Shown: one piece after another, positions 1 to 64,000 of the stretch | How positions within the stretch are numbered: position 1 is the stretch's first letter | How the letters are laid out: each line of letters opens with the position of its first letter | Source: Asterias amurensis | Taxonomy: Eukaryota > Echinodermata > Asteroidea > Forcipulatida > Asteriidae | NCBI RefSeq assembly: GCF_032118995.1 | Contig: NC_092665.1 | Span: 6,071,501 to 6,135,500, forward strand | Direction of reading: 5' to 3' | Length of the DNA stretch: 64,000 bases | Notes under the pieces: generated by a model | The model's database searches: none | What the model was told of the DNA's origin: nothing | The model's input: only the letters and a program-made list of their open reading frames with translations | Position numbers and translations under genes: made by a program

Positions 1-114
1 AGCCGTTTCTCACAATGTTTTGTACTATTAACATCTCTCCATTGCTCATTACCAAGTAAGTCTTTATGCTAGCAATTCTGTTGAGTATTTACCTATGGTG
101 TCCAGTGCCTTTAA
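1..114. mobile_element. TTAA-type MITE, terminal part cut by the window start
   Basis: This is the right end of a roughly 330-380 bp non-autonomous DNA transposon whose relatives lie at 16640-17024, 25042-25373, 49135-49468 and 56671-57056. It ends in GTGTCCAGTGCCTTTAA, the TIR plus TTAA target. The TTAA target suggests mobilisation by a piggyBac-like transposase, which is an inference. The copy also marks the unit junction of the tandem array, since the same end occurs before units B and C. Confidence 0.8.
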
Positions 115-436
115 TGTTGCTCTGTTGGTGGCGCACTCTACTATAAATACATTGTCATTGCATTTCGATTTCGGAAAAAAACACACTGAGTTAGTGTTAG
201 TAAACATATACTTCAAAAGAGTGGAAGCACGAAAGAGATCCATCTGAACAGTATATATATTGCGTACGCAGTTCTTTCTTTGATAATAAACTTGCACTTT
301 AACTCACAATCATCAGGGAAATACATCAATTGAGCGGAAATAGAAGGAAAACGGCCAGGAACTTCAGGAAGCAATCACACAGTGCAACCCAGTAGGGCGG
401 ATATACATGTAAAAACACCATACCATTAAAGCGTGT
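115..436. other. Conserved distal upstream region, unit A
   Basis: No gene is seen here. The stretch is nearly identical to 25374-25690 and 49469-49790. It lies between the junction MITE and the stem-loop array, so it belongs to the upstream region of the C1q-type promoter. The minus-strand ORF inside it is short and not supported. Confidence 0.6.
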
Positions 437-906
437 ACAAATTGATCTCCATTGGTAACATACAGCCTCATCCAAACCAGTGATAGAGTAAGTCACTGCT
501 TTCAATCAGTGACTTTACCACATACACAATGTAGTGTAGAGTTTTACACCATTGGTATCCATTCAACATACAGTATCATTCAAACCAATGATAGAGTAAG
601 TCACTGTCATAAATCAGTGACTTTTACACGGTATTGACGCACAATTGTAACATACAGCCTCATCCAAACCAATGATAGAGTAAGTCACTGCTTTCAATCA
701 GTGACTTTACCACATACACAATGTAGTGTAGAGTTTTACACCATTGGTATCCATTCAACATACAGTATCATTCAAACCAATGGTAGAGTAAGTCACTGTC
801 ATAAATCAGTGACTTTAACACGGTATTGATCCACAATTGTAACATACAGCCTCGTCCAAACCAATGGTAGAGTAAGTCACTGCATTCAATCAGTGACTTT
901 AACACG
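437..906 (+). repeat. Tandem CCAAT/stem-loop array upstream of the promoter, unit A (5 modules)
   Basis: A compound tandem repeat of about 191 bp (starts near 458, 650, 841) is made of two roughly 95-bp half-units. Each half-unit carries AAACCAATG (a CCAAT-box core) followed within about 15 bp by an inverted repeat, AGTCACTG then CAGTGACT with a loop of 8-9 bases. Five modules are visible. The array ends about 80 bp upstream of a TATA-like box, so it sits where proximal enhancer elements would be. The regulatory role is inferred from position and motif only. Confidence 0.8.
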
Positions 907-984
907 TATCTATGATTGGCTGCTTATCGAATGTCAATCAAACATCAAAGTAGACTGATGAGCACTTCAATGAAAATACAGCAG

Positions 985-992
985 TATTTAAA
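985..992 (+). promoter_or_regulatory. TATA-like box, unit A
   Basis: TATTTAAA occurs in identical context in all three units (also 26159-26166 and 50517-50524), downstream of an inverted CCAAT (GATTGGC, near 918). It is followed about 30 bp later by the start of a conserved segment that ends in a consensus splice donor. In B and C the next acceptor with a coding exon belongs to the C1q gene. Confidence 0.6.
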
Positions 993-1014
993 CGCGCTGC
1001 ACCAGCAACAGTGC

Positions 1015-1085
1015 TCATAACAACTTTGCATCTTATCGGAAGAGAGAAACTGAGAAAGCTTGCACTACAATAACACAACATCAAG
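1015..1085 (+). other. Orphan non-coding first exon of a C1q-type gene, unit A
   Basis: The segment runs from the predicted start, about 30 bp after the TATA-like box, to CATCAAG|GTAAGT, a near-perfect donor at 1085/1086. It matches exon 1 of the C1q units at 26190-26262 and 50546-50617. No C1q coding exon exists downstream in unit A, because the segment that should hold it (3851-11597) is unrelated DNA. Any transcript from here would need another acceptor. The start site is approximate. Confidence 0.5.
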
Positions 1086-1230
1086 GTAAGTGTTTCTCGT
1101 TATACTGTCGGACCCGGACTTTGGCTTCTAGATGCATGCAGTGTATTTTAGGGTAGCCTATTATTTCAAGAAGATTGCAGTTTTGGTCCAAGAAGGGGCA
1201 CCACTCTACCCAATAAAGCAGTAACATTTA

Positions 1231-1382
1231 CGTTGCTTTACCTGGCAGCTGGTGCCAGGTAAAATGCAGTAAATTTCACAGTAGCAGTTTTGTAAATTGT
1301 GCCTTGAGTTTGCTAAACTCCACTTTGAAATTTACTGCACTTTTAATACCTAGCACCCTGGCTGCCAGGTATACAAAGCACC
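1231..1382. mobile_element. Short palindromic MITE, unit A
   Basis: The ends are inverted repeats: TGCTTTACCTGGCAGC on the left pairs with GCTGCCAGGTATACAAAGCA on the right. An inner pair, GCAGTAAATTTCA and TGAAATTTACTGC, also matches. The same element sits at the same place in B (26406-26573) and C (50764-50932), so it predates the triplication. Confidence 0.7.
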
Positions 1383-2115
1383 GTAATTTTGACGGATTAT
1401 TTTAACAGCGTATTCAGCTGAAGTTCTCATGTGGTGTTTGGGTCACTTGCTCTCTGCCAATATTAGTGTAGTGTGGTACTGTTTGGTGGTACAGACTGTA
1501 ATGCCGTTGCATTTCCCTTTGAAACCACGATATATTGCGTTGTGTCGTTGGGGCTTTTATCACAATACTTGCAAGTGGTTTCCGTTTTGGAGCAGCAAGT
1601 TCCGCTGGTATTCTGTACATTGTCTTGTTCAAATAGTGGGCAATAAAAGTTTACCTAGACAGTTTCAGTTTAATGTGCTTGATATTCTGCTCGTTTTAAT
1701 GTGTGTGTACTATTCATCCAAAAGCTGTCAACAAAATTAACAACAAGTACTGATGAAATGGCATTGTGTGACATGACCACTTTGTTATTTTCTTGTGGGT
1801 AAAACAAAACAAGATTGAACATAATGCAACACTTTCATAATTATTATGGTGATCGGTGTTTTGTACAGCCGACGTGGGGAGGGGCAACCGAGGTGAAGCC
1901 GAGTTTGCCTGTTTGCCCCAAAAGTTTACACAAAACCTGGACCCCGTCACGGCGGAGCATGCAACATTAATTGTTTTATTTTACCATGATAAACGATTCC
2001 TCTTGTTTGGGGACAAATTGTTACCATCCTCCATTATTGTTACGACAGTAATGACACAGTTTAAAACTATGACAGCATATTTTGTAAGCCAAAACATGGT
2101 GGCACACTGTCTTAT
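1383..2115. other. Intronic conserved stretch without a recognised gene, unit A
   Basis: This is downstream of the orphan exon 1 and homologous to 26574-27297 and 50933-51662. Open frames occur on both strands, but their lengths change between units (103 residues at 1429-1740, broken in B, extended in C), as expected of drifting non-coding DNA. A GC-richer patch near 1870-1950 is very well conserved, but I do not recognise it. Confidence 0.5.
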
Positions 2116-3498
2116 GGTGCTGTCACTTGACGTTTTAGCCAACGTATGTCAACGTAAGAAAATTTTAGCGAGTACGCTGGCGTACGTCGAATAATTATGG
2201 GTAAAGGAACCGTCACACCTTGACGTTTAAGCCAGCGTATGCCGACGTATGACAATTTTGGCGACTACGCTGGTGTACGTCAAATAAGTTATGGACAACT
2301 TTGTATAAGTTAAGAGCACGATGACACACGCTGATATACACGACGATGTAAGGCGTGTGGCTCACAAAGGCACTGTCACACATTGACGTTTTAGTCAGCG
2401 TATGCCGACGTTTGCAAATTTCTCTAAAACGTTGGCATACGCTGAACTACCGATGGATTTTTCAATTTAGAGCGTACACGAAGCGTATTCATAACGAGGT
2501 GGACGGATGCATACTGTAGAAGTAACTTACACAGAGCGTTTTCATAACGAATCCTTAGCGTTTGACGGCGTTCACAACTTATGTTCTACGATGGTCCAAC
2601 GACTGCATAGAGCGCGGGGGCAGCGTATTGCCGACGATGTAATCCTCAAGCGAACCCAAATGTTATATACCGATTCACATAACTTTGCCAATACACCATT
2701 ACATGGTAGCTGTAAGTTTAGAAACAAGTTTAGTAAGTTATGTGGTCATCCGGAACACGTCACATACGTTCGACGTAAGTTCAAAGCATATTACTCATAT
2801 AGGTTATAAGAAATACGTTTTTGGTTCTCTAGACATTTTATCGACGTATGTCGACTTCTGATAACCTTACAAGTAACGTGTGGGAACGTGCGTCATCGAT
2901 TGTAAACGCACCTCAACTTATGCGGAACTCATGAACGACACGCTGGCACACTTAGATGTTGTTGTGCGTGCACACAATTTCTCGACAAACTCGCCTTACT
3001 ACGACGTACACGGCGTGTTTCAGCGTGCTCTTAACTTATACAAAACTTACCCATAACTTATTCGACGTACGCCAGCGTATTCGCCCCAATTTTGAATACG
3101 TCGGCATAGGCTTGCTAAAACGTCTAGGTGTGACAGGGCCTTAACATTCAACAGTAGTAACGTGCTTTGAACCTACCTCGAACGTATTTGACGTGCTCCG
3201 GACGACCACAGAACTTAATGAATGTGATTCTAACTTACAGCTACCGTATAATGGCGTATTGGCAGCGTTTTTGTGAATCGGATACTACAATGTCAAGTGC
3301 AGTTATTATTTCAATCGTCGAGAGGCACCCTCTTTGTAGGCAACTGCATGTGATCGCCGGCAATACGCTGCCGTGCGTTATGCAGTAGTTAGATTACCGT
3401 AGAACATAAGCTGTGAACGCTGTTAACAGGCTAAGCATTCGTTATTCAAACGTTCTATGTAAGTACGCTGACTAAAACGTCAAGGTGTGACAGTGCCG
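2116..3498. mobile_element. Nested palindromic DNA transposons (GCGTATGCCGACG family), unit A
   Basis: Several nested copies of one terminal repeat are present: forward starts near 2116, 2206 and 2370 (CTGTCACACCTTGACG-like) and reverse ends near 3140 and 3498 (CGTCAAGGTGTGACAG-like). Inner motifs CAGCGTATGCCGACGT and ACGCTGGCGTACGTCG recur on both strands. The pattern is of elements inserted into elements of the same family. Equivalent blocks are 27298-28878 and 51663-53190. The open frames inside are by-products of the repeats. Confidence 0.75.
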
Positions 3499-3850
3499 TA
3501 AGTTAAGATCACGGCTAAATACGCCGATATACGTCTTTGTATTATGCTTTGAACCTATGTCGAAATTATTTATCGTGTTCCGGACGACCACTTTTGATGA
3601 AATTAAGTAGTGGCAGCGTATTGGGAAATCGGTATACACAAATTGGGTTCGAAGGAGAACACAGTTATGCCAAGTGCAGTTATTATTTCAAACGTCGAGG
3701 TACCATGCAATACGCTGCCGCGCGCTATGCAGTAGTTAGACTATTCGTAGATATCGTGTCTTTTTACACGAGGAGAAATCCTCACAATGTAGACAAGTTG
3801 AGGAATCTTTCTTGGATTATAAAATGAGCGAAGTGATACGGACAGGAGCT
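3499..3850. other. Conserved flank up to the unit A breakpoint
   Basis: This is homologous to 28879-29230 and 53191-53540. It holds a 96-codon plus-strand frame (3537-3827) that stays open in all three units, but its sequence repeats in altered form at 3167-3388 inside the palindromic element, so I treat it as repeat-derived. Homology to B and C stops abruptly after GGACAGGAGCTC at 3850. Confidence 0.6.
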
Positions 3851-4450
3851 CCACTGTAAAAAATTTGTGTGAATTCACAGTAGCTTTTTTGTTGGAAAGA
3901 ATCAAAAATTAACAGCAGAAGTTGCCGTTTTCCTATTTCTCTGTGAATATACAAAACATATGCAGTCTCTAAACAGTGTGTTCCTATTCTCTGTAAATTT
4001 AAAGTAAGTCTGCTGTTGTAGGAACATTTTGTGACGGTACAGTGAACCCTTGAGGATTTGACACATTCTGCTGTTTCTGAACAGCCGGGTTGTCCTCTAA
4101 CAGAACTACTTGCACTCTGATATAGCAGCTAATTGCCTTCCATTCTTAGCCACTATAATAAACTGCGGATTTAGGCTTTAATATAAGTGCTGGAAAGGGA
4201 AAACTACGGCCCTCATCATCGGTGTGGCGCGGGCGGGCATGTGTGGTGTAGGCTACTCAGTAAAGTAAAAATTGGAATGAAGACTCGTAGGCCCTAGTAG
4301 CCTAGAGCTAATTTTCGTCCGAAGATTACAGGATATGCCCCTACTCATGTAAACAAGCATTGCATTTACTATCATAGGAACATTGTGGTGTCGGACTAGA
4401 AAGCTCTGAACTTTCCTTGGTTCATTGATAAAAAATTCATTTAACAGAGA
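3851..4450. other. Start of the unit A-specific block, no gene seen
   Basis: This is the first part of the 7.7 kb segment (3851-11597) that replaces the C1q region. At 3851-4060 the ends CACTGTA and TACAGTG resemble short inverted termini of a MITE with degenerate internal repeats (CACAGTAG, CTCTGTGAA). No coding sequence is recognised. Confidence 0.4.
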
Positions 4451-4559
4451 TCGTCCCCCCTAGCGTATCACACTACAGTGATTTTTCCCTGGTGGCCCTC
4501 AAATTTTTGCATTAAACAAAGAGAAGACGGGTACCATTACGAAGTTCTTGTCGTCTTCT

Positions 4560-4748
4560 GTGTGTGTGCGCGGCAAAAAGGGGAAAAAGTGATCAGCAGG
4601 AACTGGTTCAGACCGGCTGGATCTTCCGCCGTCGTTTGTGCGCGTGCGCTCTCTCCACCATCACGTCACATTGTGCGCTCACTTAACTTTTGGAAGAGTT
4701 TGTACTTGACCTTTGCTGATCAGTTTCCACGACAAAAAAATTACAGGT
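4560..4748 (+). other. Possible non-coding first exon of a host gene (A block)
   Basis: A locally GC-rich stretch with many CpG dinucleotides ends in ATTACAG|GTAAGA, a good donor at 4748/4749. Phase analysis gives no start codon linking it in frame to the next candidate exon (6125-6185), so it would be 5' untranslated sequence. The start is a guess. It is placed here because the next three exon candidates on this strand continue rightward to a poly(A) signal at 8343. Confidence 0.35.
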
Positions 4749-5431
4749 AAGATTAAGAACACTATTCTGTGTTATTAATATGAATATTATTACTATTATT
4801 GTAAGTCACATGGTTAACATAAGCCTAACGCTCGTTAGGCTTGAACATAAAATATGACAATTGGAAAATTTATCATGTTTAGCGACAGACGATCGTCAGA
4901 TCGATGATAGACGTGATAGATGACAGATTGTGTTTGTGTGTGTGCATGCATAACGTCAACACAACACACACAGACAGGCTGCATGTGGATTTGGGATGAT
5001 TTGTTGTTTGCCATGGTCCATGGACATGAATTATAAAGTTGTTTTTCTGGTTCTGGAAATGTCTAGCTTTTGCTTTACTAGCTTTCCAATTTCAGTTAAT
5101 TAAAATTAGCCTACCCTCTGGCTCTAGTTTACTAGTAGTATTTTACAACATGTCTAGTCGATCATCTGACTGACAATACATAGATGTCTTACTCTTAGTA
5201 ACATTACATTACAACTAAAAATCAGCAAATTAATTCAGTAAAATGAAAATGAATGTGATTATTTCAGTCACAATTTTTTATACTAAAAATTCCTACACTA
5301 GGCCTAGGCCTACCTATTAACCTTACTACTGTTTTTTTACTTGGTTGGCAAGCTGATTTATACTAAACTCACTGTGGTGAACATATGAGCAGATGAGGAT
5401 GCATTAAAACACATTTTTTAGCCTGGCATGC

Positions 5432-5582
5432 CTGGGGCCGATTTCACAAAGCAATAAAATTCATCGCATGACAAATTTTCAGTATCACCATAGAGATTTG
5501 TATTGTGACATCACACTTTACTTAGCAACTACGATTGATTTGAAGTTACGATCAATTTGAGATCTTTGTGAAATCGGCCTCT
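5432..5582. mobile_element. MITE with GGCCGATTTCACAAAG ends
   Basis: Left GGCCGATTTCACAAAG and right CTTTGTGAAATCGGCC are perfect inverted ends around 150 bp of AT-rich DNA. A similar terminal theme (GATTTCACAA and TTGTGAAATC) occurs at 21475-21607, and a looser one (AATTTCATAG) at 59085-59325, so the three may be distant relatives. It lies in a candidate intron of the host gene fragment. Confidence 0.8.
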
Positions 5583-6124
5583 GGTCTGGTAATGGTATAG
5601 TAAGTGACGATCCATTTTGTTTGTATCTTTTTGTCGATTGAGTGCTACTGCTAGTAGTAGTACTGTGTAGTACTGTTCTGTAGTAGTAGGTTTGTTCACA
5701 ACCGCTAGAGGGCGCTGCGCGCGCTGGACCAATTTCCGTTAATGAAAACTGTGCCGCGATCTCAAGTAGTGCGCCAATTATTTAATAACTAATGGATCAG
5801 TTGAAAGTTTTCTTTAAATACTTTTCAAGTGGGAACATCTTCCAGTTCTGACTTAACCAGATATATTCGGCATTTGTTTATAGACAAAAGGTACAAGTAC
5901 AACATCAATATTAAACCCTTACTTTTCAATATCATGAAATAACCAGTGAAAAATTCATCGCGTTTTGTATGCTCTTGTTATGAGAAATGCTGACAACAGC
6001 TTAAAGGGACACAAAGTATAGCAGTGTCATGGTAATTACCAATGTTGTAAATGGCCTCTGGTATTTATATATTTTGAATAATATACATGTTTGTGATTTG
6101 TTTTCTTTTTCTTTCTGTATAAAG

Positions 6125-6185
6125 GAAACTGCAAGAAGCTCTGACTTTGACTGTGACACGGATAGCCCTGTACTGGCCTAAGCAG
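6125..6185 (+). pseudogene. Candidate exon of the unrecognised host gene, with an in-frame TAA
   Basis: The acceptor TTCTGTATAAAG is followed by 61 bases and CAG|GTAAAA. Read in the only frame whose phase joins the next exon (one base carried over), it gives ETARSSDFDCDTDSPVLA, then TAA, then the junction codon. The splice sites and the phase agreement argue for a real exon. The TAA argues that the gene is dead, that translation starts downstream, or that another exon intervenes. Confidence 0.35.
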
Positions 6186-6763
6186 GTAAAAAATACCTTC
6201 GAAAATAACTGACATTTTAGTTCCCCAATTTAATTTAACCATTAATAATAACTTGAACATTGAATGATAATTTTCTCACCTGAAGTACATTTGAGTTGAA
6301 AATCAATCATACTTAAATTTTTGTGCATATGCTTACAAGGATAAGTATAGTATTACTGATGGAACTATGGTGTTTCCCATACTTAATAAAATCAATCTTA
6401 AATCAGATGGTTTATTGTTTCCAATAAGACATTTTGTCTACAGCTTTGTGCTCATATTTGAAATTGTAAAGTGAACTTGCCAACATTTTTCTTAAAAACT
6501 TAAACTCCCACACCCTGGATCATCTGAAAAATACTGCAATATTTTGTGGTCAACAAAAAATGTCACCGATTCAACATTTTAAGCCCACAGATTTCCTATG
6601 CTCATTAGACTTACCCCGTGTGTCTTAAAAATATTAACTGTGGGTAGATGTAAATAAAGATTTGGTAAAAAAAAATACCTCATTTTATAACCTAAACTGG
6701 TCCTTTTGTTATTTGCATTTGCAAATAAGTTGATGTTTGTTTAAATGCTTGTTTCTGCTGCAG

Positions 6764-6929
6764 GTGACAACCCCTTCCTGAGCGCAAAATGTGCAGTCTG
6801 CATCGAAAGGAATCCACTACTCCATTGCAGTGATCTTCTCAAGGGTCTTCAGATGTGGTTCGTGGTGTTCTATGTTTTCAATCTACAATACCCACCTAAT
6901 ATTGCAGCTACTCCTGAGTTCATGCAAAG
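6764..6929 (+). CDS. Internal coding exon of an unrecognised host gene
   Basis: The acceptor TTTCTGCTGCAG is excellent and the donor is CAAAG|GTAATT. The 166-base exon (two bases completing a codon, 54 codons, two left over) encodes GDNPFL...CAVC...NPLLHCSDLLKGLQMW...YVFNLQYPP...PEFMQ. It joins the next exon in frame through AG|A (Arg). The pattern YVFNLQYP...FMQR followed by a basic linker and a short C-terminal VVQLCTKLKDFE helix reminds me of the C-terminal module of uncharacterised metazoan proteins, but I cannot name the family. Confidence 0.55.
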
Positions 6930-7010
6930 GTAATTATTTTGAAGCACTTGTATTATTCTTCATTTTGGCCAAGTGGAAACAACTGCAGTTCAACTGCACT
7001 TAAAGAGCGG

Positions 7011-7348
7011 CTTTAATGTGACGTACTCATTTTCCAATAGATATAGTCCTCATGTGAGTGGTGAAAAAATTACAAGTCTCTTACCTCATGTTAAAGTGGT
7101 GTAATTGCCATTCTATTCGATACCCTCCAGTGCAAAATTTGTCAACGTTCAAAACATCCTACATGACATCATTCAAGAGAAAAATGGGTTCATTTTTGTA
7201 CCTGTTGTTTTGGTTCATTCGTGACTTCAATTTGAAACATGACGTCATTGGATTATCAACAACTAATGAGTCTTTTCCATCAAAGGAGGCATTTTTTGGA
7301 AAATAAGTATATCACAAAATTGAATTTGACATTAAAGACCCTCTTTAA
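7011..7348. mobile_element. Degenerate palindromic MITE in an intron
   Basis: The ends TTAAAGAGCGGCTTTAATGT and ATTAAAGACCCTCTTTAA are imperfect inverted repeats. The internal text (CCAATAGATATAGTCCTCATGTGA, TATTCGATA) matches the element at 9326-9592, so both belong to one family. Confidence 0.6.
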
Positions 7349-8059
7349 CTGTGTGATTAAGTCTACAGTGCACAATCCAATAAATTCAGTAAAACTGTTG
7401 GAATAAATCAACCACAATTATTTTGTTCATAAATGCCAACAAAGATACAACCGCTTTTGTTCCAGTTAGTTTACCTGCCAAACTTGTGTGACTTAAGACA
7501 TGCAAGTGTAAACCGAAATGAATACTTGTTTTACACGGTACTGCAGCAAACAGTGCAATAGTGTAATGGAGCATAAAAGTTGGATTTTTGCAAAAATTAG
7601 TTGTTGTTTTTTTTCTGAGTGTGCTTACCCCCCATGAACATTTTGTTTGCATTTTTTTTTTTCTGTTCTGTGGATTCAGTGAACGTTTTTGAGTCTAATG
7701 GTACCATGTTAGAAGAGTTTGTGAGCAGCCAAATTAGTTTTACACGCAATTTCACACCGTACTGCAGCTGACTGTACGATGGGGGGGGGGGGGGGGATAG
7801 ACGCTTTTGACTGGCATGGTGCAGCGCAGGGTTAAGAGCAATAGTCAAAAAAGAAAACAAACATTTTTTAACAAACATTTTCCCTCAAGAGTATTTACTA
7901 CTGTTAACTTCCTTTAAGACTACAATCTGTTTAGAACAATGCCCATCAACGAGTATGACAAATAAGCATAATCATACAAATCAACTTTAAAGTGGATACT
8001 GGCATACAGAATTAGATTGATGTGTATAATGTACAGTTTTGTATCTTTTTTATGTGCAG
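7349..8059. other. Intronic repeat-like DNA with a poly-G run
   Basis: No gene is seen. Two similar stretches (7530-7640 and 7739-7790, sharing TTTTACACG and GTACTGCAGC) suggest a decayed duplicated repeat. A run of 16 G at about 7782-7797 is a likely assembly weak point. Confidence 0.4.
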
Positions 8060-8186
8060 ACTGCTGTTCAAGATTAGACCGGAAAGAGGCAGCAAGAGGT
8101 CCTCCAACACCAAAGGAGGGCCCAATAACAAAGTTGTACAACTTTGTACCAAGCTGAAAGACTTTGAAGAAATGTGGGTGGTGTAG
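8060..8186 (+). CDS. Terminal coding exon of the unrecognised host gene
   Basis: The acceptor TTTTTATGTGCAG precedes A|CTG, completing the Arg codon left open at 6929. It is followed by 41 codons (LLFKIRPERGSKRSS, then a lysine/asparagine linker, then VVQLCTKLKDFEEMWVV) and TAG at 8184-8186. An AATAAA poly(A) signal lies at 8343-8348, 157 bases downstream. Phase agreement across an intron of 1.1 kb, plus a poly(A) signal, makes a real (or recently real) gene likely. It is present only in unit A. Confidence 0.55.
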
Positions 8187-8342
8187 AAGTAAAACAGTTC
8201 AGATAGCACTAAAGTTGAATGTTTTTTTTTTAAACAGCACTACATGGTGTATGTAACAAAATTCCTGAGTGTTTTAGCTAGTTTTCTTGTTAAAGTGAAC
8301 GCTTTAACTGTTTTTAACTGTTTCACTCTTGAATTAACAAGC

Positions 8343-8348
8343 AATAAA
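8343..8348 (+). terminator. Poly(A) signal of the host gene fragment
   Basis: A canonical AATAAA lies 157 bases after the stop codon at 8184-8186. It is followed by an A-rich tract at about 8385-8440 that is a simple-sequence run in the genome rather than a retrocopy tail, since the gene has introns. Confidence 0.45.
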
Positions 8349-8556
8349 GTAGGATAGGTTTGTCTCAGTTCATGACCCCCCCCCCAAAAAAAAAAAAAAA
8401 AAAAATAATAATAATAATAAATAAATAAAATAAAAATAAGCTTTGAAATTTCATAAAATTTACTTGGTGTGACAAACATGTAAAAAAAAAACATTAACTG
8501 GGGGAATTTTTTTTTTTACAGATGTTCGCTGTTACCCTGTTGGGCTTAATATCTGT

Positions 8557-8650
8557 GTTTTTCTCCATGCACTGATGTGTTCAGCACTGCATACTCAGTA
8601 CTGGGTATACAGTGCTTATAATCTACATCAGTGTATGGATAAAAACACAC
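8557..8650. repeat. Imperfect hairpin (palindrome)
   Basis: GTGTTTTTCTCCATGCACTGATGTG on one arm pairs with the arm ending in CATCAGTGTATGGATAAAAACAC, around inner arms GCACTGCATACTCAGTA and TACTGGGTATACAGTGC. It is probably a small foldback MITE. The flanks 8187-8556 and 8651-9325 show no gene. Confidence 0.55.
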
Positions 8651-9325
8651 AATTATAATTCTTTATCACCGATGCAAAATTAACATGAACGTTTTCTCTT
8701 GGAACCAGTTCAAGTATGTACTGTATTTAATGTTTTTATAAGTATTATTGCTGCAATGCTTATAATAGACAGATTGAAATTGTATAATCATTAAAGACTG
8801 AAAAAATCTTCCCTTTTAAGTAATTTTAAACAATGTGAAAAACACAATTTTATTCAAAAACATCACCTTCAGTACACATTTGCACACTGGCAGAAATTTA
8901 GACAAAAGGCCTATACTTATGAAGTTGGAAATACTGAGCCAGTGTTTCCATTGTCCGATCATTTGAAACTGTATGTAAGTTGCCTAAAGCCGACCTTTGG
9001 GGGTTCAAATTTTTGGCAAACTTTGATTGATTTTCGATAAAGGGGCACTTCAGACCAAAACATTTCGCAGGATGCTTACAACCATGATCATCTTTGTAAC
9101 AGTAGTCTTTAGGTTGAAAATGTTACACCATTTGTTATCAAGGTCATCACCAGTGTATGAACCTACCCCTAATTAATAGTTTCTCTTGAAACAATTTCCA
9201 TTATGAATTGAACACAAACGTAGTACGAATCGTGTTTTTGTTATTGATGCAATATTTATGGACAATAGAGACTGGTTGAAGTCGGTAATGTGTAATAGTT
9301 AAAACATGCAGAGTTGTTCACTAAT

Positions 9326-9592
9326 TTAAAGAGGAAGGGAAATGAGCAATTCATTTTTGTGATGTACTCCTTCTTTTCAATAGATAGAGTCCTTATGTGA
9401 TCAGTGGGGAAAAATATCTCTAACCTCACTTTAAAATGATGTAAATGGCCCTTGTATTCGATAACTTTCCGGGGCAATGGTTATCGAATACAATGGCAAT
9501 TTACACCATTTTACAAGAGTAGAGACTTGTAACTTTCCCCCAATCACACGGGGACTCTACCAAAATTGAATTGGTCATTTCCCTTCCTTTAA
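9326..9592. mobile_element. Palindromic MITE (TTTAAAGAGGAAGGGAAATGA ends)
   Basis: The inverted ends AAAGAGGAAGGGAAATGA and TCATTTCCCTTCCTTTA flank near-mirror arms that meet at about 9475 around GTTATCGAATAC and its complement. It is the same family as 7011-7348 and better preserved. Confidence 0.75.
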
Positions 9593-9812
9593 GTCATTTT
9601 AAACAATAAATTATAATGTAAAAAAAAAGTATTTAAAAGTATTATTCCTTGTGTACATTATGACGACAGTTGCATTATTTTGAGTGAATTTCAATTAAAG
9701 TTGAAAAAACTGTTAATGTTTTGTGAAACTGAGATAAAACGTGTGTGATATGTCTTATTTTCTTGTTTGAATTATATTAATGAGAGGGTGGTCAAGGTAG
9801 CAAAACAAAGCA

Positions 9813-10118
9813 TTGTGTATACACAGAAGATTGGTCATCCTATGTGACATAACAGAGATTCAACGTAAACGCGCAGAAAGCAGTGTATGTTCTGTCACAG
9901 AGAGTTGTTCGTGTACAAAACACTATGTTGATGAACAAAATCCTTCAAATAAATCTACTGTTGTGCCACAGAGCTTCTACATTTTAGCCAACATCAATTA
10001 CAGTGGATTGTGCTGTGAAGGTACAGTACACATCACAGGAGATTCTGATGTTGATGCACAGTGGAAAATCACAGTTGAATCTTCTGTAGACAAAAGTAGC
10101 CTCCGTAATGCCAATTGA
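9813..10118 (+). other. Unrecognised 101-codon plus-strand ORF opposite the Gag 3' end
   Basis: The frame is open from a possible acceptor (TATACACAG at about 9827) to TGA at 10116-10118. It encodes a Ser/Thr/Cys-rich peptide (SSVCSVTESCSCTKHYVDE, later NYSGLCCEGTVHITGD). It overlaps the end of the minus-strand Gag frame. Composition is protein-like, but I recognise no domain and there is no sister copy to test conservation. It could be a fragment of another gene or part of the repeat. Confidence 0.25.
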
Positions 10119-11597
10119 CAAAACAAACTACTGTAAATTAACAACATTTTTTTTAACAGTACTTGATCAATGTTTTGTCCAATACAGCATGCTCCTGGCA
10201 ATGATACTTTGTTAACAACCATACAAGCAACAGTTTCAGTTTTCTCTTGATGGTCCTTAGTTTTACAAGAACAACCTTGACAAGTAGACAAGTGGGGCTG
10301 GGTTTCAAAGCAACCAGAGTTTGAGCTTTGCGGTGAGGCATCTGTTTCATTACCTGGATATGTTACCATAGAAGCAAGTTGATTTTTGTTACTATAGCAA
10401 TTTTTGGCAATATGGCCAGGTCTGTGACAGTTGAAACATGTGCGGGGGGCACTGTTGTTAACTGACGTGTATCTACAATCTTTTGCCATATGACCATGTT
10501 TATGACAGATATAGCAAGTAACCAAAGGTTTGTATGAAGAAACATTTGATGATGACCCCTGTGGAACTACGTGTGATTGTACAGTTCTAGGTTCTATCCT
10601 CTTAGTCATTGTATCACTTCTCTGATTTGGATTACGAGAAGTAACAGGGTTCCCAAACATACCACCACGAGCTTCAAGATATTGTTCGGCAATAGTAGCC
10701 ATAGTGGCAATGGTTTTAGGCTGTCGTTCTTTAAGAAAAAGAGCTAACTCACGACTACATCCAGCTGTAAACTGTTCTCGGAGCAGGAGATCACACACAC
10801 CCTCAAAGGTTTTCTCTGCCTCTGCTAGGTCGATCCATCGAAGTAGGTAGTTCGCCAGTCGTGTGGCAAACTGAAGTCCGCTCTCTCCCCCTTCTGGTTT
10901 GGCTGTTCGAAGTTTCAAGCGGAACCCATCTGCTGTAAGCTGGAACCGTTTCAACAATGATGACTTCAGCTTCTGGTAATTGCTTGCTTCATCTGTGGGT
11001 AGTCTAGAATAAACTTCAAGAGCTTTTCCTGTTAACAATGCACTCAAATTAATAGCCCAATCTTCTTGACACCAGTCTTGACTAGTTGCATATCTTTCAT
11101 ATCGTTTCAAATATGCGTCTAAATCATCTTTGCTGTCATTAAAGGTTGGCAATTTAGGAGTTCTTGCTTTTTGTCTACTAACACCATTTTCTACAGACGA
11201 TTTGCTTTGACCTTGTTCTTTTACTTGAGCCCTAACTTTCTCAAATTGTATCTTTGTGTCCAAAATCTGTTGGTCTTGCCTACGAATTTCCAATATGTGG
11301 GCCCTCTCTTCTCTAGCTAGTTTATCTTTCCATTTCTTATTCTCATTCTCTCTCTCTTTTGCCTCATTCTCACGCTTTTGCACAAAGTCCATCAACTCTT
11401 TACCACTCAACCCGAAACTCTTGCCAGCCTCAATTAGTGTGCAGATGTCCATTTCAATTTTTGTCGCTAGCAAAAAGCATAATAAAGCAGCCAATAACAA
11501 ACAGATCCCTGGTAATCTATAAATCGGTCTATTCACTTTCCATTCATTTCCTGAGTTTACATACTTGGCATGTTCGTTTTCATTTCCCGGACAAGCC
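9998..11597 (-). mobile_element. Fossil Ty3/gypsy (Gmr1-like) Gag region, joined to an ALP exon
   Basis: A long Gag frame is recognisable. It starts MDICTLIEAGKSFGLSGKEL, continues through a Glu/Lys-rich coiled coil and a capsid with the SCAN-like motifs NLSALLTGKALEVYSRL and LLKRFQLTADGFR, and has two CCHC zinc knuckles (CYICHKHGHMAKDC, CFNCHRPGHIAKNC). Just inside the junction is GGGGCTTGTCCGGGAA, which resembles a tRNA-Pro primer-binding site. The element is broken: no LTRs and no protease or pol were found. By family knowledge, vertebrate SCAN domains derive from this type of Gag. Age: it is absent from units B and C, so it is likely younger than, or unrelated to, their shared structure. 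The left boundary is uncertain. Confidence 0.85.
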
Positions 11598-11706
11598 CCG
11601 TGAAAAAGATGTGACATTGGTCCATTGGCGTAAATAGTGACGTCCTCTCCACCATGAGTCTCTGAATCAATTGGGACAAGCGCTGGATGGTGAAAATCGG
11701 CAGCCT
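11598..11706 (-). pseudogene. ALP: ALP last exon of unit A, truncated and continuous with Gag
   Basis: The acceptor TTTGTGCAG is at 11707. The exon encodes ...HHPALVPIDSETHGGEDVTIYANGPMSHLFHG, with the conserved THGGED (Zn-ligand His) and GPMSHLFHG motifs. In B the exon continues with HEQHYIAHVVRYASGLNC and a hydrophobic tail. In A homology stops after CACGG (about 11598) and the frame stays open into the retroelement leader and Gag, giving one 580-codon frame (9998-11740). Confidence 0.85.
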
Positions 11707-12446
11707 CTGCACAAACAAATAATAAAACAATGTTTATCACAATACAAGTAAAATAATTGTTTACACAAGTTAATGATTAACTCTATGAAATGGCAAAGGG
11801 GCACTTTCCCTTGGCAAAATCGTGGTTGCAAAAACTTCCCTGTAACTTTGCCAAGTGACATGTTTAAGATTTAAAATATTTCAAAAAGTCTGCATATACT
11901 CGGATTTAATTTTACTGAGTGGTGTACCTGAGTGGTACAAACCAATACTCAAAGTAATCAATTGAAGCTTTACCTGTCTTGGTATCCGTCAGATTCCGTC
12001 TCGAACCAGTACTTTTGAAGCTGTTTAACTCCTCAATTCCTCCAGGGCCGTTTGCATATGAGAGTGTTGTAAATGGCAAACCGTCATTCATCAGACCTTG
12101 ACATTTATGCAAAACCATTTTGTTGTAATTAGAATTTAAATATGAATGGTTTGACGATGAATCACCATTCACTTATAGAAAACTGAGAAACTTGCACAAC
12201 TTGTTAACATTACTTACTGGTCAGAATTCAGTCTGCATTCGGGTAACTTAACGGAGTTTACTTTTTGTTTCAAAACATAATAAAGCTGCAGTCTATACAA
12301 ACAGTTGGATTTATCGAGAGATATCGCCCTTTGAAAAAAAGGGGAAGTAAATAAATAATAATAGTTAGAAACAGTCTCTCTTTAAATTCATTGTATACTA
12401 TTTTGCATACAAATGATATTTTGAAAGATATAGCTTTTAATTGTTC

Positions 12447-13573
12447 AAAGACACTGGCACTATTGGTAATTGTCAAAGACATAAAAATATCAAACGTCGA
12501 AGTTGCGAGATAATAATGAAAGAAAAACACCCTTGTCACACGAAAGTTGTGTGCTTTTAGATGCTTGGTTTATATACATCAAACTCTAAGTCTGAGGTCT
12601 AGAAATCAAATTCGTGAAAAATTATTTCTTTCTCGAAAACTACGTTACTTCAGAGGGAGCCGTTTCTCACAATGTTTTACACTATCAACAGCTCTCCATT
12701 ACTCGTTACCAAGTAAGGTTTTATGCTAATAATTATTTTGAGTAATTACCAATAACAATAACATAACATAACAATTAATATTTGTATGGCGCTATTCCAT
12801 CAAGATCATAGCGCACTAGAAAGAAATTAACTTGGAAAAAGGTGAGTCTTAAGGACTTTACGAAAAGCAGACAGAGTATTGGATTCCCTAATGGCAGTTG
12901 GGAGATTGTTCCAAATCATGGGCCCAGCCACACTGAAAGCCTTCTGACCTAAAACTTTGTTTGCTCGGGGAACATTCAAGCGAGTGATGTCAAGTGTGGA
13001 CCGAAGAAATCGTGGAGGAGTGTAATGTGACAGTTAAGTGGTAATAATGAGGTGTAGTTTTGTTAAAGCATAAAAACGAGAAGAGCAATCTTAAAATGGA
13101 TTCGTTCTCTAATTGGTAGCCAATGAAGTTCCCTATGTGATGGGGTAATAACATGTTCTCTCAAGGGTGTGAAATATATTAAACGACATGCACTATTTTG
13201 TAATTTTTGAACTCTGTCCAATTCATATGACGTTGCACCAAATAACAGGAGATTGCCATAGTCAATACGAGAGAGGACTAAAGCTCTGACAATATGATGG
13301 AGAGTATCCTTATCCAGGTACCGTTTGATTCTCCTTAAGTTACGTAATTGAAAATTTGTTGATTGGCAGAGGCTAGAAACTTGCTTGCTTATTGTCAAAT
13401 GCGAATCAAATTTTATTCCTGACAGAATCAGTAGGGTCAATCGATGTATCACCCATATGCAAAGATATCTTCGGCAGTTTCTTAAGTTTATGGGGAGTAC
13501 CAAGCATAATGAACTCAGTTTTATTTCCATTGAGCTTAAGCTTGTTAGAAGTCATAGTGTCCACTGCCTTTAA
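12447..13573. mobile_element. TTAA MITE interrupted by a LINE, unit A
   Basis: The MITE occupies 12447-12752 and resumes at about 13554 with ATAGTGTCCACTGCCTTTAA. Between them is a LINE tail. The same nested arrangement at 37485-38620 shows that both insertions are older than the A/B duplication. It sits in the ALP intron between E8 and E9. Confidence 0.85.
12753..13553 (-). mobile_element. CR1/L2-like LINE 3' fragment, unit A
   Basis: The minus strand encodes the end of a reverse-transcriptase ORF: ALVLSRIDYGNLLLFGA, then LQNSACRLI, then LHWLPIRERIHFKIALL, then the typical KAFSVAGPMIWNNLPTAIR and FRKVLKTHLF (the last part in shifted frames). The 3' end has an AT-rich short-repeat tail (TAACA units on the plus strand). 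It is 5'-truncated. The B copy (37792-38601) keeps a longer open frame. Confidence 0.85.
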
Positions 13574-13598
13574 AGTTATATTTGTGGATGAAACTTAC

Positions 13599-13799
13599 CT
13601 CCTCTGCCGAGTATTGGACTACCACGATCAGCTGCTCCTCCTATAGAGAGTACATGGCTATGGTCGGCAGTTACAATAAATAAAGTCTCCATTTCATTGG
13701 TCATTGACATCGCCTTGGCTACAGCCTTATCCATTGCAATGGTATCATGCAGGGCGTGGTAGGCTAACCCGTCATGATGCGCATGGTCAATTCGGCCAC
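13599..13799 (-). pseudogene. ALP: ALP exon 8 (metal-site exon), unit A
   Basis: The 201-base exon has acceptor GAAG at 13800-13803 and donor GTAAG. It encodes GRIDHAHHDGLAYHV...METLFIVTADHSHVLSIGG...SPILGRG. It carries the Asp/His Zn and Mg ligands of RIDHxHH and TADHSHV, all intact. The E7 end (...FFLMVEG) joins it exactly in frame at VEG|GRIDH, as in vertebrate ALPs. Confidence 0.9.
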
Positions 13800-13908
13800 C
13801 TTCGTGTATAAAACCAAGTTAGTATGATTTATTTGTGTTTGAATTATTGAAATTTGATGAAAAATCTGGTAGTGTGTGTCTTGTTCGTGAAGATTGTTGT
13901 ATACCTTT

Positions 13909-14243
13909 ATCACGCTGTCACCACCTTGGTCATGTTCCCTGTTTCCATAATTACAGTAATGAATGATATTATTCATTGCGCAAACATGGCACGAGGCTAT
14001 TATTTCGTCCAGCCTCAGTTTGGTTACGATAAGTTGGAATGGAGTGAAATCAAGATGGCCACACCGTGATAAAGGTCTATAATCACGCTGTCACCATCTC
14101 GGTCACGTTCCCTGTTTCCATAACAGTAATGAATGCTTATATTCATTGCGCAAACATGGCACCAGACTATTATTTCGTCCAGCCTCAGTTTGGTTACAAT
14201 GAGTTTGAATGGAGTAAAATCAAGATGGCCACACCGTGATAAA
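13909..14243. mobile_element. Two adjacent copies of a TTTATCACGGTGTGG MITE, unit A
   Basis: Copy 1 (13909-14063) and copy 2 (14080-14243) each begin near ATCACGCTGTCACC and end in GGCCACACCGTGATAAAG, and both contain GTTCCCTGTTTCCATAA and CCAGCCTCAGTTTGGTTAC. Unit B has only one copy (38954-39120). A tandem duplication or a second insertion occurred in A, or a loss in B. Confidence 0.75.
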
Positions 14244-14654
14244 GCAACATCATAGACGGAGTTTTTGTCAACCAAGATTTTAAAACTAGGAAAAGACATG
14301 AATACAAAGATAAACGTTGGCCCTAGTTTGTAAGAATGTTCGTTTGCAACCAATTGGGATGTATTCATTTTTAATTACAAGTTTGCAGCAATGTCTACTT
14401 TGGTGACAAAATCTAGTAGGTCGGTTGATGTTTTGCTATTATTCGGTCGTCCATGCCAACCTGCGTGGTTTAGTTATCAACAATGAAAATACATACAATC
14501 TGTGACTGAACAATGGCATCAAAGAGACAATGCAAATACTCCATAAAACGAGGTTTCAGATTGTCAATGATTTTCTTAGCCACATAAGTAAGAGGTAGGG
14601 CCTAACGATAACCTCTTGTGAAACAGCAGCAATGACACAAAGGGCTCATGTAGT

Positions 14655-15086
14655 CTTGTCCAAGGCTCTTTACGCAAGCACCGACCCGCTCTGAATTCAC
14701 GAACTGCATAGATACTATACTGCACGGTATATAACAGTACTTAATACCGTGAGGTCGAAGCATGGTTTTTCGAGGTTGTTGTACCTCATACAACGAGGCT
14801 GAAACTAGACTCTATGGCTGAGTTCGTGCGGTGTGTTCTTGGATGCTCATGAACAAGTATGGTTAGCTGTTCTTGTTTCATCCGCTCAAACGACGATTAA
14901 ATAGAGCGCCACAAAAAGTGATTGGGTCTGGTCATGTGACTACGCAGTAGGTCAGTCAATATAGGCTTTTTTTTTTTTTAAATTGGAAACTTTGAAAAAA
15001 GTATTGTTATGTGCCGTGCGGTGTAGTATCTATGCAGTTCGTGAATTCATAGCGGACCGGTGCTAGCGTAAAGAGCCTTTGACAAG
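14655..15086. mobile_element. Long-TIR MITE (about 70-bp arms), unit A
   Basis: The left arm CTTGTCCAAGGCTCTTTACG...GATACTATACTGCACGG pairs with the right arm CCGTGCGGTGTAGTATC...CGTAAAGAGCCTTTGACAAG. Counterpart in B at 39536-39971. It lies in the ALP intron between E7 and E8, so it cannot have disrupted coding sequence. Confidence 0.8.
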
Positions 15087-15556
15087 GCTAGGGCTCATGA
15101 AACCAATTAACCAACACTCTACAAACCTGTATGTTGTAATAATAACTTACCCTCAACCATAAGGAAGAACCCGTCTTTGTCCTTCTGAAGTATCTCAATG
15201 GCCTTTTCTACCATCTCAGACAATGAGGGCTCAACCCCTACGTCATTCATTCGGTTACCTTCAAATTGCATATGACTGGGCTCAAACAAACCTGAAAGGT
15301 AAGCTAAGTTAATTCAACTGTCAAATAAAAGTTTCTATATTAAATCGTCCTGGTAAGTTTTAAGTTCAAACCTACGCCTTTTCATTTTTCCGTGAATAAA
15401 TCAGATAGTCAAAGGTTTCCTCCCTCCCTATGTCTGCTTCCTTATAAGACGGACACGTAATATTATTGTGATATAATAAACAAAAAACTGAGTGCAAACA
15501 AAGTAATGTAATGCTGTACAACCAATAACTTTAGGTTTGCTTGAATATAAAACGTG

Positions 15557-16163
15557 TTAAATACACTGGAGACCTTTGGTAACTGTCAAAGACCAGTCTT
15601 CACTTGGTATATCTCAACATATGCATCAAATATTACAAACATGGAGCGCGTTTTGGCGACCCTAACCAGAAACATGTTTGAGCTTTGGTTATTGGTCGAG
15701 CGTGTTCGGTTGAACCGCTGTTCCGACCAAACCGTAATCGACTTGTTGGCTCGGTTAGGCTTGGTTTTAAGATGGCGGACTCTAAAAACTAACGGAAAAC
15801 GTACTGAAATTCTTTTAAAAATGAAATACTTTGAAGCATAACAATTAAATAATGTTGATAAAATTACAAAGACTAAGTTCCATTCCTCGATAATAAAATC
15901 ACGGCAATATATTTTGAGACAATAAATTTCCAAGAGATATACCTACGTCATGAACTGTTTCTGGTTACCGACCCGTTTTCGCGTAGCTCTCTGAAATTTT
16001 TTCGGTCAGTGAATTTGACGTCAGCAACTTGTTTCTGGTCGGGGTCGCCAAAACACGCTCCTGTTAAAATTTGAGCTCAATTGGTCGTCGAATTTGCGAG
16101 ATAATAATGAAAGAAAAAACACCCATGTCACACGAAGTTGTGTGCTTTCAGATGCTTGAATTC
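15557..16163. mobile_element. TTAA MITE carrying a second inserted transposon, unit A
   Basis: The left half of the MITE (15557-15642) and its continuation (from about 16063: GTTAAAATTTGAGCTCAATT) are split by a roughly 420-bp element with inverted ends GGAGCGCGTTTTGGCGACCC and GGGTCGCCAAAACACGCTCC. The right end of the MITE is missing after 16163. Unit B has the same nest (40403-41009). Confidence 0.8.
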
Positions 16164-16403
16164 TGGATCAACGGCACCTAGCCTAAAGCCCAAGCCAAAT
16201 AAGTGACACAATCTTCGATACCAAAATGAAACCCTCTATAAGCCCACATCCTGGACCTATCTACATGAACATTTAGCCCAAGATTTATGCGGCGTAAAGG
16301 TTGTAGGCACAACCATGTTCCGAACGACATGCCTTGGTTATGGCTGTGCCATACAGACGATAGATTGTACTTGTTCAAACTGGTACATAAAACATCAACT
16401 CAC

Positions 16404-16504
16404 CTAAAAGGTTGTCAGTTTCAAGCGGATTGACGTCTTTAAATTGTTCCGAATTCCACACGTACTTGCTGTTTTTATATTGTCTTTACCTGCTTGCCAT
16501 TCGT
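16404..16504 (-). pseudogene. ALP: ALP exon 6 with shared frameshift, unit A
   Basis: The exon starts with DEWQAGKDN in the frame entering from E5 and ends with SKYVWNSEQFKDVNPLETDNLLG in the frame leaving to E7. The two frames differ: the exon is 101 bases where 102 are needed. The conserved motif YVWN and the continuation G|LFEP into E7 identify it. The same length occurs in B (41251-41351), so the lesion predates the duplication. An error at the A5 run in both copies is the alternative. Confidence 0.8.
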
Positions 16505-16639
16505 CTTAAACAAAACATAATATTGTAAAACAACTAGTGAAACAAATAATTGCTTGATTGTTATAGTTCTACAAGAACACAACATTTTAAAATAACATAA
16601 ACAGACAAGAATAATTAAAGGTGAATAGATTCATTACCA

Positions 16640-17024
16640 TTAAAGACACTGGACTATATTGGTAATTGTCAAAGACCAGTCTTCTCACTTGGTGTATATC
16701 AACATTATGCATAAAATAACAAACCTATGAAAATTTGAACTCAATTTGTCGGCGAAGTTGCGAGATAATGATGAGAGAAAAAAACACCCTTGTCATACGA
16801 AATTGTGCGCTTTCAGATGCTTAATTTGGGGCCCTCAAAATCTAATTATGAGGTCTTGAAATCAAATTCGTGGAAAACTACTTCTTTCTCGAAAACTACG
16901 TTACTTCAGAGGGAGCCGCTTCTCAAAATGTTTTATACTATCAACCTCTCCCCATTACTCGTTACCAAGTAAGGTATGCTAATAATTATTTTGAGTAATA
17001 ACCAATAGTGTCCACTGCATATAA
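16640..17024. mobile_element. Full-length TTAA MITE, unit A
   Basis: It starts TTAAAGACACTGGACTATATT and ends ATAGTGTCCACTGC, with the family's internal text (AGTTGCGAGATAATGATGA, CGAAAACTACGTTACTTCAGA, ATTACTCGTTACCAAGTAAGG). The counterpart in B is 41486-41867. Confidence 0.85.
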
Positions 17025-17063
17025 ATAAGTTCGTCTGGATTGTTGATGATCATGAACAAAAAA

Positions 17064-17211
17064 ATTCGTTTTTACAAATCCAAAATTATGTATGATGTTA
17101 CTAAACATATAATTGACAAAGCTCCTAGCTTAGGAGTAAAACGTAACTACTAGTACTAAATTATATTTAAAGTATACATCATACATAATTTTGGATTTGT
17201 AAAAACGAATC
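17064..17211. repeat. Hairpin MITE with about 40-bp perfect arms, unit A
   Basis: TTCGTTTTTACAAATCCAAA...ATGTATGATGT pairs with ACATCATACAT...TTGGATTTGTAAAAACGAA. The loop is about 70 bp. The counterpart in B is 41896-42039. Confidence 0.8.
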
Positions 17212-17326
17212 TTTTATTTCAGATTCATTACCACTTTATATTCAAGTACATTCCTCCTATCTTCTATAACTACGCACCATGCTGTCTCTATGGTAATGTC
17301 AGCGCCTTGCGGCTCATGGACAGTTA

Positions 17327-17600
17327 TCGATTCACCATTATCGACTTACCAATATTGATTTACCATTGTCGTTTCAATATTATCTTTTCCCATTATCGAT
17401 TCTCCATTACTGATTCACAGTTATCTTTTTACGACTATCGGTTCACCAATTATTGATCCACAAATATTATCGAATCACCATTATCGATTCACCAACATCG
17501 AATAGTCGTTATTGATTTACAAATATCGATTCACCAATATCGACTAATAATTATCGATCAACCATTTTTGATTCACCATTATCAATTCAGCATTAATGAT
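17327..17600. repeat. Degenerate ATTATCGATTCACC minisatellite, unit A
   Basis: There are more than a dozen imperfect copies of a roughly 18-20 bp phrase built on TTATCGATTCACCA / CAATATCGA. The counterpart in B (42151-42425) has similar length but different point changes. It lies in the ALP intron between E5 and E6. Confidence 0.75.
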
Positions 17601-17944
17601 TTCAGTAGCTCGGTTTCTATGGAATCTGGATGGGATTAGAAGCTGTTAAAGCAAAATGGTGCAATAGTCATCAATAATTGGGTTTAAGTTTGATCAGGTT
17701 TACATACCGATGAGATTTCCATCATTTCTAGATCCAGCTTTAAAAGAATCTTTAGGATACTCTGGGTCGGCAGCTTCTCTCGGTAACATTTTCATCCTTT
17801 CCCCACCCATTATAACCTGGCATAGATTAATGAAGAAGTATAGTATAAAAATGACCGCACCAAAAGTTGGTGGTACATTCGAGTTCATTTTTTTTGGTCG
17901 GCATACAGCAATGAATAGCAGGAAGGGTATTCTAGGAAGCTGCA

Positions 17945-19560
17945 GGGGCCTTATTCATGAAGCCCTCGTAAATCGGTCACTTACGTGGCTCTAAGTATTA
18001 GTAAGACTTTAGTAAGCCCTTACGTGTTATTCACGAAGCCTTCTTACCGCTTTACTACCGCGTTACTTACTAAACCTCTCGTAACTACTTCTTAAGCGGG
18101 AACGCGCTTGAGCTGAACAGTCATGGATTTGTTATGTAATTCACTGGAGCGTGATCTCATTGTCCAGAACGAGTATTTATACAGTGACTGGACTGGCTTC
18201 AGTCATTTAGAAGATATTTGTCACCCTGCAAACATGGAGAGCCAGACTAAAGAAAGGAGGAAGACCGTTCAACGCGAGGAGGAGGCAAAGGGGTATTGGA
18301 AGGCGAAGTTTCTCGCCTGCTGAGATAGTGAAGTTAGTTGACCTTGTTGCATTGAATTGGTAGGTGCTTAACAACAAATTTTCAGATGTTGTAACGCTGA
18401 AGAGAAAGACCGACACCTTTGCAAATCGTGGAGAATCAACTGTGTTGGAAAAAGCCTCCGAAATACCAAAGTGGTTCATCACAAATGGGATGACATTCAG
18501 AGATTTCGCAAGCTTTCACACGACGCAAACATGCAATGAGAGTACAATATGTAGTTGGTTACCCCTAAACTAAAAATATAAAATAAACAAATAAACGAAG
18601 TAAATAAAGTAAATGAAGCAAATACTACAAAGCAACTCGTTCGCACCTTTGTAACCTCCCGACTTGACATGAGAAACTATCTCCTCTATGGACTGCCTAA
18701 TAATCAATTTACCGCTTGTCTCGCCTTCCAAATATTGCCGTCAGAATTGTAACTCGGTCCAACACTAGAGTCACATCACACCTATCCTACAAGATCTACA
18801 TTGGCTACCCATTAAGGATAGAATCATCTTCAAAATCCTTGTGTATGTCTATCGCTTATATCAAAAGGCACTTTATCACCATATCTCTCAGAAGGACTCC
18901 AACCCCCATATATACTTCCAACCGCCAGTCTATACGCGATCTAATAACAAACATCTTTAAGGAAACCCCTGACCATAACATCATGGGGTGAAAGATCAAT
19001 TACTTCTGCTGCTCCTTCATTATGGAACGACTTGCCGGATCACGTTAAACTCTCTCCTAGCTTTGTTCACAACTTCCCTCAAGCCTCATCTAATGAGGAC
19101 TTCATAACTTTTTCCCGTTTATTGTGTCACTGCGCCATGAGCATATTTAGATGGATACCCACGCATTATAAATGTCCACTATTATTACTATTAACTTAAT
19201 AAATAAACATAAATAATTATTTAATGATAAAATTAAATAACAAAATCACGAAAAATTTACTAAAAAGTGGGAAAAAATAGGTCAGTAAATTCTCAAAAAA
19301 ATTGGGAAAGTTTGAGAATATGTCGCAAGGATTGTAGAACATATTAAAAGTTGTTGTAATTGACATAAAGCTCAATTCGCCCGAAAATGTTGGCCAGGAA
19401 TGTTGAAAAAGGGCTTAAGAAAACGCTACGAAGCCGAAAACACCCCACGTAGCATTAGTAAGGACTTACGCACTCGATTGAAGTTACGAGTGCTTCGTGA
19501 ATAAGACGCAACTCGCTAAGAACGAACTAGTAACACGTAAGTGCTTACTAATTTAACATA
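17945..19560 (+). mobile_element. Decayed Harbinger-type element with a LINE inside, unit A only
   Basis: Foldback ends CCTTATTCATGAAGCCCTCG and CGAGTGCTTCGTGAATAAGA bracket about 1.6 kb absent from unit B (B reads on from GGTATTCTAGGAATCTGC). At 18300-18440 a plus-strand frame, broken by one TAG, reads RSFSPAEIVKLVDLVALNW then VLNNKFSDVVTLKRKTDTF. This is the first helices of a Myb/SANT-like protein of the type found in PIF/Harbinger transposons. No transposase was seen. The insertion lies in the ALP intron between E4 and E5. Confidence 0.6.
18640..19190 (+). mobile_element. CR1/L2-like LINE 3' fragment within the Harbinger-type element
   Basis: In shifting plus frames it reads LLYGLPNNQ, then RIVTRS, then HWLPIKDRIIFKILVYVYR, then WGERSITSAAPSLWNDLPDHVKL, the standard tail of CR1/L2-clade reverse transcriptase ORFs. 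It is heavily decayed by indels. Because it lies between the foldback ends, it either inserted into that element or was carried by it. Confidence 0.75.
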
Positions 19561-19737
19561 TATTATGTTCTATATCGAATGCTTCCAGCTACCTGTTTCA
19601 TTGCCGGTCAGTTTGTGAGATATTTTGATTCAAAAACCAAAATAACCCATGATATTGATGAGGGTGGCGAATAATCAAGCGGTACATTCAGAATAGTGAA
19701 CGCAAACACTGGTTTGTGTCAATGTTGCAGATTGCAC

Positions 19738-19891
19738 CTGTGTATCTTGTCCGAGTGTTATGAGTTGCTGAGCGATGTCAATGCAACCGATGTCAGTTTC
19801 CTTCTGCGGTATATCAGAGTCACACTCCCAGTCTCGATGGGGCGAATGTGCGTAAAGTGCGGCAGGGGTAGCGTGTGTCACACGGGCAGTG
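19738..19891 (-). pseudogene. ALP: ALP exon 4, 5'-truncated, unit A
   Basis: It encodes TARVTHATPAALYAHSPHRDWECDSDIPQ...GCIDIAQQLITLGQDTQ. In B the exon (43085-43260) begins 22 bases earlier with GKATGFVSTARV. A lacks those bases, and the deletion created a new CAG just before CACTGCC. The conserved RVTHATP and the HSPHRDW motif (Mg ligand region) remain. Confidence 0.85.
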
Positions 19892-20063
19892 CTGAAGAAA
19901 GCACACAAAGCAACGAAAATCTAAGTAAATAACTAGCATTTATTAGCTATTATATTCGATCGATACAATTTCAAGAACACAATAATAAAATTATTACAAA
20001 ACACTTGACAACAAATCAATGAAAGTAAATCATAATAATTATACACATATTGACTGGCAATGA

Positions 20064-20200
20064 GGTAATTGTACGTCTACCCCCGAGGGACTTTGAGTGA
20101 CCAGAAGAGGGACCTATTTCCCGGGCTGAAAGCCAAGGGAAATAGGCCCCTCTTCTGGTCACTAACAGGCCCGAGGGGAATAGACGTACACTAGTTACCG
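20064..20200. repeat. Long hairpin GTAATTGTACGTCTACCCCCG, unit A
   Basis: The arms CGTCTACCCCCGAGGG...AGAAGAGGGACCTATTTCCC and GGGAAATAGGCCCCTCTTCT...CCGAGGGGAATAGACG pair over about 60 bp. In B (43431-43530) one arm is largely deleted, which shows the instability of such structures. Confidence 0.8.
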
Positions 20201-20504
20201 AATTGTGTCGGTCTTAAATGTGAAATAAGAACAACACGTGGAAAAGAAAGGAAGTTTTGTAGTTGCTGTTCACGGTTCAAGTCAAGAGAGGGCGCTGTAA
20301 CCGGGCACTATTTGTATCACTTCTGGGCACTATTTCCCCGGTCAGGTTCTTGCTTTTAAGAACCAGTGATTTCATTGGATAAACGTGCAGTGACGTAAGC
20401 ATTCTGTTTCCGTGTTTTGATTGGTCCGAGGTGATGTTTGGCATTTGTACTAGCGATCACCTGCATATGAATCTAGGTGAAAGGTGAAGATGGTCAAGGA
20501 TTGA

Positions 20505-20765
20505 CCTACGCTAGAGGCCACTCTCTGGCGTTATCATTCACGAGCCTCGAAGTGTGACGTCAGATGTTCAGGCTATAGGGATATACTAGCCTGAACATCT
20601 GACGTCACACTTCGAGGCTCGTGAATAATAACGCCAGAGAGTAACCTCTAGCCTCTAGGTCAATCCCCGTCACCAATCCCCGTCAATTCCCGTCACCAAT
20701 CCCCGTCAATACCCGTCACCAATCCCCGTCAATCCCCGTCACCAATCCCCGTCAATCCCGTCCCA
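20505..20765. repeat. Near-perfect palindrome followed by a CCCCGTCA minisatellite, unit A
   Basis: The arms 20505-20573 and 20588-20655 (core TGACGTCAGATGTTCAGGCTA / TAGCCTGAACATCTGACGTCA) are almost perfect with a short AT loop. It is followed by about six copies of AATCCCCGTCACC. The counterpart in B at 44428-44640 has fewer minisatellite copies. Half-copies of the same palindrome are at 33181-33232 and 58255-58287. Confidence 0.8.
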
Positions 20766-21474
20766 CGATTCGTCCTGTACAGTTTTGATCAACGTTCTGC
20801 CACTTGTTGCGCCGTTAATGTTGCTTGAGAGACGAATTGTAATGGCTCCTTTAAAGGTTTTATTGTCCTTGGTTTATATGATTGTAATGTGGTGGCTATG
20901 TTTTCTAGTCTTTAATAACTGTTTGGGATGAATGAATAAACCCCGTGATACAATGTTTGATAGCGCCCTCATTCGGTCAAAAGTACGGCGCATTTCTGTT
21001 TGAATGTCCAAATCAAAGTACAGGGCTGCGTATTGGCGGTCGTACCAATAGATGTTTCAGTCATTGTCCAGTGATTATCCAATGTCCAATTCAACCGCCA
21101 AAAACTCACCCATGGCTGGCTTAAAGTCAGCGCCAAAATAATCTGCAGTAATTATGCAAAATGACACTCCCACAATATACCTGCATTGGTGCAAAATATT
21201 TCTCTTAAAAACACCACAACCGGCAACTTTCCGCACAATAGTTAAACAATATTATTGTAATCATAAATAACATTTATTATTACTTTACCGTGACATGACT
21301 TGGCTTGTTTCGATGCGGTACCATTATGAGAGTGTGGGCTTTGACGAGTGCAATTTGTTTGCATGAACATTCCACGATTACTAGTGAGTTACTCCTGCAT
21401 TGCAGTTTAAAAAGTAGTAGTAGGAAAAAAGGGCGTTTCATGTATATGTATATACATGAAACGCCCAATCAGGG

Positions 21475-21607
21475 GGTGGATTTCACAAGAGTTAGGACAA
21501 GTCTTATCTCGACTAAGGACGAGTTACTCGTCCTAACTTTGGACTACCCATACGTTTTTAATATCTCCTATATAGGACTAGCCCTAATTTTTGTGAAATC
21601 GACCCCA
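21475..21607. mobile_element. MITE with GATTTCACAAGAGTTAGGAC ends, unit A
   Basis: Inverted ends GTGGATTTCACAAGAGTTAGG and CCTAATTTTTGTGAAATCGA flank GACGAGTTACTCGTC. The counterpart in B is 45325-45445. It lies in the ALP intron after E2. Confidence 0.7.
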
Positions 21608-21701
21608 GACCTGCTTTAAGTGGGGAGGTTTTTTAAACGGTGAAGATCTCCTGCAGTAGTTGTTTCAGTGTGAAGGTTCGAGACGTACTATTTATTGTTA
21701 C

Positions 21702-21911
21702 CTTTGACAAAGCTACACTAGGGAACTTATCCTTCCCCGTGATCTCCTTCCAGTTGACCCTTGAGAATCCTCGCAGCCGTCACGGTTGTTATACCCATCC
21801 CATCTCCGACGAAAAACACCACGTTCTTAGCTTTATTTGTGTTGAGTGTTTGCTCTCTGGTAATAGCTTTCTGCAAACTGTCGTTAGCCAGGTCATTCCA
21901 GTACTTCGCAC
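21702..21911 (-). pseudogene. ALP: ALP exon 2, unit A, with a 17-bp deletion
   Basis: It encodes [59 protein letters not shown], with the metal-binding GDGMG. After GDHGE the frame meets TAA because 17 bases present in B (which encode ETDLE plus part of the next codon) are missing. The DKFPSVALSK end survives out of frame. The B exon (227 bases) has the length expected from the splice phases. Confidence 0.85.
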
Positions 21912-22192
21912 CTACAACGATTTTATACAAACACTTTAAACACTACTCGAAGACAATCAGAATAGTTTCGTCTTCTTAGAACTCGAAGATCATTAGTGCA
22001 ATTTGTTTGGGTTTCGTGATTTAGCTTTTGCATATTTTGAAACTCCTTGTAAATAGGATAAATTGGTCAAGAGTACTCTTAAAAAATAATGATTGGCAAA
22101 GAAAAACTTTCATTTATTAAATAAAATATCCATTTATTGATTATGGGGGTATTCATTTTCATTACTGACCTTTTGATCACTATACGGATATC

Positions 22193-22540
22193 GCGTTTGT
22201 AACCGTTTTTTTTATAAAATGCATATGGTTGGAAAGATGTTTTAAAAGTAGAATACAATGATCCACACAAGTTTGCCTCGAAATTGCGTGTTTTTTCTTC
22301 TACTGTGCGAACTAACATGGTCGGCCATTTATGGGAGTCAAAATTTTGACCCCCATAAATGGCCGACGTGTTAGTCGACAAGGTAAAAGGAAAACCACGC
22401 AATTTCGAGGCATGCTTGTGTGGATCATTGTATTCTACTTTTACAACATCTTTCTACCCATATGCATTTTAAAAAAACGGTTACAAACGCTTTTCAAAGA
22501 CCAACTCGACCGATCCAAGGCAACGTGTTCCTTTAAGGTG
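22193..22540. mobile_element. Long palindromic MITE, unit A only
   Basis: The arms from GCGTTTGTAACCG (22193) and CGGTTACAAACGC (ending 22492) pair over about 145 bp and meet at GTCAAAATTTTGAC (22337-22350). The right side extends to AACGTGTTCCTTTAAG at about 22540, probably the true terminus, so the left end looks truncated. Unit B has different sequence here (46030-46140), so this insertion postdates the split or was replaced in B. Confidence 0.8.
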
Positions 22541-22845
22541 TGTTCTTTCTCGACCCTCATCTTCTGTGTTTTTCGATAAAAAATAATCGGCTGTAATATT
22601 TGTTGTGTTCGTACGTCGTTAAACTATCAATAAAAGACAATGGAAAAGGGCACATTGCGTCAAAAACTCGGGTTCTATTCACGTGATAACAACACGCAAA
22701 ACAACAGAGCTCTCGTACAACCAGATCTCGCGTGAAACAACGTGATCACTAAGTCTGCATACACTATCATATTCAACTTTGATCCGTTGAAAAGTCAAAT
22801 GGGGCTCTACTCTATTCAAGCGAGAACCACTATATGCCTACTTAC

Positions 22846-22912
22846 TTTGTGGTAGCACATTGCCTCCTGCAGTCAGCATATAGATCCAAATTAACCATCT
22901 TAAATCCAACAT
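22846..22912 (-). pseudogene. ALP: ALP exon 1 (signal peptide), unit A, with its promoter
   Basis: The ATG (22912) starts MLDLRWLIWIYMLTAGGNVLPQ, a plausible secretory signal, and the exon ends at a GTAAG donor. A TATA-like GTATAC on the minus strand lies at about 22952-22958. The 60 bp upstream are shared with B, but beyond 22973 A and B carry unrelated sequence, so any distal regulation differs between copies. Confidence 0.7.
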
Positions 22913-22972
22913 GTTGAAATCAAAGTAACAAAATCAGAGGTAATGAAACAGTGTATACCGATCGTCACTGTT

Positions 22973-23634
22973 GTTTTCCGACTGAGGTCATAGTCAGTTT
23001 GAATTACAGACTTCATTTCATTTCATTTCATTTATTAATTTCACAGGCAAAAATTCAAGCACAGACAATAAGAACAGTAAGAAAACAAAAACAAGAACAT
23101 ACAATACAATAACAAAAAAAGCAGCATCCCTGAAGGATTTTAAATCAGCTTGACACACCTGTCAGAATATTCAATTTCGTTTACAGAATCAATTAAAACC
23201 CTTCTCGGCACACCCAAACAAAAACGGGTGAATCGCCTCTGTACCTTCTCTAGCGTTTTTTTTTGCTGAGTCGAAAGAACAGGGCACCAGACTGGAGCTG
23301 CGTATTCAAGTATGGGTCTGCTAATTGATCGATAAAGTAAAGTCAGAATGTAAGGGTTTCTAGTTTTAACTACTCTACCAATAAATCCGTTGAGTCTAGT
23401 GGCTTTGGAACTGACTTTATAACACGTGTTTTCCAGCTTCAGTAAACTATAGAACAGCATTCTTTTGAACCTTGGAAATAAATTATCGGTTCTTGAACTT
23501 TAATTTCATATTTCAAATGGCCATTATCTATATCGGTACTTGTACTATATCATCAACTTCACATCTGTATTTTTTAATACCAATTAATCTACTCTGAAGT
23601 TTTACCAACAATGGGACTCCTTCAAAGTATTGTG
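22973..23634 (-). mobile_element. LINE 3' fragment in the ALP upstream region, unit A only
   Basis: The minus-strand frame 23140-23460 encodes LNGFIGRVVKTRNP, then LYRSISRPILEYAAPVWCPVL, then LEKVQRRFTRFCLGVPRR, typical of the C-terminal part of CR1/jockey-type reverse transcriptase ORFs. The 3' tail is a TGAAA repeat (CATTTCATTTCATTTCATTT on the plus strand near 23012). The block from 22973 to 23634 replaces a different insert in B (46581-47479). Confidence 0.8.
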
Positions 23635-24440
23635 CCGAGGTTAACTCTGCATTTTACTAAAGTGGTATACTATGTCGGTCAATTTTACACTTTGTTTTGC
23701 TGTAAAGGTTTTTCAGCATAATTGTATGAGGAGTTGTAATAAGATTTGTTTAAACAAAAAATCACCTCGAAAAACTAATAGTTACGAAAGCCCTCCCAAA
23801 AAAAACAACGATGTTTAAATCTGTGATAACGGCTTGATTCGTCATAATGGATTCACCAACGCCTCCCCTCCCATCCCTACCCCACCCCTCCCCGCGTAAA
23901 TAGCGGATGGCGTATCAGCGTTATACATCCTTAACGATTGAATGTGCATACAATCTAATTACATACACGTTTTGATGATTCCGTAATGATGGACTGTAAA
24001 CTGTGATAACCGAATCAAAATATCTTGGCGTTTTTTGTCTTAGCACTATTCGAAATAGTTGATCCTCAATGTAAACGTTCTTAATAAATTGTAGGCCTCT
24101 CATTGACATGCACAGATCTTCTCCTACATTTACATATATTTGTTTGTTCATAACAATAAGTAAAACAATGGAAAAGGGGAGTGGTACGAGGTCTTAAGCG
24201 TTTGTCTAAAATCAACAGTATCTTAAGCCCCGTTCCCACTGGACCCCGCGTTAATTTGGCCGTAAACAAAAGACTAAGCCGAAGGCAGGCCGGGTCCTTC
24301 ATCTACGACCACGACCCCGCCGGTTTGAAACGAATGTTCAAGACTATGACTTAGCACAATTTATTCTTACTAATATAGCAAAGCCATTTTCGGTTTACAT
24401 GAATAGGCCCAAAACAATTGGAATGGACTTGTAAGTTCAC
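23635..24440. other. Inter-unit DNA with no gene seen (A/B boundary region)
   Basis: This is homologous to 47480-48330. It contains a C-rich patch (CCTCCCCTCCCATCC near 23865). No ORF, RNA gene or repeat family is recognised with confidence. Small indels between the units (including one of about 70 bp near 24110) and no conserved frame suggest neutral DNA. Confidence 0.5.
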
Positions 24441-24446
24441 TCTTGC

Positions 24447-25041
24447 CGTATCTCAACTACGCATAAAATAACAAACCTGTGAAAATTAGAGCTCAATTGG
24501 TCGTCGAAGTTGCGAGATAATAATGAAAGAAAAAACACCCTTGTCACACGAAGTTGTGTGCTTTCAGATGATTGATTTCGAGACCCTCAAAATCTAATTC
24601 TGAGGTCTCGAAACCAAATTCGTGGAAAATTACTTCTTTCTCGAAAACTACGTCTCTTCAGAGGGAGTCGTTTCTCACAGTCTTTCAACTTTGAGATTTT
24701 CAATATATGAACGAGTCCTTTATGTCAAAGAAGTTGCCCAAGATGGGGACAGAATCTCCGGGGACAGATTTCCATGAGACACCGGCCCAAGGCGGAATCC
24801 TGCCATACGTGTTTTTTAAAACAATCAAAATTACTTCAATCTCATCCAAAGTTCATTTGATTGTTTTTGATTTTTGTGGTTTATATTGATTGTTTCTGCT
24901 CCATTGAATATTCTTGTTTCCCAAAAGCATTTGTGCGTTTCGGTGGTAGTAGACTCTGAGAAAACAAAGAATACAATTGAAACTCAGTTTAAAAATACCC
25001 TTTAAGGGCAAAGGCAGGACACATTAATAGGTAACTTTCAA
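24447..25041. other. Internally deleted TTAA MITE plus junction DNA, end of unit A
   Basis: 24447-24690 is a TTAA MITE with its right end missing. The B copy at 48441-48778 is complete there. 24720-25041 (GGGGACAGAATCTCCGGGGA and flank) recurs at 48800-49130 and at 61735-62045 inside unit C, so it is a dispersed low-copy segment and not only a unit junction. Confidence 0.6.
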
Positions 25042-25373
25042 CCACTAGTGAGTCTTTTCACTTGGTGTATCTCAACATATTCTTAAATTAACAAACCCGT
25101 GAACAATAATTTGAGCTCAATTGGTCGTCGAAATTGCGAGAGAATAATGGGAAAATCACCCCCGTCGCACAAGTTGTGTGCTTTCAGATGCCTTCAGTTT
25201 GAGACCTTTAACAACTCGAGAAAATACTTCTTTCTCAAAAACTAGGTTTCTTCAGAGAGAGCCGTATCTAACAATGTTTTATACTATTAACATCTCTCCA
25301 TTGCTCATTACCAAGTAAGTCTTTATGCTAGCAAATCTGTTGAGTATTTACCTATGGTGTCCAGTGCCTTTAA
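25042..25373. mobile_element. TTAA MITE at the A/B junction
   Basis: It carries the family text TCAATTGGTCGTCGAAATTGC, AGTTGTGTGCTTTCAGATGC, CATCTCTCCATTGCTCATTACC and ends GTGTCCAGTGCCTTTAA. It is identical in position to 1-114 and 49135-49468, so the junction element was duplicated with each unit. Confidence 0.85.
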
Positions 25374-25690
25374 TGTTGCTTTGTTGGTGGCGCACTCTAC
25401 TATAAATACATTGTCATTGCATTTCGATTTCGGAAAAAAAACACTGAGTTATTGTTAGTAAACATATACTTCAAAAGAGTGGAAGAACGAAAGAGATCCA
25501 TCTGAACAGTATATATATTGCGTACGCAGTTCTTTCTTTGATAATAAACTTGCACTTTAACTCACAATCATCAGGGAAATACATTAATTGAGCGGAAATA
25601 GAAGGAAAACGGCCAGGAACTTCAGGAAGCAATCACACAGTGCAACCCAGTAGGGCGGATATACATGTAAAAACACCATACCATTAAAAC
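25374..25690. other. Conserved distal upstream region, unit B
   Basis: Counterpart of 115-436. No gene is seen. Confidence 0.6.
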
Positions 25691-26085
25691 ATGTACAAAT
25701 TGAGCTCCATTGGTAACATACAGCCTCATCCAAACCAGTGATAGAGTAAGTCACTGCTTTCAATCAGTGACTTTAACACATACACAATGTAGTGTAGAGT
25801 TTTACACCATTGGTATCCATTCAACATACAGTATCATTCAAACCAATGGTAGAGTGAGTCACTGCCATAAAGCAGTGATTTTAACACGGTATTGATCCAC
25901 AGTTGTAACATACAGCCTCGTCCAAACCAATGGTAGAGTAAGTCACTGCTTTCAATCAGTGACTTTACCACGTACACAATGTAGTGTAGAGTTTTAAACC
26001 ATTGTTATCCATTCAACATACAGTATCATTCAAACCAAGGATAGAGTAAGTCACTGCATTCAATCAGTGACTTTAACACGTATCT
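25691..26085 (+). repeat. Tandem CCAAT/stem-loop array, unit B (4 modules)
   Basis: This has the same module structure as the unit A array but four stem-loops. The second has diverged (GAGTCACTG/CAGTGATT) and the fourth has CCAAGG in place of CCAATG. It stands immediately upstream of the promoter that in this unit still drives an intact C1q coding exon. Confidence 0.8.
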
Positions 26086-26158
26086 ATGATTGGCTGCTCA
26101 TCGATTGTCAATCAAACATCGAAGTAGACTGATGGGCACTTCAATGAAAATACAACAG

Positions 26159-26262
26159 TATTTAAACGCGCTGCACCAGCAGCAGTGTTCATAACATTTT
26201 TGCATCTTCTCGGAAGAGAGAAACTGAGAAAGTTTGGACTACAAGAACACAACATCATCAAG
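26159..26262 (+). promoter_or_regulatory. Promoter and non-coding exon 1 of the unit B C1q gene
   Basis: TATTTAAA at 26159-26166 is followed by a predicted start at about 26190 and the donor CATCAAG|GTAAGT at 26262/26263. The first downstream acceptor leading to a coding exon is TTACAG at 29997-30002, which gives an intron of 3.74 kb. The link between exon 1 and the C1q exon rests on strand, splice signals and conservation in B and C. It has not been tested. Confidence 0.5.
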
Positions 26263-26405
26263 GTAAGTGTTCTCGTTATACTGTCGGACCCGGACTTTGG
26301 CTTCTAGATGCATGCAGTGTATTTTAGGGTAGCCTCTTATTTCAAGAATGTTGCAGTTTTGGTCAAGAAGGGGCACCACTCTACCCAATAAAGCAGTAAC
26401 ATTAA

Positions 26406-26573
26406 GGTGCTTTACCTGGCAGCTGGTGCCAGGTAAAATGCAGTAAATTTCACAGTAGCAGTTTTGTAAATTGTGCCTTGAAGGGGTAGTTTGCTAAACT
26501 CCACTTTGAAATTTACTGCACTTTTAATACCTAGCACCCTGGCTGCCAGGTATACAAAGCACCGTAATTTTGA
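26406..26573. mobile_element. Short palindromic MITE, unit B
   Basis: Inverted ends GGTGCTTTACCTGGCAGC and GCTGCCAGGTATACAAAGCACC, the same insertion as 1231-1382. The following 26574-27297 is intronic with no gene recognised. Confidence 0.7.
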
Positions 26574-27297
26574 CGGATTATTTTTTATAGCGTATTCAGC
26601 TGAAGTTCTCATGTAGTGTTTGGGTCACTTGCTCTCTGCCAACATTAGTGTACTGTGGTACTGTTTGGTGGTACAGATTGTTATGCCGTTGCATTTCCCT
26701 TTGAAACCACGACATAATAGCGTTGTGTCGTTGGGGCTTTTATCACCATACTTGCAAGTGGTTTCCGTTTTGGAGCAGCAAGTTCCGCTGGTATTCTGTA
26801 CATTGTCTTGTTCAAATAGTGGGCAATAAAAGTTTACCTAGACAGTTTCAGTTGAATGTGCTTGATATTCTGCTCGTTTTAATGTGTGTGTACTCTTCAT
26901 CCAAAAGCTGTCAACAAAATTAACAACAAGTACTGATTAAATGGCATTGTGTGACTTTGTTATTTTCTTTTATGTTGTGGGTAAAACAAAACAAGATTGA
27001 ACATAATGCAACACTTTCACAATTATTATGGTGATCGGTGGTTTGTACAGCCGACGTGGGGAGGGGCAACCGAGGTGAAGCCGAGTTTGCCTGTTTGCCC
27101 CAAAAGTTTACACAAAACCTGGACCCCGTCACGGCGGAGCATGCAACATTAATTGTTTTATTTTACCATGATAATCGAGTCCTCTTGTTTGGGGACAAAT
27201 TGTTACCATCCTCCATTATTGTTACGACAATAATGACACAGTTTAAAACTATGACAGCATATTTTGTTAGCCAAAACATGGTGGCACACTGTCTTAA

Positions 27298-28878
27298 GGT
27301 GCTGTCACTTGACGTTTTAGCCAGCGTATGTCAACGTATGAAATTTTAGCGAGTACGCTGGCGTACGTCGAATAAATATGGGTAAAGGCCCCGTCACACC
27401 TTGACGTTTAAGCCAGCGTATAGCGACGTATGACAATGTTGGCGACTACGCTGGTGTACGTCAAAGTTATGGATAACTTTGTATAAGTTAAGAGCACGAT
27501 GAAACACGCTGATATACCGGTCGATGTAAGTCGTGTGGCTCATGATGGCCCTGTCACACCTTGACGTTTTAGTCAGCGTATGCCGACGTTTGTAAATTTC
27601 TCTAAAACGTTGGCATACGCTGAACTATCGATGGATTTTTCAATTTTGAGCGTATACGAAGCGTATTCATAAGGAGGTGGACGGATGCATACCGTAGAAG
27701 TAACTTACACAGAGCGTTTCCATAACGAATGCTTAGCGTGTTGACGGCGTTCACAACTTATGTTCTACGATGGTCCAACTACTGCATAGAGCGCGGGGGC
27801 AGCGTATTGCCGACGATCACATATAGTAGCCTATAAAGAGGGTGCCTCTCGACGATTGAAATAATAACTGCACTTGATCGTATTAATCCTCATGCGAACC
27901 CAAATGTTATGTACCCATTCACATTGCTCTGTCAATGGTAGCTGTAAGTTTAGAAACAAGTTTAGTAAGTTCTGTGGTCATCCGGAACACGTCAAATACG
28001 TTCGACGTAAGTTCAAAGCACATTACTCATATAGGTTATCAGAAATACGTTTTTGGTACGCTAGACATTATATCGACGTATGTCGACTTCTGATAACCTT
28101 ACAAGTAACGTGTGTGAACGTGCGTCATCGATTGTATAACGCACCTACAACTTATGCAGAACTTATGAACCACACGCTGGCACACTTAGATTTTGTTGTG
28201 CATGCACACAATTTCTCGACGACCTCGCCTTACTACGACGTACACGGCGTGTTTCAGCGTGCTCATAACTTATACAAAACTTACCCATAACTTATTCGAC
28301 GTACGCCAGCGTATTCGCCCCAATTTTGTATACGTCGGCATACGCTTGCTAAAACGTCAAGGTGTGACAGGGCCTTAACAGGTAATAGTAGTAACGTGCT
28401 TTGAACCTACCTCGAACGTATTTGACGTGCTCCGGACGACCACATAACTTAATGAACGTGATTCTAACTTACAGCTACCGTATAATGGCGTATTTACAGC
28501 GTTTATGTGAATCGGATACAAATTGGGTTCGCGGGAGGATACTACATTGTCAAGTGCAGTTATTACTTCAATCGCCGAGAGGCACCCTCTTTGTAGGCAA
28601 CTGGATGTGATCGCCGGCAATACGCTGCCGCGCGTTATGCAGTAGTTAGATTACCGTAGGACATAAGTTGTGAACGCTGGCAACACGCTAAGCATTCGCT
28701 ATGGAAACGTCCTATGTAAGTTACTACTACGGTCTGCATACGTCCAACTCGTTATGAATAGGCTTTGTATACGCTCAAAATTGAAAAGTCCATCGAAAGT
28801 TCAGCGGATGCCAACGTTTAAGAGAAATTGTCATACGTCGGCATACGCTGACTAAAACGTCAAGGTGTGACAGTGCCG
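27298..28878. mobile_element. Nested palindromic DNA transposons (GCGTATGCCGACG family), unit B
   Basis: Starts at about 27298, 27388 and 27546, and reverse ends at about 28375 and 28878, give nested insertions. It is longer than in A because A has lost about 160 bp of the right inner part (compare 28690-28850). It lies wholly within the C1q intron. Confidence 0.75.
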
Positions 28879-29286
28879 TAAGTTAAGATCACGGCTAAAT
28901 ACGCCGATATACGTCTTTGTATTATGCTTTGAACCTATGTCGAAATTATTTGACGTGTTCCGGACGACCACTTTTGATGAAATTAAGTAGTGGCAGCGTA
29001 TTGGGAAATCGGTATACACTAATCGGGTTCGAAGGAGAATACAGTGATGCCAAGTGCAGTTATTATTTCAAACGTCGAGGTACCATGCAATACGCTGCTG
29101 CGCGCTATGCAGTAGTTAGACTATTCGTAGATATCGTATCTTTTTACACGAGGAGAAATCCTCACAATGTAGACAAGTTGAGGAATCTTTCTTGGATTAT
29201 AAAATGAGCGAAGTGATACGGACAGGAGCTCAATGTATAGGGTGTTAGTTTTATCTCAAACAATCACTATGTTGCACCATCTCTTG

Positions 29287-29466
29287 TTAATATAGAGGCA
29301 TACGCGCCCCACCCTGTATCTTCCATGTAATTTTGTAATCTCTGTCAAGTCGAATCCGAGATCCAAAGCCGTCTATATGGAGATCATTACTCTGGGTTGT
29401 ATTGTCTAACAATGTCTCGGTGAAGGATACCAGAGTCTCTGTGTTTACGAATGTGATTAAACGAGC
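29287..29466 (-). other. Unrecognised open minus-strand frame conserved in B and C
   Basis: 59 codons without an ATG start: RLITFVNTETLVSFTETLL, DNTTQSNDLHIDGFGSRIRL, then DRDYKITWKIQGGARMPLY and a stop. In C the frame (53545-53756) is also open and runs longer, through QQEMVQHSDCLR. It could be a relic exon from another gene carried in the C1q intron. No family is recognised. Confidence 0.25.
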
Positions 29467-29960
29467 TCATCCATTTTGGGGCATAGGGAACGGCAATGGA
29501 CAATACCATTGTTGGGAGAAAGATTCTACCGGTCTGATTAAATTTCTTTCTCCTCACCACCCATATTTCCTCTTTTTCTCCTTTTAAAGTTGTTTATAAT
29601 TGTCTGACAGTTGTTCGGGTGTCATTGGGGAGCATTTCAACACGATATTCAGTATGTTAAAGATCAAACGAGCCAACGGCACCCTGCCGTAAGCTAAGTA
29701 GGTACTCAAGTGTGTCGCGGTAGCCACTTTGTTGTGTGGAGCGATTATTTAGCTCAACACAACAGAACACTTACGATCAATACGGCCAGGTACATAATTT
29801 AACACACACATGCTCATTCCAGCGAAACACAAATTGACTAAAACGTGGTTAATGTGGAAAGTAGCGATAAAGAACTTCCACAAACACATGGATAACGTGA
29901 ATAAATTGGAGCTGACAAAAAACTGGTGGTCACCGCTAGAGCAGCGCCCCCTGTGGCTGC

Positions 29961-30002
29961 ATGATTTTTATCGTTTGTTTTATGTATCCTATTAAATTAC
30001 AG
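29961..30002 (+). other. Acceptor region of the C1q coding exon, unit B
   Basis: The pyrimidine-moderate tract TTTGTTTTATGTATCC leads to AAATTACAG directly before ATGAAG. An in-frame upstream ATG at 29961 would add 14 residues (MIFIVCFMYPIKLQ), but it would require retention of the intron. The downstream ATG gives a cleaner signal peptide. Confidence 0.6.
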
Positions 30003-31190
30003 ATGAAGATTACCATAGCAACAGTGACCCTTCTTCTTGGTATTTTGCAAGTTCCGTTCATGGTGGCTAAAACAGCCGTTTCACCTGATCCGGAGATAAC
30101 GTGTAACTCCTGCTGCCGGGGCCCAGCCGGTATACCGGGAATTCCCGGGTCAAATGGGAACCATGGTCAAGGGCTTGTAGGGTCCCCTGGTGAGGTAGGT
30201 CAACCCGGGGCTAAAGGAGACATGGGGTCAGATGGACTAGTTGGTGAGCCAGGCGCTAAAGGGGATACTGGACTTAAGGGAGATCAAGGAGTCGGTCAAC
30301 CAGGGAAACAAGGACCTCTAGGTCTGCCTGGGATGAATGGTCTGAATGGGGAGAGAGGTAAACCTGGACCAGCTGGACAGACCGGCGAAGCAGGTGAGCC
30401 CGGGGGAAATGGAGACATCGGGTCAGATGGACTGGTTGGGGCGCCAGGCGCTAAAGGGGATCATGGACTGAAGGGAGAGCAAGGAGTCGGTCAACAGGGC
30501 AGAAAGGGACTTCGAGGTCTGTCTGGGATGAATGGTCTGAAGGGGGAGAGAGATGAACCTGGACCAGCTGGACAGACCGGCGAAGCAGGTGAGCCCGGGG
30601 GAAATGGAGACATCGGGTCAGATGGACTGGTTGGTGCGCCAGGCGCTAAAGGGGATCATGGACTGAAGGGAGAGCAAGAAGTCGGTCAACAGGGCAGAAA
30701 GGGACTTCGAGGTCTGTCTGGGACGAATGGTCTAAAGGGAGAGAGAGGTGAACCTGGACCAGCTGGACAGACTGGTGAAGCAGGTGAATGTAGTACGCGA
30801 CGGTCCGCCTTCACTGCAGTGAGGAATACCGCCTTCAACCCTCTATCCGACTATGATCCTCTGCCCTTTGAAGAGTTACTGTTTTCAGAGGAAGGGACTG
30901 ATTTCAACTTGAATAACGGCGCGTTTACGTGTAATGTGCCTGGGGTATATGTATTTATGTTCTCAGTCCGGAAACCACCAAGTGGGTCTTACCTATATGT
31001 CATGCTGAGGAAGAACGATAACACCATTGTCATAGGGTATGTAAACGATACAGATTATCATCAAGTGAGCAGCAGTGCAGTAATTCCCCTGCACTATGGA
31101 GATCAAGTTCACTTAGCTGTACGCGGTTCAGTACATAGTAACTCTGACCATCACACGTCTTTTACTGGGTTCCTGCTGTACGAAATCTAA
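30003..31190 (+). CDS. Secreted collagen-like C1q-domain protein, unit B
   Basis: The product has 395 residues. Residues 1-22 (MKITIATVTLLLGILQVPFMVA) form a signal peptide. CNSCC at 34-38 is suited to interchain disulphides. Residues 40-262 are a Gly-X-Y stalk. C1q head 264-395 has AFTAVRN, FTCNVPGVYVFMFSV, SSSAVIPLHYGDQVHL and FTGFLLYEI. Known C1q-family proteins trimerise and bind microbial or self ligands as soluble pattern receptors; an immune role here is inferred. The stalk holds two exact 65-residue repeats (131-195, 196-260), each with a one-residue register slip at GVGQQG. Two stalk glycines are replaced (Asp184, Glu226), which the C paralogue keeps. A poly(A) signal AATAAA is at 31310-31315. 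The coding part is a single exon. Confidence 0.93.
   Translation: MKITIATVTLLLGILQVPFMVAKTAVSPDPEITCNSCCRGPAGIPGIPGSNGNHGQGLVGSPGEVGQPGAKGDMGSDGLVGEPGAKGDTGLKGDQGVGQPGKQGPLGLPGMNGLNGERGKPGPAGQTGEAGEPGGNGDIGSDGLVGAPGAKGDHGLKGEQGVGQQGRKGLRGLSGMNGLKGERDEPGPAGQTGEAGEPGGNGDIGSDGLVGAPGAKGDHGLKGEQEVGQQGRKGLRGLSGTNGLKGERGEPGPAGQTGEAGECSTRRSAFTAVRNTAFNPLSDYDPLPFEELLFSEEGTDFNLNNGAFTCNVPGVYVFMFSVRKPPSGSYLYVMLRKNDNTIVIGYVNDTDYHQVSSSAVIPLHYGDQVHLAVRGSVHSNSDHHTSFTGFLLYEI
30393..30782 (+). repeat. 195-bp coding tandem repeat, two copies (unit B stalk)
   Basis: The copies 30393-30587 and 30588-30782 each encode GEPGGNGDIGSDGLVGAPGA onward to GPAGQTGEA. A diverged half-related unit precedes them (30198-30392). 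The repeat length is an exact multiple of three, so copy change keeps the frame and alters stalk length. Confidence 0.95.
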
Positions 31191-32932
31191 ATCAAACATA
31201 AAAACACACGGAAACGTTTTACTGTTTTATATAACGCTTTATGTGTTTCGAAATACAATAATCACCTAGTTAATTGTGTTTAGATGGGGCAGTTTGTTTA
31301 GATGAATATAATAAATTAGCAGTTGTCTTGATGCATGTAGGACAATTAGTTTGATTAAAAACGTTATGTTTTAGAGCGTGGTATTGCAAACGTGTTTATT
31401 GTGACGAAAACATTAAAATGTGTTGTTTTTTCTGTCACGTTAATAGTGCGATAAATATCAGTTCCTTTTTTTTTTCATCACATCTTCGGGAAAATTTTAT
31501 ATTTCTACCGAGGGTGCAATGATGAGTCCTTGAAACGACTCTACGACATTCATTTTCCAAAACTAATATGCACAATAAAACTACGCAATAAAAAACCGAC
31601 AGTTTAGTTAATAGTAGATACAAACATATAATAACTTTATATTCCTTGATGAAATTCATTATGGCCGCCGGTTATACCGGCAATTTTTATTCAACTATTT
31701 TAAGTTGGTGGAAAAGGCTGTACCCTGTTGAAGCAACAAAATACAAATAATTCACCTAACAACTGGTAACAGTTGTCTTATGTTGATATATTATGATATT
31801 AAACAAATAATGATAACTTCTGATCTAAAGGTCATAGCGTTTTAAAGTTCCTGGAAAACATTTCTTTTGTGTCTTCCTTTCCCGAACACGTCTCAATATT
31901 GTGAAATATATAACTCTTTCTCGTAGATTTGCGTGAGTTTGTTTATGTCTGTACAGCGATTGGTTTAACCGTCAAAACGGCATGAAACCAATCTTGCTGT
32001 ATCAAGAAGGTTTACCAACAAAAAAGCACCATCTTACTGTGAATTTGGATAATACAATTTTCCTCATGAGCTGGTTACACAACATTGCATTTTATCTTGA
32101 TCTCCCTTACTACATAAAAGTGTCGTTGGCAGTAAAATTAAACAAAAAACATTAGAGGTCGTCGAAACCACTTGTGTTTAATGTTTGCATTAACGTTAGA
32201 ATACATGACATAATATTTGATACATATATTGCTACAAATCGTTATTTCTCAACAAACTGTTAATCATTATTTTAGTGTGATACGTTAAGATATATATCAT
32301 AGTTCTAGAAATAGTGTATTTTTGTTTAAATAATTACATTTTAAGGAATAAACATTGACGTAATATCAGTCGATCGTTTTGTTTTTTATTCCGTTTGTAT
32401 ATATAATGAGTTTTTAAATATCATTACTGCTTAACACAGTTTACGAGCTAAACAATTTCCCTAACATTGTTTTTCTAATTTTTCAAAAACTACAGCACCT
32501 CAGCAAGTAATTGTTAATGAGAAACGGTCTACTATCTTTGAACAGTGTCAGTTTAGTGTAAATCAGTGAACAGTGTGTTTCTGTCCTTCTACAAAAAAGT
32601 ATCCGAACCCTTAAATTTGAAATCATCAGACTCAAGTTGTTATGTCAAATAGTTCAGAGCACGTTTTTTTGAAATGACACATGTATAATAATAATTGCTA
32701 TACAACAGCTTGCCCCGCACAATTAAGTGATGTTAAGCATTATTTTCTTATAGGCATGAATTTTATAAGTTGTACAAGCTCATCAGCCCTTCCCAGTGAT
32801 GCTAGATGAGACCGGTTGGGTCGAGCAAATCGGTCCAAGTGCCTCATTCAAAAGCACATGGATTGACTGACTTACGCACTTTCGAATTGGACATAAACCC
32901 GAACAATTAAACCCTTGTCACCTCTCCATGTA
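31191..32932. other. 3' flank of the C1q gene, unit B, no further gene seen
   Basis: AT-rich DNA homologous to 55670-57883 in C. TTAA at 32138-32141 is the empty target site of the MITE found in C at 56671-57056. No conserved frame was found. Confidence 0.6.
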
Positions 32933-33232
32933 CACGTTCGTTTGGCTTCCCTTGGTCGACCCCGGTCTGCCCCGGTACGTTCGAATAGTTTTAATGTCAT
33001 TCCAGGGGTTGACCCGGGTCAGCCTCCAGTGCCCTGCTTGTGGAGTGGGTCAACTGGGGGCGACTCGAGGTGCATGCCGTCACCACGAGAGGGCGAGTGT
33101 GATCGTTCGATTAGCTCTTGTCAGGGGCTCACCCGAGTAAACACCGCGGGGTCGACCAAGGGAAGCTAATCCCTATGTAGCCTGAACATCTGACGTCATT
33201 CTTCCAGGCTCGTGAATAACGCCAGAGACCGG
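32933..33232. mobile_element. CGTTCGTTTAGCTTCCC-type element plus half palindrome, unit B
   Basis: 32933-33172 has inverted ends CTTCCCTTGGTCGACCCCGG and CGGGGTCGACCAAGGGAAG. 33181-33232 (CCTGAACATCTGACGTCATT to GAATAACGCCAGAGACCGG) is a half-copy of the palindrome family of 20505-20655. Several long-TIR families cluster here. Confidence 0.7.
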
Positions 33233-33283
33233 CACCAAAACCGGCGTGTAGTTTCACCTTTGACCTCCCTCTTTTTACATAAA

Positions 33284-33656
33284 GGGTGCGTTCGTTTAGC
33301 TTCCCTGGGTCGACCCCGATGTGGCGTATTTTTTTTTCCAGGACGAACGTGGGCACACAATTACCCCACGTTCGTCCTCGAACCTGGACAAAAACCCAGA
33401 CACATCATCACGTGAGCCTTCCCGTGGTGACGTCGGTGTACCTCGGGTCAGCCCCAAGAGCCCCACTTGTGGATTGTGTCACTCAGGGCTGACCCGAGGT
33501 GCACCGACGTCACCACGGGAAGGCTCACGTGATGATGTGTCTGGGGGGTTTTCCAGGTTCGAGGACGAACGTGGGATAATTGTGTGCCCACGTTCGTCCT
33601 GGAAAAAAAAATACGCCACATCGGGGTCGACCCAGGGAAGCTAAACGAACGCACCC
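33284..33656. mobile_element. Giant near-perfect palindromic transposon, unit B
   Basis: The arms of about 170 bp (33284-33455 and 33486-33656) are almost perfectly complementary, with a roughly 30-bp loop. The ends are GGGTGCGTTCGTTTAGCTTC and its complement. CATAAA flanks both sides (33278-33283 and 33657-33662), a likely 6-bp target duplication. Unit C carries a single CATAAA at the equivalent place (about 60097-60102), the empty site. No protein is encoded. Confidence 0.9.
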
Positions 33657-33662
33657 CATAAA

Positions 33663-34500
33663 TACGCGAAGACTGGCGGCAGTGCTGCATGTACTGTAGG
33701 GGCATGGAAAGCTCATGTCACTGCACGTATCCAATGACTGTATCCAATTGAATCGCTGGATCGAGCTGCGGGGACCTGTCTTTTTCCTTGCGGATAACAG
33801 ACAGGGGCCCAGTCTAATCCCTATGTAGACGGCAAACTGTAAGAAAATATACGTAGAGGGCGCTGTGGCTCTGTGGTGTTATTTAATTGGGAATACATTT
33901 ACAAAGCGCCCTCTATGTATAAATTTATAAAAAATGTACAATGTGAGGTGTGTACAGATCCAAACGTTGGTTGTGTGTGTGCTCGCGAACACCATTTTCT
34001 TGGAAACCAGGGGGATAAGAATTACAAAGCCCCCTTTGGCTTCTATTTACTACAAACGTACAGTGTGCGGTGTTGATACCCAGACTACAATCCCGGTCAT
34101 ATCTCTTTGGGCCCCTGCCCCCTTTCAATGTTGGTTCCGATTGCCGGTCCTCTGGGTTACATTCAACATTGAGATGGGGACGGACGGGGGCAGGGGAAAC
34201 GATGTTTATTGTCAGTGGGAAGTGGACAGGGAATGGTTTTATATAACGTAGGAATTGGCATTTTGGCTGGGACTGTAGGCCCCGTTGCCGGAGGAACAAA
34301 ACTCGTCGTATTTGACTGGCGACCGAACATGTTTTCTTAATGCCTCCTCCTGGGTTCCCCAGGCTGGTAGGGGCCGCAGTTAAGGAAGAGCCGGAGTACT
34401 ATTGATTTTCTAGGAGATTCTGATATCGATACGGTCTGAAGCAGATTTAATCAACAGAGGGTAACTTGGTACTTAGTAGATTTTCCTCCTGAAGCTTCCG
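33663..34500. other. Non-coding conserved segment, unit B (repeat fragments)
   Basis: 33820-34330 is about 95% identical to 60710-61210 in C. Small inverted pieces (GTAGAGGGCGCTGT and GCGCCCTCTATG) suggest a short MITE at 33855-33925. Frames on both strands are open for about 100 codons in both units, but they carry no recognisable motif. Confidence 0.5.
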
Positions 34501-36501
34501 CTGGGGAACTTAACAAGGGTGCTTTCAGAAGAAACGACAATGGTCACCGCTCACTGTAAGAGAAGGAAACTATCTCCAAGGGACAAAATCTCCTGCCACT
34601 CGCAATTCAAGGGCCGCGCGCAGTTCTCCAGGACTAGGCGCCTAGATGGGTTGCCGGCGTCTCAGTGGAATCAGTACTGCCGGAGATTCTTTCCCGTTTG
34701 ATAAACTAACATGGGCTGAGTGGGGGTGATTTAACAGAGAGCGCTATCGCAAGTAGTTTGTAACAAGTTTGCCGTATAACTTTTTTTACTATTAACATCT
34801 CTCCGTTGCTCATTACCAAGTAAGGCTTTTATGCTTACAATTATTTGTTGAATTTTGAGAGGTATTAGAAAATGCTTCAAAACAACATAATTTAGCCATT
34901 AACTTATGGTTTGGTGTAACGTACCCCAGAAAAGGTGTCTTCAAATTAAAATCCTCAGTTTGTTGAAAAAAAGTTGTTAAAGCTTGACTTAAGTAGTGTA
35001 GTAAAACGTTCGTGTAAAAAGCAATACACAACTGGCCTTATGTTGCTTTATGTGCTTGCAAATGAGTCTGTTCTGACAAAATACATTAAAATTGACAATG
35101 TATTTTTTTTTTACCTTGTTTGAGGTAACATTTTAATTTAAAATTTAATAAATGTCTGTTCAATGATAAAAAGCGAAACTACCATTGGAGTTTCGAGCCA
35201 AGGGGGCAATGATGTGTCATAGAAACAATTAGGTGAATATTTTTGCTCGAATAAGATGAAAATGTCATGTTTATTTAAACAAAACTAACTTCGGTGTGCT
35301 AGTGTAGTCAACACATTCACTTTGCTTACCAATCGGGCACTTCGAGCCGGATGGTGGCGAATTACTTCTTCCTTTTAATTTGTTTAAGTTTACAGTATTT
35401 AGTGATTGGTAACTGTAAATGTAATCATTCGATAACATGTTTTTTGGGATTGATAAAAAGTGATCAGACAGAAACAAAATCACACTAAAATTGCACGCAC
35501 GTTAATCTCCCCAGCTGATGGCTCTGTGGTGCCCGGAAGCTCAGTGGTGACCTTATCATCGTGATACTTACACGGTCTATTGGAGGGAAATGGTTGATCA
35601 CCCTGGGGAGCCCCATGTGATCTTGACGTCACATTTGAAACAATATTTACAAACTAGGGGGGGGGGGCGGTCGAACACACACACTAAGCCCACAATAACA
35701 TCCGAGTATTATAAATAACGCCCTCTGTTGGTCTAACAATTTTGAAGCCTTAGTTTTAACCATAGCTTTAATCTCCTATAATTAGGAAAGGCGAGAGTCA
35801 AAGGTTTCCGATGACACCATAATGTACGTAGGGGTGTACCGAACAACGAAACTGCGAGGAATACAAATCAGCGATACTTCGCGCTATGTAGAAATAAAAG
35901 GGGCACAAATGAAACAAAAGTACGTTTACTTAACAAAAACATGTTTTTTTTTATAACTTCATGACTAAAATTAAGTTATCTAAATATTGACCATGAAAAT
36001 ATAGATCCTAAAGAAGTAGAACAAAAAACATTGTTACAAAAAAGAATCTCTCCACAACGACCCCTTCCACATGTAACCGTCCATTGCACGCTAAAGCATT
36101 GCGCGAAATTTTACTCATTTTCACAGAGCGGGTCACTGGTCTCTGGCTACCACGGCGAACAAGTATATGGACAAGGCAAGGAAACACCAGGGCTACGTTA
36201 ATAATAAAGATCGCAGGTTCATAAATGTCCAAATAATTTGTTTTCGTGATTTGTTTTCATCAAATATTAAACTAAAATGTATCCAGCCAGTTTCTCATTT
36301 AGGCCTGGCGTTCTTTTTGTTTGTTTTTATCTGTATGGTTCAAAAGTGATATTGCTGAAAAAAAGTCGGTCTGATTTAAGCGGTTGTAAAAAAAGTTAAC
36401 AGATGTCATGTTTTGGGTTGTTTGTTTTACTGTTTGCAAACACTATAATCTTGGCTGTCTTTGCTACAAACTGGACAAAATACATTCATTGAATTTCTTT
36501 T
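34501..36501. other. Region between the C1q gene and ALP, unit B
   Basis: This is homologous to 61430-63999. Compared with C, about 560 bp are missing at about 34770, where C has a TTAA MITE and junction-like DNA. A possible minus-strand Cys-rich exon at about 36059-36143 carries a stop in B but is open in C. A run of 9 G lies near 35658. No convincing gene is seen on the plus strand. Confidence 0.5.
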
Positions 36502-36749
36502 TCAATCTATAAACTTCCGTACGAAAGAAAACAACAGTAAAGCCAAAATGGAATTTGGTCCAGTAGAGGGCGCCCCATTGTGGCAGTTTAACCCGGAAGC
36601 ATATCTGACCACGTGGGCAATGTAGTGCTGTTCATGTTACCCGTGAATAAGATGCGACATTGGTCCATTGGCGTAAATAGTGACGTCCTCTCCACCATGA
36701 GTCTCTGAATCAATTGGGACAAGCCCTGGATGGTGAAAATCGTCAGCCT
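36502..36749 (-). pseudogene. ALP: ALP exon 10, unit B, with internal TAA
   Basis: It encodes EADDFHHPGLVPIDSETHGG, EDVTIYANGPMSHLIHG, then TAA (36637-36639), then still-clear HEQHYIAHVVRYASGLNC and the tail GPNSILALLLFSFVRKFID before TGA at 36502-36504. The well-kept tail past the stop indicates that the stop is recent. The window end in unit C aligns to 36486, just short of this exon. Confidence 0.88.
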
Positions 36750-37484
36750 CTGCACAAACAAATAATAAAACAATGTTTATCACAATACAAGTAAAATAAT
36801 TGTTTACACAAGTTAATGATTAACTCTATGAAATGGCAAAGGGGCACTTTCCCTTGGCAAAATCGTGTTTGCAAAAACTTCCCTGTAACTTTGCCAAGTT
36901 ATATGTTTAAGATTTAACATATTTCAAAAAGTCTGCATATACTCGGATTTAATTTTACTGAATGGTGTACCTGAGTGGTATAAACCAACACTCAAAGTAA
37001 TCAATTGGAGCTTTACCTGTGTTGGTATCCGTCAGATTCCGTCTCGAACCAGTACTTTTGAAGCTGTTTAACTCCTCAATTCCTCCAGGGCCGTTTGCAT
37101 ATGAGAGTGTTGTAAATGGCAAACCGTCATTCATCAGACCTTGACGTTTATGCAAAACCATTTTGTTGTAATTAGAATTTAAATATGAATGGTTTGACGA
37201 TGAATCACCACTCATTTATAGAAAACTGAGAAGCTTGCACAACTTGTTAACATTACTTACTGGTCAGAATTCAGTCTGCATTCGGGTAACTTAACGGAGT
37301 TTACTTTTTGTTTCAAAACATAATCAAGCTGCAGTCTACAAACAATTGGATTTATCGAGAGATATAGCCCTTTGAAAAAAGGGAAGTAAATAAATAATAA
37401 TAGTTAGAAACAGTCTCTCTTTAAATTCATCGTATACTATTTTGCATACAAATGATATTTTGAAAGATATAGCTTTTAACTGTT

Positions 37485-38620
37485 CTAAGACAATGGCACT
37501 ATTGGTAATTGTCAAAGACAATAACATATCAAACGTCGAAGTTGCGAGATAATAATGAAAGAAAAAACACCCTTGTCACACGAAGTTGTGTGCTTTTAGA
37601 TGCTTGATTTCGATACATCAAACTCTAAGTCTGAGGTCTCGAAATCAAATTCGTGAAAAATTACTTCTTTCTCGAAAACTACGTTACTTCAGAGGGAGCC
37701 GTTTCTCACAATGTTTTACACTATCAACAGCTCTCCATTACTCGTTACCAAGTAAGGTTTTATGCTAATAATTATTTTGAGTAATTACCAATAACAATAA
37801 CATAACATAACAATTAATATTTATAAGGCGCTATTCCATCAAGATCATAGCGCACTAGAAAGAAATTAACTTGGAAAAAGGTGAGTATTAAGGACTTTAC
37901 GAAAAGCAGACAGAGTATTAGATTCCCTAATGGCAGTTGGGAGATTGTTCCAAATCATTGGCCCAGCCACACTGAAAGCCTTCTGATCTAAAACTTTGTT
38001 TGCTCGGGGAACATTCAAGCGAGTGATGTCAAGTGGGGACCGAAGAAATCGTGGAGGAGTGTAATGTGACAGTTAAGTGGTAACAATGAGGTGTAGTTTT
38101 GTTAAAGCATAAAAACGAGAAGAGCAATCTTAAAATGGATTCGTTCTCTAATTGGTAGCCAATGAAGTTCCCTAAGTGATGGGGTAATAATATGTTCTCT
38201 CAAGGGTGTGGAACATATTAAACGACCTGCACTATTTTGTAGTCTTTGAACTCTGTCCAATTCATATGACGTTGCACCAAATAAAAGGAGATTGCCATAG
38301 TCAATACGAGAGAGGACTAAAGCTCTGACAACATGATTGAGAGTATCCTTATCCAGGTACCGTTTGATTCTCCCTAAGTTACGTAATTGAAAATGTATTG
38401 ATTGGCAGAGGCTAGAAACTTGCTTGCTCATTGTCATATGCGAATAAAATTTTATTCCTAAGTTGCTGACAGAATCAGTAGGGTCAATCGATGTATCACC
38501 CATATGCAAAGATATCTTCGGCAGTTTCTTAAGGTTTTGGGGAGTACCAAGCACAATGACCTCAGTTTTATTTTCATTGAGCTTAAGCTTGTTAGAAGTC
38601 ATAGTGTCCACTGCCTTTAA
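37485..38620. mobile_element. TTAA MITE interrupted by a LINE, unit B
   Basis: MITE parts 37485-37791 and 38602-38620 flank LINE 37792-38601. It is orthologous to 12447-13573. Confidence 0.85.
37792..38601 (-). mobile_element. CR1/L2-like LINE 3' fragment, unit B
   Basis: The minus frame 38102-38611 is open for 169 codons: TSNKLKLNENKTEVIVLGTP, then VSNLGIKF, then LVLSRIDYGNLLLFGA, then LHWLPIRERIHFKIALL. This is the thumb and C-terminal part of a reverse transcriptase. The sister copy in A has a frameshift near its start. It is 5'-truncated, the usual fate of LINE insertions. Confidence 0.88.
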
Positions 38621-38645
38621 AGTTATAATTGTGGATGAAACTTAC

Positions 38646-38846
38646 CTCCCCTGCCGAGAATTGGACTACCACGATCAGTTGCTCCTCCTATAGAGAGTAC
38701 ATGGCTATGGTCGGCAGTTACAATAAATAAAGTCTCCATTTCATTGGTCATTGACATCGCCTTGGCTACAGCCTTATCCATTGCAATGGTATCATGCAGG
38801 ACGTGGTAGGCTAACCCGTCATGATGCGCATGGTCAATTCGGCCAC
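38646..38846 (-). pseudogene. ALP: ALP exon 8 (metal-site exon), unit B
   Basis: 201 bases, intact, encoding GRIDHAHHDGLAYHVLHDT through VTADHSHVLSIGGATDRGSP. It differs from the A copy at only a few positions. It is the best marker for finding the third ALP copy outside the window. Confidence 0.92.
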
Positions 38847-38953
38847 CTTCGTGTATAAAACCAAGATAGTATGATTTATTTGTGTTTGAATTATTGAAAC
38901 TTGATGAAAAAATCTGGTAGTGTGTGTCTTGTTCGTGAAGATTGTTGTATACC

Positions 38954-39120
38954 TTTATCACGCTGTCACCACCTTGGTCATGTTCCCTGTTTCCATAATT
39001 ACAGTAATGAATGCTAATATTCTTTGCGCAAACATGGCACGAGGCTATTATTTCGTCCAGCCTCAGTTTGGTTACAATGAGTTTGAATGGAGTAAAATCG
39101 GGATGGCCACACCGTGACAA
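38954..39120. mobile_element. TTTATCACGGTGTGG MITE, unit B (single copy)
   Basis: The ends CTTTATCACGCTGTCACC and GGCCACACCGTGACAAAG are inverted. Unit A has two adjacent copies. Confidence 0.7.
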
Positions 39121-39535
39121 AGCAACATCATAGACGGAGTTTTTGTCAACCAAGATTTTAAAACTAGGAAAATACATAAATACTAAGATAACAAACGTTG
39201 GCCCTAGTTTTTAAGAATGTTCGTTTGCAACCAATTGGGATGTATTCATTTTTAATTACAAGTTTGCAGCAATGTCTACTTTGGTGACAAAATCTAGTAG
39301 GTCGGTTGATGTTTTGCTATTATTCGGCCGTCCATGCCAACCTGCGTGGTTTAGTTAGCAACAATGAAAATACATACAACCTGTGACTGAACAGTGGCAT
39401 CAAAGAGACAATGCAAATACTCCATAAAACGAGGTTTCAGATTGTCAATGATTTTCTTAGCCACATAAGTAAGAGGTAGGGCCTAACGACAAGCTCTTGC
39501 GAAACAGCAGCAATGACACAAAGGGCTCATGTAAC

Positions 39536-39971
39536 CTTGTCCAAGGCTCTTTACGCAAGCACCGGCCCGCTCTGAATTCACGAACTGCATAGATACTATA
39601 CTGCACGGTATATAACAGTACTTAATACCGTGGGGTCGAAGCATGGTTTTTCGAGATTGTTGTACCTCATACAACGAGGCTGAAACTAGACTCTATGGCC
39701 GAGTTCGTGCGGTGTGTTCTTGGATGCTCATGAACAAGTATGGTTAGCTGTTCTTGTTTCGTCCGCTCAAACGACGATTAAATAGAGCGCCACAAAAAGT
39801 GATTGGGTCTGGTCATGTGACTACGCAGTAGGTCAGTCAATATAGGCTGTTTTTTTTTAAATTGGAAACTTGACAAAAGAAAAAAGTATTGTTATGTGCC
39901 GTGCGGTGTAGTATCTATGCAGTTCGTGAATTCATAGCGGGCCGGTGCTAGCGTAAAGAGCCTTGGACAAG
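39536..39971. mobile_element. Long-TIR MITE, unit B
   Basis: Arms as in 14655-15086. In B the right arm ends exactly at GCCTTGGACAAG, whereas A has about 48 extra bases after it. Confidence 0.8.
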
Positions 39972-40402
39972 CCTGTATGTTGTAATAATAACTTACCCTC
40001 AACCATAAGGAAGAACCCGTCTTTGTCCTTCTGAAGTATCTCAATGGCCTTTTCTACCATCTCAGACAATGAGGGCTCAACCCCTACGTCATTCATTCGG
40101 TTACCTTCAAATTGCATATGACTGGGCTCAAACAAACCTGAAAGGTAAGCTAAGTTAATTCAACTGTCAAATAAAAGTTTCTATATTAAATCGTCCTGGT
40201 AAGTTTTTAAGTTCAAACCTACGCCTTTTCACTTTTCCGTGAATAAATCAGATAGTCAAAGGTTTCCTCCCTCCCTATGACTGCTTCCTATTAAGACGGA
40301 CACGTAATATTATTGTGATATAATAAACAAAAAACTGAGTGCAAACAAAGTAATGTAATGCTGTACAACCAATAATTTTAGGTTTGCTTGAATATAAAAC
40401 GT

Positions 40403-41009
40403 GTTAAATACACTGGAGACCTTTGGTAACTGTCAAAGACCAGTCTTCACTTGGTATATCTTAACATATGCATCAAATATTACAAACCTGGAGCGCGTTT
40501 TGGCGACCCTAACCAGAAACATGTTTGAGCTTTGGTTATTGGTCGAGCGTGTTCGGTTGAACCGCTGTTCCGACCAAACCGTAACCGACTTGTTGGCTCG
40601 GTTAGGCTTGGTTTTAAGATGGCGGACTCTAAAAACTAACGGAAAACGTACTGAAATTCTTTTAAAAATGAAATACTTTGAAGCATAACAATTAAATAAT
40701 GTTGATAAAATTACAAAGACAAAGTTCCATTCCTCGATAATAAAATCACGGCAATATATTTTGAGAACATAAATTTGCAAGAGATGTACCTTCGTCATGA
40801 ACTGTTTCTGGTTACCGACCCGTTTTCGCGTAGCTCTCTGAAATTTTTTCGGTCAGTGAATTTGACGTCAGCAACTTGTTTCTGGTCGGGGTCGCCAAAA
40901 CACGCTCCTGTTAAAATTTGAGCTCAATTGGTCGTCGAACTTGCGAGATAATAATGAAAGAAAAAACACCCATGTCACACGAAGTTGTGTGCTTTCAGAT
41001 GCTTGAACT
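40403..41009. mobile_element. TTAA MITE with inserted GGAGCGCGTTTTGGCGACC element, unit B
   Basis: The inner element occupies 40490-40909 with inverted ends as in A. Between the ends is a secondary phrase (GGTCGAGCGTGTTCGGTTGA). No coding capacity. Confidence 0.8.
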
Positions 41010-41485
41010 CTGGATCAACGGCACCTAGCCTAAAGCCCAAGCCAAATAAGTGACACAACCTTCGATACCAAAATGAAACCCTCTATAAGCCCACATCCTG
41101 GACCTATTTACATGAACATTTAGCCCAAGATTTATGCGGCGTAAAGGTTGTAGGCACAACCATGTTCCGAACGACATGCCTTGGTTATGGCTGTGCCATA
41201 CAGACGATTGATTGTACTTGTTCAAATTGGTACATAAAACATCAACTCACCTAAAAGGTTGTCAGTTTCAAGCGGATTGACGTCTTTAAATTGTTCCAAA
41301 TTCCACACGTACTTGTTGTTTTTATATTGTCTTTACCTGCTTGCCATTCGTCTTAAACAAAACATAATATTGTAAAACAACTAGTGAAACAAATAATTGC
41401 TTGATTGTTATAGTTCTACAAGAACACAAAATTTTAAAAGAACATAAACAGACAAGAATAAATAAGGTGAACAGATTAATGACCA

Positions 41486-42425
41486 TTAAAGACATTGTAC
41501 TATATTGGTAATTGTCAAAGACCAGTCTTCTCACTTGGTGTATATCAACATTATGCATAAAATAACAAACCTATGAAAATTTGAACTCAATTTGTCGGCG
41601 AAGTTGCGAGATAATAATGAGAGAAAAAAACACCCTTGTCATACGAAATTGTGCGCTTTCAGATGCTTAATTTGGGGCCCTCAAAATCTAATTATGAGGT
41701 CTTGAAATCAAATTCGTGGAAAACTACTTCTTTCTCGAAAACTACGTTACTTCAGAGGGAGCCGTTTCTCACAATGTTGTATACTATCAACCTCTCCCCA
41801 TTACTCGTTACCAAGTAAGGTATGCTAGTAATTATTTTGAGTAATAACCAATAGTGTCCACTGCCTAAGTTCGTCTGGATTGTTGAAGATCATGATCGTT
41901 TTTACAAATCCAAAATTATGTATGATGTTACTTACATATAATTGACGAAGCTCCTAGCTTAGGAGTGAAACGTAACTACTAGTACTAAATTATATGTAAA
42001 GTATACATCATACATAATTTTGGATTTGTAAAAACGAATCTTTTATTTCAGATTCATTACCACTTTATATTCAAGTACATTCCTCCTATCTTCTATAACT
42101 ACGCACCATGCTGTCTCTATGGTAATGTCAGCGCCTTGCGGCTCCTGGACAGTTATCGATTCACCATTATCGACATACCAATACTGATTTACCATTGTCA
42201 ATTCAACAATATATTTTCCCAATATCGATTCTCCATTTCTGAATCACAGTTATCTTTTTCCGACTATCGGTTCACCGTTATTGATTCACAAATATTATCG
42301 AATCACCATTATCGATTCACCAACATCGAATAGTGGTTATTGATTTACAAATATCGACTCACCAATATCGACTAATAATTATCGATCAACCAATTTTGAT
42401 TCACCATTATCAATTCAGCATTATT
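41486..42425. repeat. TTAA MITE, hairpin MITE and ATCGATTCACC minisatellite, unit B
   Basis: 41486-41867 is a full TTAA MITE, 41896-42039 the hairpin with CCAAAATTATGTATGATGT arms, and 42151-42425 the degenerate minisatellite. All three have counterparts in A (16640-17600) in the same order, so they predate the duplication. Confidence 0.8.
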
Positions 42426-42747
42426 GATTTCAGTAGCTCGGTTTCTATGGAATCTGGATGGGATCAGAAGCTGTTAAAGCAAAATGGTGCAATAGTCATC
42501 AATAATTGGGTTTAAGTTTGATCAGGTTTACATAACAATGAGATTTCGTCCATCATTTCTAGATCCAACTTTAGAAGCGTCTTTAGGATACTCTGGGTCG
42601 GCAGCTTCTCTCGGTAACATTTTCATCCTTCCCCCACCCATTATAACCTGGCATAGATTAATGAAGAATTAGTATAAAAATGACCGCACCATGAAGTTGG
42701 TGGTCGGCATGCAGCAATGACTAGCAGGAAAGGTATTCTAGGAATCT

Positions 42748-42925
42748 GCTTCTTAAATAGAATAACACCATGCATAAAGTGATACTGACAAGTTTGAAAT
42801 AATGACATTAATTTGATAGCCTTTCATTATGTGAGCACGCTTTAAAAAAATGCAAAAAAATGATTAACTGTTTAAATTGATTAACTGTTTAAATTGATTA
42901 ACTGTTTAAATTGATTAACTATCGA
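42748..42925. repeat. 17-bp tandem TTAACTGTTTAAATTGA, unit B only
   Basis: Three and a half perfect copies run to about 42920, preceded by about 110 bp that A lacks. A has the Harbinger-type insertion in this place. Perfect identity suggests a recent expansion. Confidence 0.8.
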
Positions 42926-43084
42926 ATGCTTCCAGCTACCTGTTTCATTGCCGGTCAGTTTGTGAGATACTTTGACTCAAAAACCAAAATAACCCATGAT
43001 ATTGATGAGGGTGGCGAATAATGAAACGGTACATTCAGAATAGTGAACGCAAACACTGGTTTGTGTCAATGTTGCAGATTGTAC

Positions 43085-43260
43085 CTGTGTATCCTGTCCG
43101 AGTGTTATGAGTTGCTGAGCGATGTCAATGCAACCGATGTCAGTTTCCTTCTGCGGTATATCAGAGTCACACTCCCAGTCTCGATGGGGCGAATGTGCGT
43201 AAAGTGCGGCAGGGGTAGCGTGTGTCACACGGGCAGTGCTGACGAATCCCGTTGCCTTGC
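43085..43260 (-). pseudogene. ALP: ALP exon 4, full length, unit B
   Basis: The acceptor CTTAAG is followed by GC AAG GCA, encoding GKATGFVSTARVTHATPAAL through GQDTQ. The length of 176 bases joins E3 (one base carried) and E5 (phase 0) exactly. Confidence 0.88.
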
Positions 43261-43723
43261 CTTAAGAAAGCACACAAAGCAACGAAAACCTAAGTTAATA
43301 ACTAGCATTTATTAGCTATATATTCGATCGATACAATTTCAAGAACACAAGACTAAAATTATTACAAAACACTTGACAACAAATCAATGATAGTAAATCA
43401 TATTTATTATACACACATTGACTGGCAATGAGGTAATTGTACGTTTACCCCCGAGGGACTTTGAGCGACCAGAAGAGGGACCTATTTCCCGAGGCTGAAA
43501 GCCAAGGGAATAGACGTATACTAGTTACCGAATTGTGCCAGTCAATATTGTGTATTATTATACAGCTCGGTCTTAAATGTGAAATAAGAACAACACGTGG
43601 AAAAGAAAGGAAGTTTTGTAGTTGCTGTTCACGGTTCAAGTCAAGAGAGGGCGCTGTAACCGGGCACTATTTTAAAAGAGCTAGTTCCCGCAAGCACATG
43701 CGCCCGATCACTAGACTTTTGAC

Positions 43724-43886
43724 CAGATATCATAACAGACTCCACATTAGCATTGAGACTAGATTTACAATCTCCTTTAATAGCAGAATCGTCTAGGCCT
43801 ATCACTGCTGTCTTGGTTTTAACACCACTAAAATAAGCAGTGGCCGTACCAGCCGAGTCCGGTACTTGCCTGTCGGTATTGTAGGT
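43724..43886 (-). pseudogene. ALP: ALP exon 3 with the catalytic serine, unit B
   Basis: The acceptor CCTCTAG is followed by TYNTDRQVPDSAGTATAYFS, then GVKTKTAVIGL, then NANVESVMIS. VPDSAGTATA contains the phosphorylated serine. The donor is CTG|GTCAAA, weak but phase-correct (163 bases). Unit A lacks this exon: A jumps from GGGCACTAT to TTGTATCAC, omitting about 555 bp (43668-44226). Confidence 0.88.
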
Positions 43887-43967
43887 CTAGAGGATGAAAG
43901 AGTGCAGGAAATATTCTCAGACTAAATGCTCCGTATGTTTGACCACGTGGGGCGCACTCAATATAGT

Positions 43968-44222
43968 GGGTGCGTTCGTTTAGCTTCCCTGGGTCGACCC
44001 CGATCTGCCCCGGTACGTTCGAATAGCTTTGACTGGGCTCACCCGGGTCAGCCCCCCCCCCCCCCCCAGTGCCCTGCTTGTGGAGTGGGTCACTAGGGGT
44101 GACCTGAGGTGCATGCCATCACCACGAGAGGGCGAGTGTGTTCGTTCGAGTAGCTCTTGTCAGGGGTTCACCCGAGTGAGCACCACGGGGTCAACCCAGG
44201 GAAGCTTATATCGGGCACACCC
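43968..44222. mobile_element. GGGTGCGTTCGTTTAGCTTCCC element, unit B
   Basis: Ends GGGTGCGTTCGTTTAGCTTC (left) and GGGAAGCTTATATCGGGCAC plus ACCC (right), with an internal run of 16 C at about 44049-44065. It lies in the ALP intron between E2 and E3, inside the segment missing from A. Confidence 0.75.
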
Positions 44223-44427
44223 GATATTTGTATCACTTCTGGGCACTATTTCCCCGGTCAGGTTCTTGCTTTTCAGAACCAGTGATTTCATTGGATAAAC
44301 GTGCAGTGAGTTCAGCATTCTGTTTCCGTGTTTTGATTGGTCTGAGGTGATGTTTGGCATTTGTACTAGCGGTCATCTGCATATGAATCTAGGTGAAAGG
44401 TGAAGATGGACAAGGATTGACCTACGC

Positions 44428-44640
44428 TAGAGGCCACTCTCTGGCGTTATCATTCACGAGCCTCGAAGTGTGACGTCAGATGTTCAGGTTATAGGGATAT
44501 ACTAGCCAGAACATCTGACGTCACACTTCGAGGCTCGTGAATAACGCCAGAGAGTAACCTCTCGCCTCTAGGTCAATCCCCGTCACCAATCCCCGTCAAT
44601 CCCCGTCTCCAATCCCCGTCAATCCCGTCCCACGATTCGT
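44428..44640. repeat. Palindrome and short CCCCGTCA minisatellite, unit B
   Basis: Counterpart of 20505-20765. The arms meet at about 44498, and the minisatellite is about 40 bp shorter than in A. Confidence 0.8.
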
Positions 44641-45539
44641 CCTGTACAGTTTTGATCAACGTTCTTCCAATTGTTGTGCCGTTAATGTTGCTTGAGAGAC
44701 GGGTTGTAATGGCTCCTTTAAGGGTTTTATTTTAACTTGGTTTATGTGATTGTAATGTGGTGGCTATGTTTTCCAGTATTTAATAACTGTTTGGGGATGA
44801 ATGAATAAACCCCGTGATACAAATATGTTTGATAGCGCCCTCATTCGGTCAAAAATACGGCGCGTTTCTGTTTGAATGTCCAAATCAAAGTACAGGGCTG
44901 CGTATTGGCGGTCGTACCAATAGATGTTTCAGTCATTGTCCAGTGATTATCCAATGTCCAATTCAACCGCCAAAAACTCACCCATGGCTGGCTTAAAGTC
45001 AGCGCGAAAATAATCTGCAGTAATTATGCAAATTGACACTCCCACAATATACCTGCATTGGTGCAAAATAATTCTCTTAAAAACGCAACAACCGGCAACT
45101 TTCCGCACAATAGTTAAACAATATTATTGTAATCATAAATAACATTTGTTATTACTTTACCGTGACATGACTTGGCTTGTTTCGATGCGGCACCATTATG
45201 AGAGTGTGGGCTTCGACGAGTGCAGTTTGTTTGCAAGAACATTGCACGATTACTAGTGAGTTACTCCTGCATTGCAATTTAAAAAGTAGCAGTAAGGGCG
45301 TTTCATGTATATAAACCAGTGGGTGGATTAGTCTAGGACTAGTCTTATCTCGACTTAGGACGAGTTACTCGTCCTAACTTTGGACTACCCATACGTTTTT
45401 AATATCTCCTAGGACTAGTCCTAACTCTTTGTGAAATCGACCCCAGACCTGCTTTAAGTGGGGAGGTTTTTTAAACGGTGAAGATCTCCTGCAGTAGTTG
45501 TTTCAGTGTGTAGGTTCGAGACGTAATAATTATTGTTAC

Positions 45540-45766
45540 CTTTGACAAAGCTACACTAGGGAACTTATCTCATTCGAGGTCTGTTTCTTCCCCGTGATCT
45601 CCTTCCAGTTGCCCCTTGAGAATCCTCGCAGCCGTCACGGTTGTTATACCCATCCCATCTCCGACGAAAAATACCACGTTCTAAGCTTTATTTGTGTTGA
45701 GTGTTTGCTCTCTGGTAATAGCTTTCTGCAAACTGTCGTTAGCCAGGTCATTCCATTAATTCGCAC
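45540..45766 (-). pseudogene. ALP: ALP exon 2, unit B, with three stops
   Basis: The length of 227 bases is correct for the phases. Compared with A, AAGTAC has become AATTAA near the start (stop), AAG has become TAG at 45681-45683, and a third stop (TGA) stands where ALPs have Met in the LEMDKFP motif. GDGMG and [11 protein letters not shown] are intact. Confidence 0.88.
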
Positions 45767-46446
45767 CTACAACGATTTTATACAAACACTTTAAACACTA
45801 CTCGAAGACAATCAGAATAGTTTCGTCTTCTTAGAACTCGAAGATCATCAGTGCAATTTGTTTGGGTTTCGTGATTTAGCTTTTGCATATTTTGAAACTC
45901 CTTGTAAATAGGATAACTTAGTCAAGAGTACTCTTAAAAAATTATGATTGGCAAAGAAAAACTTTTATTTATTAAATAAAATATCAATTTATTGATTATG
46001 GGGGTTTTCATTTTCATTAATGACCTTTTGATCACTTTAAGGATATCTATATTGGCCTATTAGTTATAAACCTTATTGTTATATTAAGACAGCGATACAT
46101 GCATAGACATATACCGGGTATTTTGTTATGAGATTAAGGTGTGTTTTTTCTCGACCCTCATCTTCTGTGTTTTTCGATAAAAAATAATCGGCTGTAATAT
46201 TTGTTGTGTTCGTACGTCGTTAAACTATCAATAAAAGACAATGGAACAGGGCACATTGCGTCCAAATTTCGGGTTCTATTCACGTGATAACAACGCGCAA
46301 AACAACAGAGCTCTCGTACAACCAGATCTCGCGTGAAACAATGTGATAACTAAGTCTGCATACATTATCATATTCAACTTTGATCCGTTGAAAAGTCAAA
46401 TGGGGCTCTACTCTATTCAAGCGAGAACCGCTATATGCCTACTTAC

Positions 46447-46520
46447 TTTGTGGTAGCACATTGCCTCCTGCAGTCAGCATATAGATCCAAATTAATCTTA
46501 ATTAATCTTAAATCCAACAT
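46447..46520 (-). pseudogene. ALP: ALP exon 1, unit B, with a 7-base gain
   Basis: The start ATGTTGGATTTAAGA is shared with A. A local duplication (AATTAAGATTAATT) then adds seven bases, so the signal peptide and everything downstream are out of frame. The promoter-proximal 60 bp match A. Confidence 0.8.
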
Positions 46521-46580
46521 GTTGAAATCAAAGTAACAAAATCAGAAGTAATGAAACAGTGTATACCGATCGTCACTGTT

Positions 46581-47479
46581 TGTCGGCGCCCCCCCCCCCG
46601 CTCAGAACCCTTGCCCCCCCCCCTCTTGCCCCCCCCCATATGAAATCAGAGATAAGTATATTCTTATAGGCCTTATATATAAATCGTTTAAGGCTGCATA
46701 AAATGCTGCCGTAAAACGGAAAACTTTTGTTCATTATCAGTAGGCCCTATGTGGACTAAAACGTGAAAAATGCGTGGAAACGCGCGCGCGATCGTATTGG
46801 CGGTAAATGTTTGTTTAGGTTTTTCGGTTACAGAGAGTGCAGGATGTGACAAAGTTCTGTTAAATACGTGGTGGTCTGAACGCAGACCAATAGCTCCGTA
46901 AACACAAAGTCAGATCATGGAGGTAGAAATTTCTACCTCCATGGTCAGATGCACTACAGAGAAATTTACTACAGCACAAAAATGGCCAGCGAAAAAGGTT
47001 GCTTAGACCATTTCTTCTCCTTTGAAGCAAGCGGTGCAATTGAGAGGTAGGCCTATTATTTTTAAATATCCGTTTCGTAACTAAAATGTGATTATTAAAC
47101 ACCCACAATTTCGATCCTTTTTTTTTGGCTTACACTTGTTACAATAAGGCCGAGTAAAAAAAGAAACATGTTTAGTGTCTGGGTTTCTCAAAAATAAGGA
47201 AGGAGGAGGGGCTTTTATTTTTTATTTCAAGATGGTCGCCATGAATGTCAAATATCAACTGTTTTTTTTCTGCTGCTGAAATACACAAAACATTAATGAA
47301 ACAGTTTGGTCAAGGCATTCAGACAAGACATTCAGATTTTTTTTTTTTTTGCTGAGATCATTTAAAATAACCCTTTTTCAAAAAAAAAACAAGAACAAAA
47401 ATGTGCATTAAAAAACTTAAGAAAAAAAAGAGGTGTCCTGTAAAAAGAAAGCGGGCGGGGACGCTAAACATTTCTATTT
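46581..47479. other. Unit B-specific segment upstream of ALP, with C-runs
   Basis: Runs of 9-11 C at 46585-46640 are followed by unrecognised DNA. It holds a perfect 24-bp palindrome (CCATGGAGGTAGAAATTTCT continuing to CATGG, about 46916-46943) and a GCGCGCGC patch. A has a LINE fragment in this place. No gene is seen. Confidence 0.5.
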
Positions 47480-48440
47480 CCGAGGTTAACTCTGCATTTT
47501 ACAAAAGTGGTATACTATGTCGGTAAATTTTATACTTTGTGTTACTGTAACGGTTTTTCAGCATAATTGTATGAGGAGTTGTAATAAGATTTGTTTAAAA
47601 AAAATCACCTCGAAAAACTAATAGTTACGAAAGCCTCCAGAAAAAAAAACGATGTTTAAATCTGTGATAACGGCTTGATTCGTCATAGTGGATTCACCAA
47701 CGCCTCCCCTCCCATCCCTACCCCCACCCCTCCCCGCGTAAATAGCGGATGGCGTATCAGCGTTACAAATCCTAAACGATTGAATGTGCATACAATCTAA
47801 TTACATACACGTTTTGATGATTCCGTAATGATGGACCGTAAATTGTGTTAACTGAATCAAAATATCTTGGCGTTTCTTTTTTTTAGCACTATTCGAAATA
47901 GTTGATCCTCAATGTACACGTTCTTAATAAATTGTAGCCCTCTCATTGACATGCATGGAGTATTTATTAAATTACTGAGCCCTCGACTTCTTCAATGCTA
48001 TTTATTTATTCAACAATTTTCTCCTGCATTTACAGATATTTGTTTGTTCATAACAATAAGTAAAACAATGGAAAAGGGGAGTGGTACGAGGTCTTAAGCG
48101 TTTGTCTAAAATCAACAGTATCTTAGGCCCCGTTCCCACTGGACCCCGCGTTAATTTGGCCGTAAACAAAAGACTAAGCCGAAGGCAGGCCGGGTCCTTT
48201 ATTTACGACCACAACCCCGCCAGTTTGAAACGAATCTTCAAGACTATGACTTAGCACAACTTATTCTTACTAATATAGCAAAGCCATTTTCGGTTTACAT
48301 GAATAGGCCCAAAACAATTGGAATGGACTTGTAAGTTCAAACTTGTGTTAAATAAATCCTGATCAAAGTTTGTATAAATCTCTAATAATATGCATTTGCA
48401 ACTTGTCTGTACTCTGAATGTAGCTGGGGGCAAATGTGTG
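47480..48440. other. Inter-unit DNA, no gene seen (B/C boundary region)
   Basis: This is homologous to 23635-24440 with small indels, including about 70 bp near 47958-48025 present only here. No conserved frame was found. Confidence 0.5.
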
Positions 48441-48778
48441 TAAACACCTTTTGTAAATTGTCAAAGACCAGTGTTCACTCTTGCTGTATCTCAACTAAAC
48501 ATAAAATAACAAACCTGTGAGCTCAACTGGTCGTCGAAGTTGCGAGATAATAATGAAAGAAAACACCCTTGTAACACAAAGTTGTGTGCTTTCAGATGCT
48601 TGGATCCGAGACCCTCAAAATCTAATTCTGAGGTCTCGAAACCAAATTCGTGGAAAATTACTTCAGAGAAAGTCGTTTCTCACAGTCTTTCATACTGCCA
48701 ACAGCTCCCCATTACTCGTTACCAAGTAAGGTTTTATGCTAATTTGAGTAATTAACCAATAGTGTACACTGCCTTTAA
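48441..48778. mobile_element. TTAA MITE, unit B end
   Basis: Right end GTGTACACTGCCTTTAA. The copy in A (24447-24690) is truncated. Confidence 0.8.
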
Positions 48779-49134
48779 GCACATTTTGAGATTTTCAATA
48801 TATGAACGAGTCCTTTATGTCAAAGAAGTTGCCCAAGATAGGGACAGAATCTCCGGGGACAGATTTCAATAGAACACCGGCCCAAGGCGGAATCCTGAAT
48901 TACGTGTTTTTTAAAACAATGAAAATGACTTAAATCTCATCCAAAAGTTCATTTGATTGTTTTTGATTTGTGTGGTTTGTATTGATTGTTTTTGCTCCAT
49001 TGAATTTTCTTGTTTCCCAAAAGCATTTGTGCGTTTCGGTGGTAGTAGACTCTGAGAAAACAAAGAATACAATTGAAACTAAGTTTAAAAATACCCTTTA
49101 AAGGGAAAGGCAGGACACATTAATAGGTAACTTT

Positions 49135-49468
49135 CAACCACTAGTGAGTCTTTCCACTTGGTGTATCTGAACATATTCTTAAATTAACAAACCCGTGAAC
49201 ATTAATTTGAGCTCAATTGGTCGTCGAAATTGCGAGAGAATAATGGGAAAATCACCCCCGTCGCACAAGTTGTATGCTTTCAGATGCCTTCAGTTTGAGA
49301 CCTTAATAACTCGAGAAAATACTTCTTTCTCAAAAACTACGTTTCTCCAGAGAGAGCCGTTTCTAACAATGTTTTATGCTATTAACATCTCTCCATTGCT
49401 CATTACCAAGTAAGTCTTTATGCTAGCAATTCTGTTGAGTAAATACCTATGGTGTCCAGTGCCTTTAA
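49135..49468. mobile_element. TTAA MITE at the B/C junction
   Basis: Same element and end as 25042-25373. Confidence 0.85.
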
Positions 49469-49790
49469 TGTTGCTCTGTTGGTGGCGCACTCTACTATAA
49501 ATACATTGTCATTGCATTTCGATTTCGGAAAAAAAAAAACACTGAGTTAGTGTAGTAAACATATACTTCAAAAGAGTGGAAGCACGAAAGAGATCCATCT
49601 GAACAGTATATATATTGCGTACACAGTTCTTTCTTTGATACTAAACTTGCACTTTAACTCACAATCATCGGGGAAATACATCAATTGAGCGGAAATAGAA
49701 GGAAAACGGCCAGGAACTTCAGGAAGCAATCACACAGTGCAACCCAGTAGGGCGGATATACATGTAAAAATACCATACCATTAAACCGTG

Positions 49791-50440
49791 TACAAATTGA
49801 TCTCCATTGGTAACATACAGCCTCATCCAAACCAGTGATAGAGTAAGTCACTGCTTTCAATCAGTGACCTTACCACATACACAATGTAGTGTAGAGTTTT
49901 ACACCACTGGTATCCATTCAACATACAGTATCATTCAAACCAATGATAGAGTAAGTCACTGTCATAAATCAGTGACTTTAACACGGTATTGATCCACAAT
50001 TGTAACATACAGCCTCATCCAAACCAATGATAGAGTAAGTCACTGCTTTCAATCAGTGACTTTACCACATACACAATGTAGTGTAGAGTTTTACACCATT
50101 GGTATCCATTCAACATACAGTATCATTCAAACCAATGGTAGAGTAAGTCACTGCCATAAATCAGTGACTTTAACACGGTATTGACCCACAATTGTAACAT
50201 ACAGCCTCGTCCAAACCAATGGTAGAGTAAGTCACTGCTTTCAATAAGTGACTTTAAACACATACATGTAGTGTAGAGTTTTACACCAATGGCATCCATT
50301 CAACATACAGTCTCATTCAAACCAATGGTAGAGTAAGTCACTGCCATAAATCAGTGACTTTAACACAATTGTAACATACAGCCTCGTCCAAACCAATGGT
50401 AGAGTAAGTCACTGCATTCAATCAGTGACTTTAACACGTA
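49791..50440 (+). repeat. Tandem CCAAT/stem-loop array, unit C (7 modules)
   Basis: Seven AGTCACTG/CAGTGACT stem-loops, each preceded by AAACCAATG or AAACCAGTG, make this the longest of the three arrays. The fifth stem has a mismatch (TAAGTGACT). It lies upstream of the gene with the longer collagen stalk. Confidence 0.85.
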
Positions 50441-50516
50441 TCTATGATTGGCTGCTCATCGATTGTCAATCAAACATCGAAGTAGACTGATGGGCACTAC
50501 AATGGAAATACAGCAG

Positions 50517-50617
50517 TATTTAAACGCGCTGCTCCAGCAGCAGTGCTCATAACAACTTTGCATCTTATCGGAAGAGAGAAACTGAGAAAGTTTGTACTGC
50601 AATAACACAACATCAAG
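50517..50617 (+). promoter_or_regulatory. Promoter and non-coding exon 1 of the unit C C1q gene
   Basis: TATTTAAA at 50517-50524, donor CATCAAG|GTAAGT at 50617/50618. The intron to the acceptor at 54286 would be 3.67 kb. Confidence 0.5.
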
Positions 50618-50763
50618 GTAAGTGTTTCTCGTTATACTGTCGGACCCGGACTTTGGCTTCTAGATGCATTCAGTGTATTTTAGGGTAGCCTATTATTTCA
50701 AGAATGTTGCACTTTTGGCCCAAGAAGGGGCACCACTCTACCCAATAAAGCAGTAAAATTAAC

Positions 50764-50932
50764 GGTGCTTTACCTGGCAGCTGGTGCCAGGTAAAATGCA
50801 GTAAATTTCACAGTAGCAGTTTTGTAAAATTGTGCCTTGAAGGAGTATTTTGCTAAACTCCACTTTGAAATTTACTGCACTTTTAATACCTAGCAACCTG
50901 GCTGCCAGGTATACAAAGCACCGTAATTTTGA
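50764..50932. mobile_element. Short palindromic MITE, unit C
   Basis: Same insertion as 1231-1382 and 26406-26573. The following 50933-51662 is intronic with no gene recognised. Confidence 0.7.
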
Positions 50933-51662
50933 CGGATTATTTTTAACAGCGTATTCAGCTGAAGTTCTCATGAAGTGTTTGGGTCACTTGATCTCTGCCA
51001 ACATTAGTGTACTGTGGTACTGTTTGGTGGTACAGACTGTAATGCCGTTGTATTTCCCTTTGAAACCACGATACATAGCGTTGTGTCGTTGGGGCTTTTA
51101 TCACCATACTTGCAAGTGGTTTCCGTTTTGGAGAAGCAAGTTCCGCTGGTATTCTGTACATTGTCTTGTTCGAAAAGTGGACAATAAAAGTTTACCTAGA
51201 CAGTTTCAGTTGAATGTGCTTGATATTCTGCTCGTTTTAATGTGTGTGTACTATTCATCCAAAAGCTGTCAACAAAATTAACAACAAGTACTGATGAAAT
51301 GGCATTGTGTGACATGACCACTTTGTTATTTTCTTTTATGTTGTGGGTAAAACAAAACAAGATTGAACATAATGCAACACTTTCACAATTATTATGGTGA
51401 TCGGTGTTTTGTACAGCCGACGTGGGGAGGGGCAACCGAGGTGAAGCCGAGTTTGCCTGTTTGCCCCAAAAGTTTACACAAAACCTGGACCCCGTCACGG
51501 CGGAGCATGCAACATTAATTGTTTTATTTTACCATGATAATCGATTCCTCTTGTTTGGGGACAAATTGTTACCATCCTCCATTATTGTTACGACAATAAT
51601 GACACAGTTTAATACTATGACAGCATATGTTGTAAGCCAAAACATGGTGGCACACTGTCTTA

Positions 51663-53190
51663 AGGTGCTGTCACTTGACGTTTTAGCCAGCGTATGTCAA
51701 CGTATGAAAATTTTAGCGAGTACGCTGGCGTACGTCGAATAATTATGGGTAACTTTGTATAAGTTAAGAGCACGATGAAACACGCTGATATACACGTCGA
51801 TGTAAGTCGTGTGGCTCATGAAGGCCCTGTCACACCTTGACGTTTTAGTCAGCGTATGCCGACGTTTGCAAATTTCTCTAAAACGTTAGCATACGCTGAA
51901 CTATCGATGGATTTTTCAATTTTGAGCGTATACGAAGCGTATTCATAAGGAGGTGGACGGATGCATACCGTAGAAGTAACTTACACAGAGCGTTTCCATA
52001 ACGAATGCTTAGCGTGTTGACGGCGTTCACAACTTATGTTATACGATGGTCCAACTACTGCATAGAGCGTGGGGGCAGCGTATTGCCGACGATCACATAC
52101 AGTAGCCTATAAAGAGGGTGCCTCTCGACGATTGAAATAATAACTGCACTTGACATCGTATTAATCCTCATGCGAACCCAAATTTTATATACCGATTCAC
52201 ATAACTCTGCCAATACACCATTACATGGTAGCTGTAAGTTTAGAAACAAGTTTAGTAAATAATGTGGTCATCCGGAACACGTTAAATACGTTCGACGTAA
52301 GTTCAAAGCACTTTACTCATATAGGTTATAAGAAATTTGTTTTTGGTACGCTAGACATTATATCGACGTATGTCGACTTATGATTACCTTACAAGTAACG
52401 TGGGTGAACGTGTGTCATCGATCGTATAACGCACATACAACTTATGCGGAACTTATGAATCACACGCTGGCACACTTAGATTTTGTTGTGCATGCACACA
52501 ATTTATCGACGACCTCGCCTTACTACGACGCACACGGCGTGTTTCAGCGTGCTCATAACTTATACAAAACTTACCCATAACTTATTCGACGTACGCCAGC
52601 GTATTCGCCCCAATTTTGTATACGTCGGCATACGCTTGCTAAAACGTCTAGGTGTGACAGGGCCTTAACGTTCAATAGTAGTAACGTGCTTTGAACCTAC
52701 CTCGAACGTATTTGACGTGCTCCGGACGACCACAGAACTTAATGAACGTGATTCTAACTTACAGCTACCGTATAATGGCGTATTGGCAGCGTTTATGTGA
52801 ATCGGATACAAATTGGGTTCGCGGGAGGATACTACAATGTCAAGTGCAGTTATTGTTTCAATCGTCGAGAGGCACCCTCTTTGTAGGCAACTGGATGTGA
52901 TCGCCGGCAATACGCTGCCGCGCGTTATGCAGTAGTTAGATTACCGTAGGACATAAGCTGCGAACGCTGTTAACAGGCTAAGCATTCGCTATGGAAACGT
53001 CCTATGTAAGTTACTAATACGGTCTGGATACGTCCAACTCGTTATGAATAGGCTTTGTATACGCTCAAAATTAAAAAGTCCATCGAAAGTTCAGCGGATG
53101 CCAACGTTTAAGAGAAATTGTCATACGTCGGCATACGCTGACTAAAACGTAGAGGTGTGAAAGTGCCGTAGTCAAGGTGTGGCAGTGCCG
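51663..53190. mobile_element. Nested palindromic DNA transposons (GCGTATGCCGACG family), unit C
   Basis: Counterpart of 2116-3498 and 27298-28878. One left copy (the second start) is missing, and the right end is partly duplicated (GTGTGAAAGTGCCGTAG then GTGTGGCAGTGCCGTAAG at 53152-53193). Confidence 0.75.
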
Positions 53191-54286
53191 TAAGTTAAGA
53201 TCACGGCTAAATACGCCGATATACGTCTTTGTATTATGCTTTGAACCTATGTCGAAATTATTTGACGTGTTCCGGACGACCACTTGTGATGAAATTAAGT
53301 AGTGGCAGCGTATTGGGAAATCGGTATACACTAATCGGGTTCGAAGGAGAATACAGTGATGCCAAGTGCAGTTATTATTTCAAACGTCGAGGTACCATGC
53401 AATACGCTGCCCCGCGCTATGCAGTAGTTAGACTATTCGTAGATATCGTATCTTTTTACACGGGGAGAAATCCTCACAATGTAGACAAGTTGAGGAATCT
53501 TTCTTGGATTATAAAATGAGCGAAGTGATACGGACATGAGCTCAATGTATAGGGTGTTGGTTTTATCTCAAACAATCACTGTGTTGCACCATCTCTTGTT
53601 GATATAGAGGCATACGCGCCCCACCCTGTATCTTCCCTGTAATTTTGGAATCTCTGTCAAGTCGAATCCGAGATCCAAAGCCGTCTATATGGAGATCATT
53701 ACTCTGGGTTGTATTGTCTAACAATGTCTCGGTGAAGGATACCAGAGTCTCTGTGTTTACGCATGTGATTAAACGAGCTCATCCATTTTGGGGCATAGGG
53801 AACGGCAATGGACAATACCATTGTTGGGAGAAAGATTCTACCGGTCTGATTAAATTTCTTTCCCCTCACCACCCATATTTCCTCTTTTTCTCCTTTTAAA
53901 GTTGTTTATAATTGTCTGACAGTTGTTTGGGTGTCATTGGTTGAAGATCAAACGAGCCAACGGCACCCTGCCGTAAGCTAAGTAGGTATTCAAGTGTGTA
54001 GCGGTAGCCACTTTGTTGTGTGTAGCGATTATTTAGCTCAACACAACAGAACACTAACGATCAATACGGCCAGGTACATAATTTAACACACACATACTCA
54101 TTCCAGCGAAACACAAATTGACTAAAACGTGGTTAAAGTGGAAAGTAGCGATAAAGAACTTCCACAAACACATGGATAACGTGAATAAATTGGAGCTGAC
54201 AAAAAACTGGTGGTCACCGCTAGAGCAGCGCCCCCTGTGGCTGCATGATTTTTATCGTTTGTTTTATGTATCCTATTAAATTACAG

Positions 54287-55669
54287 ATGAAGATTACCAT
54301 AGCAACAGTGACCCTTCTTCTTGGTATTTTGCAAGTTCCGTTCATGGTGGCTAAAACAGCAGTTTCACCTGATCCGGAGATGGCGTGTAACTCCTGCTGC
54401 CAGGGCCCAGCCGGTATACCGGGAATTCCCGGGTCAAATGGGAACCATGGTCAAGGGATTATAGGGTCCCCTGGTGAGGTAGGTCAACCCGGGGCTAAAG
54501 GAGACATGGGGTCAGATGGACTAGTTGGTGAGCGAGGCGCTAAAGGGGATACTGGACTTAAGGGAGATCAAGGAGTCGGACAACCAGGGAAACAAGGACC
54601 TCTAGGTCTGCCTGGGATGAATGGTCTGAATGGGGAGAGAGGTGAACCTGGACCAGCTGGACAGACCGGCGAAGCAGGTGAGCCCGGGGGAAATGGAGAC
54701 ATCGGGTCAGATGGACTGGTTGGTGCGCCAGGCGCTAAAGGGGATCATGGACTGAAGGGAGAGCAAGGAGTCGGTCAACAGGGCAGAAAGGGACTTCGAG
54801 GTCTGTCTGGGATGAATGGTTTGAAGGGGGAGAGAGGTGAACCCGGACCAGCTGGACAGACTGGTGAAGCAGGTGAGCCCGGGGGAAATGGAGACATCGG
54901 GTCAGATGGACTGGTTGGTGCGCCAGGCGCTAAAGGGGATCATGGACTGAAGGGAGAGCAAGGAGTCGGTCAACAGGGCAGAAAGGGACTTCGAGGTCTG
55001 TCTGGGATGAATGGTTTGACGGGGGAGAGAGGTGAACCCGGACCAGCTGGACAGACTGGTGAAGCAGGTGAGCCCGGGGGAAATGGAGACATCGGGTCAG
55101 ATGGACTGGTTGGTGCGCCAGGCGCTAAAGGGGATCATGGACTGAAGGGAGAGCAAGGAGTCGGTCAACAGGGCAGAAAGGGACTTCGAGGTTTGTCTGG
55201 GATGACTGGTCTGAAGGGGGAGAGAGGTGAACCTGGACCAGCTGGACAGACTGGTGAAGCGGGTGAATGTAGTACGCGACGGTCCGCCTTCACTGCAGTG
55301 AGGAATACCGCCATCAGCCCTCCATCCTACTATGATCCTCTGCCCTTTGACGAGTTATTGTTTTCAGAGGAAAGGACTGATTTCAACTTGAATAGCGGCA
55401 CGTTTACGTGTAATGTGCCTGGGGTATACGTATTGATGTTCTCAGTCTATAAATCATCAAGTGAGCCTTCCCTATGGGTCAAGCTGATGAAGAACGGTAA
55501 CATCATTGTAAAAGGTGGTGTAAGGGATTACGATTATCATCAAGTGAGCAGCAGTGCAGTGATTCCCCTGCACCGTGGAGATCAAGTTCACTTAGCTGTA
55601 CACGGTTCAGTATATAGTGACGGTAACCATCACGCGTCTTTTACTGGATTCCTGCTGTACGAAATCTAA
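54287..55669 (+). CDS. Secreted collagen-like C1q-domain protein, unit C
   Basis: The product has 460 residues. Signal peptide 1-22, CNSCC at 34-38, Gly-X-Y stalk about 40-327 with three exact 65-residue repeats (131-195, 196-260, 261-325), C1q head about 329-460. The head has AFTAVRN, FTCNVPGVYVLMFSV, SSSAVIPLHRGDQVHL and FTGFLLYEI. The stalk glycines lost in B are intact here. Between strands the head differs strongly from B (for example YKSSSEPSLWVKLMKNGNII against RKPPSGSYLYVMLRKNDNTI). The start was chosen at the ATG directly after the TTACAG acceptor (54281-54286). The AATAAA used in B lies in a segment deleted here, so the 3' end must differ. Confidence 0.93.
   Translation: MKITIATVTLLLGILQVPFMVAKTAVSPDPEMACNSCCQGPAGIPGIPGSNGNHGQGIIGSPGEVGQPGAKGDMGSDGLVGERGAKGDTGLKGDQGVGQPGKQGPLGLPGMNGLNGERGEPGPAGQTGEAGEPGGNGDIGSDGLVGAPGAKGDHGLKGEQGVGQQGRKGLRGLSGMNGLKGERGEPGPAGQTGEAGEPGGNGDIGSDGLVGAPGAKGDHGLKGEQGVGQQGRKGLRGLSGMNGLTGERGEPGPAGQTGEAGEPGGNGDIGSDGLVGAPGAKGDHGLKGEQGVGQQGRKGLRGLSGMTGLKGERGEPGPAGQTGEAGECSTRRSAFTAVRNTAISPPSYYDPLPFDELLFSEERTDFNLNSGTFTCNVPGVYVLMFSVYKSSSEPSLWVKLMKNGNIIVKGGVRDYDYHQVSSSAVIPLHRGDQVHLAVHGSVYSDGNHHASFTGFLLYEI
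54677..55261 (+). repeat. 195-bp coding tandem repeat, three copies (unit C stalk)
   Basis: The copies are 54677-54871, 54872-55066 and 55067-55261. Nearly all differences are single bases (MNGLK, MNGLT and MTGLK at the same place). The 195-bp length difference accounts exactly for the 65-residue difference between the two proteins. Confidence 0.95.
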
Positions 55670-56670
55670 TTCAAACATACAAACACACGGAAACCTTTTA
55701 ATGTTTTAGACAACGCTTTATAAAAAGGGCATTTATATAGTGTTTCAAAATATATAAAATCACTAGTTAATTGTGTTAAGATGGGGCAGTTTGTTAAGAT
55801 GATGTTTTAATGCATATAGGACAATTACTTTGATTTTAAAGCGTTATGTTTTAAAGCGTGATTTTGCAAACGTATTTATTGTGACGAAAACATTTCTTTT
55901 TACGTTTAATAACAGTGCTTTAAATATCAGTTTTTCCTTCTTTTTTTTTATTAGTTATAACACTTTTGTGGAAATTGGTTATGTCTACTTTTCATTGTAA
56001 ATTTCCAAGGGTGCTTTAATAAGTACTTGATGACGACTTTTAATCATTTCTTTTCCCGAAAGAAAGTTAAACATTGAAATAACTAAAAATAAAACACAAG
56101 AAATGGATAGTTTAGTAAGTAGTAAAGAAAAGCAAAGCAAATCACCTTCCTTGATACAGACCGAGACAGCAAAATACATAATTCATGATGGCCGCCTGTT
56201 TCGCCGGTCATTTTGTATTTCCAAATATTAAATTGGTGACTATAGCTGCACCCTGTTGAAGCAACGACATAGAAATATTTCACATAAAATCCGGTTACAG
56301 TTGTCTTCTGTTGATACATTTGTGAATACTTATGAATTTAAACTAATGATAACTTGTGATCAAAAGGATACAGCGTTGTCAAGTTACCGGAAGATATTTG
56401 TATTGTGCCGTATTTTCCCGAACACGTCTCGATATAGTGAAGTATATAACTCTTCCTCGTAGTGTTGCGTTTGTTTGTTTTTTACATGAGAGAGCACTTG
56501 TTTTTTTATAATGCAGATGAAATGTTTCGGTATTCGTTTTGACCAAACCAATCTTGCTATAAAAAGGTTTACTAACAAAACACACCATCATTTTGATCGT
56601 AACTTAATCTTTCGGAATACGAGCTAGTTTTGATCCCCCTTACTACAGAAAAGTGTCACTGACAGTAAAA
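55670..56670. other. 3' flank of the C1q gene, unit C, no gene seen
   Basis: It aligns with 31191-32137 with many small indels, more diverged than the coding stalk. No conserved frame was found. Confidence 0.55.
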
Positions 56671-57056
56671 TGAAAGACAGTGGACACTATTGGTAATTTT
56701 CAAAGACTAGTCTTCTTACTTGGTGAATCTCCACATATCTGCATAAAATAACAAACCTGTGAAAATTTGAGCTCAACCGGGCGTCGAAGTTGCGAGATAA
56801 TAATAACATAAAAGACACCCTTTTCACTCGAGGTTGTGTGCTTTCACATGCTTGATTTCGAGACCTCAAATTCTAGACTTGAGGTCTCGAAATCTAATTC
56901 GTGAAAATTGCTTCTTTGTCGACAACTACGTCACTTCAGAGGGAGCCGTGTCTCACAATGTTTTATACTATCGACCTCTCCCCATTACTCGTTACCAATT
57001 GAAGTTTTATGCTGATAATTATTTTGAGTAATTACCAATAGTGTCCACTGCCTTAA
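56671..57056. mobile_element. Full-length TTAA MITE, unit C only
   Basis: Left end GAAAGACAGTGGACACTATTG, right end CAATAGTGTCCACTGCCTTAA. Unit B has a single TTAA at the equivalent point (32138-32141), so this is an insertion after the B/C split with TTAA target duplication. Confidence 0.9.
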
Positions 57057-57883
57057 ACATTAACGTTACAGGCCGTCAAAAACACAATATTGATTTTTGA
57101 ATTAACATTAGCATACATAACATATTAATTGATACATATATTTATACAAAGGATTGTTATCTAAATAAACTAGTATCCATTGTACCAGAAGTTAAGATCT
57201 ATGTCATAGTTTTAGAAACGGTCAGTTGTCACTTGAATGTTTTAAAAACATTGAAGGAATGAACATTGACGCCGTATCAGTTGATTGTTTTGGTTTTTGT
57301 GTTTTGAGTATTTTAATGGATATTAAACTACAATTATTGGTTAATACAATTTACAATCTGATTTTTTTTCCTGACACTGTTTTAATCTTTTTGTCAAAAG
57401 CTACAGCACCTCTGCAAGTAATAATTTAAGGGAAACTTAACGTTATATCTTCAACCAGTGCAAGTTTAACGAAAAACAATGAACATTGTGTTTGTGTCAT
57501 TCTACAAAAAATATCCGAACCCTTAAGTTTGAAACCATCAGACTTAAGTTGCTATGTCAAATAGTTCAGATCACGCCTTTTTTAAATGGCACAATAGTAT
57601 AAACAACCGTTTGCCCCGCACAATTAAGTAAAATTCAGCATAATTTTCTTATAGTCTAATAATCTCGAATTCAACTTGCTCTCTTTTTATAGACCAGTAG
57701 TGACCCTAAGGCATTATTTAAGTTTTACAAGCTCATCAGCCCTTCCCAGTGATGCTAGATGAGACCGGTTGGGTCGAGCAAATCGGTCCAAGTGCCTCAT
57801 TCAAAAGCACATGGATTGACTGACTTACGCACCTACGCATTGGACAAATAAACCCCTCTCCCTGTACACAACACAAACTATAT
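57057..57883. other. Non-coding flank, unit C
   Basis: Counterpart of about 32160-32930. Only short frames are seen. Confidence 0.5.
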
Positions 57884-58245
57884 GGATGCGTTCGTTTAGG
57901 TTCCCTGGGGCGACCCCGGTGTGCTCATCCAACTGGCGTATTTGATTTTTCCAGGACGAACGTGGACAGATAATTACCCCCACGTTCGTCCTGGAAAAGC
58001 GGGGCACTTGGGGCTGTAACGAGGTGCACTGACGTCAACACGAGAAGGGTCACGTGATGATGCGTATTTTTTTCTCAGATAGAACGTGGGTAAATATCTG
58101 CACACGTTCGTCCTGGAAATAAAACAGGCGACTTTTCCCAGGACAAATGTGGGGTAATTATCTGCCCACGTTCGTCCTTGAAAAAAAAATACGCCACCCG
58201 GATGAGCACACCGGGGTCGACCCGGGGAAGCTAATCGAACGCACC
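57884..58245. mobile_element. GGATGCGTTCGTTTAGG palindromic element, unit C
   Basis: The ends GGATGCGTTCGTTTAGG and GCTAATCGAACGCACC, with sub-terminal GTGTGCTCATCC / GGATGAGCACAC, are inverted. Inner repeats of CACGTTCGTCCTGGAAA occur four times in alternating orientation. It is the same superfamily as 33284-33656 but a different copy. Confidence 0.8.
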
Positions 58246-58287
58246 AACAGTTGCCTGAACATCTGACGTCACTCTTCGAGGCTCGTC

Positions 58288-60030
58288 ACTAGGGACCTTT
58301 AGCTTTAAGTGAACGCGGGCTTCGTTCACGTTGTAACGTTAGCCTTTATTCAAGGCGCACCGCTGCGTCGCTACTCTCGCTCTTCTCTTTTCTTGAGTGG
58401 CATGAGTAACATCTACGGTGCCGCGTGCGCCTTTATAAAGGCTACGTTCACGTCCAGCACGGCTGTGGTATTTCCGAACGTACGTCAAAACCACAGTTTT
58501 GGGGTTCTCAACTCGTGCAGACAACATTGGTGACGACTTGACGCATGCGCAAAGCCACAGCAAGATGTAGTCACGTGTCAGTCGACGTCTTGGATGCGAA
58601 ATCAAAAGCCGAATGTTGTCTGCACATTGTGTCGTATGAGGCGGGAATTGTAAACTTGTTATTTAACGATGTTATTCACATAACATAAATCAAGTTATCC
58701 ACTATTTTACTTGTATTTAAAAGTAATAAATTTTACATCAAACAAATATATGTGTATAACTGAAAGAACGCTTTCGTTGCCTTATAAATGAAAGTTGTCC
58801 AATATGTATATCAAAATAACTGCATGAGCAAAATTAACAATCATCATTAATTTAAAAAAAAAAAAAAAAAAAAATGGCGTGTAGAATTACATATAAAAGC
58901 TTCGTGCAACAATGAGTGGGTAGATGGCCTTTTATAATTAGCTTTCGATCCAAACTGGACCTTCTTGCGAGGCGGAAAAAAATACATTTCCTATTATAGA
59001 CAATGGGGGGAATGGATTAAGGGAAGGATCCATAAAAACGGGAACATTATAGCCAGTCAAAGTTTCTATTAATTTGAAAAACCACTGGGCCCAATTTCAT
59101 AGAGCTGCTAGGCACAACCATTTGTTTAGCATTACATTTCTGCCTTGATAAAAACAGGCTTACCAGCCACAGTTGCATATTGCTTGTTACGTAGTCAGCT
59201 GTTGCTTGCCTTTCCTGAAAACCAGGTGGACATTTTGTTGGTAGGCCTAATCCTCTTTTATCAAGGAAGACTTTTTTTGCCAAGTGAAAGTTTTTTTGCT
59301 GAGCAGTTCTATGAAATTTGGCCCAGGTGACTTTAACCTAAGATCGTGGATGTATATAGGGGCAGGCACTATGCTACGAACCCCAATAGGAGTATGAGTA
59401 CAAATGATGGTCGTATGAAAGAATGGATTACTGGACCTTAAAAGTGGGCGTAATGCATTGGATTAGAGAGCAATTTGCATGATGCAACTATAATGGACAA
59501 ATTAAAGAAAAACAAGATCAAAGGTAGGGTGTTTTCTAAACATGTATGGGGGGGGGGGGGGGGCTGTTAATGTGGAGAAAACGGGTTACCACATACCACT
59601 GCAAATGGAGACAGTTTTTGTAGCCAGGGCCTTTATATATTAAAACGTATTATTTTACACTTTATTTACAGAAAATAAATATAAATTCTTTAGCTGAAGT
59701 AAAATGGAGGGAATGGTAAGCTATTCAAAACCAGTGTTTATGATTCTCTATGCTTGCGGTGTGTGTCATCACCCTTGCAAAGCTTATGTATAATTGTGTG
59801 GTTTAAAAATTATTATTTGTAAATATAAGTCAAAATTAATAATCGATGAATAATGAACTATGTGTTGTATAATGAATTATATGTAAATAATTGCGTTTAA
59901 TAAATGTTTTACATTTGGCACCCCATAGAGCCGCAACCCCAAAACTATGGTTATGACGTCACTTGGAAAAACCACAACCGTGGTCGACGTGAACGAGGTC
60001 CACTTTCACTCGAATCTAAAGGTCCCTAAT
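58288..60030. mobile_element. 1.74-kb non-autonomous transposon, unit C only
   Basis: The inverted ends AGGGACCTTTAG and CTAAAGGTCCCT interrupt the phrase GAGGCTCGT...AACRCC that is continuous in B (33208-33225). Sub-terminal AACCACAGTTTTGGGGTT and its counterpart AACCCCAAAACTATGGTT also pair. It contains a hairpin (CCTTTATTCAAGGCGCAC / GTGCGCCTTTATAAAGG), an A21 run, a poly-G run at about 59548 and a second MITE (59085-59325). No transposase frame was found. Confidence 0.75.
59085..59325. mobile_element. MITE nested in the C-specific transposon
   Basis: The ends GGGCCCAATTTCATAGAGCTGC and GAGCAGTTCTATGAAATTTGG are inverted, and inner TTTCTGCCTTGATAAAA / TTTTATCAAGGAAGA pairs support a full element. 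Confidence 0.75.
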
Positions 60031-60548
60031 AACACCTGAGACCGACCTCCAAACCGGCGCGTACTTTCACCTTTGACCTACATTCATTTCACATAAAGAT
60101 ACGCGGGCAAATTCTACACCAACATTACATGCAAGTTCATGCACATTGTATGTATAGTATACATACACCACACACGTGGACACATAGCATGCGGGTGGCC
60201 GAAAGTAAGCTTTCCATATCTGTGTTTTGATTGGTCGACCGAGGTTACCTCAGACCAAATAAAACAAGCCCAGATATGGTAGCATTCACTGAATTTATCC
60301 AATTTAAGACGTCTCTCCTTCGTAGACACCCTGAATCGAGAAACCGGCTTGGCCAGCTCTGAGGAACTACGCTCCTGCATGCTGGATTGGAACATCTGGA
60401 GATAAATCACTGGGCAGGCTCGAGCTCCCACATGGCGCTCGACTTGATGTTGATTTATTCAATTACATCTTTGTATCCATTGAAATCACTGGATCTAATT
60501 AGCAGGTACCTGTCTTCATCAACGCGGATAAAGACAGTCTGCAATCTA

Positions 60549-60705
60549 TGGGTGCGTTCGTTTAGCTTCCCTATGTCGACCCCGGTCTGCCCCGGTACGT
60601 TCGAATAGCTTTAATGATTGTGATCGTCCAATAAGCTCTTGTCAGGGGCTCACCAGAGTGAGCACCGCGGGGTCGACCAAGGGAAGCTAATCGAACACAC
60701 CCTAT
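60549..60705. mobile_element. GGGTGCGTTCGTTTAGC element, short copy, unit C
   Basis: The ends GGGTGCGTTCGTTTAGCTTC and GAAGCTAATCGAACACACCC. The interior keeps CCCCGGTCTGCCCCGG, shared with 32933-33172. At the matching place in B (about 33818) only AATCCCTATGTAGACGG remains. Confidence 0.75.
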
Positions 60706-61430
60706 GTAGACGGCAAACTGTAAGAAAATATACGTAGAGGGCAATTTGGCTCTGTGGTGTTATTTAAATTGGAATATTTACAAAGCGCCCTCTATGTATA
60801 AATTATTTAAAAAAATGTACAATGTGAGGTGTGTACAGATCCAAACGTTGGTTGTGTGTGTTGCTCGCGAACACCATTTACTTGGAAACCAGGGGGATAA
60901 GAATTACAAAGCCCCCTTTGGCTTCTATTTACTACAAACGTACAGTGTGCGGTGTTGTAACCGAGGCTACAATCCCGGCCATATCTCTTTGGGCCCCTGC
61001 CCCCTTTCAATGTTGGTTCCGATTGCCGGTCCTCTGGGTTACATTCAACATTGAGATGGGGACGGACGGGGGCAGGGGAGACGATGTTTATTGTCAGTGG
61101 GAAGTGGACAGGGAATGGTTTTATATAATGTAGGAATTGGCATTTTGGCTGGGATTGTAGGCCCCGTTGCCGGAGGAACAAAACTCGTCTTATTTGACTG
61201 GCGACCGATCATGTTGTTTTATTTTTGCTTCCGAAAAACTGAAAACAAACAAAATGACCTGGCCCCTCCTGTCTTCCCCGGGCTGGTAGGGGGCCGCAGT
61301 TAACGAAGAGCAAAAGTGCCATTGATTTTTCCTCGGTTATTCTGATATCAAACGGTCTGAAGCAGATTGAACCAAAATAGGGTACTTGGTACTTGGTAGA
61401 TTTTTGTCCTGAAGCTTCCGCTGGGGAACT
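60706..61430. other. Conserved non-coding segment, unit C
   Basis: Homologous to 33815-34490. No gene is recognised. Confidence 0.45.
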
Positions 61431-62340
61431 TAACAAGGGTGCTTTCAGAAGAAACGACAATGGTCACCGCTCACTGTAAGAGGAGGAAACTATCTCCAAC
61501 GGACAAAATCTCATGCCACAAGGGCCACGCAAAATTCTCCAGGACTAGGCGCCCGGATGGGTTGCCGGCGTCTCAGTGGAATCAGTACTGCCGGAGATTC
61601 TTTCCCCTGTTTGAGAAACTAACATGGGCTGAGTGGGGTGATTTAACAGAGGGCGCTATCGCAAGTATAGTTTGTAACAAGTTTGCCGTATAAGGGGGAG
61701 GGAATTTTGGGAGAACAGAATCTCCTGACACACCTGCCCAAAATGGGGACAGAATCTCCGGGGACAGATTTCCATTAAAAAAACCGGGCCAAGGCGGAAT
61801 CCTGCGTTACGTGTTAAACAATCAAAATGACTTCAATCTCATCCAAAAGTTGTAAAATAGTAAATACATTTTGTTCGCAATGTCTTCATTTGATTTTTTT
61901 TTTTTTTTTGGCTCCATTGAACATTGTTGTTTCCCAAAAAGCATTTGGGCGCTTCAGTGGTAGTAGACTCTGAGAATCAAATGATACAATTGAAAATCAG
62001 TTTAAAATTACCCTTTAAGGGCAAAGGCAGGACATATAAGGACACTTTCAAGCACTAGTGAGTCTTTCCATTTGGTGTATCTCAACATATTCTTAAATTA
62101 ACAAACCCGTGAACATTAATTTGAGCTCAATTGGCCGTCGAAGTTGCGAGAGAATAATGGGAAGGCACCCCTTGTCGCACAAGTTGTGTGCTTTCAGATG
62201 CCTTGAATTTGAGACCTCAACAGTTCGAGAAAGTACTTCTTCTCAAAAACTAGTTTTCTTCAGAGAGAGCCGTTACTCACAATGTTTTATACTATTAACA
62301 TCTCTCCATTGCTCATTACCAAGTAAGGTTTTTATGCTTA
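61431..62340. other. Junction-like DNA and a TTAA MITE inside unit C
   Basis: 61720-62045 repeats the GGGGACAGAATCTCCGGGGA segment of the unit ends (24720-25041, 48800-49130). 62046-62328 is a TTAA MITE (CACTAGTGAGTCTTTCCATT to TTACCAAGTAAGG). B lacks most of this block. An 84-codon frame at 61439-61693 is broken in B. Confidence 0.55.
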
Positions 62341-64000
62341 CAATTATTTGTTGAATTTTGAAAGGTATTAGAAAATGTTTCAAAGCAACAGAATTTAGCC
62401 ATCAACTTATGGTTTGGTGTAACGTACCCCAGAAAAGGTGTCTTCAAATTAAAATCCTCAGTTTGAAAAAAAGTTGTTAAAGCTTGACTTGAGTAGTATA
62501 GTAAAACGTTCGTGTAAAAAGCAATACACAACTGGCCTTATGTTGCTTTATGTGCTTGCAAATTAGTCTGTTCCGACAAAATACATTAATATTGACAGTG
62601 TATTTTCTTTTTATTTGACCTCGTTTGAGGTAACAATTTAATTTAAAATTTAATAAATGTCTGTACAATGATAAAAAGCGAAACTGCCGTTGGAGTTTCG
62701 AGCCAAGGGGGCAATGATGTGTCATAGAAACAATTAGGTGATTTTTTTTTTGCTCGAATAAGATGAACATTTTATGTTTATTTAAACAAAACTAACTTCG
62801 GTGTGCTAGTGTATTCAACACATTCACTTTGCTTACCAATCGGGCACTTCGAGCCGGATGGTGGCGCATTACTTCTTCCTTTTAATTTGTTTAAGTTTAC
62901 AGATTTTAGTGATTGGTAAATGTAAATTTAATCATTCGATAACTACGTTGTGGGGATTGATAAAAAGTGATCAGACAGAAACAAAATCACACTACAATTG
63001 CACGCACGTTAATCTCCCCAGCTGATGGCTCTGTGGTGCCCGGAAGCTCAGTGGTGACCTTATCATCGTGAGACTTACACGGTCTATTGGAGGGAAATGG
63101 TTGATCACCCTGGGGAGCCCCATGTGACCTTGACGTCACATTTGAAATAATATTTACAAACTGGGGGGGGGGGGGCGAACGCACACACTAAGCCCACAAT
63201 AACATCCGAGTATTATAAATAACGCCCTCTGTTGGTCTAACAATTGTGCAGCCTTAGTTTTAACCATGGCTTTAATCTCCTCTAATATTCGGAAAGGCGA
63301 GTGTCAAAGGTTTCCGATGATACCATAATGAACGTAGGGGGTACCGAACGACAAAACTGCAAGGAATACAAATCAGCGATACTTCGCGCTATGTAGAAAT
63401 AAAAAGGGACACAAATGAAACCAAAGTACGTTTACTTAACAAAATCATGATTTTTTTTTTTTTAGCTTTATGACTTCAATTAAGTTATCTGAATATTGAC
63501 AATGAAAATATTGATCCTAAACTAGTAGAACAAAAACATTGTTACAAAATAAAAACCTCTCCACAACGACCCCTTCCACATAATGTAACCGTCCATTGCA
63601 CGCTAATGCATTGCGCGAAATTGTACTCATTTTCACAGAGCGGGTCACTGGTCTCTGGCTACCACGGCAAACAAGTATATGGACAAGGCGAGGAAACACC
63701 AGGGCTACGTTAATATAAAGATCACATGTTCAAATGTCAAAGTAATTTGATTTTTGGGATTTGTTTTCATCAAACATTAAACAAAAATGTATCCAGCCAG
63801 TTTCTCATTTAGGCCTGGCGTTCTTTTCTTTTTTTGTATGTTTGATTCAAAAGTGATATTACTGGAAAAAGTCGCTTTGATTTAAGCAGCTGTGAAAACG
63901 GTTAACATATGTCATGTTTGTGGTTGTTTGTTTTACTGTTTGCAAACACGATTAAACTATAATATTGGCTGTCTTTGCTATAAACTGGACAAAATACATT
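62341..64000. other. Region leading to the third ALP copy, unit C
   Basis: Homologous to 34850-36486. The last bases (TGGACAAAATACATT) match B at 36472-36486, 16 bases short of the B ALP stop codon, so an ALP exon 10 is expected immediately beyond the window on the minus strand. A possible small minus-strand exon lies at 63567-63661. Other frames on the minus strand (62987-63140) are suggestive but unsupported. Confidence 0.5.
63567..63661 (-). other. Possible Cys-rich minus-strand exon, unit C
   Basis: After GTAGCCAG the frame reads TSDPLCENEYNFAQCISVQW then TVTLCGRGRCGE, with four cysteines, including a CGRGRC spacing seen in EGF-like modules. In B the same frame has a stop (TAC to TAA). 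The acceptor and donor are weak. It may be a decayed exon of an unrelated gene. Confidence 0.2.

Follow-up and report, generated by a model that had tools for sequence, protein, structure and literature searches.

Results

Two collagen-stalked C1q genes with divergent heads

Two tandem genes for collagen-stalked C1q proteins carry heads that differ at 37 of 135 codons, 31 of them replacing and 6 silent, and we read the pair, with a confidence that stands about midway between belief and doubt, as members of an array that is homogenised in its 5′ part and whose heads have probably diversified on one outer face. The window (the whole stretch of 64,000 nucleotides of Asterias amurensis DNA analysed here) contains tandem repeat units at a spacing of ~24 kb, and two of these units carry such a gene on the plus strand (copies B and C, Table 1). 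A sequence-only reading made earlier had judged by eye that about 30 head codons change the residue and about five do not, which the full count bears out; it had also placed the heads at 30783–31190 and 55262–55669, and both placements proved right, each head being open to its stop and matching Pfam C1q.

Both full frames matched the N-terminal collagen repeat (PF01391) and the C-terminal C1q domain (PF00386) above cut-off (Collagen, 7.7e-30 in copy B and 3.3e-39 in copy C; C1q, 2.9e-22 in each), and the two heads searched alone matched C1q at E = 1.7e-23 and 1.3e-23. A secretion signal was judged by eye from the hydrophobic N-terminal start MKITIATVTLLLGILQ. The stalks contain 195-bp tandem repeats, of which the first is distinct and the remaining ones lie 2–8 differences apart, both within and between copies. 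A tblastn search of the window with both heads gave no C1q head other than these two (next matches, E = 1.8 or worse). No relative was confirmed among viral contigs (12 stretches with a pattern match, 0 confirmed) or among prokaryote genomes (119 pattern matches, 0 confirmed), both of which are poor collections for an animal gene.

Table 1. Features of the two C1q genes and of the divergence between them (positions in the window).
Feature	Position	Strand	Description
C1q gene, copy B	30003..31190	+	ATG, signal peptide-like start, collagen stalk, C1q head, stop; one open frame, 395 aa
C1q gene, copy C	54287..55669	+	Layout as copy B; one open frame, 460 aa; one extra 195-bp stalk repeat
195-bp tandem repeats, collagen stalk, copy B	30197..30787	+	3.0 copies
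195-bp tandem repeats, collagen stalk, copy C	54471..55266	+	4.1 copies
C1q head, copy B	30783..31190	+	Pfam C1q match, open to stop
C1q head, copy C	55262..55669	+	Pfam C1q match, open to stop
Codons 70–90 of the head, predicted strands D and E	30990..31052	+	10 replacements, none neighbouring
Zone of 12.6% divergence from copy C	30828..31426		Most of head and ~235 bp past stop; from segmentation
Zone of 27% divergence from copy C	31427..32700		Noncoding 3′ flank; from segmentation

The unit at the left end of the window (unit A) has sequence in common with the other units up to 3851 and is without a C1q gene, and no remnant of one was found in it at 3852–11596 (blastn at E 1e-3, tblastn at E 1). 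The ~7.7 kb that replace the gene there resemble, by blastn, none of the corresponding stretches in the other units, and include a gag-like frame that matches SCAN and CCHC. Alkaline phosphatase exon-like stretches (Pfam PF00245) occur on the minus strand at 38626–39210 (7.1e-21) and 10001–11776 (2.4e-7); a gene for this enzyme may therefore accompany the C1q gene in the repeat unit. A 192-bp tandem repeat sits at the matching place in three units (455–905, 2.3 copies; 25713–26080, 1.9 copies; 49796–50437, 3.4 copies), with no frame of 110 aa or more listed at these places. Past its stop, copy B carries an AATAAA at 31310 that resembles a poly(A) signal; the alignment has a gap in copy C there, and the first AATAAA or ATTAAA past the stop of copy C is at 56088.

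Divergence between the copies is a three-level mosaic

We compared copies B and C along their units. The 5′ flank (24690–30002) differs at 170 of 5188 nt (3.3%) and the signal and stalk together at 20 of 780 nt (2.6%); head codons 1–17 are identical (0 of 51 nt), and codons 18–135 differ at 46 of 354 nt (13%). The stretch past the stop (31191–31425; 26 of 206 nt, 12.6%) stays at a head-like level, and the 3′ flank (31426–32690; 331 of 1219 nt, 27%) reaches twice that of the head. Signal and stalk are thus much closer than the head, as the sequence-only reading had claimed; its companion claim, that the flanks are closer too, holds for the 5′ flank but fails for the 3′ flank.

Segmentation of the B/C mismatches over 28000–32700 (grid of 10 aligned bases, model choice by BIC) was best with three segments (BIC 2591.9, vs. 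2611.5 with two and 2594.1 with four), at divergences of 2.7% up to 30827, 12.6% up to 31426 and 27.1% beyond. Because divergence takes three levels that change near 30828 and 31427, the pattern points to recombination or conversion borders, one of which sits near codon 16 of the head. The 3′ flank can be aligned to ~32970, the copies hardly align from there to 33.8 kb, and from ~33.9 kb divergence drops back to 2–11%. The head forms a shoulder of an island of divergence whose peak is the noncoding 3′ flank (27%), not the candidate selected sites (head codons 18–135, 13%).

Since the mosaic has a border inside the head, the head can be dated from neither flank. Its silent divergence (7.25 of 92.7 sites) is no different from that of the 3′UTR (p=0.24) and far below that of the 3′ flank (p=1e-5); head and flank are therefore not simply of one age. 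Replacing divergence in the head (12.4%) is likewise well below the 27% of the 3′ flank (p=1.4e-8). The heads align without gaps, whereas the adjoining 3′UTR has four gap runs.

Replacing changes prevail in the heads, with a borderline shortage of silent ones

Sixteen of the 31 replacing codons fall within codons 58–95, in keeping with the mid-head concentration described from the letters alone. By mean BLOSUM62 the replacements (–0.68) are not clearly more radical than single-base changes drawn at random (–0.51), nor are they by charge changes (13 of 31 vs. 30%); codons hit more than once show no excess either (7 vs. 4.8 expected, P=0.21).

Counting by NG86 gave a ratio of 1.64 for the head (dN 0.136, dS 0.083) and of 0.35 for signal and stalk. 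Pairwise maximum likelihood (ML) with kappa also estimated by ML gave omega 2.42 for the head (p=0.034 vs. 1) and 0.51 for signal and stalk (p=0.13, so below 1 without significance), the stalk value coming from a protein alignment in which the extra repeat of copy C comes last and pairs near the head are possibly non-equivalent; the nucleotide alignments put the gap for this repeat inside the stalk. With kappa fixed at 1.0, 1.5, 2.0 and 3.0, head omega was 1.77, 1.95, 2.11 and 2.35 (p=0.17, 0.105, about 0.065–0.069 and 0.036, respectively), p falling below 0.05 only at kappa ~3 or above (0.034–0.036) in what is a comparison of two sequences only; equal codon frequencies altered head omega little. 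Among noncoding differences we counted 176 transitions and 246 transversions in the diverged 3′ part, and 80 and 90, respectively, in the 5′ flank; we read these counts as a kappa between about 1.4 and 1.8, and therefore the more cautious omega values apply. Split into parts, the head gave omega 1.79 (codons 1–57, p=0.45), 2.91 (58–95, p=0.12) and 2.50 (96–135, p=0.23), none significant alone. The sequence-only reading would have taken dN/dS well above 1 in the head and below 1 in the stalk, over all copies of the array, as support: the point estimates from these two copies fall that way (1.64–2.42 and 0.35–0.51), but significance depends on kappa in the former and is absent in the latter.

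Placing the 46 differences at random gave a probability of 0.094, 0.038 and 0.021 (kappa 1, 2 and 3) for 7 or fewer silent changes and, counted by codons, of 0.20, 0.11 and 0.075 for 6 or fewer silent codons; a codon-model simulation put the latter at 0.19, and Fisher’s test on sites gave p=0.134 for the head. Under a neutral model the shortage of silent changes in the head is borderline. Measured against a neutral yardstick of pooled silent and 3′UTR sites (33 of 299, 0.11), replacing changes show no excess over the whole head (p=0.34) or codons 18–135 (p=0.16); within codons 58–95, a stretch chosen after the fact by the earlier reader from the same data, 0.24 of replacing sites are changed vs. 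the pooled 0.11 (p=0.0019). A clustering scan of head changes gave p=0.035 when nucleotides were counted and p=0.11 when codons were. Several of these tests were picked after seeing the data, and the p values are uncorrected.

Replacements alternate along two predicted strands

The heads have the same domain by sequence as vertebrate C1q, adiponectin and the C1q domain of Caprin-2 (best, an adiponectin single-chain trimer, E=1.2e-31). AlphaFold on both heads gave a weak model (mean pLDDT 54.7; residues 1–45 and 117–134 below 50) with predicted strands at 54–63, 70–77, 80–87, 94–103, 108–116 and 126–134, of which we provisionally assign 70–77 and 80–87 as D and E. With this weak model as Foldseek query, the matches listed were C1q-family domains (best, Caprin-2, E=4.6e-8), with identities of 20–36% among the 50 listed.

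Across predicted strands D and E the replacements fall on residues 70, 72, 74, 76, 79, 81, 84, 86, 88 and 90, and the chance that ten replacements within 70–90, a stretch chosen after the fact, include no neighbours is 1.9e-4. Over residues 18–135 we counted 15 pairs of replacements two residues apart vs. 8.6–9.7 expected (P=0.003–0.005 in four shuffles within blocks of 8 to 24 codons), a statistic chosen after the pattern had been seen; avoidance of immediate neighbours over the same residues was not significant (6 pairs vs. 7.9 in a free shuffle, P=0.26). The changes had previously been described as lying in loops, a description that is half right on the weak model: variable residues are mildly enriched in loops over residues 46–135 (13 of 33 in loops vs. 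11 of 57 in strands, p=0.049, a count that takes in the low-confidence stretch 117–134), but 9 of the 16 in 58–95 lie in predicted strands and 7 outside. The alternation along the two strands is the more striking feature.

We then divided 126 head positions in half at the median of a mean burial score taken from the residues of seven solved homologue domains. In the polar half 19 of 63 positions are variable and omega is 7.2 (p=0.010; at kappa 1.5, 5.3, p=0.030), and in the hydrophobic half 11 of 63 are variable and omega is 1.3 (p=0.62; at kappa 1.5, 1.07). The polar lean of the variable positions as a whole is weak (Mann-Whitney p=0.060; p=0.047 when the count starts at residue 18). The seven homologue domains mostly agree on a hydrophobic residue at the constant positions 71, 73 and 75, and the variable residues 58, 76 and 86 are also hydrophobic in most of them. 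Passages on 4-1BBL (PMC6224509) place strands D and E of TNF-type jelly rolls in the outer sheet B′BGDE; by analogy this position may carry over to the present C1q heads, in which case the changed positions would face outward.

Discussion

We propose that the two genes are tandem paralogues of a putatively secreted, collagen-stalked C1q protein, in repeat units ~24 kb apart, and that their 5′ flank, signal and stalk would have stayed alike either because the duplication is recent or through repeated conversion and unequal exchange, for which the 195-bp repeats of the stalk, present in unequal number, are a likely substrate. Homogenisation would end early in the head, so that divergence stays higher across its remainder and for at least 1.8 kb beyond it. 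Alternate residues of the predicted strands D and E, which we take as the buried side, are constant and the others, together with neighbouring loops, have changed, the most likely cause being diversifying or divergence-preserving selection on a ligand-binding face of a lectin-like recognition protein, in opposition to homogenisation. Judged by its family, the array may be of an immune type, and the finding that head changes mostly alter amino acids fits the known fast evolution of immune recognition genes. Nevertheless, with only two copies it cannot be proved that the heads diverged under selection. The mosaic, the counts of replacing and silent codons, the alternation and both open frames are observed, and selection, the choice of buried side, ligand binding and an immune role are inferred from them and from the family. 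The sequence-only reading had named diversifying selection or conversion from an unseen paralogue; each is partly supported (omega above 1 in the head; the three-level mosaic) and they are not mutually exclusive, but significance shifts with kappa and no donor is visible in the window by tblastn.

Recombination could produce the same picture without such selection if conversion, or unequal crossing-over between divergent haplotypes, had set the same 5′ part before two 3′ parts that had long been separate; differences between the heads would then be old and moderately constrained and the scarcity of silent changes would be partly chance. This purely recombinational reading remains strong, even if we think it somewhat unlikely to be the whole account: it is favoured by the mosaic, with its two borders and its return to low divergence, by a replacing divergence in the head well below that of the 3′ flank, and by an omega that at kappa 1.5 is not significantly different from 1, but it sits poorly with the low silent divergence of the head relative to that flank, with the omega well below 1 that ordinary constraint would yield, and with the absence of a donor copy from the window by tblastn. 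Relaxed constraint, under which one or both copies would be redundant and drifting at omega ~1, strikes us as improbable. While the pooled neutral comparison does not set the whole head apart from neutrality, and unit A does without the gene, both frames are intact, gaps are confined to the adjoining 3′UTR in the comparison of head and UTR, and constant and changed residues alternate as expected of selection on the fold.

It is also conceivable, and in our view very improbable, that the assembly has placed in tandem what are really two alleles of a single locus. Allelic differences reach 3–4% in some very polymorphic marine invertebrates, and the units diverge by 3–4%; however, three units share ~2.9 kb of their 5′ part, with pairs differing by 3.2, 4.2 and 4.3%, and two alleles of a single-copy locus are therefore insufficient, and an island of 27% would be extreme for alleles. 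Returning to a 5′-homogenised array with diversified heads, we would carry the idea further only with reserve: it is a rather doubtful extension that the array is built for a constant stalk and a variable head, in which exchange in the stalk would keep the 5′ module alike, the outward face of D and E would serve as a dedicated variable ligand-binding face, and selection would keep replacements while silent sites are partly homogenised.

Tandem C1q paralogues of this kind have a counterpart in the C1qDC clusters of the Eastern oyster, for which passages of PMC6835236 describe tandem duplication with episodic positive selection at 4–11 sites per cluster, few head sites being positively selected and most of the domain being under purifying selection, and invoke unequal crossing-over. 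In those clusters, as these passages present them, no collagen-stalked type I gene was found, whereas both copies here are collagen-stalked, and selected sites were commoner towards the C-terminal end of the head, whereas replacements here are densest mid-head. The same passages describe the collagen-stalked layout as rare in bivalves, and parts of PMC4346834 report that many oyster C1q genes are clustered and that only one in the Pacific oyster has a collagen domain. The term ‘gene conversion’ has 0 occurrences in the main text of PMC6835236, and of the four papers that a literature search listed for ‘C1q domain’ and ‘gene conversion’ together, none was, by its title, on C1q gene arrays. A comparable pattern is that of the opsin duplicates under conversion treated in sections of PMC3924837 (~24 kb apart, homogenised save for a divergence peak at functionally different sites), but there the peak lies on the selected exon and here it lies in the noncoding 3′ flank beside the head. 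The mosaic likewise fits that of copepod GOT1 paralogues, as the abstract of PMC3728101 describes it, except that divergence here peaks in the 3′ flank.

Selection on tandem C1q heads is already known, and what the present pair adds to it is small, namely a collagen-stalked layout in which a border lies near the junction of stalk and head. As it presently stands, the pair is a further instance of C1q heads that have probably evolved fast, here with a border of the mosaic. If the reading of a 5′-homogenised array with diversified heads is true, the variable positions would single out strands D and E of the outer sheet as a concrete candidate for the binding face of a collagen-stalked C1q, and would show how tandem exchange can hold an effector stalk constant while recognition heads diversify.
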